Below, piece by piece: positions 1 to 64,000 of a DNA stretch of 64,000 bases. The translations under genes were made by a program, and so were the position numbers. How positions within the stretch are numbered: position 1 is the first letter of the stretch; the number at the start of each line of letters is the position of its first letter. This DNA is from Diprion similis (taxonomy: Eukaryota > Arthropoda > Insecta > Hymenoptera > Diprionidae): the NCBI RefSeq assembly GCF_021155765.1, contig NC_060112.1, positions 20,150,001 through 20,214,000 on the forward strand, read 5' to 3'. The notes below the pieces were generated by a model. That model worked only from the letters and a program-made list of their open reading frames with translations, was not told the DNA's origin and did no database searches.

Positions 1-2219
1 TAATACCTACCTGTACGCATGCCGGACAAAGCGATGACCGAGGCGGGTTAATTGTTTCGAGATTTCCGCCGACGATAATCCGGTTCCTTGTCTTTGGTCT
101 CGTATTTTCGCGCTCCTGCGCATTCGGCATGCGATATTATATACCTGAACTGCGGCGCGGCGTGTCACTTGGTCTTCGACGGAGGCAAAAAAGAACAGCG
201 TGATATCCTCGCCGCATAATCTCTTCTCGGGTCAATGAAGCACCAACTTGTATACCGGTGCTGATAATTATAGGTTTCGCCGGGTAGATAAGATCCAGTA
301 AAATATCCCTAACAAATTAATCGCAGACAAGTATCTCGGCTTTCCTATTTATGCCCCCGATACTCAAATAATTTCGACGTAAATTTCTTCAGCCGGTATT
401 ACGGATTACCGATCACCCTGTACATGGATGCGTGCCGAATGGCTGACCTGCTGAGGGGGGGATTGAAAATTGATGAGAGTTCCGCCCTGCAGGATATGTC
501 CGAGACAGTCCGTTTCGCTTCGCGTTTTCACGGTGCGCCACAATTCGGCTCCCAACCCAAAGGGTCACCCTTCTCCAATATTTTGTGGAACCCCTTCAAC
601 CAGCCCGGGCGCCAGGCGCCAAGGCTTCGCGCCTTTCACTACCTTTCGGCTATTCTTCTGCCTCCCGCATCTATCCTCTCGGTATCCCTTGCCAACGGGA
701 TACAGTGGCGTAGCTAAAGGCAATTTAGTTTCCACCTCTCGGATCGTTCGGATCTTCTACGCAAACACCGCCTGTCGGCTGCACTCCACGTTTCAAGAGT
801 CTGGGAAATTTCGTTGAGAGAGTCGTGGTATACCTGAATTTTACAAATGAGGAAAACACTGACCTAGTCAAGCTGTAATTGTTCTCGGAGAGAGTTTAGT
901 CGTAACAAATCACTTAGAGGCACTTTATGGGACTCGCACTAGTTCTCTGATTGTCATACCAGATTCAACGGCAGTCGTACACCGTATAAAAACGAAGCAA
1001 ATGACCCAGCCAAGTCCAAGTTGATTGGTCTGATTTCAAGTTAATGCTGAGTTGTTCAGCTCCTATAGCACAAACTCATGTCACTCTGCAATAACGTACG
1101 TAATTTTTTCGATCTCCGTTACTATCATTGATCATTTTCCTTGTGGATTCAAGTAACGATGATCGTGCACGGATAGGCACAAGTGTGGCGCGCCCTGGAA
1201 ATCGGTGATCAATGCGCCCCTGGGCTAGCCGGTTGTCTCTCTTTACCTCAGGCTGCCCTCTGGAACGCAGAGCAAGTCATTCCCGAATAATTTATAACCC
1301 GGAGGATGAGCTAAACGGCCTGACTAACTAAACTAAACGGCGCACTAATTTCATTTAACGCCTGCTCGACGGATCTCATGAAGACACTGTGGGGGGTTGT
1401 TTATTGACCAGTCACCACCCGTCCGCTCGTGCAGGTTCATCGGGTATATCCAAATCGGAATGGATTGGGGGCGGAGGATAATCTCGGTGTTCGTCTATAT
1501 TCATACTTTACTGGCACTTTATAAGATCACAGGAACGCGGTGGCACTTTGACTCGACGATGAAAATACCAGGGATTTTATTCATTTTGGGAGTGGCCAAC
1601 GACGACCCTTTGCCCGATCAACGGCTTACTCCTGGCTATGAACCTAATTTGATGCACCTCCGAGGTGTTCGAGCCGAGCCTACCGTCCTGTGCAGGAAGA
1701 ATTATTACTAGCTGGCAGCGGCAGCGCGCTCTCCCCGGATTAAGGAGTCGTTATAGAGTCAGTCCACAGTTACAGAGATTATTCAGTTTAACTATAATCT
1801 GCCTACTCCAATTCACATGCCTTTGACGCAAGATATTCGAATCGCACGAACCGCATCGATATCAAATTCTACTTGTACAGGTATCCTGAAAACGAACGAC
1901 GGCACCTGCGACGACTCGGGATTAAGATTCAATGTCTGAATAAAAATGAAAAAAGAAAAACTCGTCTCGTTATCTCGGACGAAAGCGCATGCGTCGATCA
2001 CGAGTTACCAACGGAGTGTGCAAAGTGAAGGTAAATAAGCGATCGAGTTTGCATATGGATACGCGAGTATTATCAACTACCCCGAAGGTCTTCTCGATAG
2101 CCTTGAGGATCGGTAGGAATATGTGAAGCGTACGAGAAGCGGTCAGAGAGCGTCGTGTGATCGGAATAAGCGAGTCAAGTCACGGAGGCGGTGCTGGGAT
2201 CGGCTGCACTGGCTCCAGG

Positions 2220-2221
<2 letters not shown>

Positions 2222-2254
<33 letters not shown>
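2222..2254. repeat. (TC)n microsatellite
   Basis: About 16 uninterrupted TC dinucleotides, in a region with further C/T-rich sequence on the same strand. Confidence 0.95.
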
Positions 2255-2257
<3 letters not shown>

Positions 2258-2664
2258 CCGCCTTTTCATGCCTTCTCTCTCCGCTCCCCGGTGCTGATGC
2301 GACGTAGCTGATGTAACCCTACGGTTCTTGGCTTTCCTTCTTACGCCTCTTCGCTCTCGGCTCTCAGCAGGAATAATCGCCTCCATCTCCCCCCTGCCCC
2401 AACGGTCCCACAGTACGTTGCGTATGCGTGTCGCTGGGTAACTCCGGTAGCCGCAAGTTGAAGAGTGGCGCCAGTTATCGGTTTACTTCGTTTGCCATTA
2501 TTTCAAACGCGATCCTATATATCTAAACGAGCGCCTTGCGTCTGAATTAAGAGATCCATGTATCTTCCAGAACTTTACGGAGAACATGGAAATATCTGTA
2601 GGTACTAGTATGTTTCTTGTTTCCAGTAGCGCTCCATTTGTCCACGGTGTCTTGTAGTCCGTAT

Positions 2665-2945
2665 CAGAAGATGAAGGGGGGAGGATTCGAACGGAAAAAG
2701 GAGAGCAACGCCTAGGAGAGGAGGACAAGCGAAGGAGGATGCAGGGGAGGAGGATGAGGACGAGGATGAGGACGGGAGCGTGTAAGCGCCCCGTCATGCC
2801 GAGTAATGACGACGAGGCGCGGTCGGGTCTCTTCGTCGACAACTCCCACCGAAAAAAGATAAAAGAAAGGAATAAAGAGAGGAGAAGAAAAATAGAAGTA
2901 GAGAGAAAAAAAGGAGACGCGAAGAGTAGGGAAAAAAATACACCT
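2665..2945. repeat. Polypurine-rich tract
   Basis: About 280 bases in which the plus strand is strongly enriched in A and G. It includes GAGGA/GATGAGGAC-like reiterations around 2735-2770 and an almost pure A/G stretch at about 2856-2938. A short mixed segment (about 2775-2850) interrupts it. There is no coding evidence; open frames here are low-complexity artefacts. Confidence 0.75.
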
Positions 2946-4543
2946 CTTCCTTTATCTTTCGCTCAGCATCCAGTCGAGGGAGGATAGATCTGCTACCGTT
3001 CTACCGCGTTCTCTTTGATTATTTCTTCTACGTCTGCCATTAAAGCGATGGCGATGTGGCACCAGCTACTGTCTACTGTCATTATCAACTAGTGGCAATT
3101 AATAGCCTTGGACCTTGGAGGAAACGTGAATGGAACTAGTGGGAAGAGTGGTTCGAGGCTCGTTTGGGACGAGACTGCTGGATCCCTTGTGTAGGTTGGC
3201 CAGAAGAAAAAGCACCGTTTCGGCAAGATCGTTAAAACTTAAATTAGAGAATGGAGATCAATTTTCAAAACGTATCTCTCGTTCGTTCCCATGAATCTAT
3301 CTGCACGCTTCGGCTCTCTCCAGAGTCATTCAACATCCTGGTTGACCACAAATACACTCTATTTTGTAACCTTTAACTTTCCTGACTAGTAACCTGCAGG
3401 CATTTCATCTTTCGTCTAAAAGTACAACTGAACGTAGTGTATCCGGAAATTAACTTCCCATTCCTTTGAAGATTGCAAGCTTTTTGTCACCTCAAGATTG
3501 TCTGATTAGCCGCCAAATCATGACCATTGTAGTGTTGATGCAAATTGGTGAAACAATTTTGATTCCAGAAAATTTTTTCGTTCCATTCGCGGCTGTCATA
3601 GGTAATGCACATTGCGGAAAGTCAAGCGCCGATATTACAGTATCAAAAAGACATGGAATCCGTAGAACGCAATAATGATCATTGAGTTAACGATCATTTA
3701 CTTCGGAATGGGCCTCTCGTTGATCGGATCACATTCCATTCAGCCTGATTTATGCAGTTATGAGAATGATAAACGTTTGTAAGAGATTCGACGATGTGGG
3801 TAAATGAATTCCGTGCAAATAACCGTATTCTAGCTATCATAGATTGTTTGCAGAGCTTTTGCACTTGTTGGCCGTATGCACGGCTCAGCGATGGTGCGAA
3901 TGTTCAAAGAACGTGAGACTTGGCGGGTATCAATTTAGCTCGCGTCACGTACACGAATCCAATTAACTACTCCGGGCGTCAAAACATCCCGGAAACGCAA
4001 AAAGTGTGAATGCACCGTGTTATAGGGGATCCTTCGGGCTTCGGTGCAGTGGAATCCTCTCTAAAGCGTCGAGGGTCGAAATACCGGGGCCTCTTCAGCT
4101 TCGGTGTTAGTTCGTTCCTAATTGCACCAACGCTATGCGCGCGGGCGCGTGCGCAATCTCGCTACATTTTGTACATTTTGCTCCGGCCTCCGCCTTTGGC
4201 CTTTGGGCACATATATACCTGCCCGCTGGGATGAGTAGGCGGCGATGATGGTTCCTAAAACGAAAGACGGACTGCCCCGCAGACACTCGCGGTGATAGCA
4301 TATACGAAATCGCTAATACAATACGGAGAAATACCGCTGCACGAATCGCTTGTTAATAACAACCTTAAATAGCAGTTCGTTCCTCGATGAACGCGCTCTT
4401 CGCTCTTCTAGTCAAAACTTTGTCTTGCGTTATAGACTTGGACACAAAAACCAGGAACCTTGTCACTCGCTACTCTCCAATTAGTTCTACAGCGCTCTGC
4501 GTTAAACGATAATATTCCGACTCTCGTGTGTCATTGAAGATGC

Positions 4544-4583
4544 GAGAGAGAGAGAGAGAGGGGGGGGGGGAGAGAGAGAGAGA
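4544..4583. repeat. (GA)n-G10-(GA)n compound microsatellite
   Basis: A GA dinucleotide run is interrupted by ten consecutive G (4561-4570) and then resumes as AG repeats. This is a compound simple-sequence repeat. Confidence 0.95.
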
Positions 4584-5079
4584 TTCTAAGAGCAGAAATT
4601 CTAAGTTTCGTATTGGTTGTGCGGTGAGTTCAAGCCAGGAAATTGAAATATACCGCAACGATGTATTCAAATCTTCCCGGTTCTAAGCATCAAAGGATTC
4701 CTGAATCAGATCCGAATCCGAGCCACAGAAATGGCTAAATGCATTCTGTTCTGGTACTAGATAACGAAAATTTTACGAACCTTGGATAGCATACCCAAGG
4801 TGAGAATAAGATGGATGTAGAGAGGCGAAAGAGTTGAGAGAGATAGACAGACTCGCGAGAACAAGGTGCGTGCAAAACGTATGAAACGTGTATGACCCAT
4901 GAGTCGACTGACTCGCACTAGGTATCGTCTCCGTGAATTACGGTTGGGAAACTTGACTGCAATTTGACTTAACGTTCGAGGGGGCACGCGATGTTGGCTA
5001 ACCATGTCAGCTAGAGAGAAGAAGCAACGGTCGCACCAGGTAACATCGGTTAACCGCGAAGCCACGAACAGCAACACTG

Positions 5080-5124
5080 CAGCAGTAGCAGCAGCAGCAA
5101 CAGCAACAGCAGCAGCAGCAGCAG
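5080..5124. repeat. CAG/CAA triplet repeat
   Basis: Fifteen consecutive triplets, mostly CAG with two CAA and one TAG. The minus-strand open frame through it would encode an Ala/Val-rich run, but nothing else supports a gene. The TAG unit breaks the polyglutamine frame on the plus strand. Confidence 0.9.
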
Positions 5125-8100
5125 TATAGTACGTAAATATCGCTGTTACACTGTTCAACCATATTTCGTCCGAGAGAATATAACTAGGCACATAACGGGG
5201 CCCGAAGTCATGACTTGCGCACACATTATCGGCACGAATCTCGCGTCAAACGGCAATTTTTTCAACTAATACCACAATCGGATCGGTGATTAGGTTCGTA
5301 TACCCGCCGACTATATTTCACAACGTGTCGAACGGTGCTCTCCACTTTTGTAGGTTTGCCAAATCAACGACTACGTCACGAAAAAGACACCCGGGACAAA
5401 CTTGTCAGTGTTGGGTCCAATGTTCTATATGCAGCCGTTCATACTATTCATGTCGATATCGTCCCCGTGCTTTCAATGATAGAATATTACGCTTTTCCAT
5501 GTGCAAATCGAGGTCATGAGCACGTTGCACATAATTTTGGAAGTGATTCAAGAACTTTGGAAAAATTCTTCTCACGATCAAAAAATACGTATAGGTATGC
5601 GAATGGCTTGCAGGACGCCAAACCATTAGAACCAGTTCTGCAAACCATCCTGCCCGGCCCTTTCAACGACTACGTTATCAATCATCGGTGTTGTTCGAGC
5701 TGTTTCGTGTAGGTGCGAACTGTGCGTGTGTGGGAGTGGCTGGTAGGTACTTAGGTTTAAATGATATGGAGATTGTACACCGACGTCGTAGCGTTCGCAG
5801 ATTAAAAACTCGCTACATGACACGATGATGCCTATAAATATGGTAAATATATAAAGGCCAAACGTTGAGGATACAGCGATTCGAGTCGATGGTCTGTTTG
5901 ATTTTCTGTCTTCTTTTTATTTCTCCTTCTTCGAAAACAAAGAAAAAATTGAATCATGAAACAGATCCGAATCCCGTGGAATTTTCTGTAATGGAATAAG
6001 CGTAACAAAAAGACAAACCTCTTTGGTCCTTTTCGAGTATCTAACTGTTTCACGTATGTATCTGCATCACTTATATGCACACTTTGGATTGCGTATGTGC
6101 GTGCGTGTCGGGCACACACACGAACGAACGCTCGTTTATACCTATACTACGTAAACTCGAGCTCAGCGTGTGCGATTGAAAAAATGGCGGACACACGCGA
6201 GCCGGAGGCGGGGTAAGAAGTAAGAAAAGAAGCCAAAGCGAAGCCGAGCGACGCCAAGGCAAGAGGACAAGTATACCCGACAAGTTTTTAGGGCTGGCAA
6301 CGCGTCGTTGAGAACTGGTTGTCCCCCGCTATATACGTCAATTAATTCAAAAGCAAGCCTCTTTTCCAGTCATGGCGCTATCTCCGTTCATTATACCTTT
6401 AAGACACCATACAACTTTAGATTTATCCGCAAGATTGGAAAATCCAGTCAATCTTGCCGCTAAGACGACGGGCAAAAGCGATTATACGTTCTAGGAGGAT
6501 AAATTACAAGACCACTGAATCAATCGTGTTCACCGGTAAAACCATCTTCACATTTCAGTTCAGGAATATAAAATTCGTTTATCGTTTGATCGTGTTTCAC
6601 TGAGGTTGACTATCCCTCGTCTCAAATCTTAGACAGTGAGATTCGGATAATGCTCCAAAGTGACAGTCGAATAAGGTTCTGAGTTTAATTTTAGTCCAGA
6701 ACTCTCATTTGATGGTTGATTCCTCAAGCAAGATTGTGCTACTCATACGTTATTGACCGGTAGGAACCACGCTGAGTGCGAGAGCAGACTTCTCCTCTGA
6801 ATATTGAGGATCCTGAAAATTTGAATGGAACCAACGATCGACTTGAAAAGTTTGACGACAAGTTCGCTGAAAGACAGCGAATCGGTCCATCAATTCGAAT
6901 TTGAGTGAATTTTTACGAACACGTATTCAAAGGTGGGAAATTTCGATTTGGAAAACATGCAGACTGGTGAAATGTCATCACTATCCGCAACTTCCCGCGA
7001 ATTTTCGAAGTCCAGAAAGTGTTTGCCAATTCTTAATTTCGAAGTACGCTCGCGTAGTGTCACGTAACGGGGAAGCAAACATCGGGGTGACGCTGTTAAA
7101 GGAACAATTGAATCGCGCTCGTGTGCGCGTCACGTGGGTGTGTGTTGGTAAGTTACCCACCGAGCCGAGCCGAACCGGACCGGTGTTCGAACACTGTGAA
7201 CACAATAGAGCGATGGTGAGCGGTTGCATGCGACAAATTGACTCAAATATTTACGCAATTTGGCGTATGATAACCGCATTAGACGATTATGTACGGTTGT
7301 TAGCCGTTGATCGTTGTACTTGTTGCCTGCAGTTATTCCCGTCTCGGTCTCGGCCTCGGCCTTTGGTACCCATAACGTACTACACGCGGAATCCCTGGAC
7401 CCCGGTGACCCGCAAAACAATGTTGTAAACGGCGAATCAGGGCTCATGTCCCGCTGGCAATTGCGCGGTTCGTTTTCAATTTCTCCCACTGCGCATTCGC
7501 TCTCTGGATTTCCGAGCCCACGGCTCGTTTCACTTCGAATTTCGTTAGGGCTTGGCCCAGATCTGCTTTTTTGGCTGCTAACTTCGCGGTGCCCATTCGC
7601 AAGCGAATTGATCACCGCAAGAATTATTCTTGCCGGTATTTGAATGCTGTTTTACCCCGGACTGTGAGGGATTGTTGGCAAAACATATTTTTTGCATTTG
7701 TATTCATGCGTGTTTACACAGCATCGGTATGTTCTATACATTTTCGGGAATTGCAAGCAGGCCTTGACAATCATAAGACACTGGTTCAAATTTCCAAAAT
7801 CATACGATTCTTGCCCGTATGAATACTCGCCAAGTTCACGGAAGCCAGTTCCGAACAGCCTTTGATTATAGGGAGATCTCGTCGGGATTTGAAGTCTCTT
7901 GAAAGCACTTGATTATAGAGTATTTATTTTTGAAAAAGGGGAAAACTGTTGATGAAAAATTAGAATGAAGTGCCCAAACGTTTCCACATGAAAATCGACA
8001 ATCGATTAGATAGAATTCTGATTAACTGTTCTTACCGTTTTTAAATATTATTTATGCATTAACAATTTGTATACCTCAAGTGGTAAATCAACTACCGAAT

Positions 8101-8204
8101 AAGAAACTGTGCTATAATAACGTCAGTGATAACAATAATAATAATAATAACAATAATAATAGTTATAGTAAATAAATTCGTGGTGCAATCGATTGTTCCA
8201 TCAG

Positions 8205-10889
8205 AAAACAAAATCACGGGGGCATGTGCTGTGAGACATACGAGTGGCATCGTTGACTACCTTGTTGGACCAGTGGCGACAACTATCCATGGATTCTGGG
8301 ACCGTATTCGCGCGAGGAAGGCATCTGAATGCCACCTGCAACCCGAACCCGGAACGCTACCAGTGGCGGCATCGGTAAGTCAGTACTCGACCACAGATAT
8401 TTACTTCACCACCCTTATCATCGAACAATATAATATGAATTGATTTTATGATGGGCACAGCTATACCGTCAGCAGACATATTTTGTCACACATGTCTTAG
8501 CCGAAATATAACGTGTTTTTGGTGATCTGGACTGCACTAAAATTATTTCAATAAAGTTTTATGACTTCAATTAGTAGGTGTTAAATTAGGGAAGTTATTA
8601 GCTTGATTTCAAATTGCGGGACGTTTTTCTTTCAAATTGAGTTTTCAATATTCAGAAAATAATTAGCCTTCGCTGGAACTTTAGTTTACGATGAATGTTC
8701 AGTGTGAAATCTGAAAAATGATACTAATTATAATGAATAAGATAAACGAACAGCAAAACAAGGTTCGGAGCATTTTCTTATGTATTATATATTTTCTTAT
8801 GTATATTAATTATAATGAATAAGAGAAACGAACAGCAAAACAAGTTTCGGAACATTTTTTCAATCATGCTTTGGAGAATTGCGAGATAAATATTTGTGTG
8901 GATGTATTTGAAATTAAAAAATACTCCGTCGAGTAGACAACATATTCGTCTGAATGAAAGTAGAGTTGCCGACGATCAGGCGCAATATCATGGTTTGTTT
9001 ACTACCCAGAATTATTGTGGTATTGAGAGTCGAGTTCCTCGATGCTTCTCACAACCTTTAGTGTCACAAATCGCCAATACTATAAACTCGATTAATTCTA
9101 TTCCATTCAACGTTTTTTCAGTTCAAAATTAGCTCCGCAGTTCCTACGAAATTTGAAAGTTTCCTCATCCTTTCAAACTTTGGTTTGTATTTCTCTTACA
9201 CGATTCTTTCATTTGCATAAGCAAGACTACCTGACAAAAACCTTCCACTCAACCCTACCAATTCGTCGATAGTTTAACATAACAAGTAAGCCGAAAGGTT
9301 GTGCAAAAAACAGTTGGCATGCCTGCGGTGCAGCAGTGAAACTGTAAGAAGTACGTTTGGATTCGAACGCTGGCATTGTGCGGGGCGCGGTGTCAATCGA
9401 CGGGATGATCAGGATTGACAGGGTAATCCGATGAAATCGGCCGCGAAGTTGGCGGTAATGAAGGGCAATTCTCGGGGCAATTTTCACACACGCAAAGACC
9501 GCCTGAAGAACCGCGAATTCGCTCCTTCGACGCCCTCCGGCAACCGCGCGCCATCGCGGCTGCCAAGAACGAACCGGTCTTACCCGGCGTCTATTGCGCC
9601 GCGCCCACGCTTATCAATAAACATGCACCATCACCGCGACCACGTGGGAGGCATGCATTTCCTGCCACCGTGCCGGAGTCCCAAAGCCCCCGCCCCTCGA
9701 CTTATTTGCGGGGCGCAACGACCCTTGGTTCACCTTGTAGAATGGCCGACCCCGGAACCTACTGTGCAATAATGGGGCCCGTGACGAGCACTCGAAGACA
9801 TCGAGTCTCCATTCCTCCTTAAACGCGACTTCATCTGAAATTTTGACCCCCGCGAGCCGTCCTACACACCGAATTGCTTGTAATACCATCAGGCTCGATA
9901 GCCCTCCCAGTTTTTCCAGATATGAACATAACTTTCGTTGGGCATAGGATATAATGTTGATGATTTCGCCATTTATGATCAAATTTGTAGCACCGCCGAG
10001 TCTTGATTCTAATGCATGCAGTTTTTATGGGGCGGGAACAACATTTCCCCTGGTCAAATCGACTTCAAAAATATATTGATGAAGTGTATAAAATCTACAG
10101 AAACATTTGGTCTCTCATTTTGAAGTTCAGCTTACTTCATCACAGAGGAGTATTGTATTTGGTTCGCGACTTGTAATTTCCAGATCAGAAATAACGTACT
10201 AGATCTAAAAAGTTTGCTGCTCTGATTTGGATACGGTGTTATAGCTAATTCGCAAAAATGAAGAATCATACTGTCCATAAAAATGAGACTAAATTCCGGC
10301 CACGGTGAATTCGGTATAAGTATTTGAAAAAAATAATAAGTATTTGAAAAAATAAACAACAGCCCATCATAAATATCGAAGTTAAGTAGAGATGAATAGT
10401 GAAAATTACATTTTTATCGATTACTCTTGAAATAATTCGGTTAGAAAGCTGAAATTTTCAGGAATTTTTTTTCTAGCAAGGATACACAGTAGATCGATTA
10501 TCATTTGAAAACTCACTGGGGGCAGTTTCAGTATTTTTATTTGGCTATGCTCTTTGATGCGATGTATTTGATGGAGTCGTTTCTTCGGAGGCTGTTCCAA
10601 AGGCAGTACCTTATAGCGTGCTTCTACTAAGTTGAAGAAAACAATTTTTGAACGAAGTACTTCCACCCTGCAATCGTGCCCGTAAACACAGTGGTGGAAA
10701 TTTTTGACGAGAAAAGTGCCATCTCAGTCTGTCGATGCCGCATCTGCCAGGAAAGTGAACCGAGTAATTTCCGTCGAACGCGATATATCATGCATATTCG
10801 TCGACGGTGTCGATTCAGCCGCGTTGCCGTCGAACGAACTGGACGTTTTGAATAATATCCCAGAATTACGGGCAATCCCAACGGAATAG
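8205..10889 (+). CDS. Unrecognised gene, two 3' coding exons (partial model)
   Basis: I do not recognise this protein. Exon 8205-8374 follows an acceptor (GTTCCATCAG) and ends in a strong donor (GTAAGT). It is open in one frame, encoding a segment containing VRHTSGIVDYLVGPVATTIH and then a basic RIRARK stretch. Exon 10692-10889 follows a weaker acceptor (AAACACAG), is open in the matching phase (phase 0), begins WWKFLTRKV and ends at TAG (10887-10889). Both exons show coding-like third positions (many C/G wobbles). No in-frame ATG lies in either exon, so the start must be further upstream. A phase-compatible donor sits at 7146/7147, but its exon also lacks an ATG. This could be a C-terminal part of a membrane or signalling protein, but that is a guess. 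RNA-seq junctions would decide. Confidence 0.4.
8725..8860. repeat. Imperfect tandem duplication, 82-bp period
   Basis: A segment starting TAATTATAATGAATAAGA at 8725 recurs at 8807. The shared part of about 55 bases differs at only a few positions and contains AAACGAACAGCAAAACAAG in both copies. Between the two cores is a smaller doubled TTTTCTTATGTAT motif. It lies in the putative intron of the unrecognised gene. Confidence 0.85.
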
Positions 10890-12410
10890 TAAAGTAGTTT
10901 TCTATAGCTGTGTTTTCTCTTTTTTTTATTGTACCTCACAGTTGTGCAGTAGTTATCTGCTTACATGTTGGTATATAACTTTTCGCAAGTTTGACGTACT
11001 GTATCGTTGTCCTGACCTATAGTGATGTAGAAATTACAGTAGGGTTTCGGAATGCCGAGGTGTGGAGGAGCGACGATGGAAAAAATGAAAGGACAAGTAA
11101 AAGTTCTCGAATAGCGGTGAAAGCAATAATTGAGTGGACATATAAAAGAGTGATGACCGAAGCGTGCGTGATGGTATATCTCTGTAGAACGTTTTGATCG
11201 CATTATGCATCATCCACACCATAAGGGGTGCGGATATAATTGGTGCAGGAACAATATAAATAAATGTGAGAAATCTACTATGTCTTGAACCGCCCATCTC
11301 AAGTAACTATGCAAGGCATACGTTACGAGGACCTAATCGCTTCTTTTCAAGTATTTAAACGTTCCAGGGTATAATTAATGATACAAAGTCCGAACATCGC
11401 CGCCGCCGTACGCGATGATTGCATGTAACGTACGGCGTAAATAGTATGTAAGTAACTATTGTGCTTCGCGGTAGTTACGATGCACCTTATATTTTCCCCG
11501 CAGTACACGGGCACCATTTACTCGATATTTCCACTTCCCATGCATTGTGAGATAATTTTACCACTTGCCCCTCAATATATCGACTGGTTCAATTACGTCG
11601 CCACCCCTCCTTCCGTGATAGATGATCGGGAACTGCTGTTTAGTTTTTTTTTTCTTTCTTTCTTCCCCGCCTTTCTCTCCTCTCTTTTTCCATCCGTGAA
11701 CCGTGCATTTTCTGTACGTCTGTACATGTGATCAAACAGTTTACTGAAAAACTCGATCTCGGCACGATGAAAGAATTCAGCCAACAAGTTAATGACGCCG
11801 CAAACGTGTTCGCAATATCGCTAATTAGTAACTCAAGGATGCAGTCCACGGTAATAAAGTGCAACTCGGGATAATCGCAATCAGTTTACGATACGACGAA
11901 GAATTGTTTGTTTTTTTTTTTTTGTTTTTGTAAAGTGACCGCGGTTGTAGTATTCGTCGAAATAAATTGCATTACAAGCTTTATTTATTAAGCATTATGA
12001 TTTATTGTCCCATCACCTTAGAGAAGTAGCTACTATAGTACTAATTCAGGCTCGTGCTGTTATCTCATTACGCTGTCATGATACGTTATAAACTATTCTA
12101 GATTCGGCGAATTCTCGTCTTCTCCTCTTCAGGCGTCGATGATCCTCCTGTATATTCGTATCACATCCATCGGTCTACACCTCAGCCTGTTCACTTCCAG
12201 TCCTTTTTTCTCGCTGCCATACTTTCCTGCCGAGAAATCAACGCGTTTTCATAAAAAAATTGCGATAGTAAATTATGCATGACTTGAAATAACATTGGCT
12301 CCAAAAAGACGAAGTGAAAATATTCGTCGATTTCGGATTTTTCGGATCAGCCTTTAAAGGGACGACTAGGAAGAATGGGAAATGTGAAAACACTCGTAAA
12401 AATTTAAAGC
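10890..12410. other. Spacer between unrecognised gene and ETH gene
   Basis: No gene recognised. On the minus strand an AATAAA lies at 12001-12006 and another two within 30 bases, plausible polyadenylation signals for the ETH gene, about 400 bases past its stop. A T-rich run lies at about 11908-11921. CG-rich motifs around 11398-11435 (repeated TACG/CGCCG) have no clear function. Confidence 0.5.
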
Positions 12411-13593
12411 TCACCCTGCGACCATCGGAGCTTCTGCAGACTCGTCACCTGTTGTCATCTCCCACAGTTCCGGAGATTGTTCCAAAGCTCGAGCGAAATT
12501 CTCCGGTGACCAATACTCGTTATCTGCGAAAAACGTATTGTGCATTAGGTATATCGAGATAAACCGCTATTCGAAATCGAGATTATTTCAGCGGAAGCGT
12601 ACCTTCGGCTCCTGAAAATTGTGCGGGTTGCTTCGAGTACCAAGGTGAGGAATCGGCGCTTTTTATCGGACACTGAAACAGAAGGTAAAGAATTCGACAG
12701 CCCTTATATTTGCCTCTCACTTTCAGTCCGCGGATATAAAAACATCGATTTTCTATTTTGGTTCAAGTTTGATGGTCAATCGAATGACGAAAGCTGGTTT
12801 TAACGTATAGTTAAGGATGAATTCAGATACCGATGCATATTCTCCTCTCTTGCCGAAACACCGTAACGGACGATCAGATTTCTTCAAGAAGAATTCTTTG
12901 TTCATTCCACTTCTCCTGCCGATCCTTGGCACGTTTTTAGCCGCCTTTAAGAAAAACGTCGGAAATTCATCCGCCTCGACGACGCTGTTTCCACCCTCGA
13001 AGACGACGATCAACGCCGCGACTAGAACGACTGGAAAAAAATTAAAATTTTTCACGGCGAAGAAATTCGCGAGTTGAGTATACTTATAACACTTGGCACG
13101 ATATTATCTTGCAGGTGTTTGAAATTGAAACTAGCCGCATCCAACCCGATTTCGCTCAGTTCAAAGCCGAGAGATTCACGAGTAAGTAAAAAAATTATTC
13201 ACATTCGTGATTTGCAGTTTGGTCATTGCACTGTCAGCTCGGACTCCATTTTGTGTAATTTACACACTTCAGTACGGAGCGTTAAGAACCAGTAAACGTT
13301 ATAGTTTGTCCACTGTTTGTTCTTTTATTTTTTGATTTTCAAGCTTTGAAAAATAAAACAGGACAAAATCACCGTTGGATGCATTTTTATAAACATCGGA
13401 ATATTGAACGAGAAAACAGCGCGATAAGCAAAAACCGCGAAAATCCAAATCTTTACACTTTGTGCGACTGCAGATTGCATTTCGTAATATAATTAATTGG
13501 CAAATTTTTGTCGTTTGTACAATACAATTATGAACACTCACCAGTTGCTAGAAAGCTGTGGACAGGACTTCGTAGGAAGCAGTTTAGCATCAT
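12411..13593 (-). CDS. ETH: Ecdysis triggering hormone (ETH) precursor
   Basis: This neuropeptide precursor is made in Inka cells. ETH acts on CNS ETH receptors to start the ecdysis motor programme. Coding exons (minus): 13593-13542, 13030-12831, 12672-12603 and 12523-12411. All junctions are GT-AG with consistent phases, giving 144 aa. Residues 1-37 form a signal peptide (hydrophobic VVLVAALIVVF core, cleavage after VVEA). Residues 38-54, DEFPTFFLKAAKNVPRI, followed by GRR, are a typical amidated ETH (FFLK...PRI-amide). Residues 58-76 form a second peptide with FFLKK that ends RPLRCF before GKR, instead of PRX-amide. The C-terminal part is an acidic/aromatic spacer (EYWSPENFARALEQSPELW). The start is ATGATG with CACC before it; the first of the two ATGs was chosen. 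An upstream acceptor at 13612-13614 suggests a further noncoding 5' exon. Confidence 0.9.
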
Positions 13594-13611
13594 GGTGACG
13601 GAATTTGGAAC

Positions 13612-16294
13612 CTGAAATAGCGTGAAAAATGTTTTCAAGGGTCAGACCGTACAGGAGAATAAATTGATTAAAATATTCAATAACCAGCTCACGAGATCAC
13701 AACGTAGAGGCTTATTTGCGTTCTTATATTCCCGGGAATATTAAAAACAAACAATTATTTATGCAAAACTGACATGCACTCTGGATATTGATTATTAGTC
13801 GGGCTTTTGTATTTTCCTCTCGCGAAATATGACGGACGTCTCCATCCACATGTTGTAGAAAAGTGAATACGTATGAGAGAATATTTCTGGTAGAATAGAC
13901 AAAATCAATCGACGAAAAATAGCAAAAAGACGAAACTATATACTAGCTGTCCCGTGGCTATCGCGAATGTACGATGTGTGCGATTCGATGGTCCTGTGAA
14001 AACTGAAATAAATATGATAAGCTGTTCGGGTTTTAAGGGGAGAACAGCACATCGCGGGTTACCCTTCTCATCGAATAGAAGCAGAAGGAAAAGTTAGAGT
14101 GGTGGGTCAGGGCACTTCAACGCCTCACAAGAGTTTATGTACTTTGAATTCTTTTTATCTCAATATCGCGCTCCACGTCTTTTACTACAGCATTAAAGCT
14201 GGGAGTCTCCCTTTAAGGGTCCACTTGTGCGAGACTGTCACGAGGACACCTGATTCTGTTTCGTCCTGTCGTTGATGCAACTCGTCAATTACTGATCTTC
14301 ACTTTCGCTTACGGAGCGTGAACGTTTGAAAATCATTACTTCTTTGGTTAAACATTAAATATCGGTATTTGTTGATGAAAATAAATATCAATGCACTCTT
14401 GAGAAATTAAATATTCAACGATACCAAGGTTGCAAAAGAAAAAAAGAAAAACGTTGTGGAGTGAGAATTGTCTGCTAAATACTAAATGACTCCCCTCGGA
14501 ATTAAATTTAAAGAATATATATATGTATCAAATTTTTCACCGTTTTGAAGCAGTTGAAGATAAAAAATCGTCGACCGAGTTTTTGTTACTTTTGATTTCT
14601 AGTTTTCTCAGGAAAATCACCGTAGCTTGTGATAGTAATAATTTAATAAGCACTCAATGTGCGGCCATTTCGTAACAAAGTTACCAAACAAGTATTAGTT
14701 TTCAAACGTCGAACCTCCTTCAGGATAATCCGGATTACTATAAAAATCCCCCCATTCTACTTCAACTATGGTTATTACTTACCAAATTTGCTATTCTGTT
14801 GTAAACTAAGCGGATTGCTAACCGTTGATTGCTCAACGATTGATACTGACTTTACCGTGATCCGACCGGCATATTTATACCGGATTAACGTTGGATTAAG
14901 TATTTCACTCATGCCCCTCATGCTTGTAAATTAGCGGGCACAAATGTTAGCGTCGTCACATAAGTTCAGACTAATACCGAAAAGCGACGGCGAAGGTATT
15001 GTCAGCTGGCCCACCGATTCGTGTATAAAAGAACTGCGATTATTATAAAATGAAAATTGAATGAAAGATAAGGGAATACAAAAAAAAATGCACCACATTT
15101 TTCGTGCATATTCATGTTGTTCGACCCAAGTGCATAGAAGGTGCACAAACACGATTTGTACAAGGGTGAAAAGTGCACTTTAGCGTTCATGTCCACCGTC
15201 GGCTTGATGCGCACGTGCACATATTTACATAAATGTAACCAAGCTCTTCTTTCAGCGATGTACTTATAATATTGTGGGCGTTATTTTCTCGGGATAAACT
15301 TCCGAGAACTCGCAGAGCTTTTACGTATACGTTTTTTTATTTATTTACGACTGTTGACATGGAAATAGTTTATGGAAATATCCCCTCGTTTACAAAAATA
15401 CTTCTGATCAGTTTGTATGTAAACTAATATCAAATATATAATGATTTTATCTTCAGTGTAGGGAGAAAGAAATCCATTATACATATTTATTCTCGTGATT
15501 TTATTTCTAATTTCGTTTTTAATTTTTTTTTCTTCTTCTTTTTCTTTTATTAGTACGAGGTATTATTGTTCGAAATAAATTAAATTCTAATTGTTAATTT
15601 TAATTGGATCTCTTACCAGCTTTGTTTTCACACTATTTCGACTCAATTATACGGATCATACCTACTTCCTTTTAATACAGGTAAGTATAGTAGGTAATGT
15701 ATTAAAATCGCTAACATTTTACGGCGGACTAAATTCTATGTACATCTTGATAAATCGAACTAAAAACAACGCGTCCAATTTTTCATATTCACAATTCAAA
15801 TGACACGCTTTATAGAATATGTCGTATTGCCGTAAAACAAAGAAAATGTGGTTCGCGAGTGAAAATAAGTGACCAAACAGTCAAAAAATTATAAGGCTAA
15901 AAGAGTGCTTTTAATGGTAATACGTGTCTCAAGTTGAAAGTTTGAATTAAGACTGCTTTTGCAATAATCTAGGTTAACGCAGCAACCATATTCTTTTTTT
16001 CATCATCTGGAAGTTCTCATGTATCTTTTATCTGTACCGACTAATAGATCAGAAACAAAGGAACACAAAAGGGCTAATTTCACCCTTTATAACAGTATTA
16101 CAATAATATATCATAATAAAATAGCACTCCATTCAAATTGGATGTTCCTTATAGATGGAAATATTAAATATTTGTAAAAACGGCAGGCATTTTTGACGCT
16201 CGCTTACAATATTTCCATCATCAAATCGCGTACTATCTATAAAAGAACAATAAAAAGTCATTACACTAAAAAATTGGCAATCAAAAAAAACCAC
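13612..16294. other. ETH upstream region and spacer
   Basis: No coding gene recognised. This is the likely 5' regulatory region of ETH (minus strand). Two GGGTCA nuclear-receptor-like half sites occur, at 13639-13644 and 14104-14109. They would be of interest because ETH is ecdysone-regulated in insects, but single half sites are common by chance. No TATA-like element was seen close to the presumed 5' exon. The rest is AT-rich with short homopolymers. Confidence 0.4.
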
Positions 16295-16389
16295 TCCTTC
16301 GAGCCGGATTTGAACCAGCGACCTATGGATGTCTCTTTCTGCTTCATGCCAACTACAGTCCACCGCTCTACCAACTGAGCTATCGAAGG
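16295..16389 (-). tRNA. tRNA-Tyr(GUA) with a 22-nt intron
   Basis: The reverse strand folds as a complete cloverleaf. Acceptor stem CCTTCGA pairs with TCGAAGG (discriminator A), D arm GCTC...GAGC, anticodon stem GTGGA/TCCAT with one G-U pair, loop CTGTAG plus A, variable AGGTC, and T arm GCTGG-TTCAAAT-CCGGC. The anticodon is GTA. A 22-nt intron (16331-16352) sits at the canonical position 37/38, as is general for eukaryotic tRNA-Tyr. CCA is not encoded, as expected for a nuclear tRNA. Internal A and B boxes look intact, so it is probably functional. Confidence 0.97.
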
Positions 16390-17909
16390 CTTACCAGAGA
16401 TGTGAAAAATTGTTATTATAAATTAAACTGTCCCTGTAGATTCTTAGCACGATTCAACTGCAGCTGTTGCATGTATGCAATTATATAAATGCATGTGATT
16501 AGTATCCCGTCGTTTACTCGAGTTGAACACAATTGCGGGTGATGTGTGGATAGAAAAAAGCGTTGAAATTAATCCTGCTCACGATAGAATGCCCGAAAGG
16601 ACTATCTAGGGCAATCGATTATCTTTCATCGGACAATTATTTCTCGGCCTCCTGCACGCGCTTCGCCGTTCTGTACAATATGGGTTTTTTCACCCACGCC
16701 TTACGTACTCGCCTCGATCATGTAGCCCTTATCCGGGCACCTGCCCACCGGTACGTGTCTACCATATTAAAACATCTCACATTGCGCGAACTTTGTCGCG
16801 GTTCAATCGCAACGCGAAAAAAAGCGATTCCAAATATTTATAATATTATACCGCAGACGAAATCGGTTTTGGACATTTTTCTATCATTCCACGGGAAGAA
16901 CACGTAGAAACCTGAGAGAATTTCTGGATTAAAATTATTTTCGCTCTGAACCATGCTAAGTAAGAAATTTTAAATTGGCGAAAAAAATTGAAGAGAACAC
17001 AAGATTTTTAGAGAAAAGTTTAGCGGCAGTATTATTATCATTATTTATTGTGATAACGCAAGATTGCATATTTACTTGACTTATTGTAGATGTAATAGTA
17101 TGAGTACTATATTTAGTACAGATAAGACTTGATTCATTGTGTTTGATGTTTACTTTTGTCGGGTGATCTTTGCATACATGAGAAGTAGATTTAATTAACA
17201 GCTTATGTCGAGAAAGATAGCGGTCGAATTTCAAGTTAACTAAGAAAACACGTAAGCAATTTAATGAATTTCTGTACAGAGAAGACGACGAAGGTAGTTC
17301 ATTTTCAAAAAACTTGTTGCAGTGTAAAAAAATAATCAGTAGAAGTTGGTAAAAATAAATTTGTACAATACAATATTGGCAAACAAAATTATGAAATGAT
17401 TTTAATTCATCCTCTCTAGAAGTGGAAAGTAGTCGAAATACATTCATTTCGAGGAGCTTACGCTGGTAAGACCGTAAAGTTGATCGCATAAGATTGAATC
17501 ACTGATACATCATAAGCCAAATGATATAAAATTATTATGAAAATGATTACTCTCTTCATTAATTGGAATATACTATCGGGATCGGACGATAGCATAAATA
17601 AATTTGGTCACTAGGTGTACAATTCAGATTAAATTATCATTTATTACAATAAGATTACTGATTGAATGATACAAATTTGAAGCTATAATAATACCAATAT
17701 TATTTATATCGTGATAAACGCATAACACGTGAATAATACTTGTTGCATGTTATATTATAATATACGAGAAAGTTTGCTAGATCGCATTTACATACACCGG
17801 CAATGTTAAATATTGGAATAATAATAATACATAATATCAAGTGGAAGCGTTGTAATCAATAAATCTAGTAACGTCGGTAAGCTGGAAGTATAGTTTTGCT
17901 GGCGGAGAG
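16390..17909. other. Spacer between tRNA-Tyr and SIFamide gene
   Basis: No gene recognised. The 16640-16800 part is richer in GC than its surroundings and carries an open frame of about 114 codons without a convincing ATG. The rest is AT-rich with no coding character. Confidence 0.4.
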
Positions 17910-17915
17910 TTTATT
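17910..17915 (-). other. Poly(A) signal of SIFamide gene
   Basis: AATAAA on the minus strand, 15 nt past the SIFamide stop codon. If used, the 3' UTR would be very short. Confidence 0.55.
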
Positions 17916-17929
17916 GGAGTTGCATATCT

Positions 17930-18256
17930 TCAGTTGGACTCTTGCTGAGGGAACCACGATCCGCAGGCCTCGCTGGCAATTTCGCACATCGCGTTCAGGG
18001 CACGGCCGGTATTTTCATATTCTAAACAAGAATTATCACCCAAATGAGAAATGAAGTACAGCGACAGCAAAAAACGCCGAAAAATTGCAGCTGAATGCAA
18101 TTTTTACTGCGGAAACGAGCAGATTCCTTCCTTACCGATCGCGGTGCCGGAACGCTTGCCGAAGATGCTGCCGTTGAAGGGTGGCTTGCGGTATGCATCA
18201 ACGCTCAGGATGACGGCGGCGATCAGGAGGATGACGAGGGCGCGGACGGAAACCAT
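17930..18256 (-). CDS. SIFa: SIFamide neuropeptide precursor
   Basis: Precursor of the brain peptide SIFamide, which acts through the SIFamide receptor and modulates feeding, sleep and courtship in insects. Coding exons (minus) are 18256-18136 and 18021-17930, joined by a 114-nt GT-AG intron in phase 1, giving 70 aa. Residues 1-20 are a hydrophobic signal peptide. YRKPPFNGSIF is followed by GKR (amidation Gly 33 and dibasic site), and the peptide core is identical to the conserved insect one. The C-terminal part ends with the family's conserved pair of Cys (C53, C60) and a WFPQ motif, followed by ESN. Noncoding 5' exon(s) splice to an acceptor just before 18283; the coding ATG is 27 nt downstream. 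The residues before the peptide read SVDAYRKPP with a single Ala, which affects the predicted N-terminus (see findings). Confidence 0.95.
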
Positions 18257-18422
18257 GGTTGATTATTTGGTTGGTGTTTTTGTCTGAAAACACACAGAAT
18301 TTTGGAGATTTTGATGGTGGCAATTGGGTCACAATATTTGGTCCCAGGACTTATCGGTACCAGTTGTATCAAAAATTTGACAGGAAACGGTATTCAGAGC
18401 CGATCACAGGGTGAATTTTTAC

Positions 18423-18508
18423 CTGACTGTTTAAAGCGGAGAAGATGTTGTTTCTTCGATGGAAGTCGGTGAACTGATGCCTTTGGAGTCAATCCGTCGG
18501 CTTTTATA
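18423..18508 (-). promoter_or_regulatory. SIFamide proximal core promoter and first exon
   Basis: On the minus strand, TATAAAAG (18508-18501) is followed by an initiator TCAGTT with its A at 18475, 33 nt from the first T of the TATA box. The resulting noncoding exon would run 18475-18423 and end in a good donor (CAG/GTAAAA) joining the acceptor before 18283. Spacing and motifs match an insect TATA+Inr promoter. Confidence 0.75.
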
Positions 18509-18792
18509 CGAATAAGAAGTAGTGTGCAACTAAATGCTACCATAAGAAACAGACTCCGGTTCGGTCCAGTAACATATAATTTCGTGGAAATTGCTCATTT
18601 CGAGAATCAATTTCTGGTAAATTTCAACCCATCGATCAGTGCAAAAGCTAACGAAACTCTTAAGTCTCTGGATTATGTTCGAACGATTCAAAGTATTATA
18701 CTAGCGAGAAATTTTTGGTGAGAAAATTTCGAGGGAAAGTCTTTGTGAAAGAAGAAAAAGGTAATTAACAAACTTGGGCGTGATTACGGTAC

Positions 18793-18875
18793 CTTGATGG
18801 ATGCGTAGAGTATGCAGTTGCTGCAGTGAAAGAAGCTGGTGAACTGAGAATCAAGGGGAAACGGGATCCCTTATA
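18793..18875 (-). promoter_or_regulatory. SIFamide distal core promoter and alternative first exon
   Basis: A second TATA-type promoter 370 bp upstream of the proximal one: TATAAGGG (18875-18868) and initiator TCAGTTC with A at 18845, exactly 30 nt apart. The putative noncoding exon 18845-18793 ends AAG/GTACCG, a usable donor. Both candidate first exons begin CAGTTCACC and are about 53 nt long, so they may be ancient duplicates. Confidence 0.6.
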
Positions 18876-19679
18876 TCGTGATGTCGAACCACCGATACAG
18901 GCGAATTTCACCCAGCATCGCGTCTCATTAGGAGAAGCAATCTAATTACCGACATATCAGAGTCTCCTATTTCACATGGGAAATAGATTCTGAAATCAAG
19001 TTTACCCCAGACGCAAAATGAATTTCTCCGACATACCTCGATGTCATTCTGCCGGTGGTTAATAGGCGAAAAAATAACGATAAATTAGTTTCTTATTCTG
19101 TGAAATGATACACAAAGCATTCTCGTCTGAGAAACGTATTATGTGGGTTTCAAAATTTATACTCAACCTTGTCTATTAAAGAACACAAATTTCACGATTA
19201 ACTGCAGTCATGATTTAATTTTATATTATGATGTATGGGGGCAGAGAATCAACATGCATATTATATAATTCATCACAATTGACGGTACAACGTTTATTCC
19301 GGAACAGGATGAGGATCAACAGTTTTAACCCTTTAAACTTGTTTGAAATCCGTGCAGAATTGAATCGATTCATTCAAATATTTCGAGAATGTAGCCTGCA
19401 TTCCTGACCTGTGTGAAAAAATCCATTCTCATCGATTCGGGTTCAGTCAGGTGTAACTGAGAACCACTGATAGTTCTAAAAATTCATCTTCTGGCTATGA
19501 GTCACTCATTGTAATTAAAAGAATTAATAATTGAAGAATTGTAGTTGTCGATAGCTAAATTCTCCCTGTAAATAGGACGAGACTTCATTATTAACCAGTT
19601 TTCTGATCGAACGCTGGTATTTCCAGGATTGGTAAAGGGAGTCCCTTATCTCTTGAACAAGGTATAACAGGAATCCTGC

Positions 19680-19825
19680 GCAGCGTTTTTGGATAGCCAA
19701 GACTCGAACCATTGAATCACCTTGTCGACCGATGATTCGGACCGATAAATGGTAAGCTACTTGCAGCCTGTACCATCCGGCTAGCTATTTTACCCGTAAA
19801 ACTAGTTAGGTTCGAGTCCATTCTC
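19680..19825. repeat. Possible tRNA-derived (SINE-like) repeat
   Basis: The minus strand carries a B-box-like GGTTCGAGTC (about 19685-19695) with an A-box-like TAGCTAGCCGG upstream at about 19780. The plus strand carries a second B-box-like AGGTTCGAGTCC at about 19808-19819, so the unit has inverted pol III-like motifs. A 12-T tract follows at about 19886. No intact cloverleaf can be drawn, so it is not a tRNA gene. Confidence 0.35.
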
Positions 19826-22800
19826 TCTCTAGACGAAAGCAGGAAATTCATTTTTGGAGAAGAATCTCGTTTTGCGGTTCATAATTTTTTTTTTTTCAAT
19901 TTGAATGAGCACTCATGAGTCATGTGTTTGATTTTAGTCAATCGGTCTTTTGAAACAGCTTACACTTACAAGTATGGCGTAAAAACTTTGAAGAAACGGT
20001 TGAATTATATCGACAATAAAATTTATTTTAAAGCAAACGTTTCTGACTTCATAAACCACGTGTTCGACGGCCAAAAATGCATTTTATCAAAACTCTAATT
20101 TCAAGTACAATCATTTGTAATATTGATTGGATACTAATGTATGCACGTCGTAATTTGAAAGCAAGTAAAGCTAGAGAAGCATGTGATAGGAGTAAAAAAC
20201 TACTCCAAATGTAGTTACTTTAAGCTCTAGTAAGAAATGGCTAATAATATATAAGTTTGATGGACATCGGTCGTCTCGAAAGAGCAGCCTGTGTGAGAAA
20301 ATGCGAATCAGACTCATTCTACCGAACTCGGAACGAGCTACATCGGGGAATCGTAATTAAATTTGAAAGCAAAGCACGGTAAGCAAAGTGGGTAGATTAT
20401 AAAGTGTATTTGTAGATATAGATCTCAACGCCTATAATATGTATGCATTGGTATTACACAGGTACATTTTTCCATACCAAATTAGATTCACACCATAAAT
20501 TTTTTTACCTAAGACATACCTATATTATACTTACAGATATTATGTATAAATACAAGTTGATCATAACGTTTTATAACGTAATTATTATAACTATTATATC
20601 ATCGTGAATACAATATCATTATTACCAAATACAGCATATGTTTCACATGCACGGATCCCTAGCATCTACGTATTATTGTCGCGTCACAACTTTTGAAACG
20701 GTGTACCGTAGCTTATAGACTCGCAAGCGTTTATTTTTTATTTTTTACAATATCTCTTTAACGTATTTATTACAATAACCATTAAACACTAGAAACACGT
20801 GTACAAATAACTTATGTTCTCAACTATCAATATTATAGGTACGCAATTAAAACTTGACGTGTACGAGCAGATTTTTCACGACGTTTGAAAGCGCGTCTCA
20901 CACTGATTGCTTATATTCTTACTGACTATATACGCAAAAAGTTACCATGCTGAGGTTGTACAGTGAAAAATTATTTCACAAAAATGTTCGTTATCACGAA
21001 ATGTTGCGTTAAAAATTCCGATATTACGAAAGGTGAACTCTCGTTAATAACCATATTTTTATAGGACAATTTAACACAGCAAAGAAATTCAATTGCATAC
21101 GTAAAATTTGCGAAACAGCTCAGATCGAAGATTTGAGATGTTGGATATGCTGTTAATCATAAAGGTAACGAAAGAACGGATTGACCTAGAGTACAGCAAT
21201 CTTAATTACAAAATTACGAATTATGTCGTAAACTATCAATGGAAGACAATGATTTTGTTTATAAATTTATATACGCATGTGTAAAAGCTACCAGAGAACT
21301 TAACGTTACACGCCGATCAAGCCTATTTACAGATTTTACCATAACGCAACACTCGTTTATTATCATCGAGTATTGCGATCGATTACATATTATTGCATAA
21401 TACACATATCGCACACTTAAGTCGCGTTCATACGATCAATGACCAAGTATTTAAACGTGCGTTGCACGCTGCGGCCGGAAGTAAAAACATGGCTATTGCG
21501 ACGATTGCACACGTGGTTGTCTACCAAGACGCCTCAGCGTTTCAAGTTAATTGCATTATATCTGCGTCTATTTTGGTTCCATTGGTATAGCTATACAATC
21601 GACAGAGAATATCGGTGAATCGGTTTTCATCGTGCGAACTGAGCTTACAGTGTAGAAATCCTTAAACTTACGATATAATATATTATTTATGGCTCCGACC
21701 GATCGATTTAAGAACGGTATTACCGTTTTAAAAACGCGTCTAGTCAACAGCCATAGCGTAAAATTGCACATCAGCATCCAACCCATTTCACAATTAAATA
21801 TGATACTTTGACAAGGTGCGCTTAACATTATTATACACTTATACATGAATCGCCTTATTATTTTAACTCCATTCTATAATTACAAAATCAGCGTTGTTTA
21901 CATTACACTTGGCTCTGGATCAGATTAAAGCTTATCCATGGTCAGCGCTATATTGATGCCATTCGGAACCGGATTCAGGGATATCAAGACTGATTTAATT
22001 CATCGAAAGATTAATTACTCTCGCACTCTGTCTGTCGCAATGTGACACTGGTTTTGGGTTACGAGCTGCTGTTCTTGTGCCCGAGTTCCAGGCGAACAGA
22101 CTCGAAGCCTGCATCACTCCGGGTACTTGATTCGGTTACTCACAATGATTGACACAAGTCGACTGTCGAGGAGAGATCCTGCACTCAGAAAAATGTTTAG
22201 TTTTGACAGTAAAAAATTTTTACCCTAAACACATTTCAGGCTTAATATACGACCCGCCAAACGTTTTCACGCAGCAACCAAACAATTAATCTAACTATTT
22301 TGCCCACGAAAGAGAAAAAATCTTAGTTCTGTCTAAGAAACGGTCTTACACTGCAATCCCATAGATTCTGTTGCGACTGCAAAATCAAGTGTACACGGTA
22401 GAATGATTTTGTATAGAGATTGACGAACGAGTTTTTTTACTCACAGTAAATGAGAAAATTATCGTTCGATTGTAATTTATGCTATGTGAATTAAATGCTA
22501 CATCAAACAATGACAAAGAAATATATCGTTGTGAATTGACAGACGGATTCGATGGTGCTGGACCACGTATGATTTGATTAGACAGATGCTTGGAGCCCTT
22601 CTTCATAACTGTTCATATTACTTCTCTAGTAAGAGTATTTCACCACTTCAAAAAACATTTTGTAAATTTACGAAGTAACATGTTTATTTGCATTCACTAA
22701 ATTAAAATCGAGATTTCGTTTTTGTAGGTACCTATAGTTTATTCAGTTTATATGTAATTTAATATTTATATATTTTTTGCAATTTTAAAACAATTATTTG

Positions 22801-23011
22801 ATTAATATTCCCAGTACAATATTTTGTACAAGATACTTGTACAAATTGATTATTGAAAAAAGCAAAAAGTTGTCTCTGAGTGTGGATTCGTACAATAACA
22901 AAGCGTAAGAAGAGTGTTAATAACGTTGCGCGTTGATACAAGCAGTCTCGAAAGTTCCGTTTATTTCCAATTTAAGAAAGTAGCACAGTGTTTTGCTGAT
23001 TGCATGATGCA

Positions 23012-23030
23012 AGAGAGAGAGAGAGAGAGA
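23012..23030. repeat. (AG)n microsatellite
   Basis: About nine uninterrupted AG units about 210 bases beyond the 3' end of the Cys-rich gene. Confidence 0.95.
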
Positions 23031-23241
23031 ATTTGAAAATGGCGAATAACCGCGGTCTTGACCAGCCGCGTGATCGTAATATTACGCTACGAGATATGTG
23101 AATTCATGTTTAGGTACGTTACACAGAATTTCTTAAAAACGAACATACGTCAACGATACACGTGATTCATACGTATGGAAGGACGAGAGGACGAGTTCCG
23201 ATCTCCCTGCCCAGGGATCACGACGACGTCCTCAAGCTCGG

Positions 23242-23805
23242 TTAAGGGATGATGTCGCAGTTGCAGGCGAGCCCGCCATTTCCCCTGCTGCATTCCTCCT
23301 TGCAGAATTTCTCTCGGTCAAAATCATCGCCCGCGGCAACAGGAGTAGCAGCGTCGTTCTTCCCGGCGTCGCGTTCTCCGATGACGTCACTGGTCCCCGG
23401 GACGCCACGTGCTCCGGGCCTCGTAGCGACCGACCGATGACTTTCCATCGGCAGAGAAATCGTCTCTCCGGAAATCCCGCTTCCACGGCACCCGGAACAT
23501 CCGGTCGGCCGCGGCTCGAAATCGCAACGGGAATCGCATACCGTTTGACTCTTGGTCGCGGGCGCCGCGGCGTCGACGCCGAGATCGGCGACGTCCCTCT
23601 TTCCCGTAACGGTATTCGACTGACTCGCGGATTGCCGACGGCTGGTGCAAAAGGCCTCGCAGGGCTCGCCGACGAGACCCGAGTCGCAGAGGAGCGCGCA
23701 GTCGCCGGAGGCGGAAACCCCATTCGTCCGCGTCGCGGCCACCCCAAAGCTCGAATGCAGGAGCCCCAGCAAACCCAGAAGCAACACCCACTCGCCTCGC
23801 GTCAT
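23242..23805 (-). CDS. Secreted protein with three CX3CX8C repeats, unrecognised
   Basis: I do not recognise this 187-aa protein. It starts at an ATG lying immediately after a perfect acceptor (CATTTTCAG), so at least one noncoding 5' exon exists upstream. Residues 1-23 form a clear signal peptide (VLLLGLLGLLHSSFG). The twelve Cys fall into three groups with identical core spacing: C36/40/49/53, C90/94/103/106 and C168/172/181/183, that is CX3CX8C then a fourth Cys after 3, 2 and 1 residues. Linkers are Ala/Gly/Ser-rich, and one holds a potential processing site (GKR, 68-70). The C-terminus ends CNCDIIP at TAA. GC content is far above the surroundings. It is likely an extracellular disulfide-bonded protein or peptide precursor; function unknown. 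Confidence 0.8.
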   Translation of the reverse strand: MTRGEWVLLLGLLGLLHSSFGVAATRTNGVSASGDCALLCDSGLVGEPCEAFCTSRRQSASQSNTVTGKRDVADLGVDAAAPATKSQTVCDSRCDFEPRPTGCSGCRGSGISGETISLPMESHRSVATRPGARGVPGTSDVIGERDAGKNDAATPVAAGDDFDREKFCKEECSRGNGGLACNCDIIP

Positions 23806-24112
23806 CTGAAAATGATGGTAAATCAATACCGAGCGGGACGCCCGCCTCTTCCTTTGCCTTCGTCGGCGTCGCGACGCCCGCCGCCTCGGAATTTCGAAAC
23901 GCGAGCCGCACGCCGGCTTTTGTGCAATACCGCAAATACGTCTCCTTGTTCAAGCTGTTTGTCAGGTTATCTTGTGAGGCTTTTAGGAAAGTCCTTGTCC
24001 CAATCTTTCCATCCTGCGCTTATTGGGAGATTAATTTTGATACGAGAAGGACAGTTTATTCTGGTTATTCACCGCTTCTTCTGGTCATCTTACTATAGGC
24101 ATCGTTGCACTG

Positions 24113-24384
24113 TTAATCCTTGTTTGACATTCTGGGGTACAAACGACCCCACGATTTTTCTTTATTAATTTGGAGTACCTGAATCTAAAAAAATCTATTT
24201 ATTGTCTTGTTATATGTATAACCCGTATAGTTTGAAAAAAAAAAACCTTTTCAGAGCTTAAAAAAAAAAATTTCAATCGTAACTATTTAATAGTTGATTT
24301 TTCATAACGATTTTTGTCCCTGGGATACGAACTACTTGAATGTCTCAATTACGTGATTATACAGAAGTGTGTCAAACAAGGATT
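24113..24384. mobile_element. MITE-like element with 15-bp terminal inverted repeats
   Basis: AATCCTTGTTTGACA at 24115-24129 is matched exactly in reverse complement at 24370-24384, bounding about 270 bp. The left end overlaps TTAA (24113-24116), the target of piggyBac-type transposons. Next to the left repeat is a TGGGGT...ACCCCA hairpin (24133-24151), a frequent subterminal feature of such MITEs. The right flank reads TTCA, not TTAA, so the site may have decayed. It has no coding capacity. Confidence 0.5.
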
Positions 24385-25206
24385 CAAAATGTTCGTAAAT
24401 TTTCTACACGTTTACTACACAAAAGTCTGGTAAAGGGAAAAATTTGGTGTTTGAAAGTGAATTACTAAGCATTGTCGTTAAATTTACAAACAATGTTTTT
24501 AATTTTCCTTAACTTGGTTAGAGAGACGTATAAGCGTATTTTGAATTCACTAAATTGTTATAATAAGTTTGTTATATTTGTGAATTTACCACATGTACAA
24601 AAAAATTCGATTAGAGTCTGTTAAAATCAAAAATCTTTTATGGCTAAAGGATTAAATGTACATCTCCATTAATTTTGCTCTGCAACCTAAAAGATCCCAT
24701 AACTGAATTCGGAAATCACTTATGTGGACTTTAAATTCCATCGTAGCCTGATTTTCTTAAAAGTAGTCTGAAATTTCTTAAAACTGAGTCCTAAAATCAC
24801 CCCGGAGCATTTTAGTTTCGCTTCATAATATGTCAAACGTACTGTAATTAAAAATTTTCTCAACAGTTTTTGTAAATCACAGAATTTCCTTTGTGAATCT
24901 ACTCAACTCGTGCAAATATTAATTCTATACAAAATCCTTAACAATATCAGATTTCGGCAAAGCCCAAAGAATTACCATGTAAATTTTGGAATTAGTAATG
25001 AAATTTGCAATTTGTGACAATTACACCGTAAATTCACTGATTAAATTGGAATCGTAAATAGATTTTTGAATTCATTTAAAATTGTATTGTACATACGAAT
25101 TCGGAAAATATCTTATTCATAAGCTAGTGTTCACTTTATTATCTATAATTTCCGGGGGCACCGTCCATTGTATTATCAATCAAATAAAGTCATGATTTCC
25201 GGCATA

Positions 25207-25685
25207 GTGGTTTGACGTAGTAGGTAGAGCCGTAGGGCGTATGTCATAACGATGGCAACTAAGATAAAAATAATCGATGAATCGATTTTCTATTCCAAGA
25301 AAGTAATCGAACACGACTCGATTGAATCGGCAAATAATAATCGATTACTCGATTATTTCGTATTATTTTTAAACGGTGCATATAAAACCAAAATTTCGTT
25401 AATTTTAGTATGTAGTCTTAATAGCGGGAAAGTCTTTTGATAATTTGTAGTTTTATTAAAAATATTTTTCAATTTCAGGTAAACACTTGTTACATCAAAT
25501 AGATACTTGGTGAGTTAGACAATCATAAAAATTGATATTTTGATCACATAAATTGATTGTTGGGTCGTTCATGGGAGTAAAAAACAACAACCGATTATGA
25601 GGAAAAATAATCAATTATACTCGATTAATCGGAACAAAATAATCGATTGTTAGTAATCTGAACATTGCTAGCGAACGTGGTTTGA
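25207..25685. repeat. ATCGAT-rich dispersed repeat with flanking direct repeats
   Basis: Between about 25265 and 25655 the motif AATCGATT or close variants (ATCGATGAATCGATT, ACTCGATT, AATCGATTACTCGATT) recurs at least eight times, clustered toward both ends. A 9-bp direct repeat GTGGTTTGA flanks the region (25207-25215 and 25677-25685) and could be a target-site duplication. No terminal inverted repeat was found. It may be a non-autonomous transposon with subterminal repeats. Confidence 0.4.
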
Positions 25686-28600
25686 ATTCGGGTAGGAACC
25701 TGAAAAATGCTTCCCATACATTTTTAGTAAATTTACATCAGAAATTTTTAACGATGTGGTACTGCACTAATACATGCTTAATCGCGTCAACCTTGCAATC
25801 GAACGAAACCAGGAACCAATCATTAAACGGTAATGGAAAGAGATTGTACATTCACAAATGTTCTTACAGCTTGTCAAATACAAGAATTGCTGCGAAACAC
25901 ACTGCCCAAGTAATTACCGTTGTCTATGAAAATCCAACAGATTATTACTTTCAGCAGAGAAATTTTAAAAATTATAACTATTTTGAAATTGAAATCCATA
26001 CCCCGTAAAAATATGGTTAACGTAACAATGAAATATATTGGTCTCAGAATCGAATGCCGAGAGTCTTTTTCCGCCATTCAGCTTCTAAGGAATTTAGAAA
26101 AAACAGCTAAAATTGTTAAGACCAATAGCTGTGAAAATAGGAAGATATTTTTCCAATTTTCAGTGATGATTTTTTGAGCATTGATCGCATCAACCGTTTT
26201 CCCCTGTTTTTATGTAAAATTAGGATACTATCAGCCATACGAAACTTGATTCTATCGTTCTTCGTTCTTATAAAATTTTGCCAACAATAAAAAGGAGTTA
26301 GCTTGAGTTTTTTTAGCCTTTTTTTTTGTTACGATTTTTAGAACCTAAAAACTTGAATCGTTCAAAAAACCAGTTTTTCTAAATACACCTATAATAACAT
26401 GGCTGTACACGATTATGTCCTATCTTTTATGACGATAATTCGCGCATTAGATCTACTAATTCCAGTGGAATAAAATTTGCAAATAAGAAAAAAGCTAGTT
26501 TAAATGAGCAAATATGTAACAGAAATAGTTTAGTACATAAAATTTTATCATAATAGTGACTTCAAGTTGATTTGAATTTCGGTAATTTCTTTTTCGTGTA
26601 AAGGTATACGATGTCATTGCAGATCATTCGCCAATATTGGCGAATCCCTATTTCCATAAGGCACACCGTGACCGTTCGACCTAAATACTGCTGCAGACCA
26701 TCCATTATTCCACGGGAATTATCCCCGCGACTGGGGGAAAAGTATTCACGTACGATCCGCGGTGGGAGAAAAATTTTTGCGAGTCATGCAAGCAAATTGA
26801 TCTTATCGCTACAGTTTCATGATAACGAAAAAGAAATCTTGCTACAATTGTGGAATCTTAATAAGTCGTTTTGCCACCACCTCCGTAGTTCCTAACCTCG
26901 GATCTACTATCTCTCTTCACTTCTCAATCACGAGAATAGCTTTAAACTCCAACAGTAGCTAGAGAATTATGTCTTTGTGGAATCCAGTCATCATTCGTAC
27001 TATCGGACGGCAGCAACGTTATTCGTAGCACGAATTTCCATTTTTCATCCATATTTTCAATAGAGTGTTTAAAACGGTGTAAAATTTTTCAATATAAATA
27101 AAAACAAATTTTTAACTCAATTCTGTGCATTTATATTACGGTAATACAAGGAATTTGACGAGTTCATTATTACACTTCTGTCAAACTAAATCAAGTTTTA
27201 TTCTTACTGTGAGTATGAACTTAATTTTCAGCCATACTTTAGTACAATCCTGTCTATCTAATTACGTTAACCAATCGTCGTAACAGCGTAAAAATTTCGT
27301 CTTTAATTGCTTTGTTCGTACATCACTGGTCACATTTCGGACAATTGTCACCCCAACGAGTGAAGTAATGGGGGAAATTAATTAATAGCGCAACACCAAG
27401 ACAACCATTGTTAAATTTACGTAGAAAATGGCGCTCATTTCGCTCGCATATTGTTGTAAATAAAACGAATTGTTCTCTCTGAAGGACAAACTGTAGCAAG
27501 ACTTTGTTGAACGCGTTATCTGCCAGAGTAATCATGCTCGTGACTAAAGTGTTACGTCCCACGAACGTTTCGGGACCTTGCTTCTCTTTTAATTGTAAAT
27601 TCAAGTGGCTTTGAGTGTTGAAATATTCATCGCTGACTCATGACTCCAGATTCGTGGATTAAACCGCAAGCGCACGCACGCTTTTCGTCGGTATATGCTC
27701 GATAGGAAAATGACAAAATTCTCAGCCTGTGTATTCCGAAATTTTAGGAAACGTGACACTTTAATTCGACAGGGTTTTACCTGTCTGCTAATGGCCATAG
27801 AAGCGAGCCGGACTTTCTTATATGTGGTTTAACCTCGGGTTCAATAGTAAGTACGTAACAGGATATATCTTTAACGTTGTGTCTCAATATCTTGTATCCT
27901 ATCAACGGTTACTCTTGCTTCTTTCACGGTTCAGCAAATATCATTTTGTCATCAGTATCCGTATTATATAAGAAAAATTGTTGGATACCAGATATGTACA
28001 CCGAATATAGTAAGTGACTGAAAGAATTTATTTTAACACATTACGAATACCGGAATATCGTTGTACGGCAAATTGAAAATGATAACAATATTTAGGCTTT
28101 TGAATCGTCTGCTATTTACTCTGTTAAAATATTGATCGAGCATTGGTAGCTATAACACTCCATAACAGATAACGCAATCAATCATCGATCAGAAGATAAA
28201 CTATAGGTGTACGAAAAATATGACTGGTATTGTTTACTGAGATTTTGAAAACAAAACTCTCGCCTTTTAATCACAGGCACTTGAAGCTCGTTATTATAAA
28301 CGCTGATAGCGAAATGTTGAGTTAATGGTTTTGATGAGTTGCGATAACCGTCAGCCATAGTTATAGGTATATAAGTGTTGCAGTCGACCGTCAATTTCTA
28401 CTTGATACGACGTTCTCGTTTCGTTAGAAAATCTTTACGGATTTAAGCGATTGGCAGTATATCTTAGATGTTATTTTCTACCGGTGAAAAGCCAATAATA
28501 CAGATGCTAGTACGTATAGTAACACTGCGAGAGGAAGCCATTGCCATAAATAGCCGTTGCACGGATGTCGAGACATGTTTCCAATAATGCTGTAACGGAA

Positions 28601-29358
28601 ATATAGAGGAAATAGGTGAATAATAATCAAGATAAAACATTCTTTGGAAATCTTGGGACGCGAAGTAGGATCTTTTCGTATTTTTTCCTTACGCAAAGTA
28701 GAGCCAGACGGAAGCGTATTCAGAAGCATTTAAAATTTCACAAGAATCCAAATTCAGTAAATTCAACAAACAAATTGCATTTTGGACTACGGGTCCAGGC
28801 AAAAAAATAACACGTTTATCTATTAGCTAAATAGAATTTCTTAAGATAAGAAGTAAACAGATATTATAAAATAAATCAGTTTCAATTCTCCCCGTTAATT
28901 TTTCGTTTCTGATACATTAGTTACACTGAATAAATGCTTCAAGATGGCATTCTATGGAGTTTGCGATTCGCCGCTTAACAATAAGTTTTTTGTCTCACGT
29001 GCATGAAAAGTAGAGCTTTGCGTAGCAGTTTAGCCGGACGAAAGTAGTCGATTTCATCTTAGCGTTGGAAAGATAGGTTCGTGAACGCGCACTCCACAAT
29101 TTCTTCACTTTCATCCCTAGGGAGAATAAGTAAAATTAACCACGCGTCCTGAAAAACTACGACGCAAAGCCCCACCACTTTTCATTCACTTGTTATAAAA
29201 ACTATAGTGAGTGACTCGGGCCAAAAATTGGCGATCGCAACACACGTGATTGCCGAATTTCACACTCATCCTAATTGCTAACTTTCGTCCCTTGCCCTAC
29301 AATATACTATAAAAATCTCCCAATATTGAAAATTGATTTTCATTCACGTTCGTTTTCA

Positions 29359-29378
29359 ATATATATATATATATATAT
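29359..29378. repeat. (AT)10 microsatellite
   Basis: Ten AT dinucleotides without interruption. Confidence 0.95.
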
Positions 29379-29497
29379 GTCCAAAGTAAACGGGAGAATT
29401 AGGTACTGAGCCAGACGCCAGCCAAACTCCGGTTAAATTATGTTATTCCTCGAGATACGGAGAGAAAAATAGAGTAAAACCACATAGAGTTTGCGTT

Positions 29498-29520
29498 GAT
29501 GGCGATGGCGATGGCGATGG
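29498..29520. repeat. (GATGGC)n hexamer repeat
   Basis: Almost four perfect copies of GATGGC. Confidence 0.9.
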
Positions 29521-32500
29521 AACCGTCTTACCTCGCTTACAAAAACAAACCCAGAGAAGATTCGGAGTGAAAATCAACAGTATGGTCTTAAAGATGTACA
29601 GGCGTGTAGATCGAAATCGTAACATGCGTATGAAAACTTTATACACAAACTGTTGTAAAAATTTCAATCGATTGTCTGAATCATACCGCAGTTATTTCAT
29701 TTCTAATTTTTTGTGATTTTACATTGATTCTTATAAGAAACTGTCAGGCTCAGTGTAAAATTATGAAAATCAAAAAGTAAAATAACTCCGGTAAGGTTCG
29801 GATAATCGTTTTCAAATTTTACACAAATCTTCAAAATAAAAGTGAGAACAATTTGTATAATTTTCAGTGACCTACAAGCCTGTACATCTTCAAAGCTCGC
29901 TCACCTTTGGAAGACCGAAGTGACAGCAGACACTGTGGTGCCGATAAACTTCCATTGACTATTGCTTTAGTATCTACTAATGCTGATCGAGTACCCACTG
30001 CACCTTGCGACTTATCAATATACCTTTAATCATTTCTTCTCGGTCCCGGTTAACAACTGCGGAATAGGCTGTATCTGCAGTTGTGCAGCACGATAAGATA
30101 CCGTCTGGAAGAAAAAATATACACGACTACGGTAAACGTGAAATAACACCTGGAAAGAAATCATCTCTAAGAAATTTTCCCCTTTCCATGGGACGGCCAT
30201 TAGCCGTCTCCAGTCGCGGAGATAAGAGAAGCCCGTGCCTTTTTATGGGATGGGTGCCCCCTTCCGGTACCTTGGCTGGGTTGAAGCTGACGACACTGTG
30301 CCGGGGCTTGAACGTAGCAATTTCACGTTTAATGAGCAGTCAACCCGGAGGCTCAAATTCAGTCCGTCACATCATTGCAGGGCATGTGGTGACCAAACCG
30401 AAGTGGAACCGTAGATGAAATATTGATGAGAGATTTGGCTGACTTGCGCCGTGTGGGTAAAAGCCGTGAGCAATTGGTCCGAATGATAAAGTTTTCACGA
30501 CTTGTAGCTGCGAACGTTAAGACGACGTAAAAAAAATACCCCGTATAATAATTCACTCGCCTCTAAGGAACGTGTAATGGCGAAGGTAATTTCTGCGGAC
30601 CATTATTCATTACTTGGGTTCCGAGCCCAGAGCTTTTTCCCCTTATATTGGAGAACTTTGATGAGAATACCGCTGCACGCACGAACGATATTAAAAATGG
30701 CGTGGATTTCCTGTTTATTGCATAATGCGCTGGCGGCGGAATTCTAAGAAATCTGGTCGGTCGACGCGACGTTGAAAATATCGACTCGTGTGTCGCAGAT
30801 ACCTTCAAACTTTCGTCATTATCTGTGAAAAGTTGATCTCGCAGACTCCAAATGCGGCGAGACTAGACGGCGAACATTTTTCAATTTTAAATTTCCCGCG
30901 GTATTCATGCTTCCCTCTTGCTTTTTAATCTCTCCAATGTTTAAAGTCTCGGTGAACAGTCTGGTATTGATCCCCACCCGGCTCAAATTCAAGTGACAGT
31001 TCATAAACGGTTGAAAACATCTTGAAATTACTTTTTCCCCGCCATTCTTAGCATCCAGCAGTTGGCCCTGCTCTTTCATTCTATTTCAATATTTCAAGGA
31101 AAGTTACATCCAAATCAAACCAAAAGTTTGTGGTCGAAGGATTATAATCTGCGAAGGAAATCGCCTCTCCAGATTTGGCTGCATTATTCGAATCCCATGG
31201 ACAATATTCCATATTCAAAGGTCAAGTCAAAGTGGGCCTTTTGATCGTTCAATTAACGGACGGCGGAGCTTCCAGTTGATCACCATTATCGAGTAAAATA
31301 TGTTCACTATAGTCCGCTCTGCTTCCAAGGTTGACAACATCGCTGACGAATCGGGCGTAAAGCGGATTGGGCAAAAAACTTTTCGACCGTAAAGTTCCAG
31401 ACGTCAGACCCTTGTTCTTGCACGACTACGTAACGTTCTCGCCAAACTTTTTGCGTGACACACCGCGAGTAATGGAGCACCACGTTACTTTTGAGTAATG
31501 GTACGACCTGCAGCGGTAATGCTTGTCGAACCTTTATTCACCGTTCATAACTTTTGATACATGTGTGATTTCATAATTCGGAAGTGATTTCTTCGCCAGA
31601 CCCTGTACCTGGTACATTTTTTACAGTATCTAAGAAGTTCGAAGAGACAGGGTATACTTCAGTGTCGATGGAAGAAAAAATGGCCGTCGCAAAGTGAAAT
31701 CACTATGCTTGAGAAGATATATTGGTCGAGAGGAAGAAGAGTGAAAATAAATGACTAGGGAAGAGGAGAACATGGTGTAACTGTGAAAGAACTTGGTAGT
31801 AAGAGGATCGGAGGTACCGATTTCCTTCGAGTTTAAAACGGTTAGTGAAAGACTGCTAATTAAACTACAGGCAAAGCTTACATACGAGAAATAGAATCAA
31901 GAGATGAGGTTTATCTGTGGCACATTCCTTTACCGAGTCTACATCACACTCTTTTCCAGTGATACTTACGAGATTGTGAATTCCGTGTGCAGGAGAAGCG
32001 GGACCACAAGAACCAAGAGTCGTGAACAAAATGGGACATAATTCATCGCGAAGGAACTTCCTCTCCAGCCCTTATCCGTCGGAGTTAGTATGAACAAAAA
32101 AGGAGCGCACACTCTTTCTACGAAAGTCTTAAGAGATTTCTGGTGTAGGCATCCAGCCCCTCTGAGACGACCTCAATTTAAACTTTCCTTCAAAGAACGT
32201 CAGCAGCCTCCATCGCAGAGGGGGAACCAGCCTGCTTCACCCACGCCAGAAAAGCGCCTTTCGTTCTGAGGTGAGCTTGCGAAATCCTCCGAGAGAAGGA
32301 CGGTGCATCGATGGAAGCATTAAATCACTACACCCTACACCCTAAGCCACCCGGTCCTCGTACTCCGTTCTCGTTTATTGCCACCACCACACCATCGGCG
32401 TCAATGACGTATCAGTCCAACTCTTCAGACCTGGCAGCTTCCTCCGATATGAGCTTTCCCATAACGTTCACATCCAGGTCCGATCCTTCGGCCGTGGAGT

Positions 32501-33776
32501 CATTATTTTCCAGGCAACAAGACTACGCCAAATGTTACACGAAATGGCGCCAGATTATTCGGAACCAGGTCCATCCATCCGCCAGCTTCTTTTCACGCAT
32601 CGTATATATCGTATTCAGAGGACCGAAATCGATCTGCCCGTATTCATTGCGCAGGACCTGCTAAGTCGTGTACCTAGTGTCTTATGTATCGTCGGATTGT
32701 GGAATGACGATGACGTTTGGCTGTCATCTGAACCTTTTTGGAATAAACATGAGCGATCAGTCTCACTGCGGTTTTGTCGGATAGATTGAAAACCGCAATA
32801 TCCGATAAATATCAGCTCGTAGATCATAGGAGGAGGACCGGTGTGTGTTTTGTAGCGATAAGAATCGGTCGACGGTTAACCGTGTCCGGTGTTGCAGATA
32901 ATTAAAGAGTATTACCACATGCTCGAGGAGGCAACCGTAGACGGTAGGAACCTCAGAATCCTCCCGCTCTCGTCGGCCAGTTCCGGAGGGCGAGAGGTAT
33001 TGATTAAATTCACAAGCAGCCATTTTGTGCCGCGCCCGGATTGGCTGCCACCCATTTTGTTGTCTCCCAGTAAGCTCCCTGAAACTGGCTGTGCGAACCC
33101 CTTTCATTTATTGCACGTGGCGCACGCCCGGTGACCTTTACTTTCGAATTTATACCAATATCGAATTTCTTCCAACGTACACGACTGTCTGATCTGTAAA
33201 CACGGTTGTGCAATTTACCGAGACGCATGAACAACTGCTCGTTTCACGGTTACCGAGGTTCCATCATTATTCGAATTTGCAGAAATGTCGTCCCGTGCCC
33301 GCGAATGCACAAACCGTTTCGAAGGATCCTGAGACCCTTTTCCGAATAATCCATTTCGAGGACGCCATTTTGACTACTAAGGCTTGCACATCCTCTGGAT
33401 TATTGTCACGCAGAAACTGGCAATCCGAATTCACTCTGGGTATCCGGGACGTTTGATAGCACCGAAATCCAATGCTATTATGTGTAACAAATGTAACGCA
33501 ATCCGTTCATAAGCTACCTCTAGTGTAATTAATAGGAGCCAGGTCTAAGATCCCAACCCCAGGGAACGATCGTGCCACGATTTGCGGAGCAGTCCAGGCA
33601 ATAGCTTATATACGAGACATAATGCTTAAATCATAAAATGATTTTAAAGAATTCAGCATGTAATTTATTACATGATTTATCTTGTAAATTCGATAATATA
33701 CATAAGAAATCACGTGATAAATTACGAAAACACAAATCATCAGATATACTAAATCAAAAATCAAAGAGTCAACTAT

Positions 33777-34046
33777 TTAGTAAATCCAGTAAATATAGTA
33801 ATAAATTAAAGCTGGATTCTTTGAAAACATTTTATGAATCAACACACGAAAATTTTTAGTAGAATCGAACAGGCCATTCAGGATAGTCACTTCTAATTCA
33901 CCATCAAAGATTATTTTACTTCGTAGCTTTTCGTCCTCGGTAATTTTTGCATTTACTGCGGTGCATGAGTTTCCAACTCTTACCATTCCCGATGACTTAT
34001 AAAAGAATGCATCATCAACTGTGCACCGCACGTTGAGGAAAAGCAT
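33777..34046 (-). CDS. Possible small ORF, 89 aa, unrecognised
   Basis: An ATG-initiated open frame of 89 codons with a mixed, protein-like composition over its first two thirds (for example VRCTVDDAFFYKSSGMVRVG) and an AT-driven tail (YYYIYWIY). There are no signal peptide, domain or splice signals that I can identify. It lies head-to-head with a 35-codon plus ORF (34149-34256) at the edge of a GC island. It may be chance or a decayed element. Confidence 0.15.
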   Translation of the reverse strand: MLFLNVRCTVDDAFFYKSSGMVRVGNSCTAVNAKITEDEKLRSKIIFDGELEVTILNGLFDSTKNFRVLIHKMFSKNPALIYYYIYWIY

Positions 34047-37000
34047 TTGCTGATCATCCAAACCACTTCCAATATAGTATAGCAAAAATGGGCATAACAA
34101 GAGATCATCGTCAAAGAGTCAGTTTGAATAGACTAAACGAACATAAGCATGGCCACCATACCACCTTCGTCATCGAAGCAACCAGTGACGAGAGTAAATC
34201 CCGTGCGGCCGGTACAGCGACGTTCCAGCGAAGATCTTAAGCGCTGTTACCCCTAAGTCACCCCTGAGTAGTCCCAAGTGTTACCGGGAACGAGATTAAG
34301 GTCGATTTTTGTGGCCACGACGAAATAGCGGATGGATGACGACGGGGGCTTCTGTCGATCCGAAGGCAGTCCTAGAGTCCTCCGCGTGATACGCGACCTG
34401 GGGTGCCGAGGAAGCGAGCCGATTGGCCGACGGGCGCGCCGCCCACGCACGCCTACGTCGACGGAATCTGGGTCAGCCAGCGCCCAGGCGGCGCAACTCG
34501 ACTCTCCTCGGCACGACCACCCTTGGCTATCGTTGGGAGAGAACCTGGTGCCCGGCACAGTCCCTCTAAAGCCACCCTGACGCCCGTCGCTCGCCAGGAC
34601 GACCTGCAGCAGGAAAGTCCTCGTTCTCCTCACGCCAACGCGGGATAAATTAAGGACGGACATATAGGTGGGTGCTAATTCTTAAAAGTATCCACCAGGA
34701 TTCACCTCCCGTACTTTTCCCCACGTTCTTCACCGTCGTTAGCTAACTGGTACCTTAATCCCGGACTGATGCTGGTCTGCTCCATTTATCGCTTGACTTC
34801 GTCTCCACTACCGAAACAATCTCTTTGTATTTTTTCTACTTTTGGCGAAATCAAAGCTGCGGGTTAGTATGGAATTTTGCGTCGACTTTCTTTGCTCTTC
34901 ATCCTGAATTTCTCTTGAGAACAATATCTTTCCCCGCATATGGAGCCAACTACTCTCGGACAGTTGTTCTCCTTATCACATAGCCTGATTAATGACTTCG
35001 GATACCCACCTTCCAATTATTCGATTATGCAATACGAGTACCAGAATTTTCGCGCGAAAATTGGCAACCACAGCTTCATTTTGGAATCGAAGTGTTCAAG
35101 CCTGAAACTTAAATTCTTGTGTGAAGCTTCAATCCGTTGCATAATATGATTTTACTCTTAGTGCAGTGGGTGGTTAAAATATTTTTGGAGAGAAAGATGT
35201 AGTGGTTGAATGATGAGTTCTTTTTTACTTTTGGAAATTGATTTGAGAACAAAAATAAAATACATGTAGTCTGAGTTTTCATGTTTTCACCTGGAATTCT
35301 ACTTATTGATGTAGATACCTATAATTTACAAGGACATTTGTATTACATTTGAATTGTATAAACTTATTTTGAAGCGACATACACGCGACTGATTACTTTT
35401 CGATTCGAGTTCGACTTTGGTTGCTTCCGCTATTTCTTGTCTTTTATTTTAACTTCTGATTGTGAGTGAAAAACAATTATGATCACACTATTCGTCTCGT
35501 ACGACTCGTCCTTCTTGGATACAAGATGGTCAACATTTTCCTGGTGATTTTCTTAAATTGAAATAGCAGTTAGTAGCAAAATTTGAGCTAAGTGAACGTT
35601 AATTACATTCTGTTCAAAGAACTTTTACACAACGTTAGAAAATATATCGAAAAACTATAAATATAAATAATGAATGAAGTTTTGTTAAGTAAATATATCA
35701 AATGCAGTGATGAAATACGTAGGGATAAGTATTTTTTCGACTTCAAGAAATATTATTTGATTCAACAAAAAAGTGGCTAGAAAATAGTTCGTGTTATCAA
35801 GTGAAACCTGCATACTTATTTAAATTAACAACACAATTCTTGCACCATATTTGGTAAATTTAACCCATTTTTCTTGTTGTTTTTTTTTTTTTTGTTTGAG
35901 GTTACATAAGTTTGAAAATAATAATTTTCCATTCTTCAAACTTGTGGATGTTAAATCATGGTTAAAAATTCTATAATTTATTCTAGTGATTTGTAACTTC
36001 AGAAAATGGAAAAATTGGTAGTCAGAACGGTTCATTTCGAAATTTCATTGAAGAAATTATAATTTTCAGCATTTCATAAGATGTACAGTTAATGCAGTAA
36101 AAAACATGTCTCCTCAATTTCCGGTCTCAACCACAAAAACCAACCATGCTTACAAAAAATTGTTTAGTTGCTGCACGCAATACACGGCTACACTACTGAT
36201 CCGGATTTTTGCCGGATGGAAATCAAAACAATGACGAAAGATTAATGTCCCAATTATTGACCTTTTTTGGTTGTATCTATTTGATCCTTAATTCTAAAAT
36301 GATCAAGAAATAAATTTATAATGTCGAACCCTTTAGCAATTGGTTTTTCGTATCGAGAAATAAATACTCGTAATTTTTTTATTGTCTGCTTTAGGCAGTA
36401 GAAATATAATTTGATAAGATTTGATCTGATTAGCAGAGACGAAGCGATGTCACGGGTGAAATTCTAGTCTTGTGTCATTAACTCAGAAATTGACCACTCA
36501 TATACGATATCGTGCAACAAGTCACGTGCGAATGAGTCATGCTTACGTTTGCACGTGTCTAAGATAAGAAAAAAACACGCGAATTTTAGAGTATCTCGGA
36601 AATAACACACTTCGAAAAATTCATTCCTATATTTGTAATCGCCCTTTGATTTTCCATTACTATAATATTGTAAGCACAGCAAAGTTTAAGAGACGTCAAT
36701 ATTGGGTTTCCTTTCTACGAATATATTCAAAAGATAAATAAAAAATATTAGCATCAGTGATAAAATTTTTTAAAAGCATATAAAGCCGATCTTGAATAAT
36801 AAATCAAGGTAGGTAGTGTAGACATAAAAACACGAAATATTAGCAGGAATAAGAATTATCGATAAGTTCAACAGACTATAGATCGCTAAACTATAAAACT
36901 CGAAAAATAAATTGCGAGTCAGATTTATAAGGGAAATGCCTGTAGAAAATAGGTAAGAAAATAAAATATGACTGATTATAATTAATTGAATTCTTATCTA

Positions 37001-37324
37001 ATGGCGAAACCCGCTCATAGGAAAGAATACCAATTTGGGTAAACATTATCTTTAGCGTGTTAAGCTAATTCTTAATAACCAAATGTCCGAATGTGGTTCA
37101 GCGAGCGACGGCGAGAAGCCTTCTTCGCGAATTGAGATGTGTATGCTATTAATTGTTCCATGTCTTCGACTCCTCGTCCGGATTTCTAGTAACAGAGAAG
37201 GAAATGCAAAGAAAAAAAGTCATCAAATGATTCGTGTGCTATTTAATTCAATTTTCTCTTCTTCTTCTTGAATGAATCGTAAATAATAATCGATCAAAAT
37301 TTTTTGTTATTATTACTGTTGTAG

Positions 37325-37407
37325 GGACCGAGGCGAGTGCCGCTGGAGACATGGACAATGTGCAAATGATCGGGACTAAAATCACCGCGATTAAGGAATA
37401 TTTATAT
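37325..37407 (+). CDS. Gad1 upstream exon, possible alternative start
   Basis: This is a well-bounded exon: acceptor TACTGTTGTAG before it and donor GTAAGA after it. It contains ATG at 37351 followed by 19 codons (MDNVQMIGTKITAIKEYLY). Spliced to the acceptor before 37657, the frame continues through eleven codons (NFARTHSPTRL) directly into the Gad1 ATG at 37690 without a stop. It could therefore be a 5' UTR exon, or encode a 30-residue N-terminal extension of glutamate decarboxylase. Confidence 0.55.
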
Positions 37408-37689
37408 GTAAGAGACATATCACAGATCAGCACGCTTGAATAAAAATAATATTCGCATGCTGCTTAATTGCCATACTTCCAATTGCAATTTTTTGATTAT
37501 ACGCTCACTAAATCCAAAGCAAAGACATTTACGCCGCCGTTGCGGGTGAAAAGCCCAATGCTTTTTATTATTAACCGCATCTTTGATACTTACAACTTTG
37601 CCTTGAACGGATCTTACGCGTATATTGAGGCAATTTTCCTTCTAATCTACTTTCAGAATTTCGCAAGGACACACTCGCCTACTCGCCTA

Positions 37690-40600
37690 ATGAGTTCCGA
37701 AAACACGTACGCGCTCTCCAAGGAGCACTGCAACCTCAAATACTCAGGTAAGATATCGTCGCTGTGTGCCAATTAAAAAAACAGTCAAAAACCAGAATCC
37801 TGCCATTTTAATTGGACGTCAAGGTAGGATAGTTGTTTATATTTCGTGCACCATTGCAACTTTCATGAGTAGGTATGGAAAAAAAATGCATTTGAAATAG
37901 TGCACGTTACCAATTTTTCTGACACTTGCTTTTCGAAAAAGTGAATACATAATAAGACATCGCGAGAAATTCCATCCCGAAGAAATTCATTGTCATCCGT
38001 TCAACTTCTACCCTCAAGGAATTCGTCGAAACAGATAGTCGTGCATCGGTATGATCAAAGGATGCGGTTGATTGCTTCCCGGCCACAAAAGCCGCGAGAA
38101 CCACAGAATCTAGACCATGAGGCCGCGGTGTTTCGCGGTTCTTTTATCCCCCGGATTCAGAGGATAAAACGTGAATCTGATCGGTCGTCTGTCACATCAC
38201 TTGGCAATTATAAATTAAATGAAACCCGCATGAAGTGTAATTAAACAAGAACTGACAACCAACGTGAGCGTTCATAATTCCTCGTCGCTTCGAAATTGCT
38301 CAACAAGTATAGGAATAATAATACGGCCATGGCTCAGGTACGGGAAAAATTCATTACACGTTTATAATTAAAATAAAAAAAGAAAGAAAAAAAACAACAA
38401 AGTAACTAGTGGAATTGTTTCGCAAACACGGAATAAACCCTCTCCGGTAAATTAATTACGGAAATTGTACGCGGGTTGAATCCTAGTTCGATTCACTCAA
38501 CGGTATAATAAACGAGAAACTTACAAACCGCGTCGTTTCTTGGCGCAGCCCCTAATTCTTACAATATTGTTCTGATTTGTGGACACAACGGGTTCGCGAC
38601 GAAGTGAACGGAAGGGTGCATAGTAATCGCGGATTGACTCGAGGGGGGATCGCGACGTCCGGAGTGTGCGGATGGATAGATTACAGGCCGCAGGGGATCA
38701 GATGCCAGCCATCCTGCAGCCTCCGGAAGGGGTCCTCGGGCTGTTTTTCTGCAGGCACGCGCCACGGTGACAAAAGTCGACGCGAAGGCGGGGAAGATTT
38801 TTGATTTTCTCACCTCGCGTAGCGACATTTCATCATTTTTATACAGCCGAAGAGCAACGCCGCTCGTTACTACGCAGAGTCTTTCAGCGCTGGACCTTAA
38901 AACTCGCGCAACCGGTGAATAAATTTTTTTTCTAACTGATGCGCGATCCTCGAGCTGAGTAATCCTTCCACGGATTATTTCAAGCTGGCAATAATTTCCT
39001 TAAGCAGTTATTATAAATTACCTTTATTAGTGCCCCTTTCTCTCGCGTTTACGGGACTAATTCGGAGTTAACATCCCTCCGATGGAGTTTTTAATTAAAA
39101 AACCGTCTATACGACGACCATCTGCGCTCACGCTGAATTTATATAACCGAGGGTTGCAAAATGTATACTCTGTAACTGCCGTACGTGGCATGGATTCCGT
39201 GTAAAATACTTCGGCAAAAGTGCTACGTTTGACGAATGGATCGACGTCACGTCGCTGTTGCAACATCCATTCCGGGACTTCGAAATATATTGCAAAGTGA
39301 AGTATTTCAAGCGCTCGTCGAGAGTATGCAGTCTGAATATACGAGAACGACAAAACGAATAGCGATACTTTCGAATTCGAATTTTAACACTCCAATTTTC
39401 GGCCGATAATTGTTTCCCGTGGATCAGCCTAATGATGGCTCAAAGCTTTCGGATCGCAGGCGCTGGGCTTGACGAGGTTTTAAAAAAGCTCGAGGGGAGG
39501 CGAGAGAGACTCGGAGTCTCTTCCGGGAGAAGGCGGTTGATCGCGTTTATCCGCTGGTTAGACAAGAGAGCTCGTTCGACCCCGGGAAAACGGGGCCCGC
39601 CTAATCCTGTCCATCAATCTATCTCCAGCATCCCAAGCCTGATATTTTCTCGCTCGTATAGCTGCGCTTCGGGGTCTAAAATTTGGGGTGCACGATTGAT
39701 AAGCTCGCGAGGAATCGGAAGAGGAGCTGCTGCAGTGCAGTTGATGGTCTTTGTACCCTTTCCCGCTGTTCTTTTGGCGGAATTGATTCCAGTATAGCTC
39801 GGAGTCTGTCTTCCGAACCCAAACGGTTATCTGCATCAGATATCTCGGGTCTTCCGGCCTTGCGATAGTAAGGAAACTCACACCCATCGTGAATCTCTGT
39901 TATATGTTCGAAGCTTCCGAGACGTCTAGAATTTCCTGGATATCCAGGGACTCTAGTGCGGGATTATAGTAGAGAATCCATGGGGGGACCCCATTCGCTC
40001 ACCGCATGGGAAGTTTATCGTTTTCCTTAACAAAGTGGACAGCTTCATCCAGCGAGGCTAACCCGAGGCTAATTGATAACTCACCCTCACTGCTGGTGAA
40101 ACATTTTATTTTTAAACCGGAAAAGCTTTTCTACTTGCAGTCTCGGGCTTGTGAAATTTGCTTCGATAAAAAACACTCGACAAAGTTGAAAACTGAAGTT
40201 TCTTTATTCAATTGCGTCGCGTGAAACTTCGGCTGATTTTTTACTAGAGACGCAGAAGTGCTTTTTTCACTCTCGGAAATCACTGTAACTTCATTTTTCC
40301 TACGAATGCACTTCTCGCTTAGTTACGCTTGCGTATCTAATTGTGTAACCCAACCTTAATGAGAGCATGTTGAATGTATTAGTAAAGATAGTTGGGATGT
40401 GATTTGTTGAAATTATGGAAAGGCAAATACACCATGGATCGTCCTACGGTGATGATCGGACTTTGGAAGACACGCGGATATCCTGAAGATCCCGGATGAC
40501 GAGAAAGAAAGATGGGAGAGAATGAGAGTGAAAGAGGCAGAGAGATGGTGTCATCCCACCAAACAAGTGAGAGTGTGTAAAATAGGTCTATACTTTCAAT

Positions 40601-43600
40601 TGTTTGATGAGGTGAAATCATTCTAACTTACCACGAATCACACTATAATTATGGTATATGTATATTATATACATTATTATGTATAGGTAGGACCGACGTC
40701 ACTCCTGTAATCACTTGTTCGTAATTATGTGTGTTTTATTCAAAATTTTTATACTCCTATAATAACATGCCTACTTTATTGTGGTAGAAACGATTTCACT
40801 TGATTGACAATTAAAGCAGTACACCTCATTTGAATCAGTCCTTACACCCCGTAATGATACCTTCGGTTTTTACCGATGCATGAGTAGAGTTTACATGGTT
40901 CCAGAAATCAGTAGTACGTAGATTTTCCTCCCTATTTTCGAGAAGTTTTCAGTCCTGAGTTAATCGCAGACGGAGATTTTCTGTCCACGTGTTCGCAGAT
41001 ATTCTGCCACATAATGTCGAGGGATTCCCGGCGACGAAGGAGTTCCTGATGAAGGTCGTCGACATCCTTATTGACTACGTCAAGTCGACGAACGACCGGA
41101 ATGCCAAAGTCCTGGAATTTCAATACCCGGCCGATATGCGTCGTCTTCTGGATCTCGAGGTGCCGGACAGCGGCGTCACCCTGCAGCAGCTGCTACTCGA
41201 CTGCTCGACGACACTCAAGTACCAAGTCAAGACTGGTAAGTCGATATCTAATCCCATTTCGCAGCCGATCCAATTCGGAGAAGGTATTTTGAAAATTCAG
41301 CATATTTTCCGACTGATCTGAATCGATCCTTTACGACTCGGTCGACATTGAGATCTTGATGTAGGTACGATATTCTCTGGGATCTATGATATTCTCGAGA
41401 TAGCCGGACTCGCTTTTTACGACGCTATCTTCTCCGCCCGATTATCACATTTATCATGCTTGTATATTTTGAGGGTGCGACCGCGGCTTAGCGGCCCTTA
41501 TCTCCGCCACTGCATATGCTAAATTGAATATGAAAGTACGCCGCTTATCTCCGGCGGCGAACGCGTGCGAATTAAAACAGAATCAACAGCTCTTGCCACC
41601 GCCGTGTACATACATAACACCCTTGCTCTTCCCTTCTTTCAGTTTGGCAATCACGCTGCGCGAATCAGGCGTCTTCCGCGTCCGGACTCTGCACAGTATT
41701 TTTGCATTAGGACTAACCAATTTATACCCTCGAATTCACAGACTGAATCTCGGCAGCGCGATGTGTTTTGTAATGATGTTTGTAAGCGTGAACAAAATCG
41801 TGGCACTTCATCTATCAAGGCGACACCACGAATGTGCCACAATCTCGGTTATATTAAATTACAGAGCTCAATGGATGCTAATACACAATAGCGCAATAGT
41901 CCCACGCACCCCCGTTCAACCCTCTCCCCGCATACGAAAGGCACGGCATTCGGAAGTATACCATGGGGAAGAAAGGCGAGAGAGAGAGAAAGAGGGAGAG
42001 AGCAAAACGAACGGAGATGAGCCGCAAGCTTTGGCCCCTCTCCCCCCTCCTCTTCGACAACACCATAGAAATGACGCGTGCCCGATATACGGGCCAACAA
42101 AAACTTGTTATCAGATTAGGTACCCCTGCATCGAGAGTCCTCCGTGCACCGATATTCTACCCTCCTTTCGATCTTTCATTTGCCCCCTTTTGTCCGAAAT
42201 CCCTATTTCTCTTCTCCGCTTTCTCGTTGAACGCGGACAGCTGCTGTCCAATATTGATTTTTCAATATTCCATCATCATAGTTTTTGCGGCACAAGTGTG
42301 AGGCAGATACACGTAATATACGTCGACGGATATTAAAGATCGAACCCACCCGCGGGGGTCGTGCCGCGATAGGCTCACGATTACGATGAAGATTGGAAAA
42401 CTTTTGGCAGGCCATGAAGAAAAAAAGTAGCTGCCATCTAGAAGAGCGCGCTAAATTTTTATCCGATCGAGAAGTATTCTTGCCAGAGAGAGAAATTTCT
42501 TGTTGTATTAGTTACGTCATTAGGTATACCTATACTGTCCTTGATTACTTTCATTTTTTACCCTCAGTGAAAAATATAACTCTAGGTACAGAATGAAAAT
42601 TATTTTTTTAGATATAACTAGAAAATCCAGTACGTGTTATAATATTCTTTTTGATTAAAGTCACTCCGATTATATATATACATATATTTCCTTGTAACTA
42701 TTGCCATACTTTGATAATGGTACAACGATAAACTGATATCAAGGTCTGACTTGACTAAAAAAAATGTAGTCAACTACCGAAGAGAGTTTCGACTACGATA
42801 ATTACATTCAAATGTTACTCGTGCCATATTTGTTTATAATTCGAATAATATTGAAACAATCATCGTAATGATACTCATTTTAATAGAACCTTCTAGAATA
42901 TGAAACTGTTTTTCGGTATTGCCAATTACGTCGAACAAGACTCCATTCGTACTGGAAATGAATTTTTCGCTCGTAGTTGTCGTTGTTTCTGCGGCGGAAT
43001 TCGCAAACCGATTACGGTGGACAAAAGCGGAGTATTTTCTATCTAATTTGGCCAGTTCAGATTACTCTGGGGGTCCGCCATCTCGGCTGGCAAAGACCTG
43101 TTCGAAGCAGGCGCAACCCCCTGAGCGCAGTCAGTCCACGGTAACGGCGTGGTGATAAATTGGGGGCTTAGGATTTGTATGAAGAGAAGTGTGTAACCCC
43201 GACTTAGCGTTAATCCTCTGTAATCAATCATATGACTTGGAAAACACTACCTCGAGGTAGATTTCAATATGCAGTAAACTGTTATATATATACATACACC
43301 CACATTCTTTCTCAAAGCCCCTCCAGAGACCAACTGCGGAAGACGTGTAGTCCACGGCACTGGAATGAAAATTCAAAGTGTACAATCCTCTCGACATTCC
43401 GCGAGCTGCTTTCCGAGTTTTCCACCTTGCTAATGAAACGTGGTATCAGTATGCTCGGAATGTCCTTGCAAAAATTTTCCTCGTGTGCCTGTCATGTAAG
43501 GTTCATATGTCTGGGATGTGGAAAGTCTAATTGCACAGTTCGGAGTCTTCGTCGTTATAGGAAAAGCCAGATGTTGTTTAAGAGGAAGTCTAGATCGTTT

Positions 43601-46600
43601 CCGCGACTGTTGGCCTGGCCATCACGCGACCTGAGCATCGGTATGTGCGAAAATCGGAATGGCCCGGAGGTTTGAGAGCCTCTGCAAACAATCTAGTGGT
43701 GCAGCGACGCGTGTGACGCGCAAAATGCGGGTGCCTCGGCCCATCAACCCTCGCTCCCTCTTGCTCCCTTGGCAGAAAAAGAAAGAAGGAAAGAAAGGAA
43801 GAGAGGAAGAGTGGAAACCCCTTGGATGCCGAGGTCCAGGACCCCTGCCGGACGCGTGCCCCGACCCGTCAACCGAGATAATTGCAAATAACACTGCAAC
43901 AAACGGCTCAAATACCGCCGCCCGACCGACTCGATATCCTCGGCCATTTGTATCGGCCCGTTGCACCCCCGCGCTACATGGGGTGCAGCTTAAACTTGAA
44001 GAATTCCACGCGTGTCTAAAGCGCGAGACAATTTCATACGGGCGTCCCTCGCTCTCGTTGTCTCTCTCTCTCTTTTTGAATCCCGGATGTGAGCACGTGT
44101 TTTTCTGATATTTGGCTCTGAACGCGATCGCTGTTTCAGTGACAAGTTAAATCCCACCCCTGACTCTTTGGATCAGCGCTTTCATTTCACGGTATAACGT
44201 CATCACATCCGCGAGCTGAGAATACTTTCCGTAGAACTTTTGACTTCATCCGGTATCGCCTTTTCTTTGTATGGTCAAGACAACACAGTATAGTATCCTG
44301 ATTTTTAAACACTAGAATACAAATCTCAATTTTGATCTGCCACTTCATTCTTTTACGTATTTCCATAATCCACTCATGGTCAGGTGCGAAAGCAATACAA
44401 ATTTTTTAGCCTTGATGCGGCAGTACCGAAGTGCAACGTTTAGTGTATTTGCACACAGGGTGCGCGATGCAGGACCTTGCACACGTGGCCCTGGTGGTCG
44501 GTAACCAAATTCAATAGGATTGGTGTAATTAAGAGCCATTTCTACACGATTTTCTCCCCCACGAGGGTTGCGGACTGCGGAGCGAAACGGTAAATAGGGG
44601 TTCGTTTTATGGCGACAAGGATAGGAGAGGGTGGGTGGAGGCGCGCAGCCCCGATCCCCTCGCTCAATATGGCCTACGGGGGTGCCAACCTTGCACCGCT
44701 CGGGAATTTAAATCGGCATTAATAATTAGCCGGGCTGTTTGTTTCGGAGGGTTCGAGAATATTGAATGTAACTTTGGGGAATGGTTTTCACTCGGAAGCG
44801 GCACCTGTTCCTCTCTCAATTCCGGAGCGTTCTCGGCGAACTTGTTAAGCTGGACCCAAAACGCGTCAGCGAAGACGGAAGATAATATTTTGATACTCTG
44901 AGAGCAGCTAGTCGCTCATCCCGTCCCTCGGCAGCGAATTAACTCGACTGAGTGACGTCGGAGCGTTTTAATCTGGTGGAATTACGCCTTGATTGACACG
45001 TGACGGCGAGACTCTGGCACCAGAGGGGACTCAAGCCCCTGAGATGTGCCACGATGCAAGAATTCTCATACTCGCGGGGAATTCGCCAAGTGCAAGATGT
45101 TCGGACGATTCTTATCAAGCGGGTGAACCTCCTCTAGCCACGGTTTGATCTGCTATATTTTTTTCTAATTTGTCAGCGCTAATGAGATTCAATTAGTCAT
45201 GGCTGGCGCTGGGGCTTCGGACCAAGTTGACAGCGGGCGCCCCGATTGTTCGGAAAAACAAAAGCCCTTTTTCCATTATATCCGCCTACCTTTTTGCCCT
45301 TTCACTCCGTTTGGTCGGCGCGATATCTGAAAATGGATCGGGTTGCTCGCGAAACGCACGTAAGCCGGGGTTTTCGACCCCCGCACAGAGGCCTACCATC
45401 CCCCAGGTTCTACCGAGGGCGCATTAACTTGATCCCTGACACGCTGTTCACCCGAGCGAGTGACAACGTACTCAAAGAACTTCGCCTACATACCTACTCA
45501 ACGTGGCTGAGCACTAATCTTCACTGGCTGCTAGGCGGGCGTTTCGGAGAGTCACGAATGCGCTACACCTATTTATAATCTAGGAACGCGTGCCTGCGAT
45601 CAGCAGAACCGCGAGGCAATTAATTATCAGCAGAATCAAAATACCCGGGATACCAATCTCACGGATTGTCATCACGCTCGGTGACACGAGATGGGGTCGA
45701 TGAAAAACCCTCCTGGAACCTCTATAACTACATTTTAGGACACCCCCACTTCTTCAACCAACTATCTTGCGGCTTGGACTTGGTGTCGATGGCCGGCGAA
45801 TGGTTGACTGCGACAGCCAACACGAACATGTTCACCTACGAGATAGCGCCGGTCTTCATCCTGATGGAGCACATCGTATTGCAGAAGATGCGCGAGATTA
45901 TCGGCTGGAATTGCGGGGACTCGATCCTTGCGCCCGGAGGTTCTATCAGCAATCTCTACGCGTTTCTAGCGGCTAGACACAAAATGTTTAAGGATTGCAA
46001 GAAACACGGACTGGCTGCAATTGGGGGTCAGCTAGTGATCTTTACATCTGATCAAGTGAGTTGAACGGCTTTGCCACCTTTTTCTATCCGAAATTCTCCG
46101 GTCTTCTTCAGTGTTTCTATTCCCTGCTCACAGTCTCACTACTCGGTCAAGTCGTGCGCAGCCGTTTGCGGACTAGGAACCGACAACTGCGTTATGGTAC
46201 CCAGCGATGATCGCGGTCGAATGATCCCGTCCAAACTGGAGGAGCTTGTTCTCGAACGGAAAGCCAAGGGCCACATTCCGTTCTTCGTCAATGCAACCGC
46301 TGGCACCACCGTCATCGGAGCTTTCGACCCGATTTCCGAAATCGCCGACATATGCCAGAAGTACGATCTCTGGCTCCACGTGGACGTGAGTAATTCCTTG
46401 GTTGTTTATTGCGAGCTTTTCACGTCACTGAAGAATAACAAGATATGCAGTCGCTTTGGCAGATCAGATTATTCAAATGTGGTACCTCCTTTAATTTCGG
46501 ATAGAAACGCCAAACGCGTAAGCTCTTTAACGTAAATAATGAATGTGGGAATGAACCTTGCTGTGCTGCAGCAGCAACAGGAGCGAAACTTGAGGGGACA

Positions 46601-49600
46601 TGGAAAGTGCTCAGGGCAAAAGTTGTCCGATAAATCCACGCGACGAACACACTTGCATTGAAATTATAGGTTTTCCACACCTTTGTTCATCTCCTCTTTG
46701 TCCTTTCTGCTTTCAGGCGGCGTGGGGTGGCGGACTGCTGCTGTCCAGGAAGTACCGGCATCCTAGACTGACGGGAATTGAACGGTAAGTACATAGTAGT
46801 TTAGACAAGTTTTCAATGAATTCCAGGCAAAAGTTCAATGAACATCGATAAGCCATCCATCGATTTGCATACACTCGGCGAATTGATAATCTGAGCAAAT
46901 TGACGTGTTGTGTTTAGTAGTTGCGGAGATAAAGCGCACTCCGTTAAATAAAGATTAGAAAATTATCCAAGGAAAAGCATTGCAGGGTAAACATCTCTTT
47001 ATGCTAATGTAATTTATTCGGAAAGCTTCTTTGCCGTACGTCTGCGGGGAACCTTCTTGATCCTGGCAAATAGATCGCAGCCCTATTTTATAATGCACAT
47101 GCATTCACCAACGGCGCAACGACTAGGCCGACACAAAGTCTGGCGAGAAAACTCTTAGGACGCAGGTTGCGGCAGCCATTGCCTGAACTGGGAATGCATC
47201 GGGCCTAATCCAGGTTTTATAGTTTATTGGGGATTACTTTGATGGAGTCGCCTCGAGTGTAATATACTTTCTTCCTCGAGAGAGGCGTGAGTTCCCGATG
47301 TGGCAAGATCAATACCCTTTCCCAAAGGCCGCAGAACACTCGGGGTTCGAAGCTGTGCGAAAACATAACTTTGCATTAGAATAGCCGAGGGTGCAGACGA
47401 TGTACCGCTATAAGTGCTGCTCGCGATCATATTTTTTCGATAATAGATTACCCGCCATCGAAACCACCATCGCCCTACAATCTTACCTCCGTTCTATCGC
47501 CAGTCTCAAGGGTTTTTACGAACTCTCGTGCTGCCTTGGGCTCTGTATTCAGAAAAAATGGTCGACCTTCGGAATTAGGGTAAATTCAACTTCTGCGTTT
47601 CTGTGAAAAATTAGATAGGGAACTGGGAACTGGTCAGCTCTTGTGCATCTCTCCAACAGAAGTACAAAAGGTCTGCAAAGCGAAATAAAGACAGAAGGCG
47701 GATGGAGAGAGAAAGAAGCGAAACGGAGACAGGGGTTGCATAGTCGGTACGAAGATAATCCCGAGCGAAAAGAGTGTTGTAATCTGCGAGGACCGAGGGC
47801 GGAGTGACTCCTGCCGTCGGCACATGCCAGCATTCGCATCCGTGCCTCCTTTATCATCCTGCTCGGTGGCGCGGACGGCGTCGTTGGGGTCAGAGTGGGA
47901 ACTGAGGACGACGGCGTGGGGCTTCCGGACGGGCGAGATTAATCCGCGATTTGCATCCCTGTACATCTGCGCCCCTTACGCAACCGGCCAAGACAGTCCC
48001 TGCATGGACTTCAAACTGCAGCCTCAGTGCTCCCCGGGGGCTATTGGACCCAGTTGTGTCCTTAAGACTCTAAGCGGTCGGTGTAGAAATAAATCTCAAT
48101 CGAACAGGGGTTGTGCCTCACCATTCCTGCCGCTTCTCCAAAGCTTTATCACTTTTTCTCTGCATAATTTGAGCTTTTTTCCATGCCGGGGACAGTGGAT
48201 CGTATGGATTGTGATCAGTTAGAAATTTCAAATGTGAGGCGCAGTTTGCTCGGAGTGATTTGCTCCGACTGTACCGCTCGAGGAACTTCCTAAAAGTCTC
48301 TTGATTAAAATGGCAAACGGAACACGGAGGCCCGGAACGGAGCGACGTGTACGGTGATATACACACACATGCACACACATACACACCAGTGGACACAACA
48401 GCTGGCTCCGTTCCCGGGAGTGCATTTACGGGTACAGAAGTTTCCTCTTATTGACATTTCACTGTCACTCCGTGCCCTCCAGTAACTACAGATACAACAA
48501 TGCCTTCCAATCTTTCACAAAGAACTCCGCTTCCTCTTCAGTTGTCTGTTGAATAATCTGCAGTTTTTTTTTTTTTAATACTAGTCCAAGCTCCTGTAGA
48601 CTTTCCACTTTGAATACGCCAATCGTAAAGGACAATTACAGCTAGGTAATTAGGTAATTTTCAGCAAATTTTTGGACGAAGGTTAGGGAAGAAGCATGAT
48701 ATCTGGACTGATTCACTGATAAAGCTTGTCAAGAGGTCGAAAGCCAAGGTTCGCTCTGCGGCTTACATCAGTCGAACAATGCTGTACCAGATATAATCGC
48801 CTCGTAATATCAAAGTACAAAAGAAGATGCGAAGTGACTAATGGCCGAGGCTCGTCCGGCTGTTGCGGACGTGAGCTTCTCCAAGCGTGCTTCAAATCTC
48901 GAGCGCTCTCTGTGCCATTTGGTGCATAAACCTCCGCCCTCACCCTCGCCTACCAGTGTCAGCACGTCGGTGTGTGTGAGCACTTGAATACGTGTTTCAC
49001 GTCTGTACACAAGTCCCGAAATCGGGTCCAGGGGGATACGTGTCAGTTGCCATGCTATATCAATATCATCCATCATAACACGTGTGTATTATTGTTGTCC
49101 CGTATATCGCCTACATTCAAGCAACGTCCCAACGTTGCGTCTGACACGAAGCCAACTCATGGATCTCTCCTGTACGACCAAGAGTTATTAGGTTTATAAT
49201 TGATTTCAATTACCAGCAATCGTGTTCTATTGTCATCAAAATTCATTGTCAGCTTCTTCCAACTTTTCAGTAAATCGCTTAATTCGTATCGAATTTTTGA
49301 CTCTGTTCCACATCCAATGCAATTACTTGTACTTGTGATTTGGTAAACAGTTCTTGCACTTTCCGGATGAAAATTTAGCCTTCGCTGTTGAGTCTGGAGA
49401 ACATTGGCGCAATATAAAGCCCCGGTGATTAATGCCTTTCACAGCTGGGACTGGCGCATGCCTCCGAAAGAACAAGGGCCGGGGTGACTCCCCGCCATAT
49501 TATTTTGGACGATATATTATGCGACCCAACTTCTCCCGGGGATGCTAATTACCCATTTCTATTCACTCTGATTCGATTCAGTCTCAGAAATGTCGCGCTG

Positions 49601-51581
49601 AAATCCATGCCAAGCTTCAGCTAATGTCCCGGTTTCATTTCACCTCCGGTCGCTAATCGCCTGCAGTATTATTTCTCCGAAAATCACGGAGCTGTTGACT
49701 CTTTGATGACCTCAGGAAATTGGAAGAAATTTCTAACCAGAAATTTCCAGAATTGCGATCTGTCGGGTGTAGATTCTAGTTCATTTATCTCGGAAATAAT
49801 ATCCCACGAAGCACCTGACACTGTTTGGTGTAAACGAGAGCTGTGGTGAATGGAAAAACCATCGAAGAGGCCTCATCTGGCCGTCAAGCGTTGATCCAGT
49901 CCTCGGGGAACGCATTGCGGATAAAGTATGGGATATCTTCACCCCGCACCACAGGGGTCCATCAATTCAGGCGAAGGGCTATTAATACAGCTCCAGAAGG
50001 CTTCCCCCATGGTTTTGGTCGGAGTCCATACCCCATACCCCATGGCGATAAGACCTTCTGGTGGAGCAACCCTTTTATCCGTTTAATCCCGGCTCCCCCG
50101 CAAACAACTGATCCAAATTTGTCTCTGATTTACCGTTGCGTCTAATTTCCGACACCTCCTCTCGCCATCGTCTCTGCCCTTACACCTGATGTAAACCCAC
50201 AAATACGAACCCTGCTGTGTTCTGTTTCAGAGCCGATTCCGTAACGTGGAACCCGCACAAGCTCATGGGGGCCGTCCTTCAGTGTTCGACGATCCACTTC
50301 AAGGTGGACGTAAGTACATGTGGCATTTTAAGTAGCCAGTAGATCCCGACTTATGGCTTTTCAGTGTTTGGATAAAAACCCATCGGTTGAACAACCGCCC
50401 GGAGCATTCCCGTGTCAGACCTAACAGAGAATATTGTGCTAATGTTGACGTGACGTAAGCTCGAATACTTGGCGTGTGTCTTGTATTCCAAAGGGGTCGC
50501 CGTCAGCCAGCGCCCGGTACCATCGAGCACACCGAAGGAATTTAATTAAACTAACAGATAACATATGTTGCCGCCCTCCCGCCAACGAGTCAGGGGAGGG
50601 AACCACCCTCCAGCGCAGTTATTGCAGAGTCGGGAAACTTTCCCTCGCGCGCATATTAAAATTCCGTACCTACCCACCATAGGCTGCTCCGCTGCTGCTC
50701 CCTTCTACTTTTGCTCGGCGCAAACGAGGGCAGCAAAATATTTTTCCCAGCTAGGGAATGGATTCGCCGTTACTGAGGACACGACACGTCGTGCAATTTC
50801 TCCCGATGTGCTATTAAATCCATAGTCAGGGCATTTGACTTGAGACGAGGAGAAGATACGTGTCGATTTTTCCCGTCGTCTTCTGATTCTAGGGTCTTCT
50901 GAATGAGTGTAACAAAATGTCTGCCGAGTATCTCTTCATGACCGACAAGTTATACGACCACCAATACGACACTGGTGACAAAGTGATACAATGCGGTCGT
51001 CACAACGACATATTCAAGCTGTGGCTGCAGTGGCGTGCAAAGGTAGAAATCTGAGCGTCGGTCTCGCTGCAATGAAATTATTTAGTTTGTTAGAAATCGG
51101 GTGATTAGCAGCCTCCGGGACTTTCAGGGTACCGATGGATTCGAGAAGCACATGGACCGTTTGATGGAGCTCAGTGAGTACATGGTAAGACGGATCAAGC
51201 AGATGCCCGACAAATTCTACCTCATCCTGGAACCCGAAATGGTCAATGTCTGCTTCTGGTACCTGCCGACTCGCGTTCGCAACATGCCGCACACCGCCGA
51301 AAGAGAAAAGATACTCGGCAAAGTAAGATTGTCCTTTAAATTACGACTGTTTCAGGTAACCTTTGACTCGGCTAATCTTCCTTTTCCTATTTTAACCTCC
51401 GTCGTAGATTTGCTCGAGTCTGAAGGGCAAAATGATGAAGGCCGGGACTCTGATGGTCGGTTATCAGCGTGATGACCGAAGAGAGAACTTTTTCAGGAAC
51501 ATTATTTCCAGCGCTGCTGTGACGGAGGCAGACGTCGATTTCTTGCTAACGGAAATGGATCGACTCGGACACGATCTTTAA
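37690..51581 (+). CDS. Gad1: Glutamate decarboxylase, PLP-dependent
   Basis: Cytosolic enzyme converting glutamate to GABA and CO2, the GABA source in inhibitory neurons. Nine coding exons: 37690-37747, 40999-41235, 45739-46055, 46134-46385, 46717-46784, 50231-50309, 50893-51042, 51128-51322 and 51408-51581. All junctions are GT-AG with matched phases. The protein is 509 aa, against about 510 in flies. Landmarks: [20 protein letters not shown] (substrate-site region), [24 protein letters not shown] (the Asp pairs with the PLP pyridine), and WNPHK with PLP lysine K321. The C-terminus is [20 protein letters not shown]. The N-terminus ([13 protein letters not shown]) lacks a long extension, as in insect Gad1. 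Introns 1, 2 and 5 are long (3.3, 4.5 and 3.4 kb), others short. An upstream exon offers an alternative in-frame start. Confidence 0.97.
37748..40998 (+). other. Gad1 intron 1
   Basis: 3.25 kb intron. The 38.5-39.9 kb part is GC-richer than the rest and has an open frame of 121 codons (39432-39797 plus) with no recognisable content; this may be a regulatory CpG-rich segment. No nested gene supported. Confidence 0.5.
41236..45738 (+). other. Gad1 intron 2
   Basis: 4.5 kb intron containing an unusually long open frame (ATG 41530 to 42336, 268 codons; see findings), a GA-rich tract at about 41968-42005, a second purine-rich tract at 43776-43816 and GC-rich stretches at 43.6-45.4 kb. No nested gene is recognised. 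Confidence 0.5.
46785..50230 (+). other. Gad1 intron 5
   Basis: 3.4 kb intron. It contains a (CA)n-like stretch at about 48359-48386, a T12 run at about 48564 and several overlapping random open frames. No gene supported. Confidence 0.5.
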
Positions 51582-51643
51582 ACAAATTAGTTACCGGACT
51601 GAGGAAAGTACGATGTTTTATCGCGAGAAAAGAAGGAAGGTAG

Positions 51644-51649
51644 AATAAA
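51644..51649 (+). other. Gad1 proximal poly(A) signal
   Basis: AATAAA 62 nt past the Gad1 stop codon, the first of several. Confidence 0.45.
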
Positions 51650-52545
51650 CAGGTTGGTAGAATTATCTCACATGTTATAATTGCACATTCTGCCTAATAT
51701 TGTACAAAGTCCTGTAACCAATTCACAACCATGAATATTAACTTGAGACATATGAAGAAAAAAAACGTTTAAGTTTGCTTATTTTCTTGGATTCATAAAT
51801 CGTCTGTTAAACATTGCTATTGTTTAATTGTATTTTTATTCAATCGTTTAATCTACGAACTATATTGTTATTCTTTGTAACCCTCGAGTGTCGATTGAAT
51901 TATTATATTAATTTATCGGTGAAATTTATAGAACCCGTTACTCGACTTGTATGTCTCTCTGATTATAAACAGTAAAAATAATAAAAAGTCGTGATGTAAC
52001 TAGATAAATAACTATACAAGTAAATCGAAATTTTTTTTCTATTCATAATCGAAGACTGACGTCTATGGTGTTCAAATCTTACAGAGTCACGTCATTATCA
52101 ATAAAAATATGCAGATAAATTATCTGACCTTTCGTAAACACCGCGTTAATTAATTTAATTTATGAATCCCAGAACATCAGCCTTGACGAATGTTGGTTAA
52201 GCTCCTTTATCGATATAAATACATATATGTACACATATATTATATGTATCTATTCGGATGTAAGTGTTACAATCTTTAGATTATGTATTCAAGCTATTAC
52301 GTGTACGGAAGGTGAAAAACGGGAGAAGAAAAAAACCGTGCACGCGTGTTTAAACCGTGCTGGTAATTTTTTTCTTTAACTCTGCACTAAAAATGTTGCT
52401 CGCGGATTGAAATTTGTCTCTTTCCTAGCGAGTACTTTCATGATACTCCGATTAAACGACAATTCACGTGTGCTTCACGAATGAGCCGATTCGGCAGATC
52501 TTCAGCGGTGAAAGTATAAGTAGCAATGGCAGAATACAAATCATA

Positions 52546-52640
52546 CTATATATATATGTATGTATGTATGTAAATCTATAGGTAAGTATGTGTATATACA
52601 TACATATACTATGAATATACATATATAAACATATATATGC
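52546..52640. repeat. TATA/TATG-rich microsatellite
   Basis: Alternating purine-pyrimidine sequence of (TA)n, (TGTA)n and (CATA)n units. Confidence 0.8.
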
Positions 52641-53445
52641 ATATTAATACTAATATAGTATAAGATGAAATATTAAATGTATATTGAATTTAGAGCAATA
52701 TGAAAAAGGATTGAAAGAAAGTTGAATAGAAAAAATAACGGAAAAAATCGTTGATCGACGAACTTCCGGAATGGATAAGAAACGTTGAAGTATAGGTTGT
52801 AAGTGAAATACGCACCATATCGGCTATCGCATACAAATTAATTCTTAATTTGAATGTAAAAGCAGAATTTCGCTGATTGGGGATGAGATATTCTCGGTTC
52901 CGCGAATATTTCAGCCCCGAGATCAGTTTAACCTACGGAAAGTTGAAATAGATGACATTATATACATATTATATTTACAGTTCTCGTTAGTGCTTAGATT
53001 ATTTATTTTATCAAATGTTACGAAAAGAATAAGATTTATAAATTATTTGCATATCTTGTAGATTATAAATTCGAGAAATATGTTGCTACTATGATAAACT
53101 GATAATAAAAGTGAGTTTAAGAAGATAAATAAATAGAGAAAACATATTATATCTAGTGTTGAGATTTTAAATACAAAGACAAACCCATGAAAGTACAGGT
53201 TTTTATTTCAAGTTCGTAAAGGTATCAGAGAATTCTATTATCCGTAGTTTAAATAACTATCGTTAGCATTACTCACACTTGAATCTTCGGTTTCGTCTAA
53301 AACTTGTTGAATTGAATTTTAAAAATCTTTATCGATTTATATAGCAAATTTTATAAAAGTCATGTTTCATACGACATTAAATAAAAAAAATATCGTAAGT
53401 TATAAAGTCTAAAGAAGGAAAAAGTCGATAAAAAAAATAATAAAC

Positions 53446-53467
53446 ATATATATATATATATATATAT
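53446..53467. repeat. (AT)11 microsatellite
   Basis: Eleven uninterrupted AT units. Confidence 0.95.
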
Positions 53468-53967
53468 TGCCAGTATTGAATAAACATAAATATGATATTA
53501 CAAAAATATAAACATATTACATAAATGTATTTATGTAAATGTTTCGTTGACACTTGAAAAACAATCTTTAAATTTTTTGTTCAATTATAGACAAGATGTG
53601 TAGTAAGGCAATAAACTTGCAGTGGAAATAGTAAATTTTGAAATTAAAATCAAACTACATTATATTGAAGTAATAATTGTAATATTAATATAATGTAATT
53701 ATTTCGTAATATATATTGCAGGTGGTTTATAAAGTATATTATAGGTACATAGAATCGAATAAATATCAGTCCATGATAATATACATAGGCAATGCTACAA
53801 CGCAATAAATAGTTCATTTCATAGCTCGTAGCCTAAATATACTAATATATTTTTATTTATCCGTTTTGACAAATATTACATGTAAAAAAAAAATCAAAGT
53901 TGGCAATTTATCACAGCGCAATCATGATAAATCGAAATTTTACGATACGTGTTGTAAACCTGCTTAC

Positions 53968-54266
53968 TGCACTTCTTTTTTTTACTGCACATTTAGCGAA
54001 TCGCACTTTATCCTCACATTTTTTGAAACCCTATCAAATGCACAAAGTGTCTTTTCCATGCACTTTACTCTCACCTGCACATTTCTGTTTTTGTCTCAAT
54101 CACTTTGTGATTGTGATCGTCTTTCTTCCCGTTTCATAATTTTTCCCTTTTGCACAATTTGCACACATTGCACAACACTTTTTACTTAATATGTTTTTTT
54201 TGCAATTAGTCAAATGTATGTTTGTGTGACGTTGATAACACTTGCACCATGCACGTATTTCTGCAC
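53968..54266. repeat. TGCAC motif cluster in pyrimidine-rich DNA
   Basis: Eleven TGCAC pentamers on the plus strand in 299 bp, at 53968, 53986, 54039, 54059, 54076, 54151, 54160, 54169, 54243, 54250 and 54262. About 0.3 would be expected for random sequence. The spacing is irregular, so it is not a simple tandem repeat. Three more follow by 54580. It lies 2.4 kb past the Gad1 stop. Confidence 0.8.
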
Positions 54267-55681
54267 CATTTTACGTACCCGAAGCTAATAAAAATAGTGA
54301 AAACATTTCATTGGATTTTAAAAAATTGTTAAAATTCGAATGTCATGTCGGCGGTTCTAAGCGACTGACATCTCGCGTTTCACGTAAAAGTATATAATAT
54401 ACGTAAAATCGTACTTGCAGCGATGCACAAGAACAAATTATATGTTTTGCAAACCACTGTTTACAAACGTATGAAAATACGCATATTATATGCTACGAGG
54501 AATGAAAAATAATTTATCTGATTCGTTTTTTTTCTGCACTGATACTTTCGATGTTTTATGTACATACATAACACAATGTGCACCCACACCTAAAAATCTA
54601 ACCCACGTATAACGCTTATAAATATGGTTTGAACTATGAGATTAGAAACGAAGAAGGAATTGGCAAGTAATGTACGATTCGACGACTGAATTCGTAAACA
54701 TAGTTTAAATATATTTTCTTGAGTATAGTTACATGTGTTCATACATACATACATCATACACATGTACTGGTTGACACGGTGTTAATAATTTCCCGTGCGC
54801 TATTATTGTTGAATATTTTATACGTCAGATTATTTTGTCGTTATGCCAATATTACAATTAGTTGAATATAGCGTTAACGCCGCTGTTGTATGTATCATTA
54901 AAATATAAGCGAAGAATATGAAAACAACAAAGTCTCATGTCTTCCAGTAATGAGTATTATGCGTAAAACATACATACCTATACATACATAATTAATTGTG
55001 TAGCGATGATGTATAAATATATCCATATACCCCGTAGTTAACCAAACGAGAATTGTAATAGCTCGAGTATAATTTATTTAAAGTAAAAATCGAACGGCTA
55101 GAGAATATTGGCTACATGTCACGATGATATACATTATATGCTTTCATTGTACTTTATTGTTTGTATCATGATGCATTACGTAGGTACCACTACCAATGCT
55201 GTATATCTGTATGTCTAATAAACAAATGTTAATCCGAATCTGTGCAATTACTTCAGAGATTTCGATCCGTCGCCATAATTCTGACCGAAGTGGAGCAGGT
55301 ACATCACTTTTTATATTTTGTATGAATTAAAATGAAAGGAAGAGATGAATATCATCCATCAAGTTTGAGACGAAGCAGCCCTTGGTCACGTGGTCTGAGG
55401 ATTTGATTGAAGTAAGTGAGACGTCCTTCGAATTTTCGAAATGTGAAAGATCAAGCAAACGCGCCTCCGGATGCAAATGCGGAATATCACTGCGACGAGG
55501 AAGGCGTGGAAAACCTGAAATGGTAAACAACTGAGTAATTTTATTATCAGGCGGCCGGTTGACCTCGAGAAGCACCGGCAAGACGAGCCTCCGAAACTTC
55601 CCACAGTTCCCACAGTCGCGTTACACCAGCAGTAAGTATCCGCCATTCGACGAACGAGCGACGCAGTAAGCCTCAGAAAAA

Positions 55682-58392
55682 ATGAAATCTTTCATCGAAT
55701 ACTCTCCGAGCAGTGATTTCCCCTTGGAAAATCTCCCCTACGGAGTCTTCTCCACATCGACTAACGTAAGTACCGCCAAATAAGCATCTGTCCATTGCCA
55801 GAGACCACTGGTCGCTAAAATCTTTGAGCGAATCGCTGTTGCCAAGCGACTGTTAGTCGCTCGCTGCTACCGCAGAATCGCGAGTCGCTAGTGCTTGTTA
55901 GTCTTATGAATGGTCTCAGAGCAAACGAGCGCGCATGTGTTACGCAACCTTGTTAAAGCCTCACCCACTAGTCGCTGACTCTACTCTTAGGCTGGCAATG
56001 AACATGACCGTGTGATTACGCTGCGTAACGGAAACAAGAGGAGTTGTTTTAACGGAAATTGAATCGCTGATTTCGTTTCTGCGTTTCAACGAACCGCCTC
56101 GGTATGCTCTGGGAAATCAGAGCTTTGCAATTTCATTTTCGCAAGCCCAATATTCGCTTACTGCCCTCTGTGATTGGCCCTACATGTGAAACCAGCCGAA
56201 TGTCCGAATCCATACGAAGGTACATGCTGAAAGCTTGCGGCATTGCAACAGTAGCCTAACGCATCGACTCAGTTGTGAACGGCTGTTTTACCAACGGAAT
56301 ATCACCGTTGGATATCTTGCCGGTAATTCTCTGGTGAACGGAAAATATTTATCCATTGCAGCCCGTTAAGAGAATAGGCGTCGCGATTGGGTCAGAAATA
56401 TTGGACCTCAATGCAGTGGCTCATCTGTTCACGGGTAAAATTCTTGGAGGAAAGCAAGATGTGTTACGTCAGGAAGCCCTCAATGACTTCATGGCACTTG
56501 GCAGACCCGCTTGGATCGAAGCCAGATCCACTCTGCAGGATCTACTCTCAGTGGACAATCATACCTTGCAGGAACCGGAAATACGCTCTAAGTAACCAGA
56601 AAATTTATCCGCTAAACCTATTCCGCTGAAAGGCTGTGGAAGAAGCTTGAACTGATAATTTGTTAACTAATTTTTATCGCTTTTGTTTGGAAAATGAGCG
56701 TTTGTCCAAAATTTGCATCCTGCGTTAAAAATGTTTGAAATTATTCAGATTGAAGCCGGCACAACAATTCAATCACTAATCTATTTCTTCAGGCATCTTT
56801 ATACATAGTTATGCAGACTTATCACATACTTTGTTCTGGACCTCTGCATTCAACTATCAAACCAACATTATTCTATCTGCATTTTTCTGTTTTCTCAGAG
56901 TATTCGTGCAGCAAAGAGACGCAGTGATGCATCTCCCAGCAAAAATAGGTGATTACACAGACTTCTACTCGTCGATTCACCATGCGACTAACGTGGGGAC
57001 AATGTTTCGTGGAAAAGAGTCAGCTTTGATGCCAAATTGGTAAATTCCGTCGCAGGAAAACCCCTTAATTGGATCGAGCAATAGCCCAGTGAAAGCTGAA
57101 GCTTTCTAACTTGTGATTCTGTTCAGGAAATATCTTCCGGTTGGGTATCACGGAAGAGCAAGTTCGGTCGTTGTTTCTGGGACGCCTATCAGGAGGCCGC
57201 GGGGTCAAACACTTCCGGTCGATGGGGCTGCCCCCGTCTATGGTCCATGCAGGCTGATGGACTTCGAACTGGAAGTCGCCTTCTTCGTCGGAGGGCCGTC
57301 AACCAGACTGGGAGAGAGTATACCGGCCGCGAAGGCCTACGACCACATATTTGGAATGGTGACGATGAACGATTGGAGCGGTAGGTAATCCGCGAGTATC
57401 GAGAGAAGGTGGCTTGGGCAAAAAGGGAACGATGTTCAAGCTGAAATCATGCTTTCTGTAAACAGCCAGAGACATACAGAAGTGGGAATACGTTCCACTG
57501 GGTCCATTCACAGCCAAGAATCTCGGGACAACGATATCTCCATGGGTCGTTACAATGGAAGCCCTCCAGCCATTCAAAGTTCCAAACATGCCACAAGATC
57601 CGGTCCCATTTCCCTACCTGCATCACGAGGGTTCCTGCAACTTTGACATCAAACTGGAAGTTGATATCAAAGGTAAAGTTTTACACGGAATTTTTGGTCG
57701 AAAAAAAATGGTCTCTTCTAAATGCTTGTCTAGGTCCGGAGGGCATCGCTACTACTGTGACTAGGAGTAATTACAAATTCATGTACTGGACGCCGCAACA
57801 GCAGCTTGCTCAACACACCGTGACCGGATGCAATTTGAATCCTGGTGATCTGATGGCGTCTGGCACAATCAGTGGCGAGGTATGGTAACAGATCCAATAG
57901 TTTTATGTCGTATTTTGCAAGTCTAATACCGCTTTCCTCTCGCAGACGGTAGACTCTTACGGATCAATGCTTGAGCTCAGTTGGAAAGGAACGAAGCCGG
58001 TACCCCTGAAAGACGGAACTGTCCGAAAGTTTTTGCAAGATGGTGATGAAGTATCGATCAAAGGTACATGGATAAAGTTCTAGCATCGTTATTTGAAAGA
58101 TATTCGAGAAGAAAAGTCTTCAGCACTGTGAAACTTTAATTTTGAACGCATATTTACGATTCGAATGGTGTGTAAGGATTTGAGAAATAGGGATCGCTTT
58201 ACTTGGTATTTATGATCGTTGGAGTTTAGACCCTTAAAAACCTGATCCAAATGCGCGGACACTTATTGAATATTCTTCACCTGCACAATTTGTACGATTC
58301 TTAAATGCCTTTTAGGTTTCTGCGTGGGTGACGACTATCGGATTGGCTTCGGACCTTGCGTCGGTAAATTGTTACCTACGAATCCCGAATAG
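55682..58392 (+). CDS. FAH: Fumarylacetoacetase
   Basis: Last enzyme of tyrosine catabolism, hydrolysing fumarylacetoacetate to fumarate and acetoacetate in the cytosol. Eight exons: 55682-55765, 56362-56591, 56899-57039, 57127-57380, 57466-57672, 57734-57879, 57946-58063 and 58316-58392. All junctions are GT-AG in phase, giving 418 aa (human 419). The N-terminal SH3-like domain (residues 1 to about 118) is followed by the catalytic domain. Metal and catalytic residues are in place: D126 (GDYTDFYSS), H133 (HHATNVG), E199 and E201 (FELEVAFF), D234 (MNDWSARD) and K254. The C-terminus is [18 protein letters not shown], close to the family consensus. The start is the only ATG in the first exon and yields the conserved [13 protein letters not shown] motif. 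An AATAAA lies at 58472. Confidence 0.98.
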
Positions 58393-58471
58393 AGAGGCGA
58401 TTCTGGAGCGAGCACGTTGTATTCCCAATTCTTGTACAATGAAAAACTATATTTTTTCTCTCAACTTCTTT

Positions 58472-58477
58472 AATAAA
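58472..58477 (+). other. FAH poly(A) signal
   Basis: AATAAA 80 nt past the FAH stop codon, the first canonical signal downstream. Confidence 0.7.
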
Positions 58478-59787
58478 TGGAATATTTTTCACGAGGAAAT
58501 CTGAATAGATCATAGCGGATAGCCCTCGATAGACTCAGATGATGAAACTAATATTTCAATGCAGTGTACTTTCCGGAAGGCAGCTTGATATTATATAGCC
58601 TGATGAGGTGTCGCCATCCCAGTGACATCTAAGGTACTGGTTTTGCCGTAAGCTAGTGAAAACGACAATCAGCGTTAAACCGTGTGTCGACAAACTTATC
58701 ATCCGCTAGAATAAAGTGATATCTTACCGCAGTGAGAATTGTGAAAACTTCAGACGAATGCTGATCGACGCCGACTGCGACTCTGCATATTTTTGACCTA
58801 GACGTATTGTAATTTCATTGCACAGTGAAGTGCTAAAATACAAATTAAAACTATATTGTAGTTGTCAAGGCTTTTTCTTGGGCCTATGATAGACCTTAAA
58901 AATTACCATCACCATTATTCACCAATTGCTTATGTAGATTTTTTTCAGCAGTGTATGAAATTGAGCATTTTCCGAAATTTTTTCTGGGTGAAAAAATCGA
59001 TATATTTGATATTGCAGAAAGAAATCGCTTATTCGGCCTGATATTTAGTCTGTATAATGAGGACGCTTTAAGATCAAGATATGGCGCGTAATCAACGATT
59101 TTTTTCAACACTGCATATAATTTAGTTTCTAAACATTTGTAATGCCTACGTATATTGATCGTGTAAACGCCAGTGGTAAAGAGATCAATAAACGCGGGAG
59201 ACAGTACACAGTAGGAGCCACACGAGAGTTGCACGGGTCGAACGACGAACAAGTACAGCATAAAATTTTGAACACGGTAATTATTGTAACTTCGCACCTA
59301 TATTATAAATAATATATATTCGTAATCTTTAACTCTAAAACGAGTTTTACTTCATGAGTGAATACATATAACGGAAATTAACGCCAGGGCTTCCGTTTTC
59401 TTTTCTGTTCAATCGCGCACTACATCGATGACGTGAATAATTAGGTACTCCACTTTGTTTACAAACAGTGGACTAGTAATAGAATTATAATGTAACCTGA
59501 ACTGTTGACGAATAAAATATCATAAGTTTTGAAATTATCACTTCGACATAAAAGCTAAATTTGAATGTAATCCGTCAAGTGTTGAATTATTATAGTTTTG
59601 AAAATTCTGGTGTACGTATCGATACTCAGTTGTATCTAAACGCTGTGCAGCTTTTACATAGTTTAAAAACACATGCAGTTATTTAATAATTATGATTTAC
59701 TCGAAAACCTCATCAGTCATACCCAAACTCGCGAAGCCAAACCCTGATCAATACTCAAAAGGATCAAAAGGAGTAAAAAAAAACGTA

Positions 59788-60040
59788 TACAGAGAAAATA
59801 AAAGAGCAGATTTTAGTCAAAACTGTAGGAAAAGCGGGACACATCAGATTTTTAGGGTAAAATATACATGCTTCGTAAAATGTAGAATTTACTCTATAAA
59901 CGTTGAATACCACTGTGTGCAGAATAAAATCTGCTACATTTATGGTAAAAAATATAGTTGAGCAAATTTTCACCAAAAAACTTCATGTGTTCCTCTTCTT
60001 CTGCACTTTTTAGTAAAATCTGCTCTTTCTTTTTTCTCGT
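59788..60040. repeat. Imperfect inverted repeat (foldback)
   Basis: The left arm (about 59788-59866) and right arm (about 59962-60040) are reverse-complementary over about 75 bases, with roughly three quarters of positions matching. They share AAAGAGCAGATTTTA and the GGRACACAT block, and are separated by a loop of about 95 bases. The right arm ends 113 bases before the FAIM ATG. Confidence 0.7.
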
Positions 60041-60153
60041 AATAGCTTGACTGAAACAAAGAATTATCTGCTGTTCTTTCCCTCAGCAACATTATTCCAA
60101 ACCTTCCGAAGTATTCTCACCCCTTTAATTCACGCGTTAAACTTGTCCCAGTA

Positions 60154-60955
60154 ATGTCTGCCAGCAGGCCAACGGCGCGATGGAACGTTCCACTGAGCGA
60201 TGGAATTCACGTGGTGGAATTTGAGCATGGAACAGCAACAGGACGTCGTGTCGTCAAAATAGATGGACAGACCCTCATTCACAGGGACTGGATGTTTCGA
60301 CTTGTGGGCGACGAAGTTGTCACGCTGGGAAATACCAAGTTCGTTATCTGCGTCGATCCTCTCCCGGGTACGCAGTCTGTCAATGATGATAGCTCGAATT
60401 CAACATTGGTATTGAGTCACAATCACGGTTCCAAAGTCCATAAAACTTTCCAGGTTTGAGGTACTCCTATACTCTGCTGGTGAACAACAAAACCTATGCA
60501 AATTTCATACAGTCGCAGTCAAAAGTTCTTCAAACTTGGTTGACGCAGGTTGGAGAACAGCACTTTCGGATCGTCCTAGGTAAACGAATTTTCTTTACTT
60601 TCGCTCATGAACTTTCTCGTGTCGAATCCATGGTCCAATATTACAGATAAGGCTAAGCAGAGCGTATGGATCAATGGGGAGCAAATTGACGTTGAGGTGA
60701 GAAAGCTCTGTGAAATAATCCTGGGAGAAAAAACAACGTCCACATCAAACTGTCACCCTTACATTTCAGAACGAATTTGTCGACGGTGGTGCGGAGATGT
60801 TGTTTTCCGTTGGAGGAGCGCCGGCTGTCATTAGAGCTCTCAGTTCGGGACACAGAACTACGGGAGTGAGCCACACGCTGTTCTTAAACGGAATCGAGGT
60901 CACCGAACAACAATTACTGCCACACATGCAAACGAGAGCGAGAGAGAAGAAATAA
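60154..60955 (+). CDS. FAIM: Fas apoptotic inhibitory molecule 1
   Basis: Conserved cytosolic protein of two beta-sandwich domains. In vertebrates it protects against Fas-mediated death and stress-induced protein aggregation; its insect role is not well defined. Four exons: 60154-60367, 60454-60579, 60647-60696 and 60770-60955, giving 191 aa. Family signatures: WNVPLSDGIHVVEFEHGT (residues 10-27), GRRVVKIDG, DWMFRLVGDE, the YTLLVNNKTY...QTWL segment, FRIVL, and NEFVDGGAEMLFSVG in the last exon. The start is the first ATG, 6 residues before the conserved region. The stop TAA lies inside an AATAAA, so poly(A) addition may follow closely. It is on the same strand as FAH and the ciliary gene on either side. 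Confidence 0.97.
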
Positions 60956-60956
60956 A
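60951..60956 (+). other. Poly(A) signal overlapping FAIM stop codon
   Basis: AATAAA contains the FAIM stop codon TAA (60953-60955). If it is functional, the 3' UTR is only a few tens of bases. I see no other canonical AATAAA in the next 600 bases; an ACATAAA-like variant is absent too. Confidence 0.4.
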
Positions 60957-61639
60957 ATCTCGCTTATATTTTGAAAGAGTACTTTCAAAGGAACGATAAT
61001 GGCAAAAGAAATGTTCATATCTTTACGTGTGTATAAAAACGTGCCTTATTGTAAAATTTCTTCATGGCACCTCAGTTTCTTCAACGTCACTTTGTAATAC
61101 ACCATTTCAACTGTAATCGTAAAAGAAGAAAACATCTCCTTTTTTTCATTTCCAAACTTATCCTATTTTGATATCGAGATCATCAATTACAATACAACTG
61201 TCCTGATGTAAAGCATTTTTACTGCTCAAATTTTAAGCAGATATTTTATTATTCTATACATTCATGTGTAATTTAAACACCGAATACGTAGTTGAACGAG
61301 ACATTGAAATTTGGAAATTTTTCTCAATTCCTCTCCCCAATTTTCATCAGTTTATTACGCAATTATTATTTCCGCTTCCCGAAACTACTTTTCCAAATCC
61401 CGTTCGCGTCCCCTGAATGCTGGTGAGTTTATAGAATTGCATGAACCTATCGACAAAACAACGCAATCGATAGTGCGGAAATAGAGACAGTGACATACAA
61501 AATTCCTTCACTTCTTAGCACCCGCGTCGTAGAGGTTAAATCTATTCGGGCTGTCCGGGGCAGGGATCGGTTTTAAAATGCAGTAATAAAAGAAAGTAAA
61601 TTTAATATCTAATAAAATCGGCAATCAAAACCCGTAAGA
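60956..61639. other. Spacer between FAIM and CFAP263 genes
   Basis: AT-rich, no gene. It must contain the promoter of the downstream gene; no TATA box is evident. Confidence 0.5.
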
Positions 61640-63856
61640 ATGTCATACCAAAGAGGCAGCATTCTTAGTGTCAGTTCTCGAATGACATTCATGGACGACG
61701 AGCCTCATTTTGAGGGTAAGTAAGCTCTTGTCTAACACCCTAAAATAAGTTGAACAGTTTCTCCGAGTACTCCGCAAATAGTGATCGACGTTCAGCCAAA
61801 ACCAGGGAGAAAAACAAGGGAAACAGGATAGCAGAACGCGCAGAAGTCGTCTTGAGAAAGTCGTTCGTGTTTCAAATAGGGGTGACAGAGAGTGGAAAGA
61901 GCAGAGACGGAGAAGCGGAGAAGAAGGAGATCCGCGCCAAGATCTTGGGGCAGTAGAAACAAGGCGGAGGCGGCAGCTCCTCAGATCGTTATTCCCTCGC
62001 TTTCCACCCTCTACCCTCAGACGTTCGTTGTTTTTCTCCATAAATTCACCGCCCCTAGGAGCAGGGTTCGATAACTTGGCGAACCTTCGCCATACCGCGA
62101 ACCATGCAGCTTCTCTCCTTGGGTTGAGAGAATCGCAAATTACTCCAATTCCGCTAAATTTTTGCAAATCAGTCCTGTTTTGAAAGGTGTGGGATGTTTT
62201 ACAGATCTGACTGACGACGAACTGAGAGACACTTTGGAACAGGCCATTCAACACAATCGATATTTGCAGCTGGAGAATGACATATTTGAGAGATATCTTC
62301 AGCGGCATGATCCTCAAAGTGTGCAGGGTGAGGTGGCGGAACGTTGCAATGTTTTCTGAGACCCTGTGCCAACGACCAAATCCTCCACCAATAATTTCGC
62401 ACTTTGTAGTCATGACTCAGGTGTTGGATTCAGCTAAGCATGCACAACGAGTGGCATCCCAAATGATACCGATAGCGTCTGCCTTAAGCTTGACCAGTGA
62501 ACGACTGGGACGTGGAACATCGATGAGTGGAAGTACTTTGACTTTCACTGGTAGTCGCAGGACCTTTACGAACCCAATGTTGCCGAGAAGGTTTCGGTAG
62601 GCATTCGCGCTTTCATAGCTCATGGCTGCTTGAGAAAATTGTATGAGCTTTTTGCCCCCATAGAATCTCCATTTCGCACCGGATTGAAATGGCTGAAAAT
62701 GAAATTGCGGAAATGCGGAAATCTCTCGGTGAGTTGGAAACGCTCGCGGCCAAGACGCGTGCCAATCTTAGGGCCCAAATGGAAGAAGTAGATCTAAGGA
62801 TCAGGGAGACAAACGAAGCTAGGGCTGAGCTAGAGGAAAACGTTGTGAGGAATGGCATTGATCCACTGACTGGAAGAATACCTGCGGAAAAGTTTGTAAG
62901 GTGCGTCTGGAGAGTTAATGATTTATATTTCCGTATAATACTGGTTTTGCATTTCAGATTCATGGAAGAATGGCTAAGGGCGGCTGATGCTATCATAGAA
63001 AAACTGCGGCTTAAGAGTGCCTCACTGAAAGCGCAAATTGGCAAAGCCAAACATCAGCTAGCCCAAAAAGAAGAACTGGGAGAAACTCTGCACCCCATTG
63101 ATTTTGAACAACTAGCAATTGAAAATCACAAGTACCAGGAAAAGATTGATAGAAAGAATCATCATCTGCTGCAAATGAAGAAAATCACAGGCAAGTATTT
63201 ACCAATCAAGCCAAATGATGTCTCGTTGTTTTTTATCGCGATTACGGTAATTGAAACACTAAAATGCGTCTCCAGGACGCTGCAGCCTGAGCTTGTCAAA
63301 CCACAAGCAAAAACTTGCCGAACAAATGGCCGTGTTAAAATCAATTGAGAAAGAAATTTCCCGCAAGCAAGCTCAGATAGAAAAGTTCAACAACGAAGAA
63401 CACAGGACGGCCATTGACTCGGAAAAAGCTGCTGATCAACTTCGTCAAATAACAGAACTAATGGACGAATATACTGTAAGCAAACGAGTTCTGAATTATT
63501 TATTGTTAGTTGATCTCTGAAACATGCAGGTATCCTTGAAAAGTAAACTGATCGTTGGGAAACTAGTATAGCAATTTAAAATTCGGTAATGTGTATTTAC
63601 TCAGTAATTATTGACAAAATTTACTATGCAATTTGTTTGAGTTACCACCAATAACAATTGTTTCAAGGTGCCCGATCTTATTGAGTTTGTAAAGATGCAA
63701 GACGAATTAACGGAAATGCAACGAACGTACAAGCGATTGCAGAGACACCATGAAGTGCAACAAAACGCCATCAAAGCTTTTAAAAATCAATCGAAAGTAG
63801 AACCCGTCATAATCCAGTCAAAGAAAATGAAAGAATCGCGAGTCAAGTATGTTTAA
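61640..63856 (+). CDS. CFAP263: CFAP263 (CCDC113)-like coiled-coil ciliary protein
   Basis: Component of motile cilia/axonemes and centriolar satellites, expected in sperm and chordotonal neurons of insects. Seven exons: 61640-61715, 62205-62327, 62410-62590, 62664-62900, 62958-63194, 63286-63475 and 63668-63856, giving 410 aa (human 377). Features: DLTDDELRDTLEQAIQHNRY near the start with LQLENDIFERYL, an Arg/Ser/Thr-rich linker (about 67-125), then long coiled coils: AENEIAEMRKSLGELETLAA, FVRFMEEWLRAADAIIEKLR, IDFEQLAIENHKYQEKID, and a C-terminal coil. The conserved LTGRIPAEKF-type and KITGN motifs support the assignment. The exon 5/6 junction has two possible solutions (see findings). The last exon has a possible donor at 63849, so the true C-terminus may differ. 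Confidence 0.88.
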
Positions 63857-64000
63857 AAAAAAAGCTATGCAAAGACATAAGTCTACTATTATTTGACTGA
63901 AACGTACCTTAAAATTTTCAGATAAGAGGTATAAATGTGAGATTAAAATTCCATACAGTGAAGAGAATTGTCTGCAAATTTTCAAATGGGTTCTCTTACT
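63857..64000. other. Window end, no further feature
   Basis: 144 AT-rich bases after the last stop codon. No AATAAA is seen, so the 3' UTR, or a further exon, may continue beyond the window. Confidence 0.4.

Follow-up and report, generated by a model that had tools for sequence, protein, structure and literature searches.

What kind of product, if any, is encoded by the 187-residue reading frame that lies on the minus strand of a GC-rich island in the Diprion similis genome, within the 64,000-nucleotide stretch of NC_060112.1 analyzed here (positions 20,150,001 to 20,214,000; hereafter the window)? Annotation easily overlooks short, secreted, cysteine-rich proteins, which often serve as signals, inhibitors or structural linkers. 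Based on the arrangement of its cysteines and its hydrophobic N-terminus, we propose that the frame is an insect gene, of which one copy was found, for an orphan secreted protein in which three two-disulfide modules are carried on flexible linkers and bind a partner outside the cell, a reading that we consider reasonably probable.

The protein contains exactly twelve cysteines, at residues 36, 40, 49 and 53, residues 90, 94, 103 and 106, and residues 168, 172, 181 and 183, with none outside these three clusters. The preliminary description had reported an identical CX3CX8C spacing with a last gap that falls from 3 to 2 to 1, and the translation of the frame confirms it: the cysteine gaps are 3-8-3 in module 1, 3-8-2 in module 2 and 3-8-1 in module 3. 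Each module holds an even number of cysteines, and the modules are separated by linkers of 36 residues (modules 1 and 2) and 61 residues (modules 2 and 3). The coordinates of these and the other features of the locus are collected in the table.

Table. Features of the reading frame and its surroundings, in coordinates of the window.
Feature	Coordinates	Strand	Remarks
Coding sequence, 187 residues, including the stop codon	23242..23805	minus	ATG 23805..23803, stop 23244..23242
Predicted signal peptide, residues ~1-24	23734..23805	minus	from hydropathy; cleavage site placed by inspection; helix 4-17 in a poor model
Module 1, CX3CX8CX3C, residues 36-53	23647..23700	minus	
Dibasic RR, residues 56-57	23635..23640	minus	
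GKR, residues 68-70	23596..23604	minus	candidate cleavage and amidation site
Module 2, CX3CX8CX2C, residues 90-106	23488..23538	minus	
Module 3, CX3CX8CXC, residues 168-183	23257..23304	minus	followed by the last four residues of the protein
3' splice-site-like sequence ending in CAG	23806..23830	minus	abuts the ATG; by inspection
AATAAA	22960..22965	minus	276 bases downstream of the stop; three more AATAAA/ATTAAA follow, all four within 900 bases
Glutamate decarboxylase gene	40959..51469	plus	divergent from the reading frame; Pyridoxal_deC; open frames recognized, not exact exons

Such spacing is far beyond chance, and composition does not produce regularity of this kind. When residues 25-187 were shuffled 200,000 times, three matches to CX3CX8CX(1-3)C never arose, two arose once and a single match arose 741 times. 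With any gap values allowed, one shuffle in a second set of 200,000 yielded three quartets of cysteines that had their first two gaps in common. Across all six frames of the window, CX3CX8CX(1-3)C is matched at three places, each of them within this frame. A look-elsewhere test, with a criterion chosen after the pattern was known, asked for stop-to-stop frames of at least 60 codons in which three runs of consecutive cysteines, none overlapping another, agree in both gaps. The frame of the 187-residue protein was the only one in the window to pass, and no passing frame occurred in 2978 simulated windows (second-order Markov, 1-kb blocks) or in 121,516 bases taken elsewhere in the genome, for the most part from protein-kinase loci.

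The N-terminus points to the secretory pathway. The maximum of the 12-residue Kyte-Doolittle average is 2.17, in the segment starting at residue 7, and segments starting at residue 26 or later reach at most 1.21. Together with the twelve-cysteine pattern, this predicted signal peptide makes it probable that the 187-residue protein is secreted, as had been suggested. The CAG that abuts the start codon resembles a splice acceptor and suggests a putative untranslated exon upstream of the ATG. Downstream, the nearest AATAAA is weak evidence by itself, as the surrounding DNA is AT-rich.

Do the three modules descend from one? The preliminary description had proposed the triplication of a small disulfide module, which finds no support as it was put, the modules having only their spacing in common. 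With the three cysteine codons left out, DNA identity over C-X3-C-X8-C is 8/33 between modules 1 and 2, 11/33 between modules 1 and 3, and 6/33 between modules 2 and 3, and no similarity was detectable in this interval over shuffled sequence (p of 0.81, 0.17 and 0.92, respectively). Given likeness in spacing alone, the modules may reflect either an old, fully diverged duplication or convergence on one spacing, and a triplication may at most be inferred.

The protein was described as matching no known family, and comparisons with Pfam, NCBIfam and the PDB, which returned nothing usable, agree with that view. Profile searches of the protein and its modules were run against Pfam: the 187-residue protein gave no match at E<=10, and the modules searched singly gave nothing apart from a DSL match to module 1 below the threshold (E 0.062; 14 bits against a cut-off of 24.2). 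This match spans no more than the first 22 positions of a 46-position profile and is taken as chance. NCBIfam likewise gave no match to the protein. Two viral-family Pfam matches of the longer frame (E 0.28 and 7.7) fall in an arginine-rich stretch upstream of the ATG, and a PDB sequence match to an antibody light chain (E 0.29) aligns across a linker rather than with the cysteine modules as such. Viral contigs and prokaryote genomes were scanned by pattern, a method that detects close relatives only, and none of one and none of 51 pattern matches, respectively, was confirmed. A literature search limited to the pattern and to strings found neither of two cysteine strings from the protein nor any of four invented variants of them. 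Where the context of a published CX3CX8C string was examined, it belonged to unrelated proteins, and nothing on a protein of this kind was found.

The modules resemble known small disulfide scaffolds, and the protein satisfies the definition of none of them. Alpha-hairpinins carry the motif C1-X3-C2-Xn-C3-X3-C4, and their plant precursors are described as having a signal peptide and several tandem modules; the same paper holds that the cysteine pattern cannot be used to classify them (PMC7191063). Module 1 fits the C-X3-C-Xn-C-X3-C arrangement of the alpha-hairpinins and of the kappa-hefutoxin-type fold, a cysteine-stabilized helix-loop-helix. It is the only one of the three modules to do so: unlike alpha-hairpinins, module 2 closes with CX2C and module 3 with CXC, and no sequence match was found in Pfam or the PDB. 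In a low-confidence model, module 1 forms helices at residues 34-41 and 49-60; the CS-alpha-alpha fold consists of two antiparallel helices joined C1-C4 and C2-C3.

Module 3 recalls two further scaffolds. Its CX3CX8CXCD string resembles the first half of a Somatomedin B domain (PF01033), which when complete has eight cysteines. The second half is missing here, since the protein ends four residues past its last cysteine. The Somatomedin B profile gave no Pfam match to the frame at E<=10, although the search itself works, as the profile has three matches at other places in this genome. The succession of CX3C and CXC in module 3 is also what we take to be the core pair of the cysteine-stabilized alpha-beta, or defensin-like, motif. 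Unlike such peptides, each module has only four cysteines, the low-confidence model contains no strand, and there is no Pfam or PDB match.

Structure prediction adds modest detail. An AlphaFold model of the whole protein, made without relatives, is poor (mean pLDDT 46.7, pTM 0.17); in addition to the helices in module 1, it has helices at residues 4-17, in the signal peptide, and 164-173, in module 3. Residues 61-160 have block pLDDT values of 31-45 in this single-sequence model, and the linkers are of low confidence. Modeled alone, residues 151-187 form one helix over the CX3C of module 3 and no strand, again with low confidence (mean pLDDT 62.3), and comparison of this module-3 model with PDB folds gave no match at E<=10, a result that says little at such model confidence. 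From these models, a helical CX3C clamp is plausible.

We propose the following model for the protein, in which secretion, disulfide pairing and binding are inferred from sequence features. The predicted signal peptide would route the protein through the ER, and two disulfides would close within each module. The CX3C pair would lie on one turn of a helix and be clamped to the closing pair, with its spacing of 3, 2 or 1, while the linkers of 36 and 61 residues would remain disordered. The mature protein might consist of three small disulfide knots strung together flexibly, and bind an extracellular partner. A cut at RR or GKR might free module 1, leaving modules 2 and 3 joined.

This last step borders on a different reading, in which the protein is a prepropeptide: the bioactive product would be module 1, released at GKR (or RR) and amidated as a two-disulfide neuropeptide or peptide hormone, and the rest would be a spacer or a second, longer product. 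The hydrophobic N-terminus provides the signal peptide of an insect prepropeptide, as judged by hydropathy only, and the GKR that had been placed in a linker is indeed there, following RR after module 1. Insect prepropeptides have basic cleavage sites flanking each peptide; here, the basic pairs are confined to the interval between modules 1 and 2, with none between or after modules 2 and 3, and no peptide is repeated. With the pairs so placed, the usual dibasic route frees module 1 at most. The earlier suggestion of either a processed peptide precursor or an extracellular disulfide protein thus holds in part: a secreted cysteine-rich protein is probable and a limited cut that frees module 1 is possible, and a precursor of three like peptides is unsupported. 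A peptide-hormone-like exon on the minus strand, at a distance of about 10 kb, would fit a prepropeptide, although closeness to another peptide gene is weak evidence. Overall, we consider the prepropeptide unlikely.

This neighboring exon-like frame resembles that of ecdysis-triggering hormone (ETH). It (12756-13103, minus strand) encodes a hydrophobic stretch followed by FFLKAAKNVPRIGRR, which is near the published ecdysis-triggering-hormone motif (PMC13279319). In a second copy, EFFLKKSDRPLRCFGKR, the usual PRI end is replaced and the sequence ends in CFGKR. No start codon precedes the first copy in this frame.

Could the frame be no gene at all, having arisen by chance in a GC-rich island? 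The island noted in AT-rich DNA is real: GC content per 100 bases is 0.58-0.69 over 23200-23900 and 0.18-0.50 in the flanks (22600-23200 and 23900-24500). CpG observed/expected is 1.41 in the island, which would suit a chance frame, though it is 1.25 in the whole window. At such composition long open frames are common, with stop-free frames of at least 187 codons in 382 of 1000 random islands, so the length of the frame carries little weight. Open frames of 189 codons, of 210 codons (minus strand) and of 343 codons overlap it. The last of these, at 23137-24168 on the plus strand and antisense to the frame, we take as a by-product of the GC-rich composition.

Codon usage decides little. The training set consisted of 12,449 codons, taken from open frames in the same genome at 30 protein-kinase loci, some of which are matches with internal stops. 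Over its own span the frame ranks first of six, barely: it reaches 0.026 nats per codon, and two plus-strand frames reach 0.013 and 0.000. From stop to stop, the 235-codon frame that contains it scores -0.007, below the 0.002 of the overlapping 210-codon minus-strand frame. The total for the frame is 5.06 nats, to which module 2 contributes -1.87; antisense to exons of glutamate decarboxylase (GAD), totals of 7.10 and 6.93 were obtained. Among Pfam-matched frames, a GAD frame scores 0.014 per codon (156 codons), and totals range from 2.88 for FAIM to 17.69 for a coiled-coil gene. The score separates genes poorly, and the codon bias of the frame is weak and unspecific, as a chance frame would have it. 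With length and codon usage discriminating so poorly, it is the cysteines and the hydrophobic start that carry the case for a gene. Composition does not explain the regularity of the former, and the latter begins at an ATG abutting an acceptor-like site. The viral and prokaryote scans that found no relative might also be held to favor a chance frame, though this outcome is as expected for an insect gene. We regard it as highly probable that the frame is a real gene, and a chance origin as quite improbable.

What is the relevance of glutamate decarboxylase as a neighbor? Pyridoxal_deC frames were recognized at 40959-41318 (below the curated cut-off), 45624-46061, 46065-46532, 50893-51051 and 51086-51469, and the best solved match of the frame at 45624-46061 is human GAD67. 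In the Drosophila literature, CG14989 is described as sharing the promoter region of Gad1, being transcribed the opposite way and being enriched in GABA neurons. The minus-strand frame with plus-strand Gad to its right reproduces this layout of a neighbor transcribed away from Gad1, and it is conceivable that the frame is the positional and functional counterpart of CG14989, a secreted protein of GABA neurons, which would be compatible both with our preferred model and with a prepropeptide. CG14989 is named GABA-enriched in one study (PMC7286294) and serves as a GABA marker in another (PMC9001676), and 13 chosen ORFs between 30.8 and 40.7 kb gave no Pfam match at the cut-off.

Against this counterpart relation, the first Gad frame recognized lies about 17 kb from the frame, which is not a shared promoter. 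An intervening gene is possible, as the scan comprised 13 chosen ORFs at 30.8-40.7 kb and none at 23.8-30.8 kb. A short plus-strand frame just before Gad (40456-40623) scores 6.32 in codon usage, a fair value, and matches TSP1_CCN below the threshold (E 0.012); it may be part of Gad or of another gene. CG14989 has been counted among genes for chitin-binding proteins (PMC6277126), its chromatin peak shows no significant difference between dopamine and GABA neurons (p = 0.1; PMC9001676), and it is reported to change in glia (PMC9616736); a fly atlas does not mention it where Gad1 is discussed. Our frame matches no chitin-binding family in Pfam, including the CBM_14 (PF01607, peritrophin) profile, and none of the 87 CBM_14 matches listed for the genome falls in the window. 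Compared in this manner, by description and position only, orthology with CG14989 is in our judgment as doubtful as the counterpart relation itself, and we hold both to be quite improbable. A mitochondrial intermembrane-space protein, considered for the twin CX3C of module 1, was dropped in view of the predicted signal peptide.

Within its own genome, the proposed secreted protein stands alone in the searches made. In a search of the 269-Mb genome (60 contigs), the full 187-residue protein gave a single match at E<=0.001, and module 3 as query gave a single match at E<=10; these searches score the best candidates only, so that one copy means one found. The genome carries insect markers, the Osiris genes and TTAGG repeats: a single stretch of contig C2 holds 30 of the 31 Osiris (DUF1676) matches, and TTAGG telomere repeats run from the start of contig C1. 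Other features of the window include a minus-strand tRNA gene (16295-16389), which at 95 bases is longer than usual and perhaps contains an intron, and, on the plus strand, fumarylacetoacetase exons (56338-57761), a FAIM1 exon (60055-60456) and a CCDC113/CCDC96 coiled-coil gene (62647-63345).

The most specific version of our proposal would make the protein a lineage-restricted secreted signal made by GABA neurons, composed of three different two-disulfide microdomains with a common CX3CX8C clamp and a closing spacing of 3, 2 and 1, and encoded beside and divergent from glutamate decarboxylase; we consider this very improbable. If the protein is merely a lineage-specific orphan, its interest is modest. 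With an ETH-like hormone exon on one side and glutamate decarboxylase on the other, the position of the gene raises the question of co-expression with Gad, and its regular arrangement of three modules, unmatched by any family searched, recommends the protein as a candidate for a novel extracellular scaffold.
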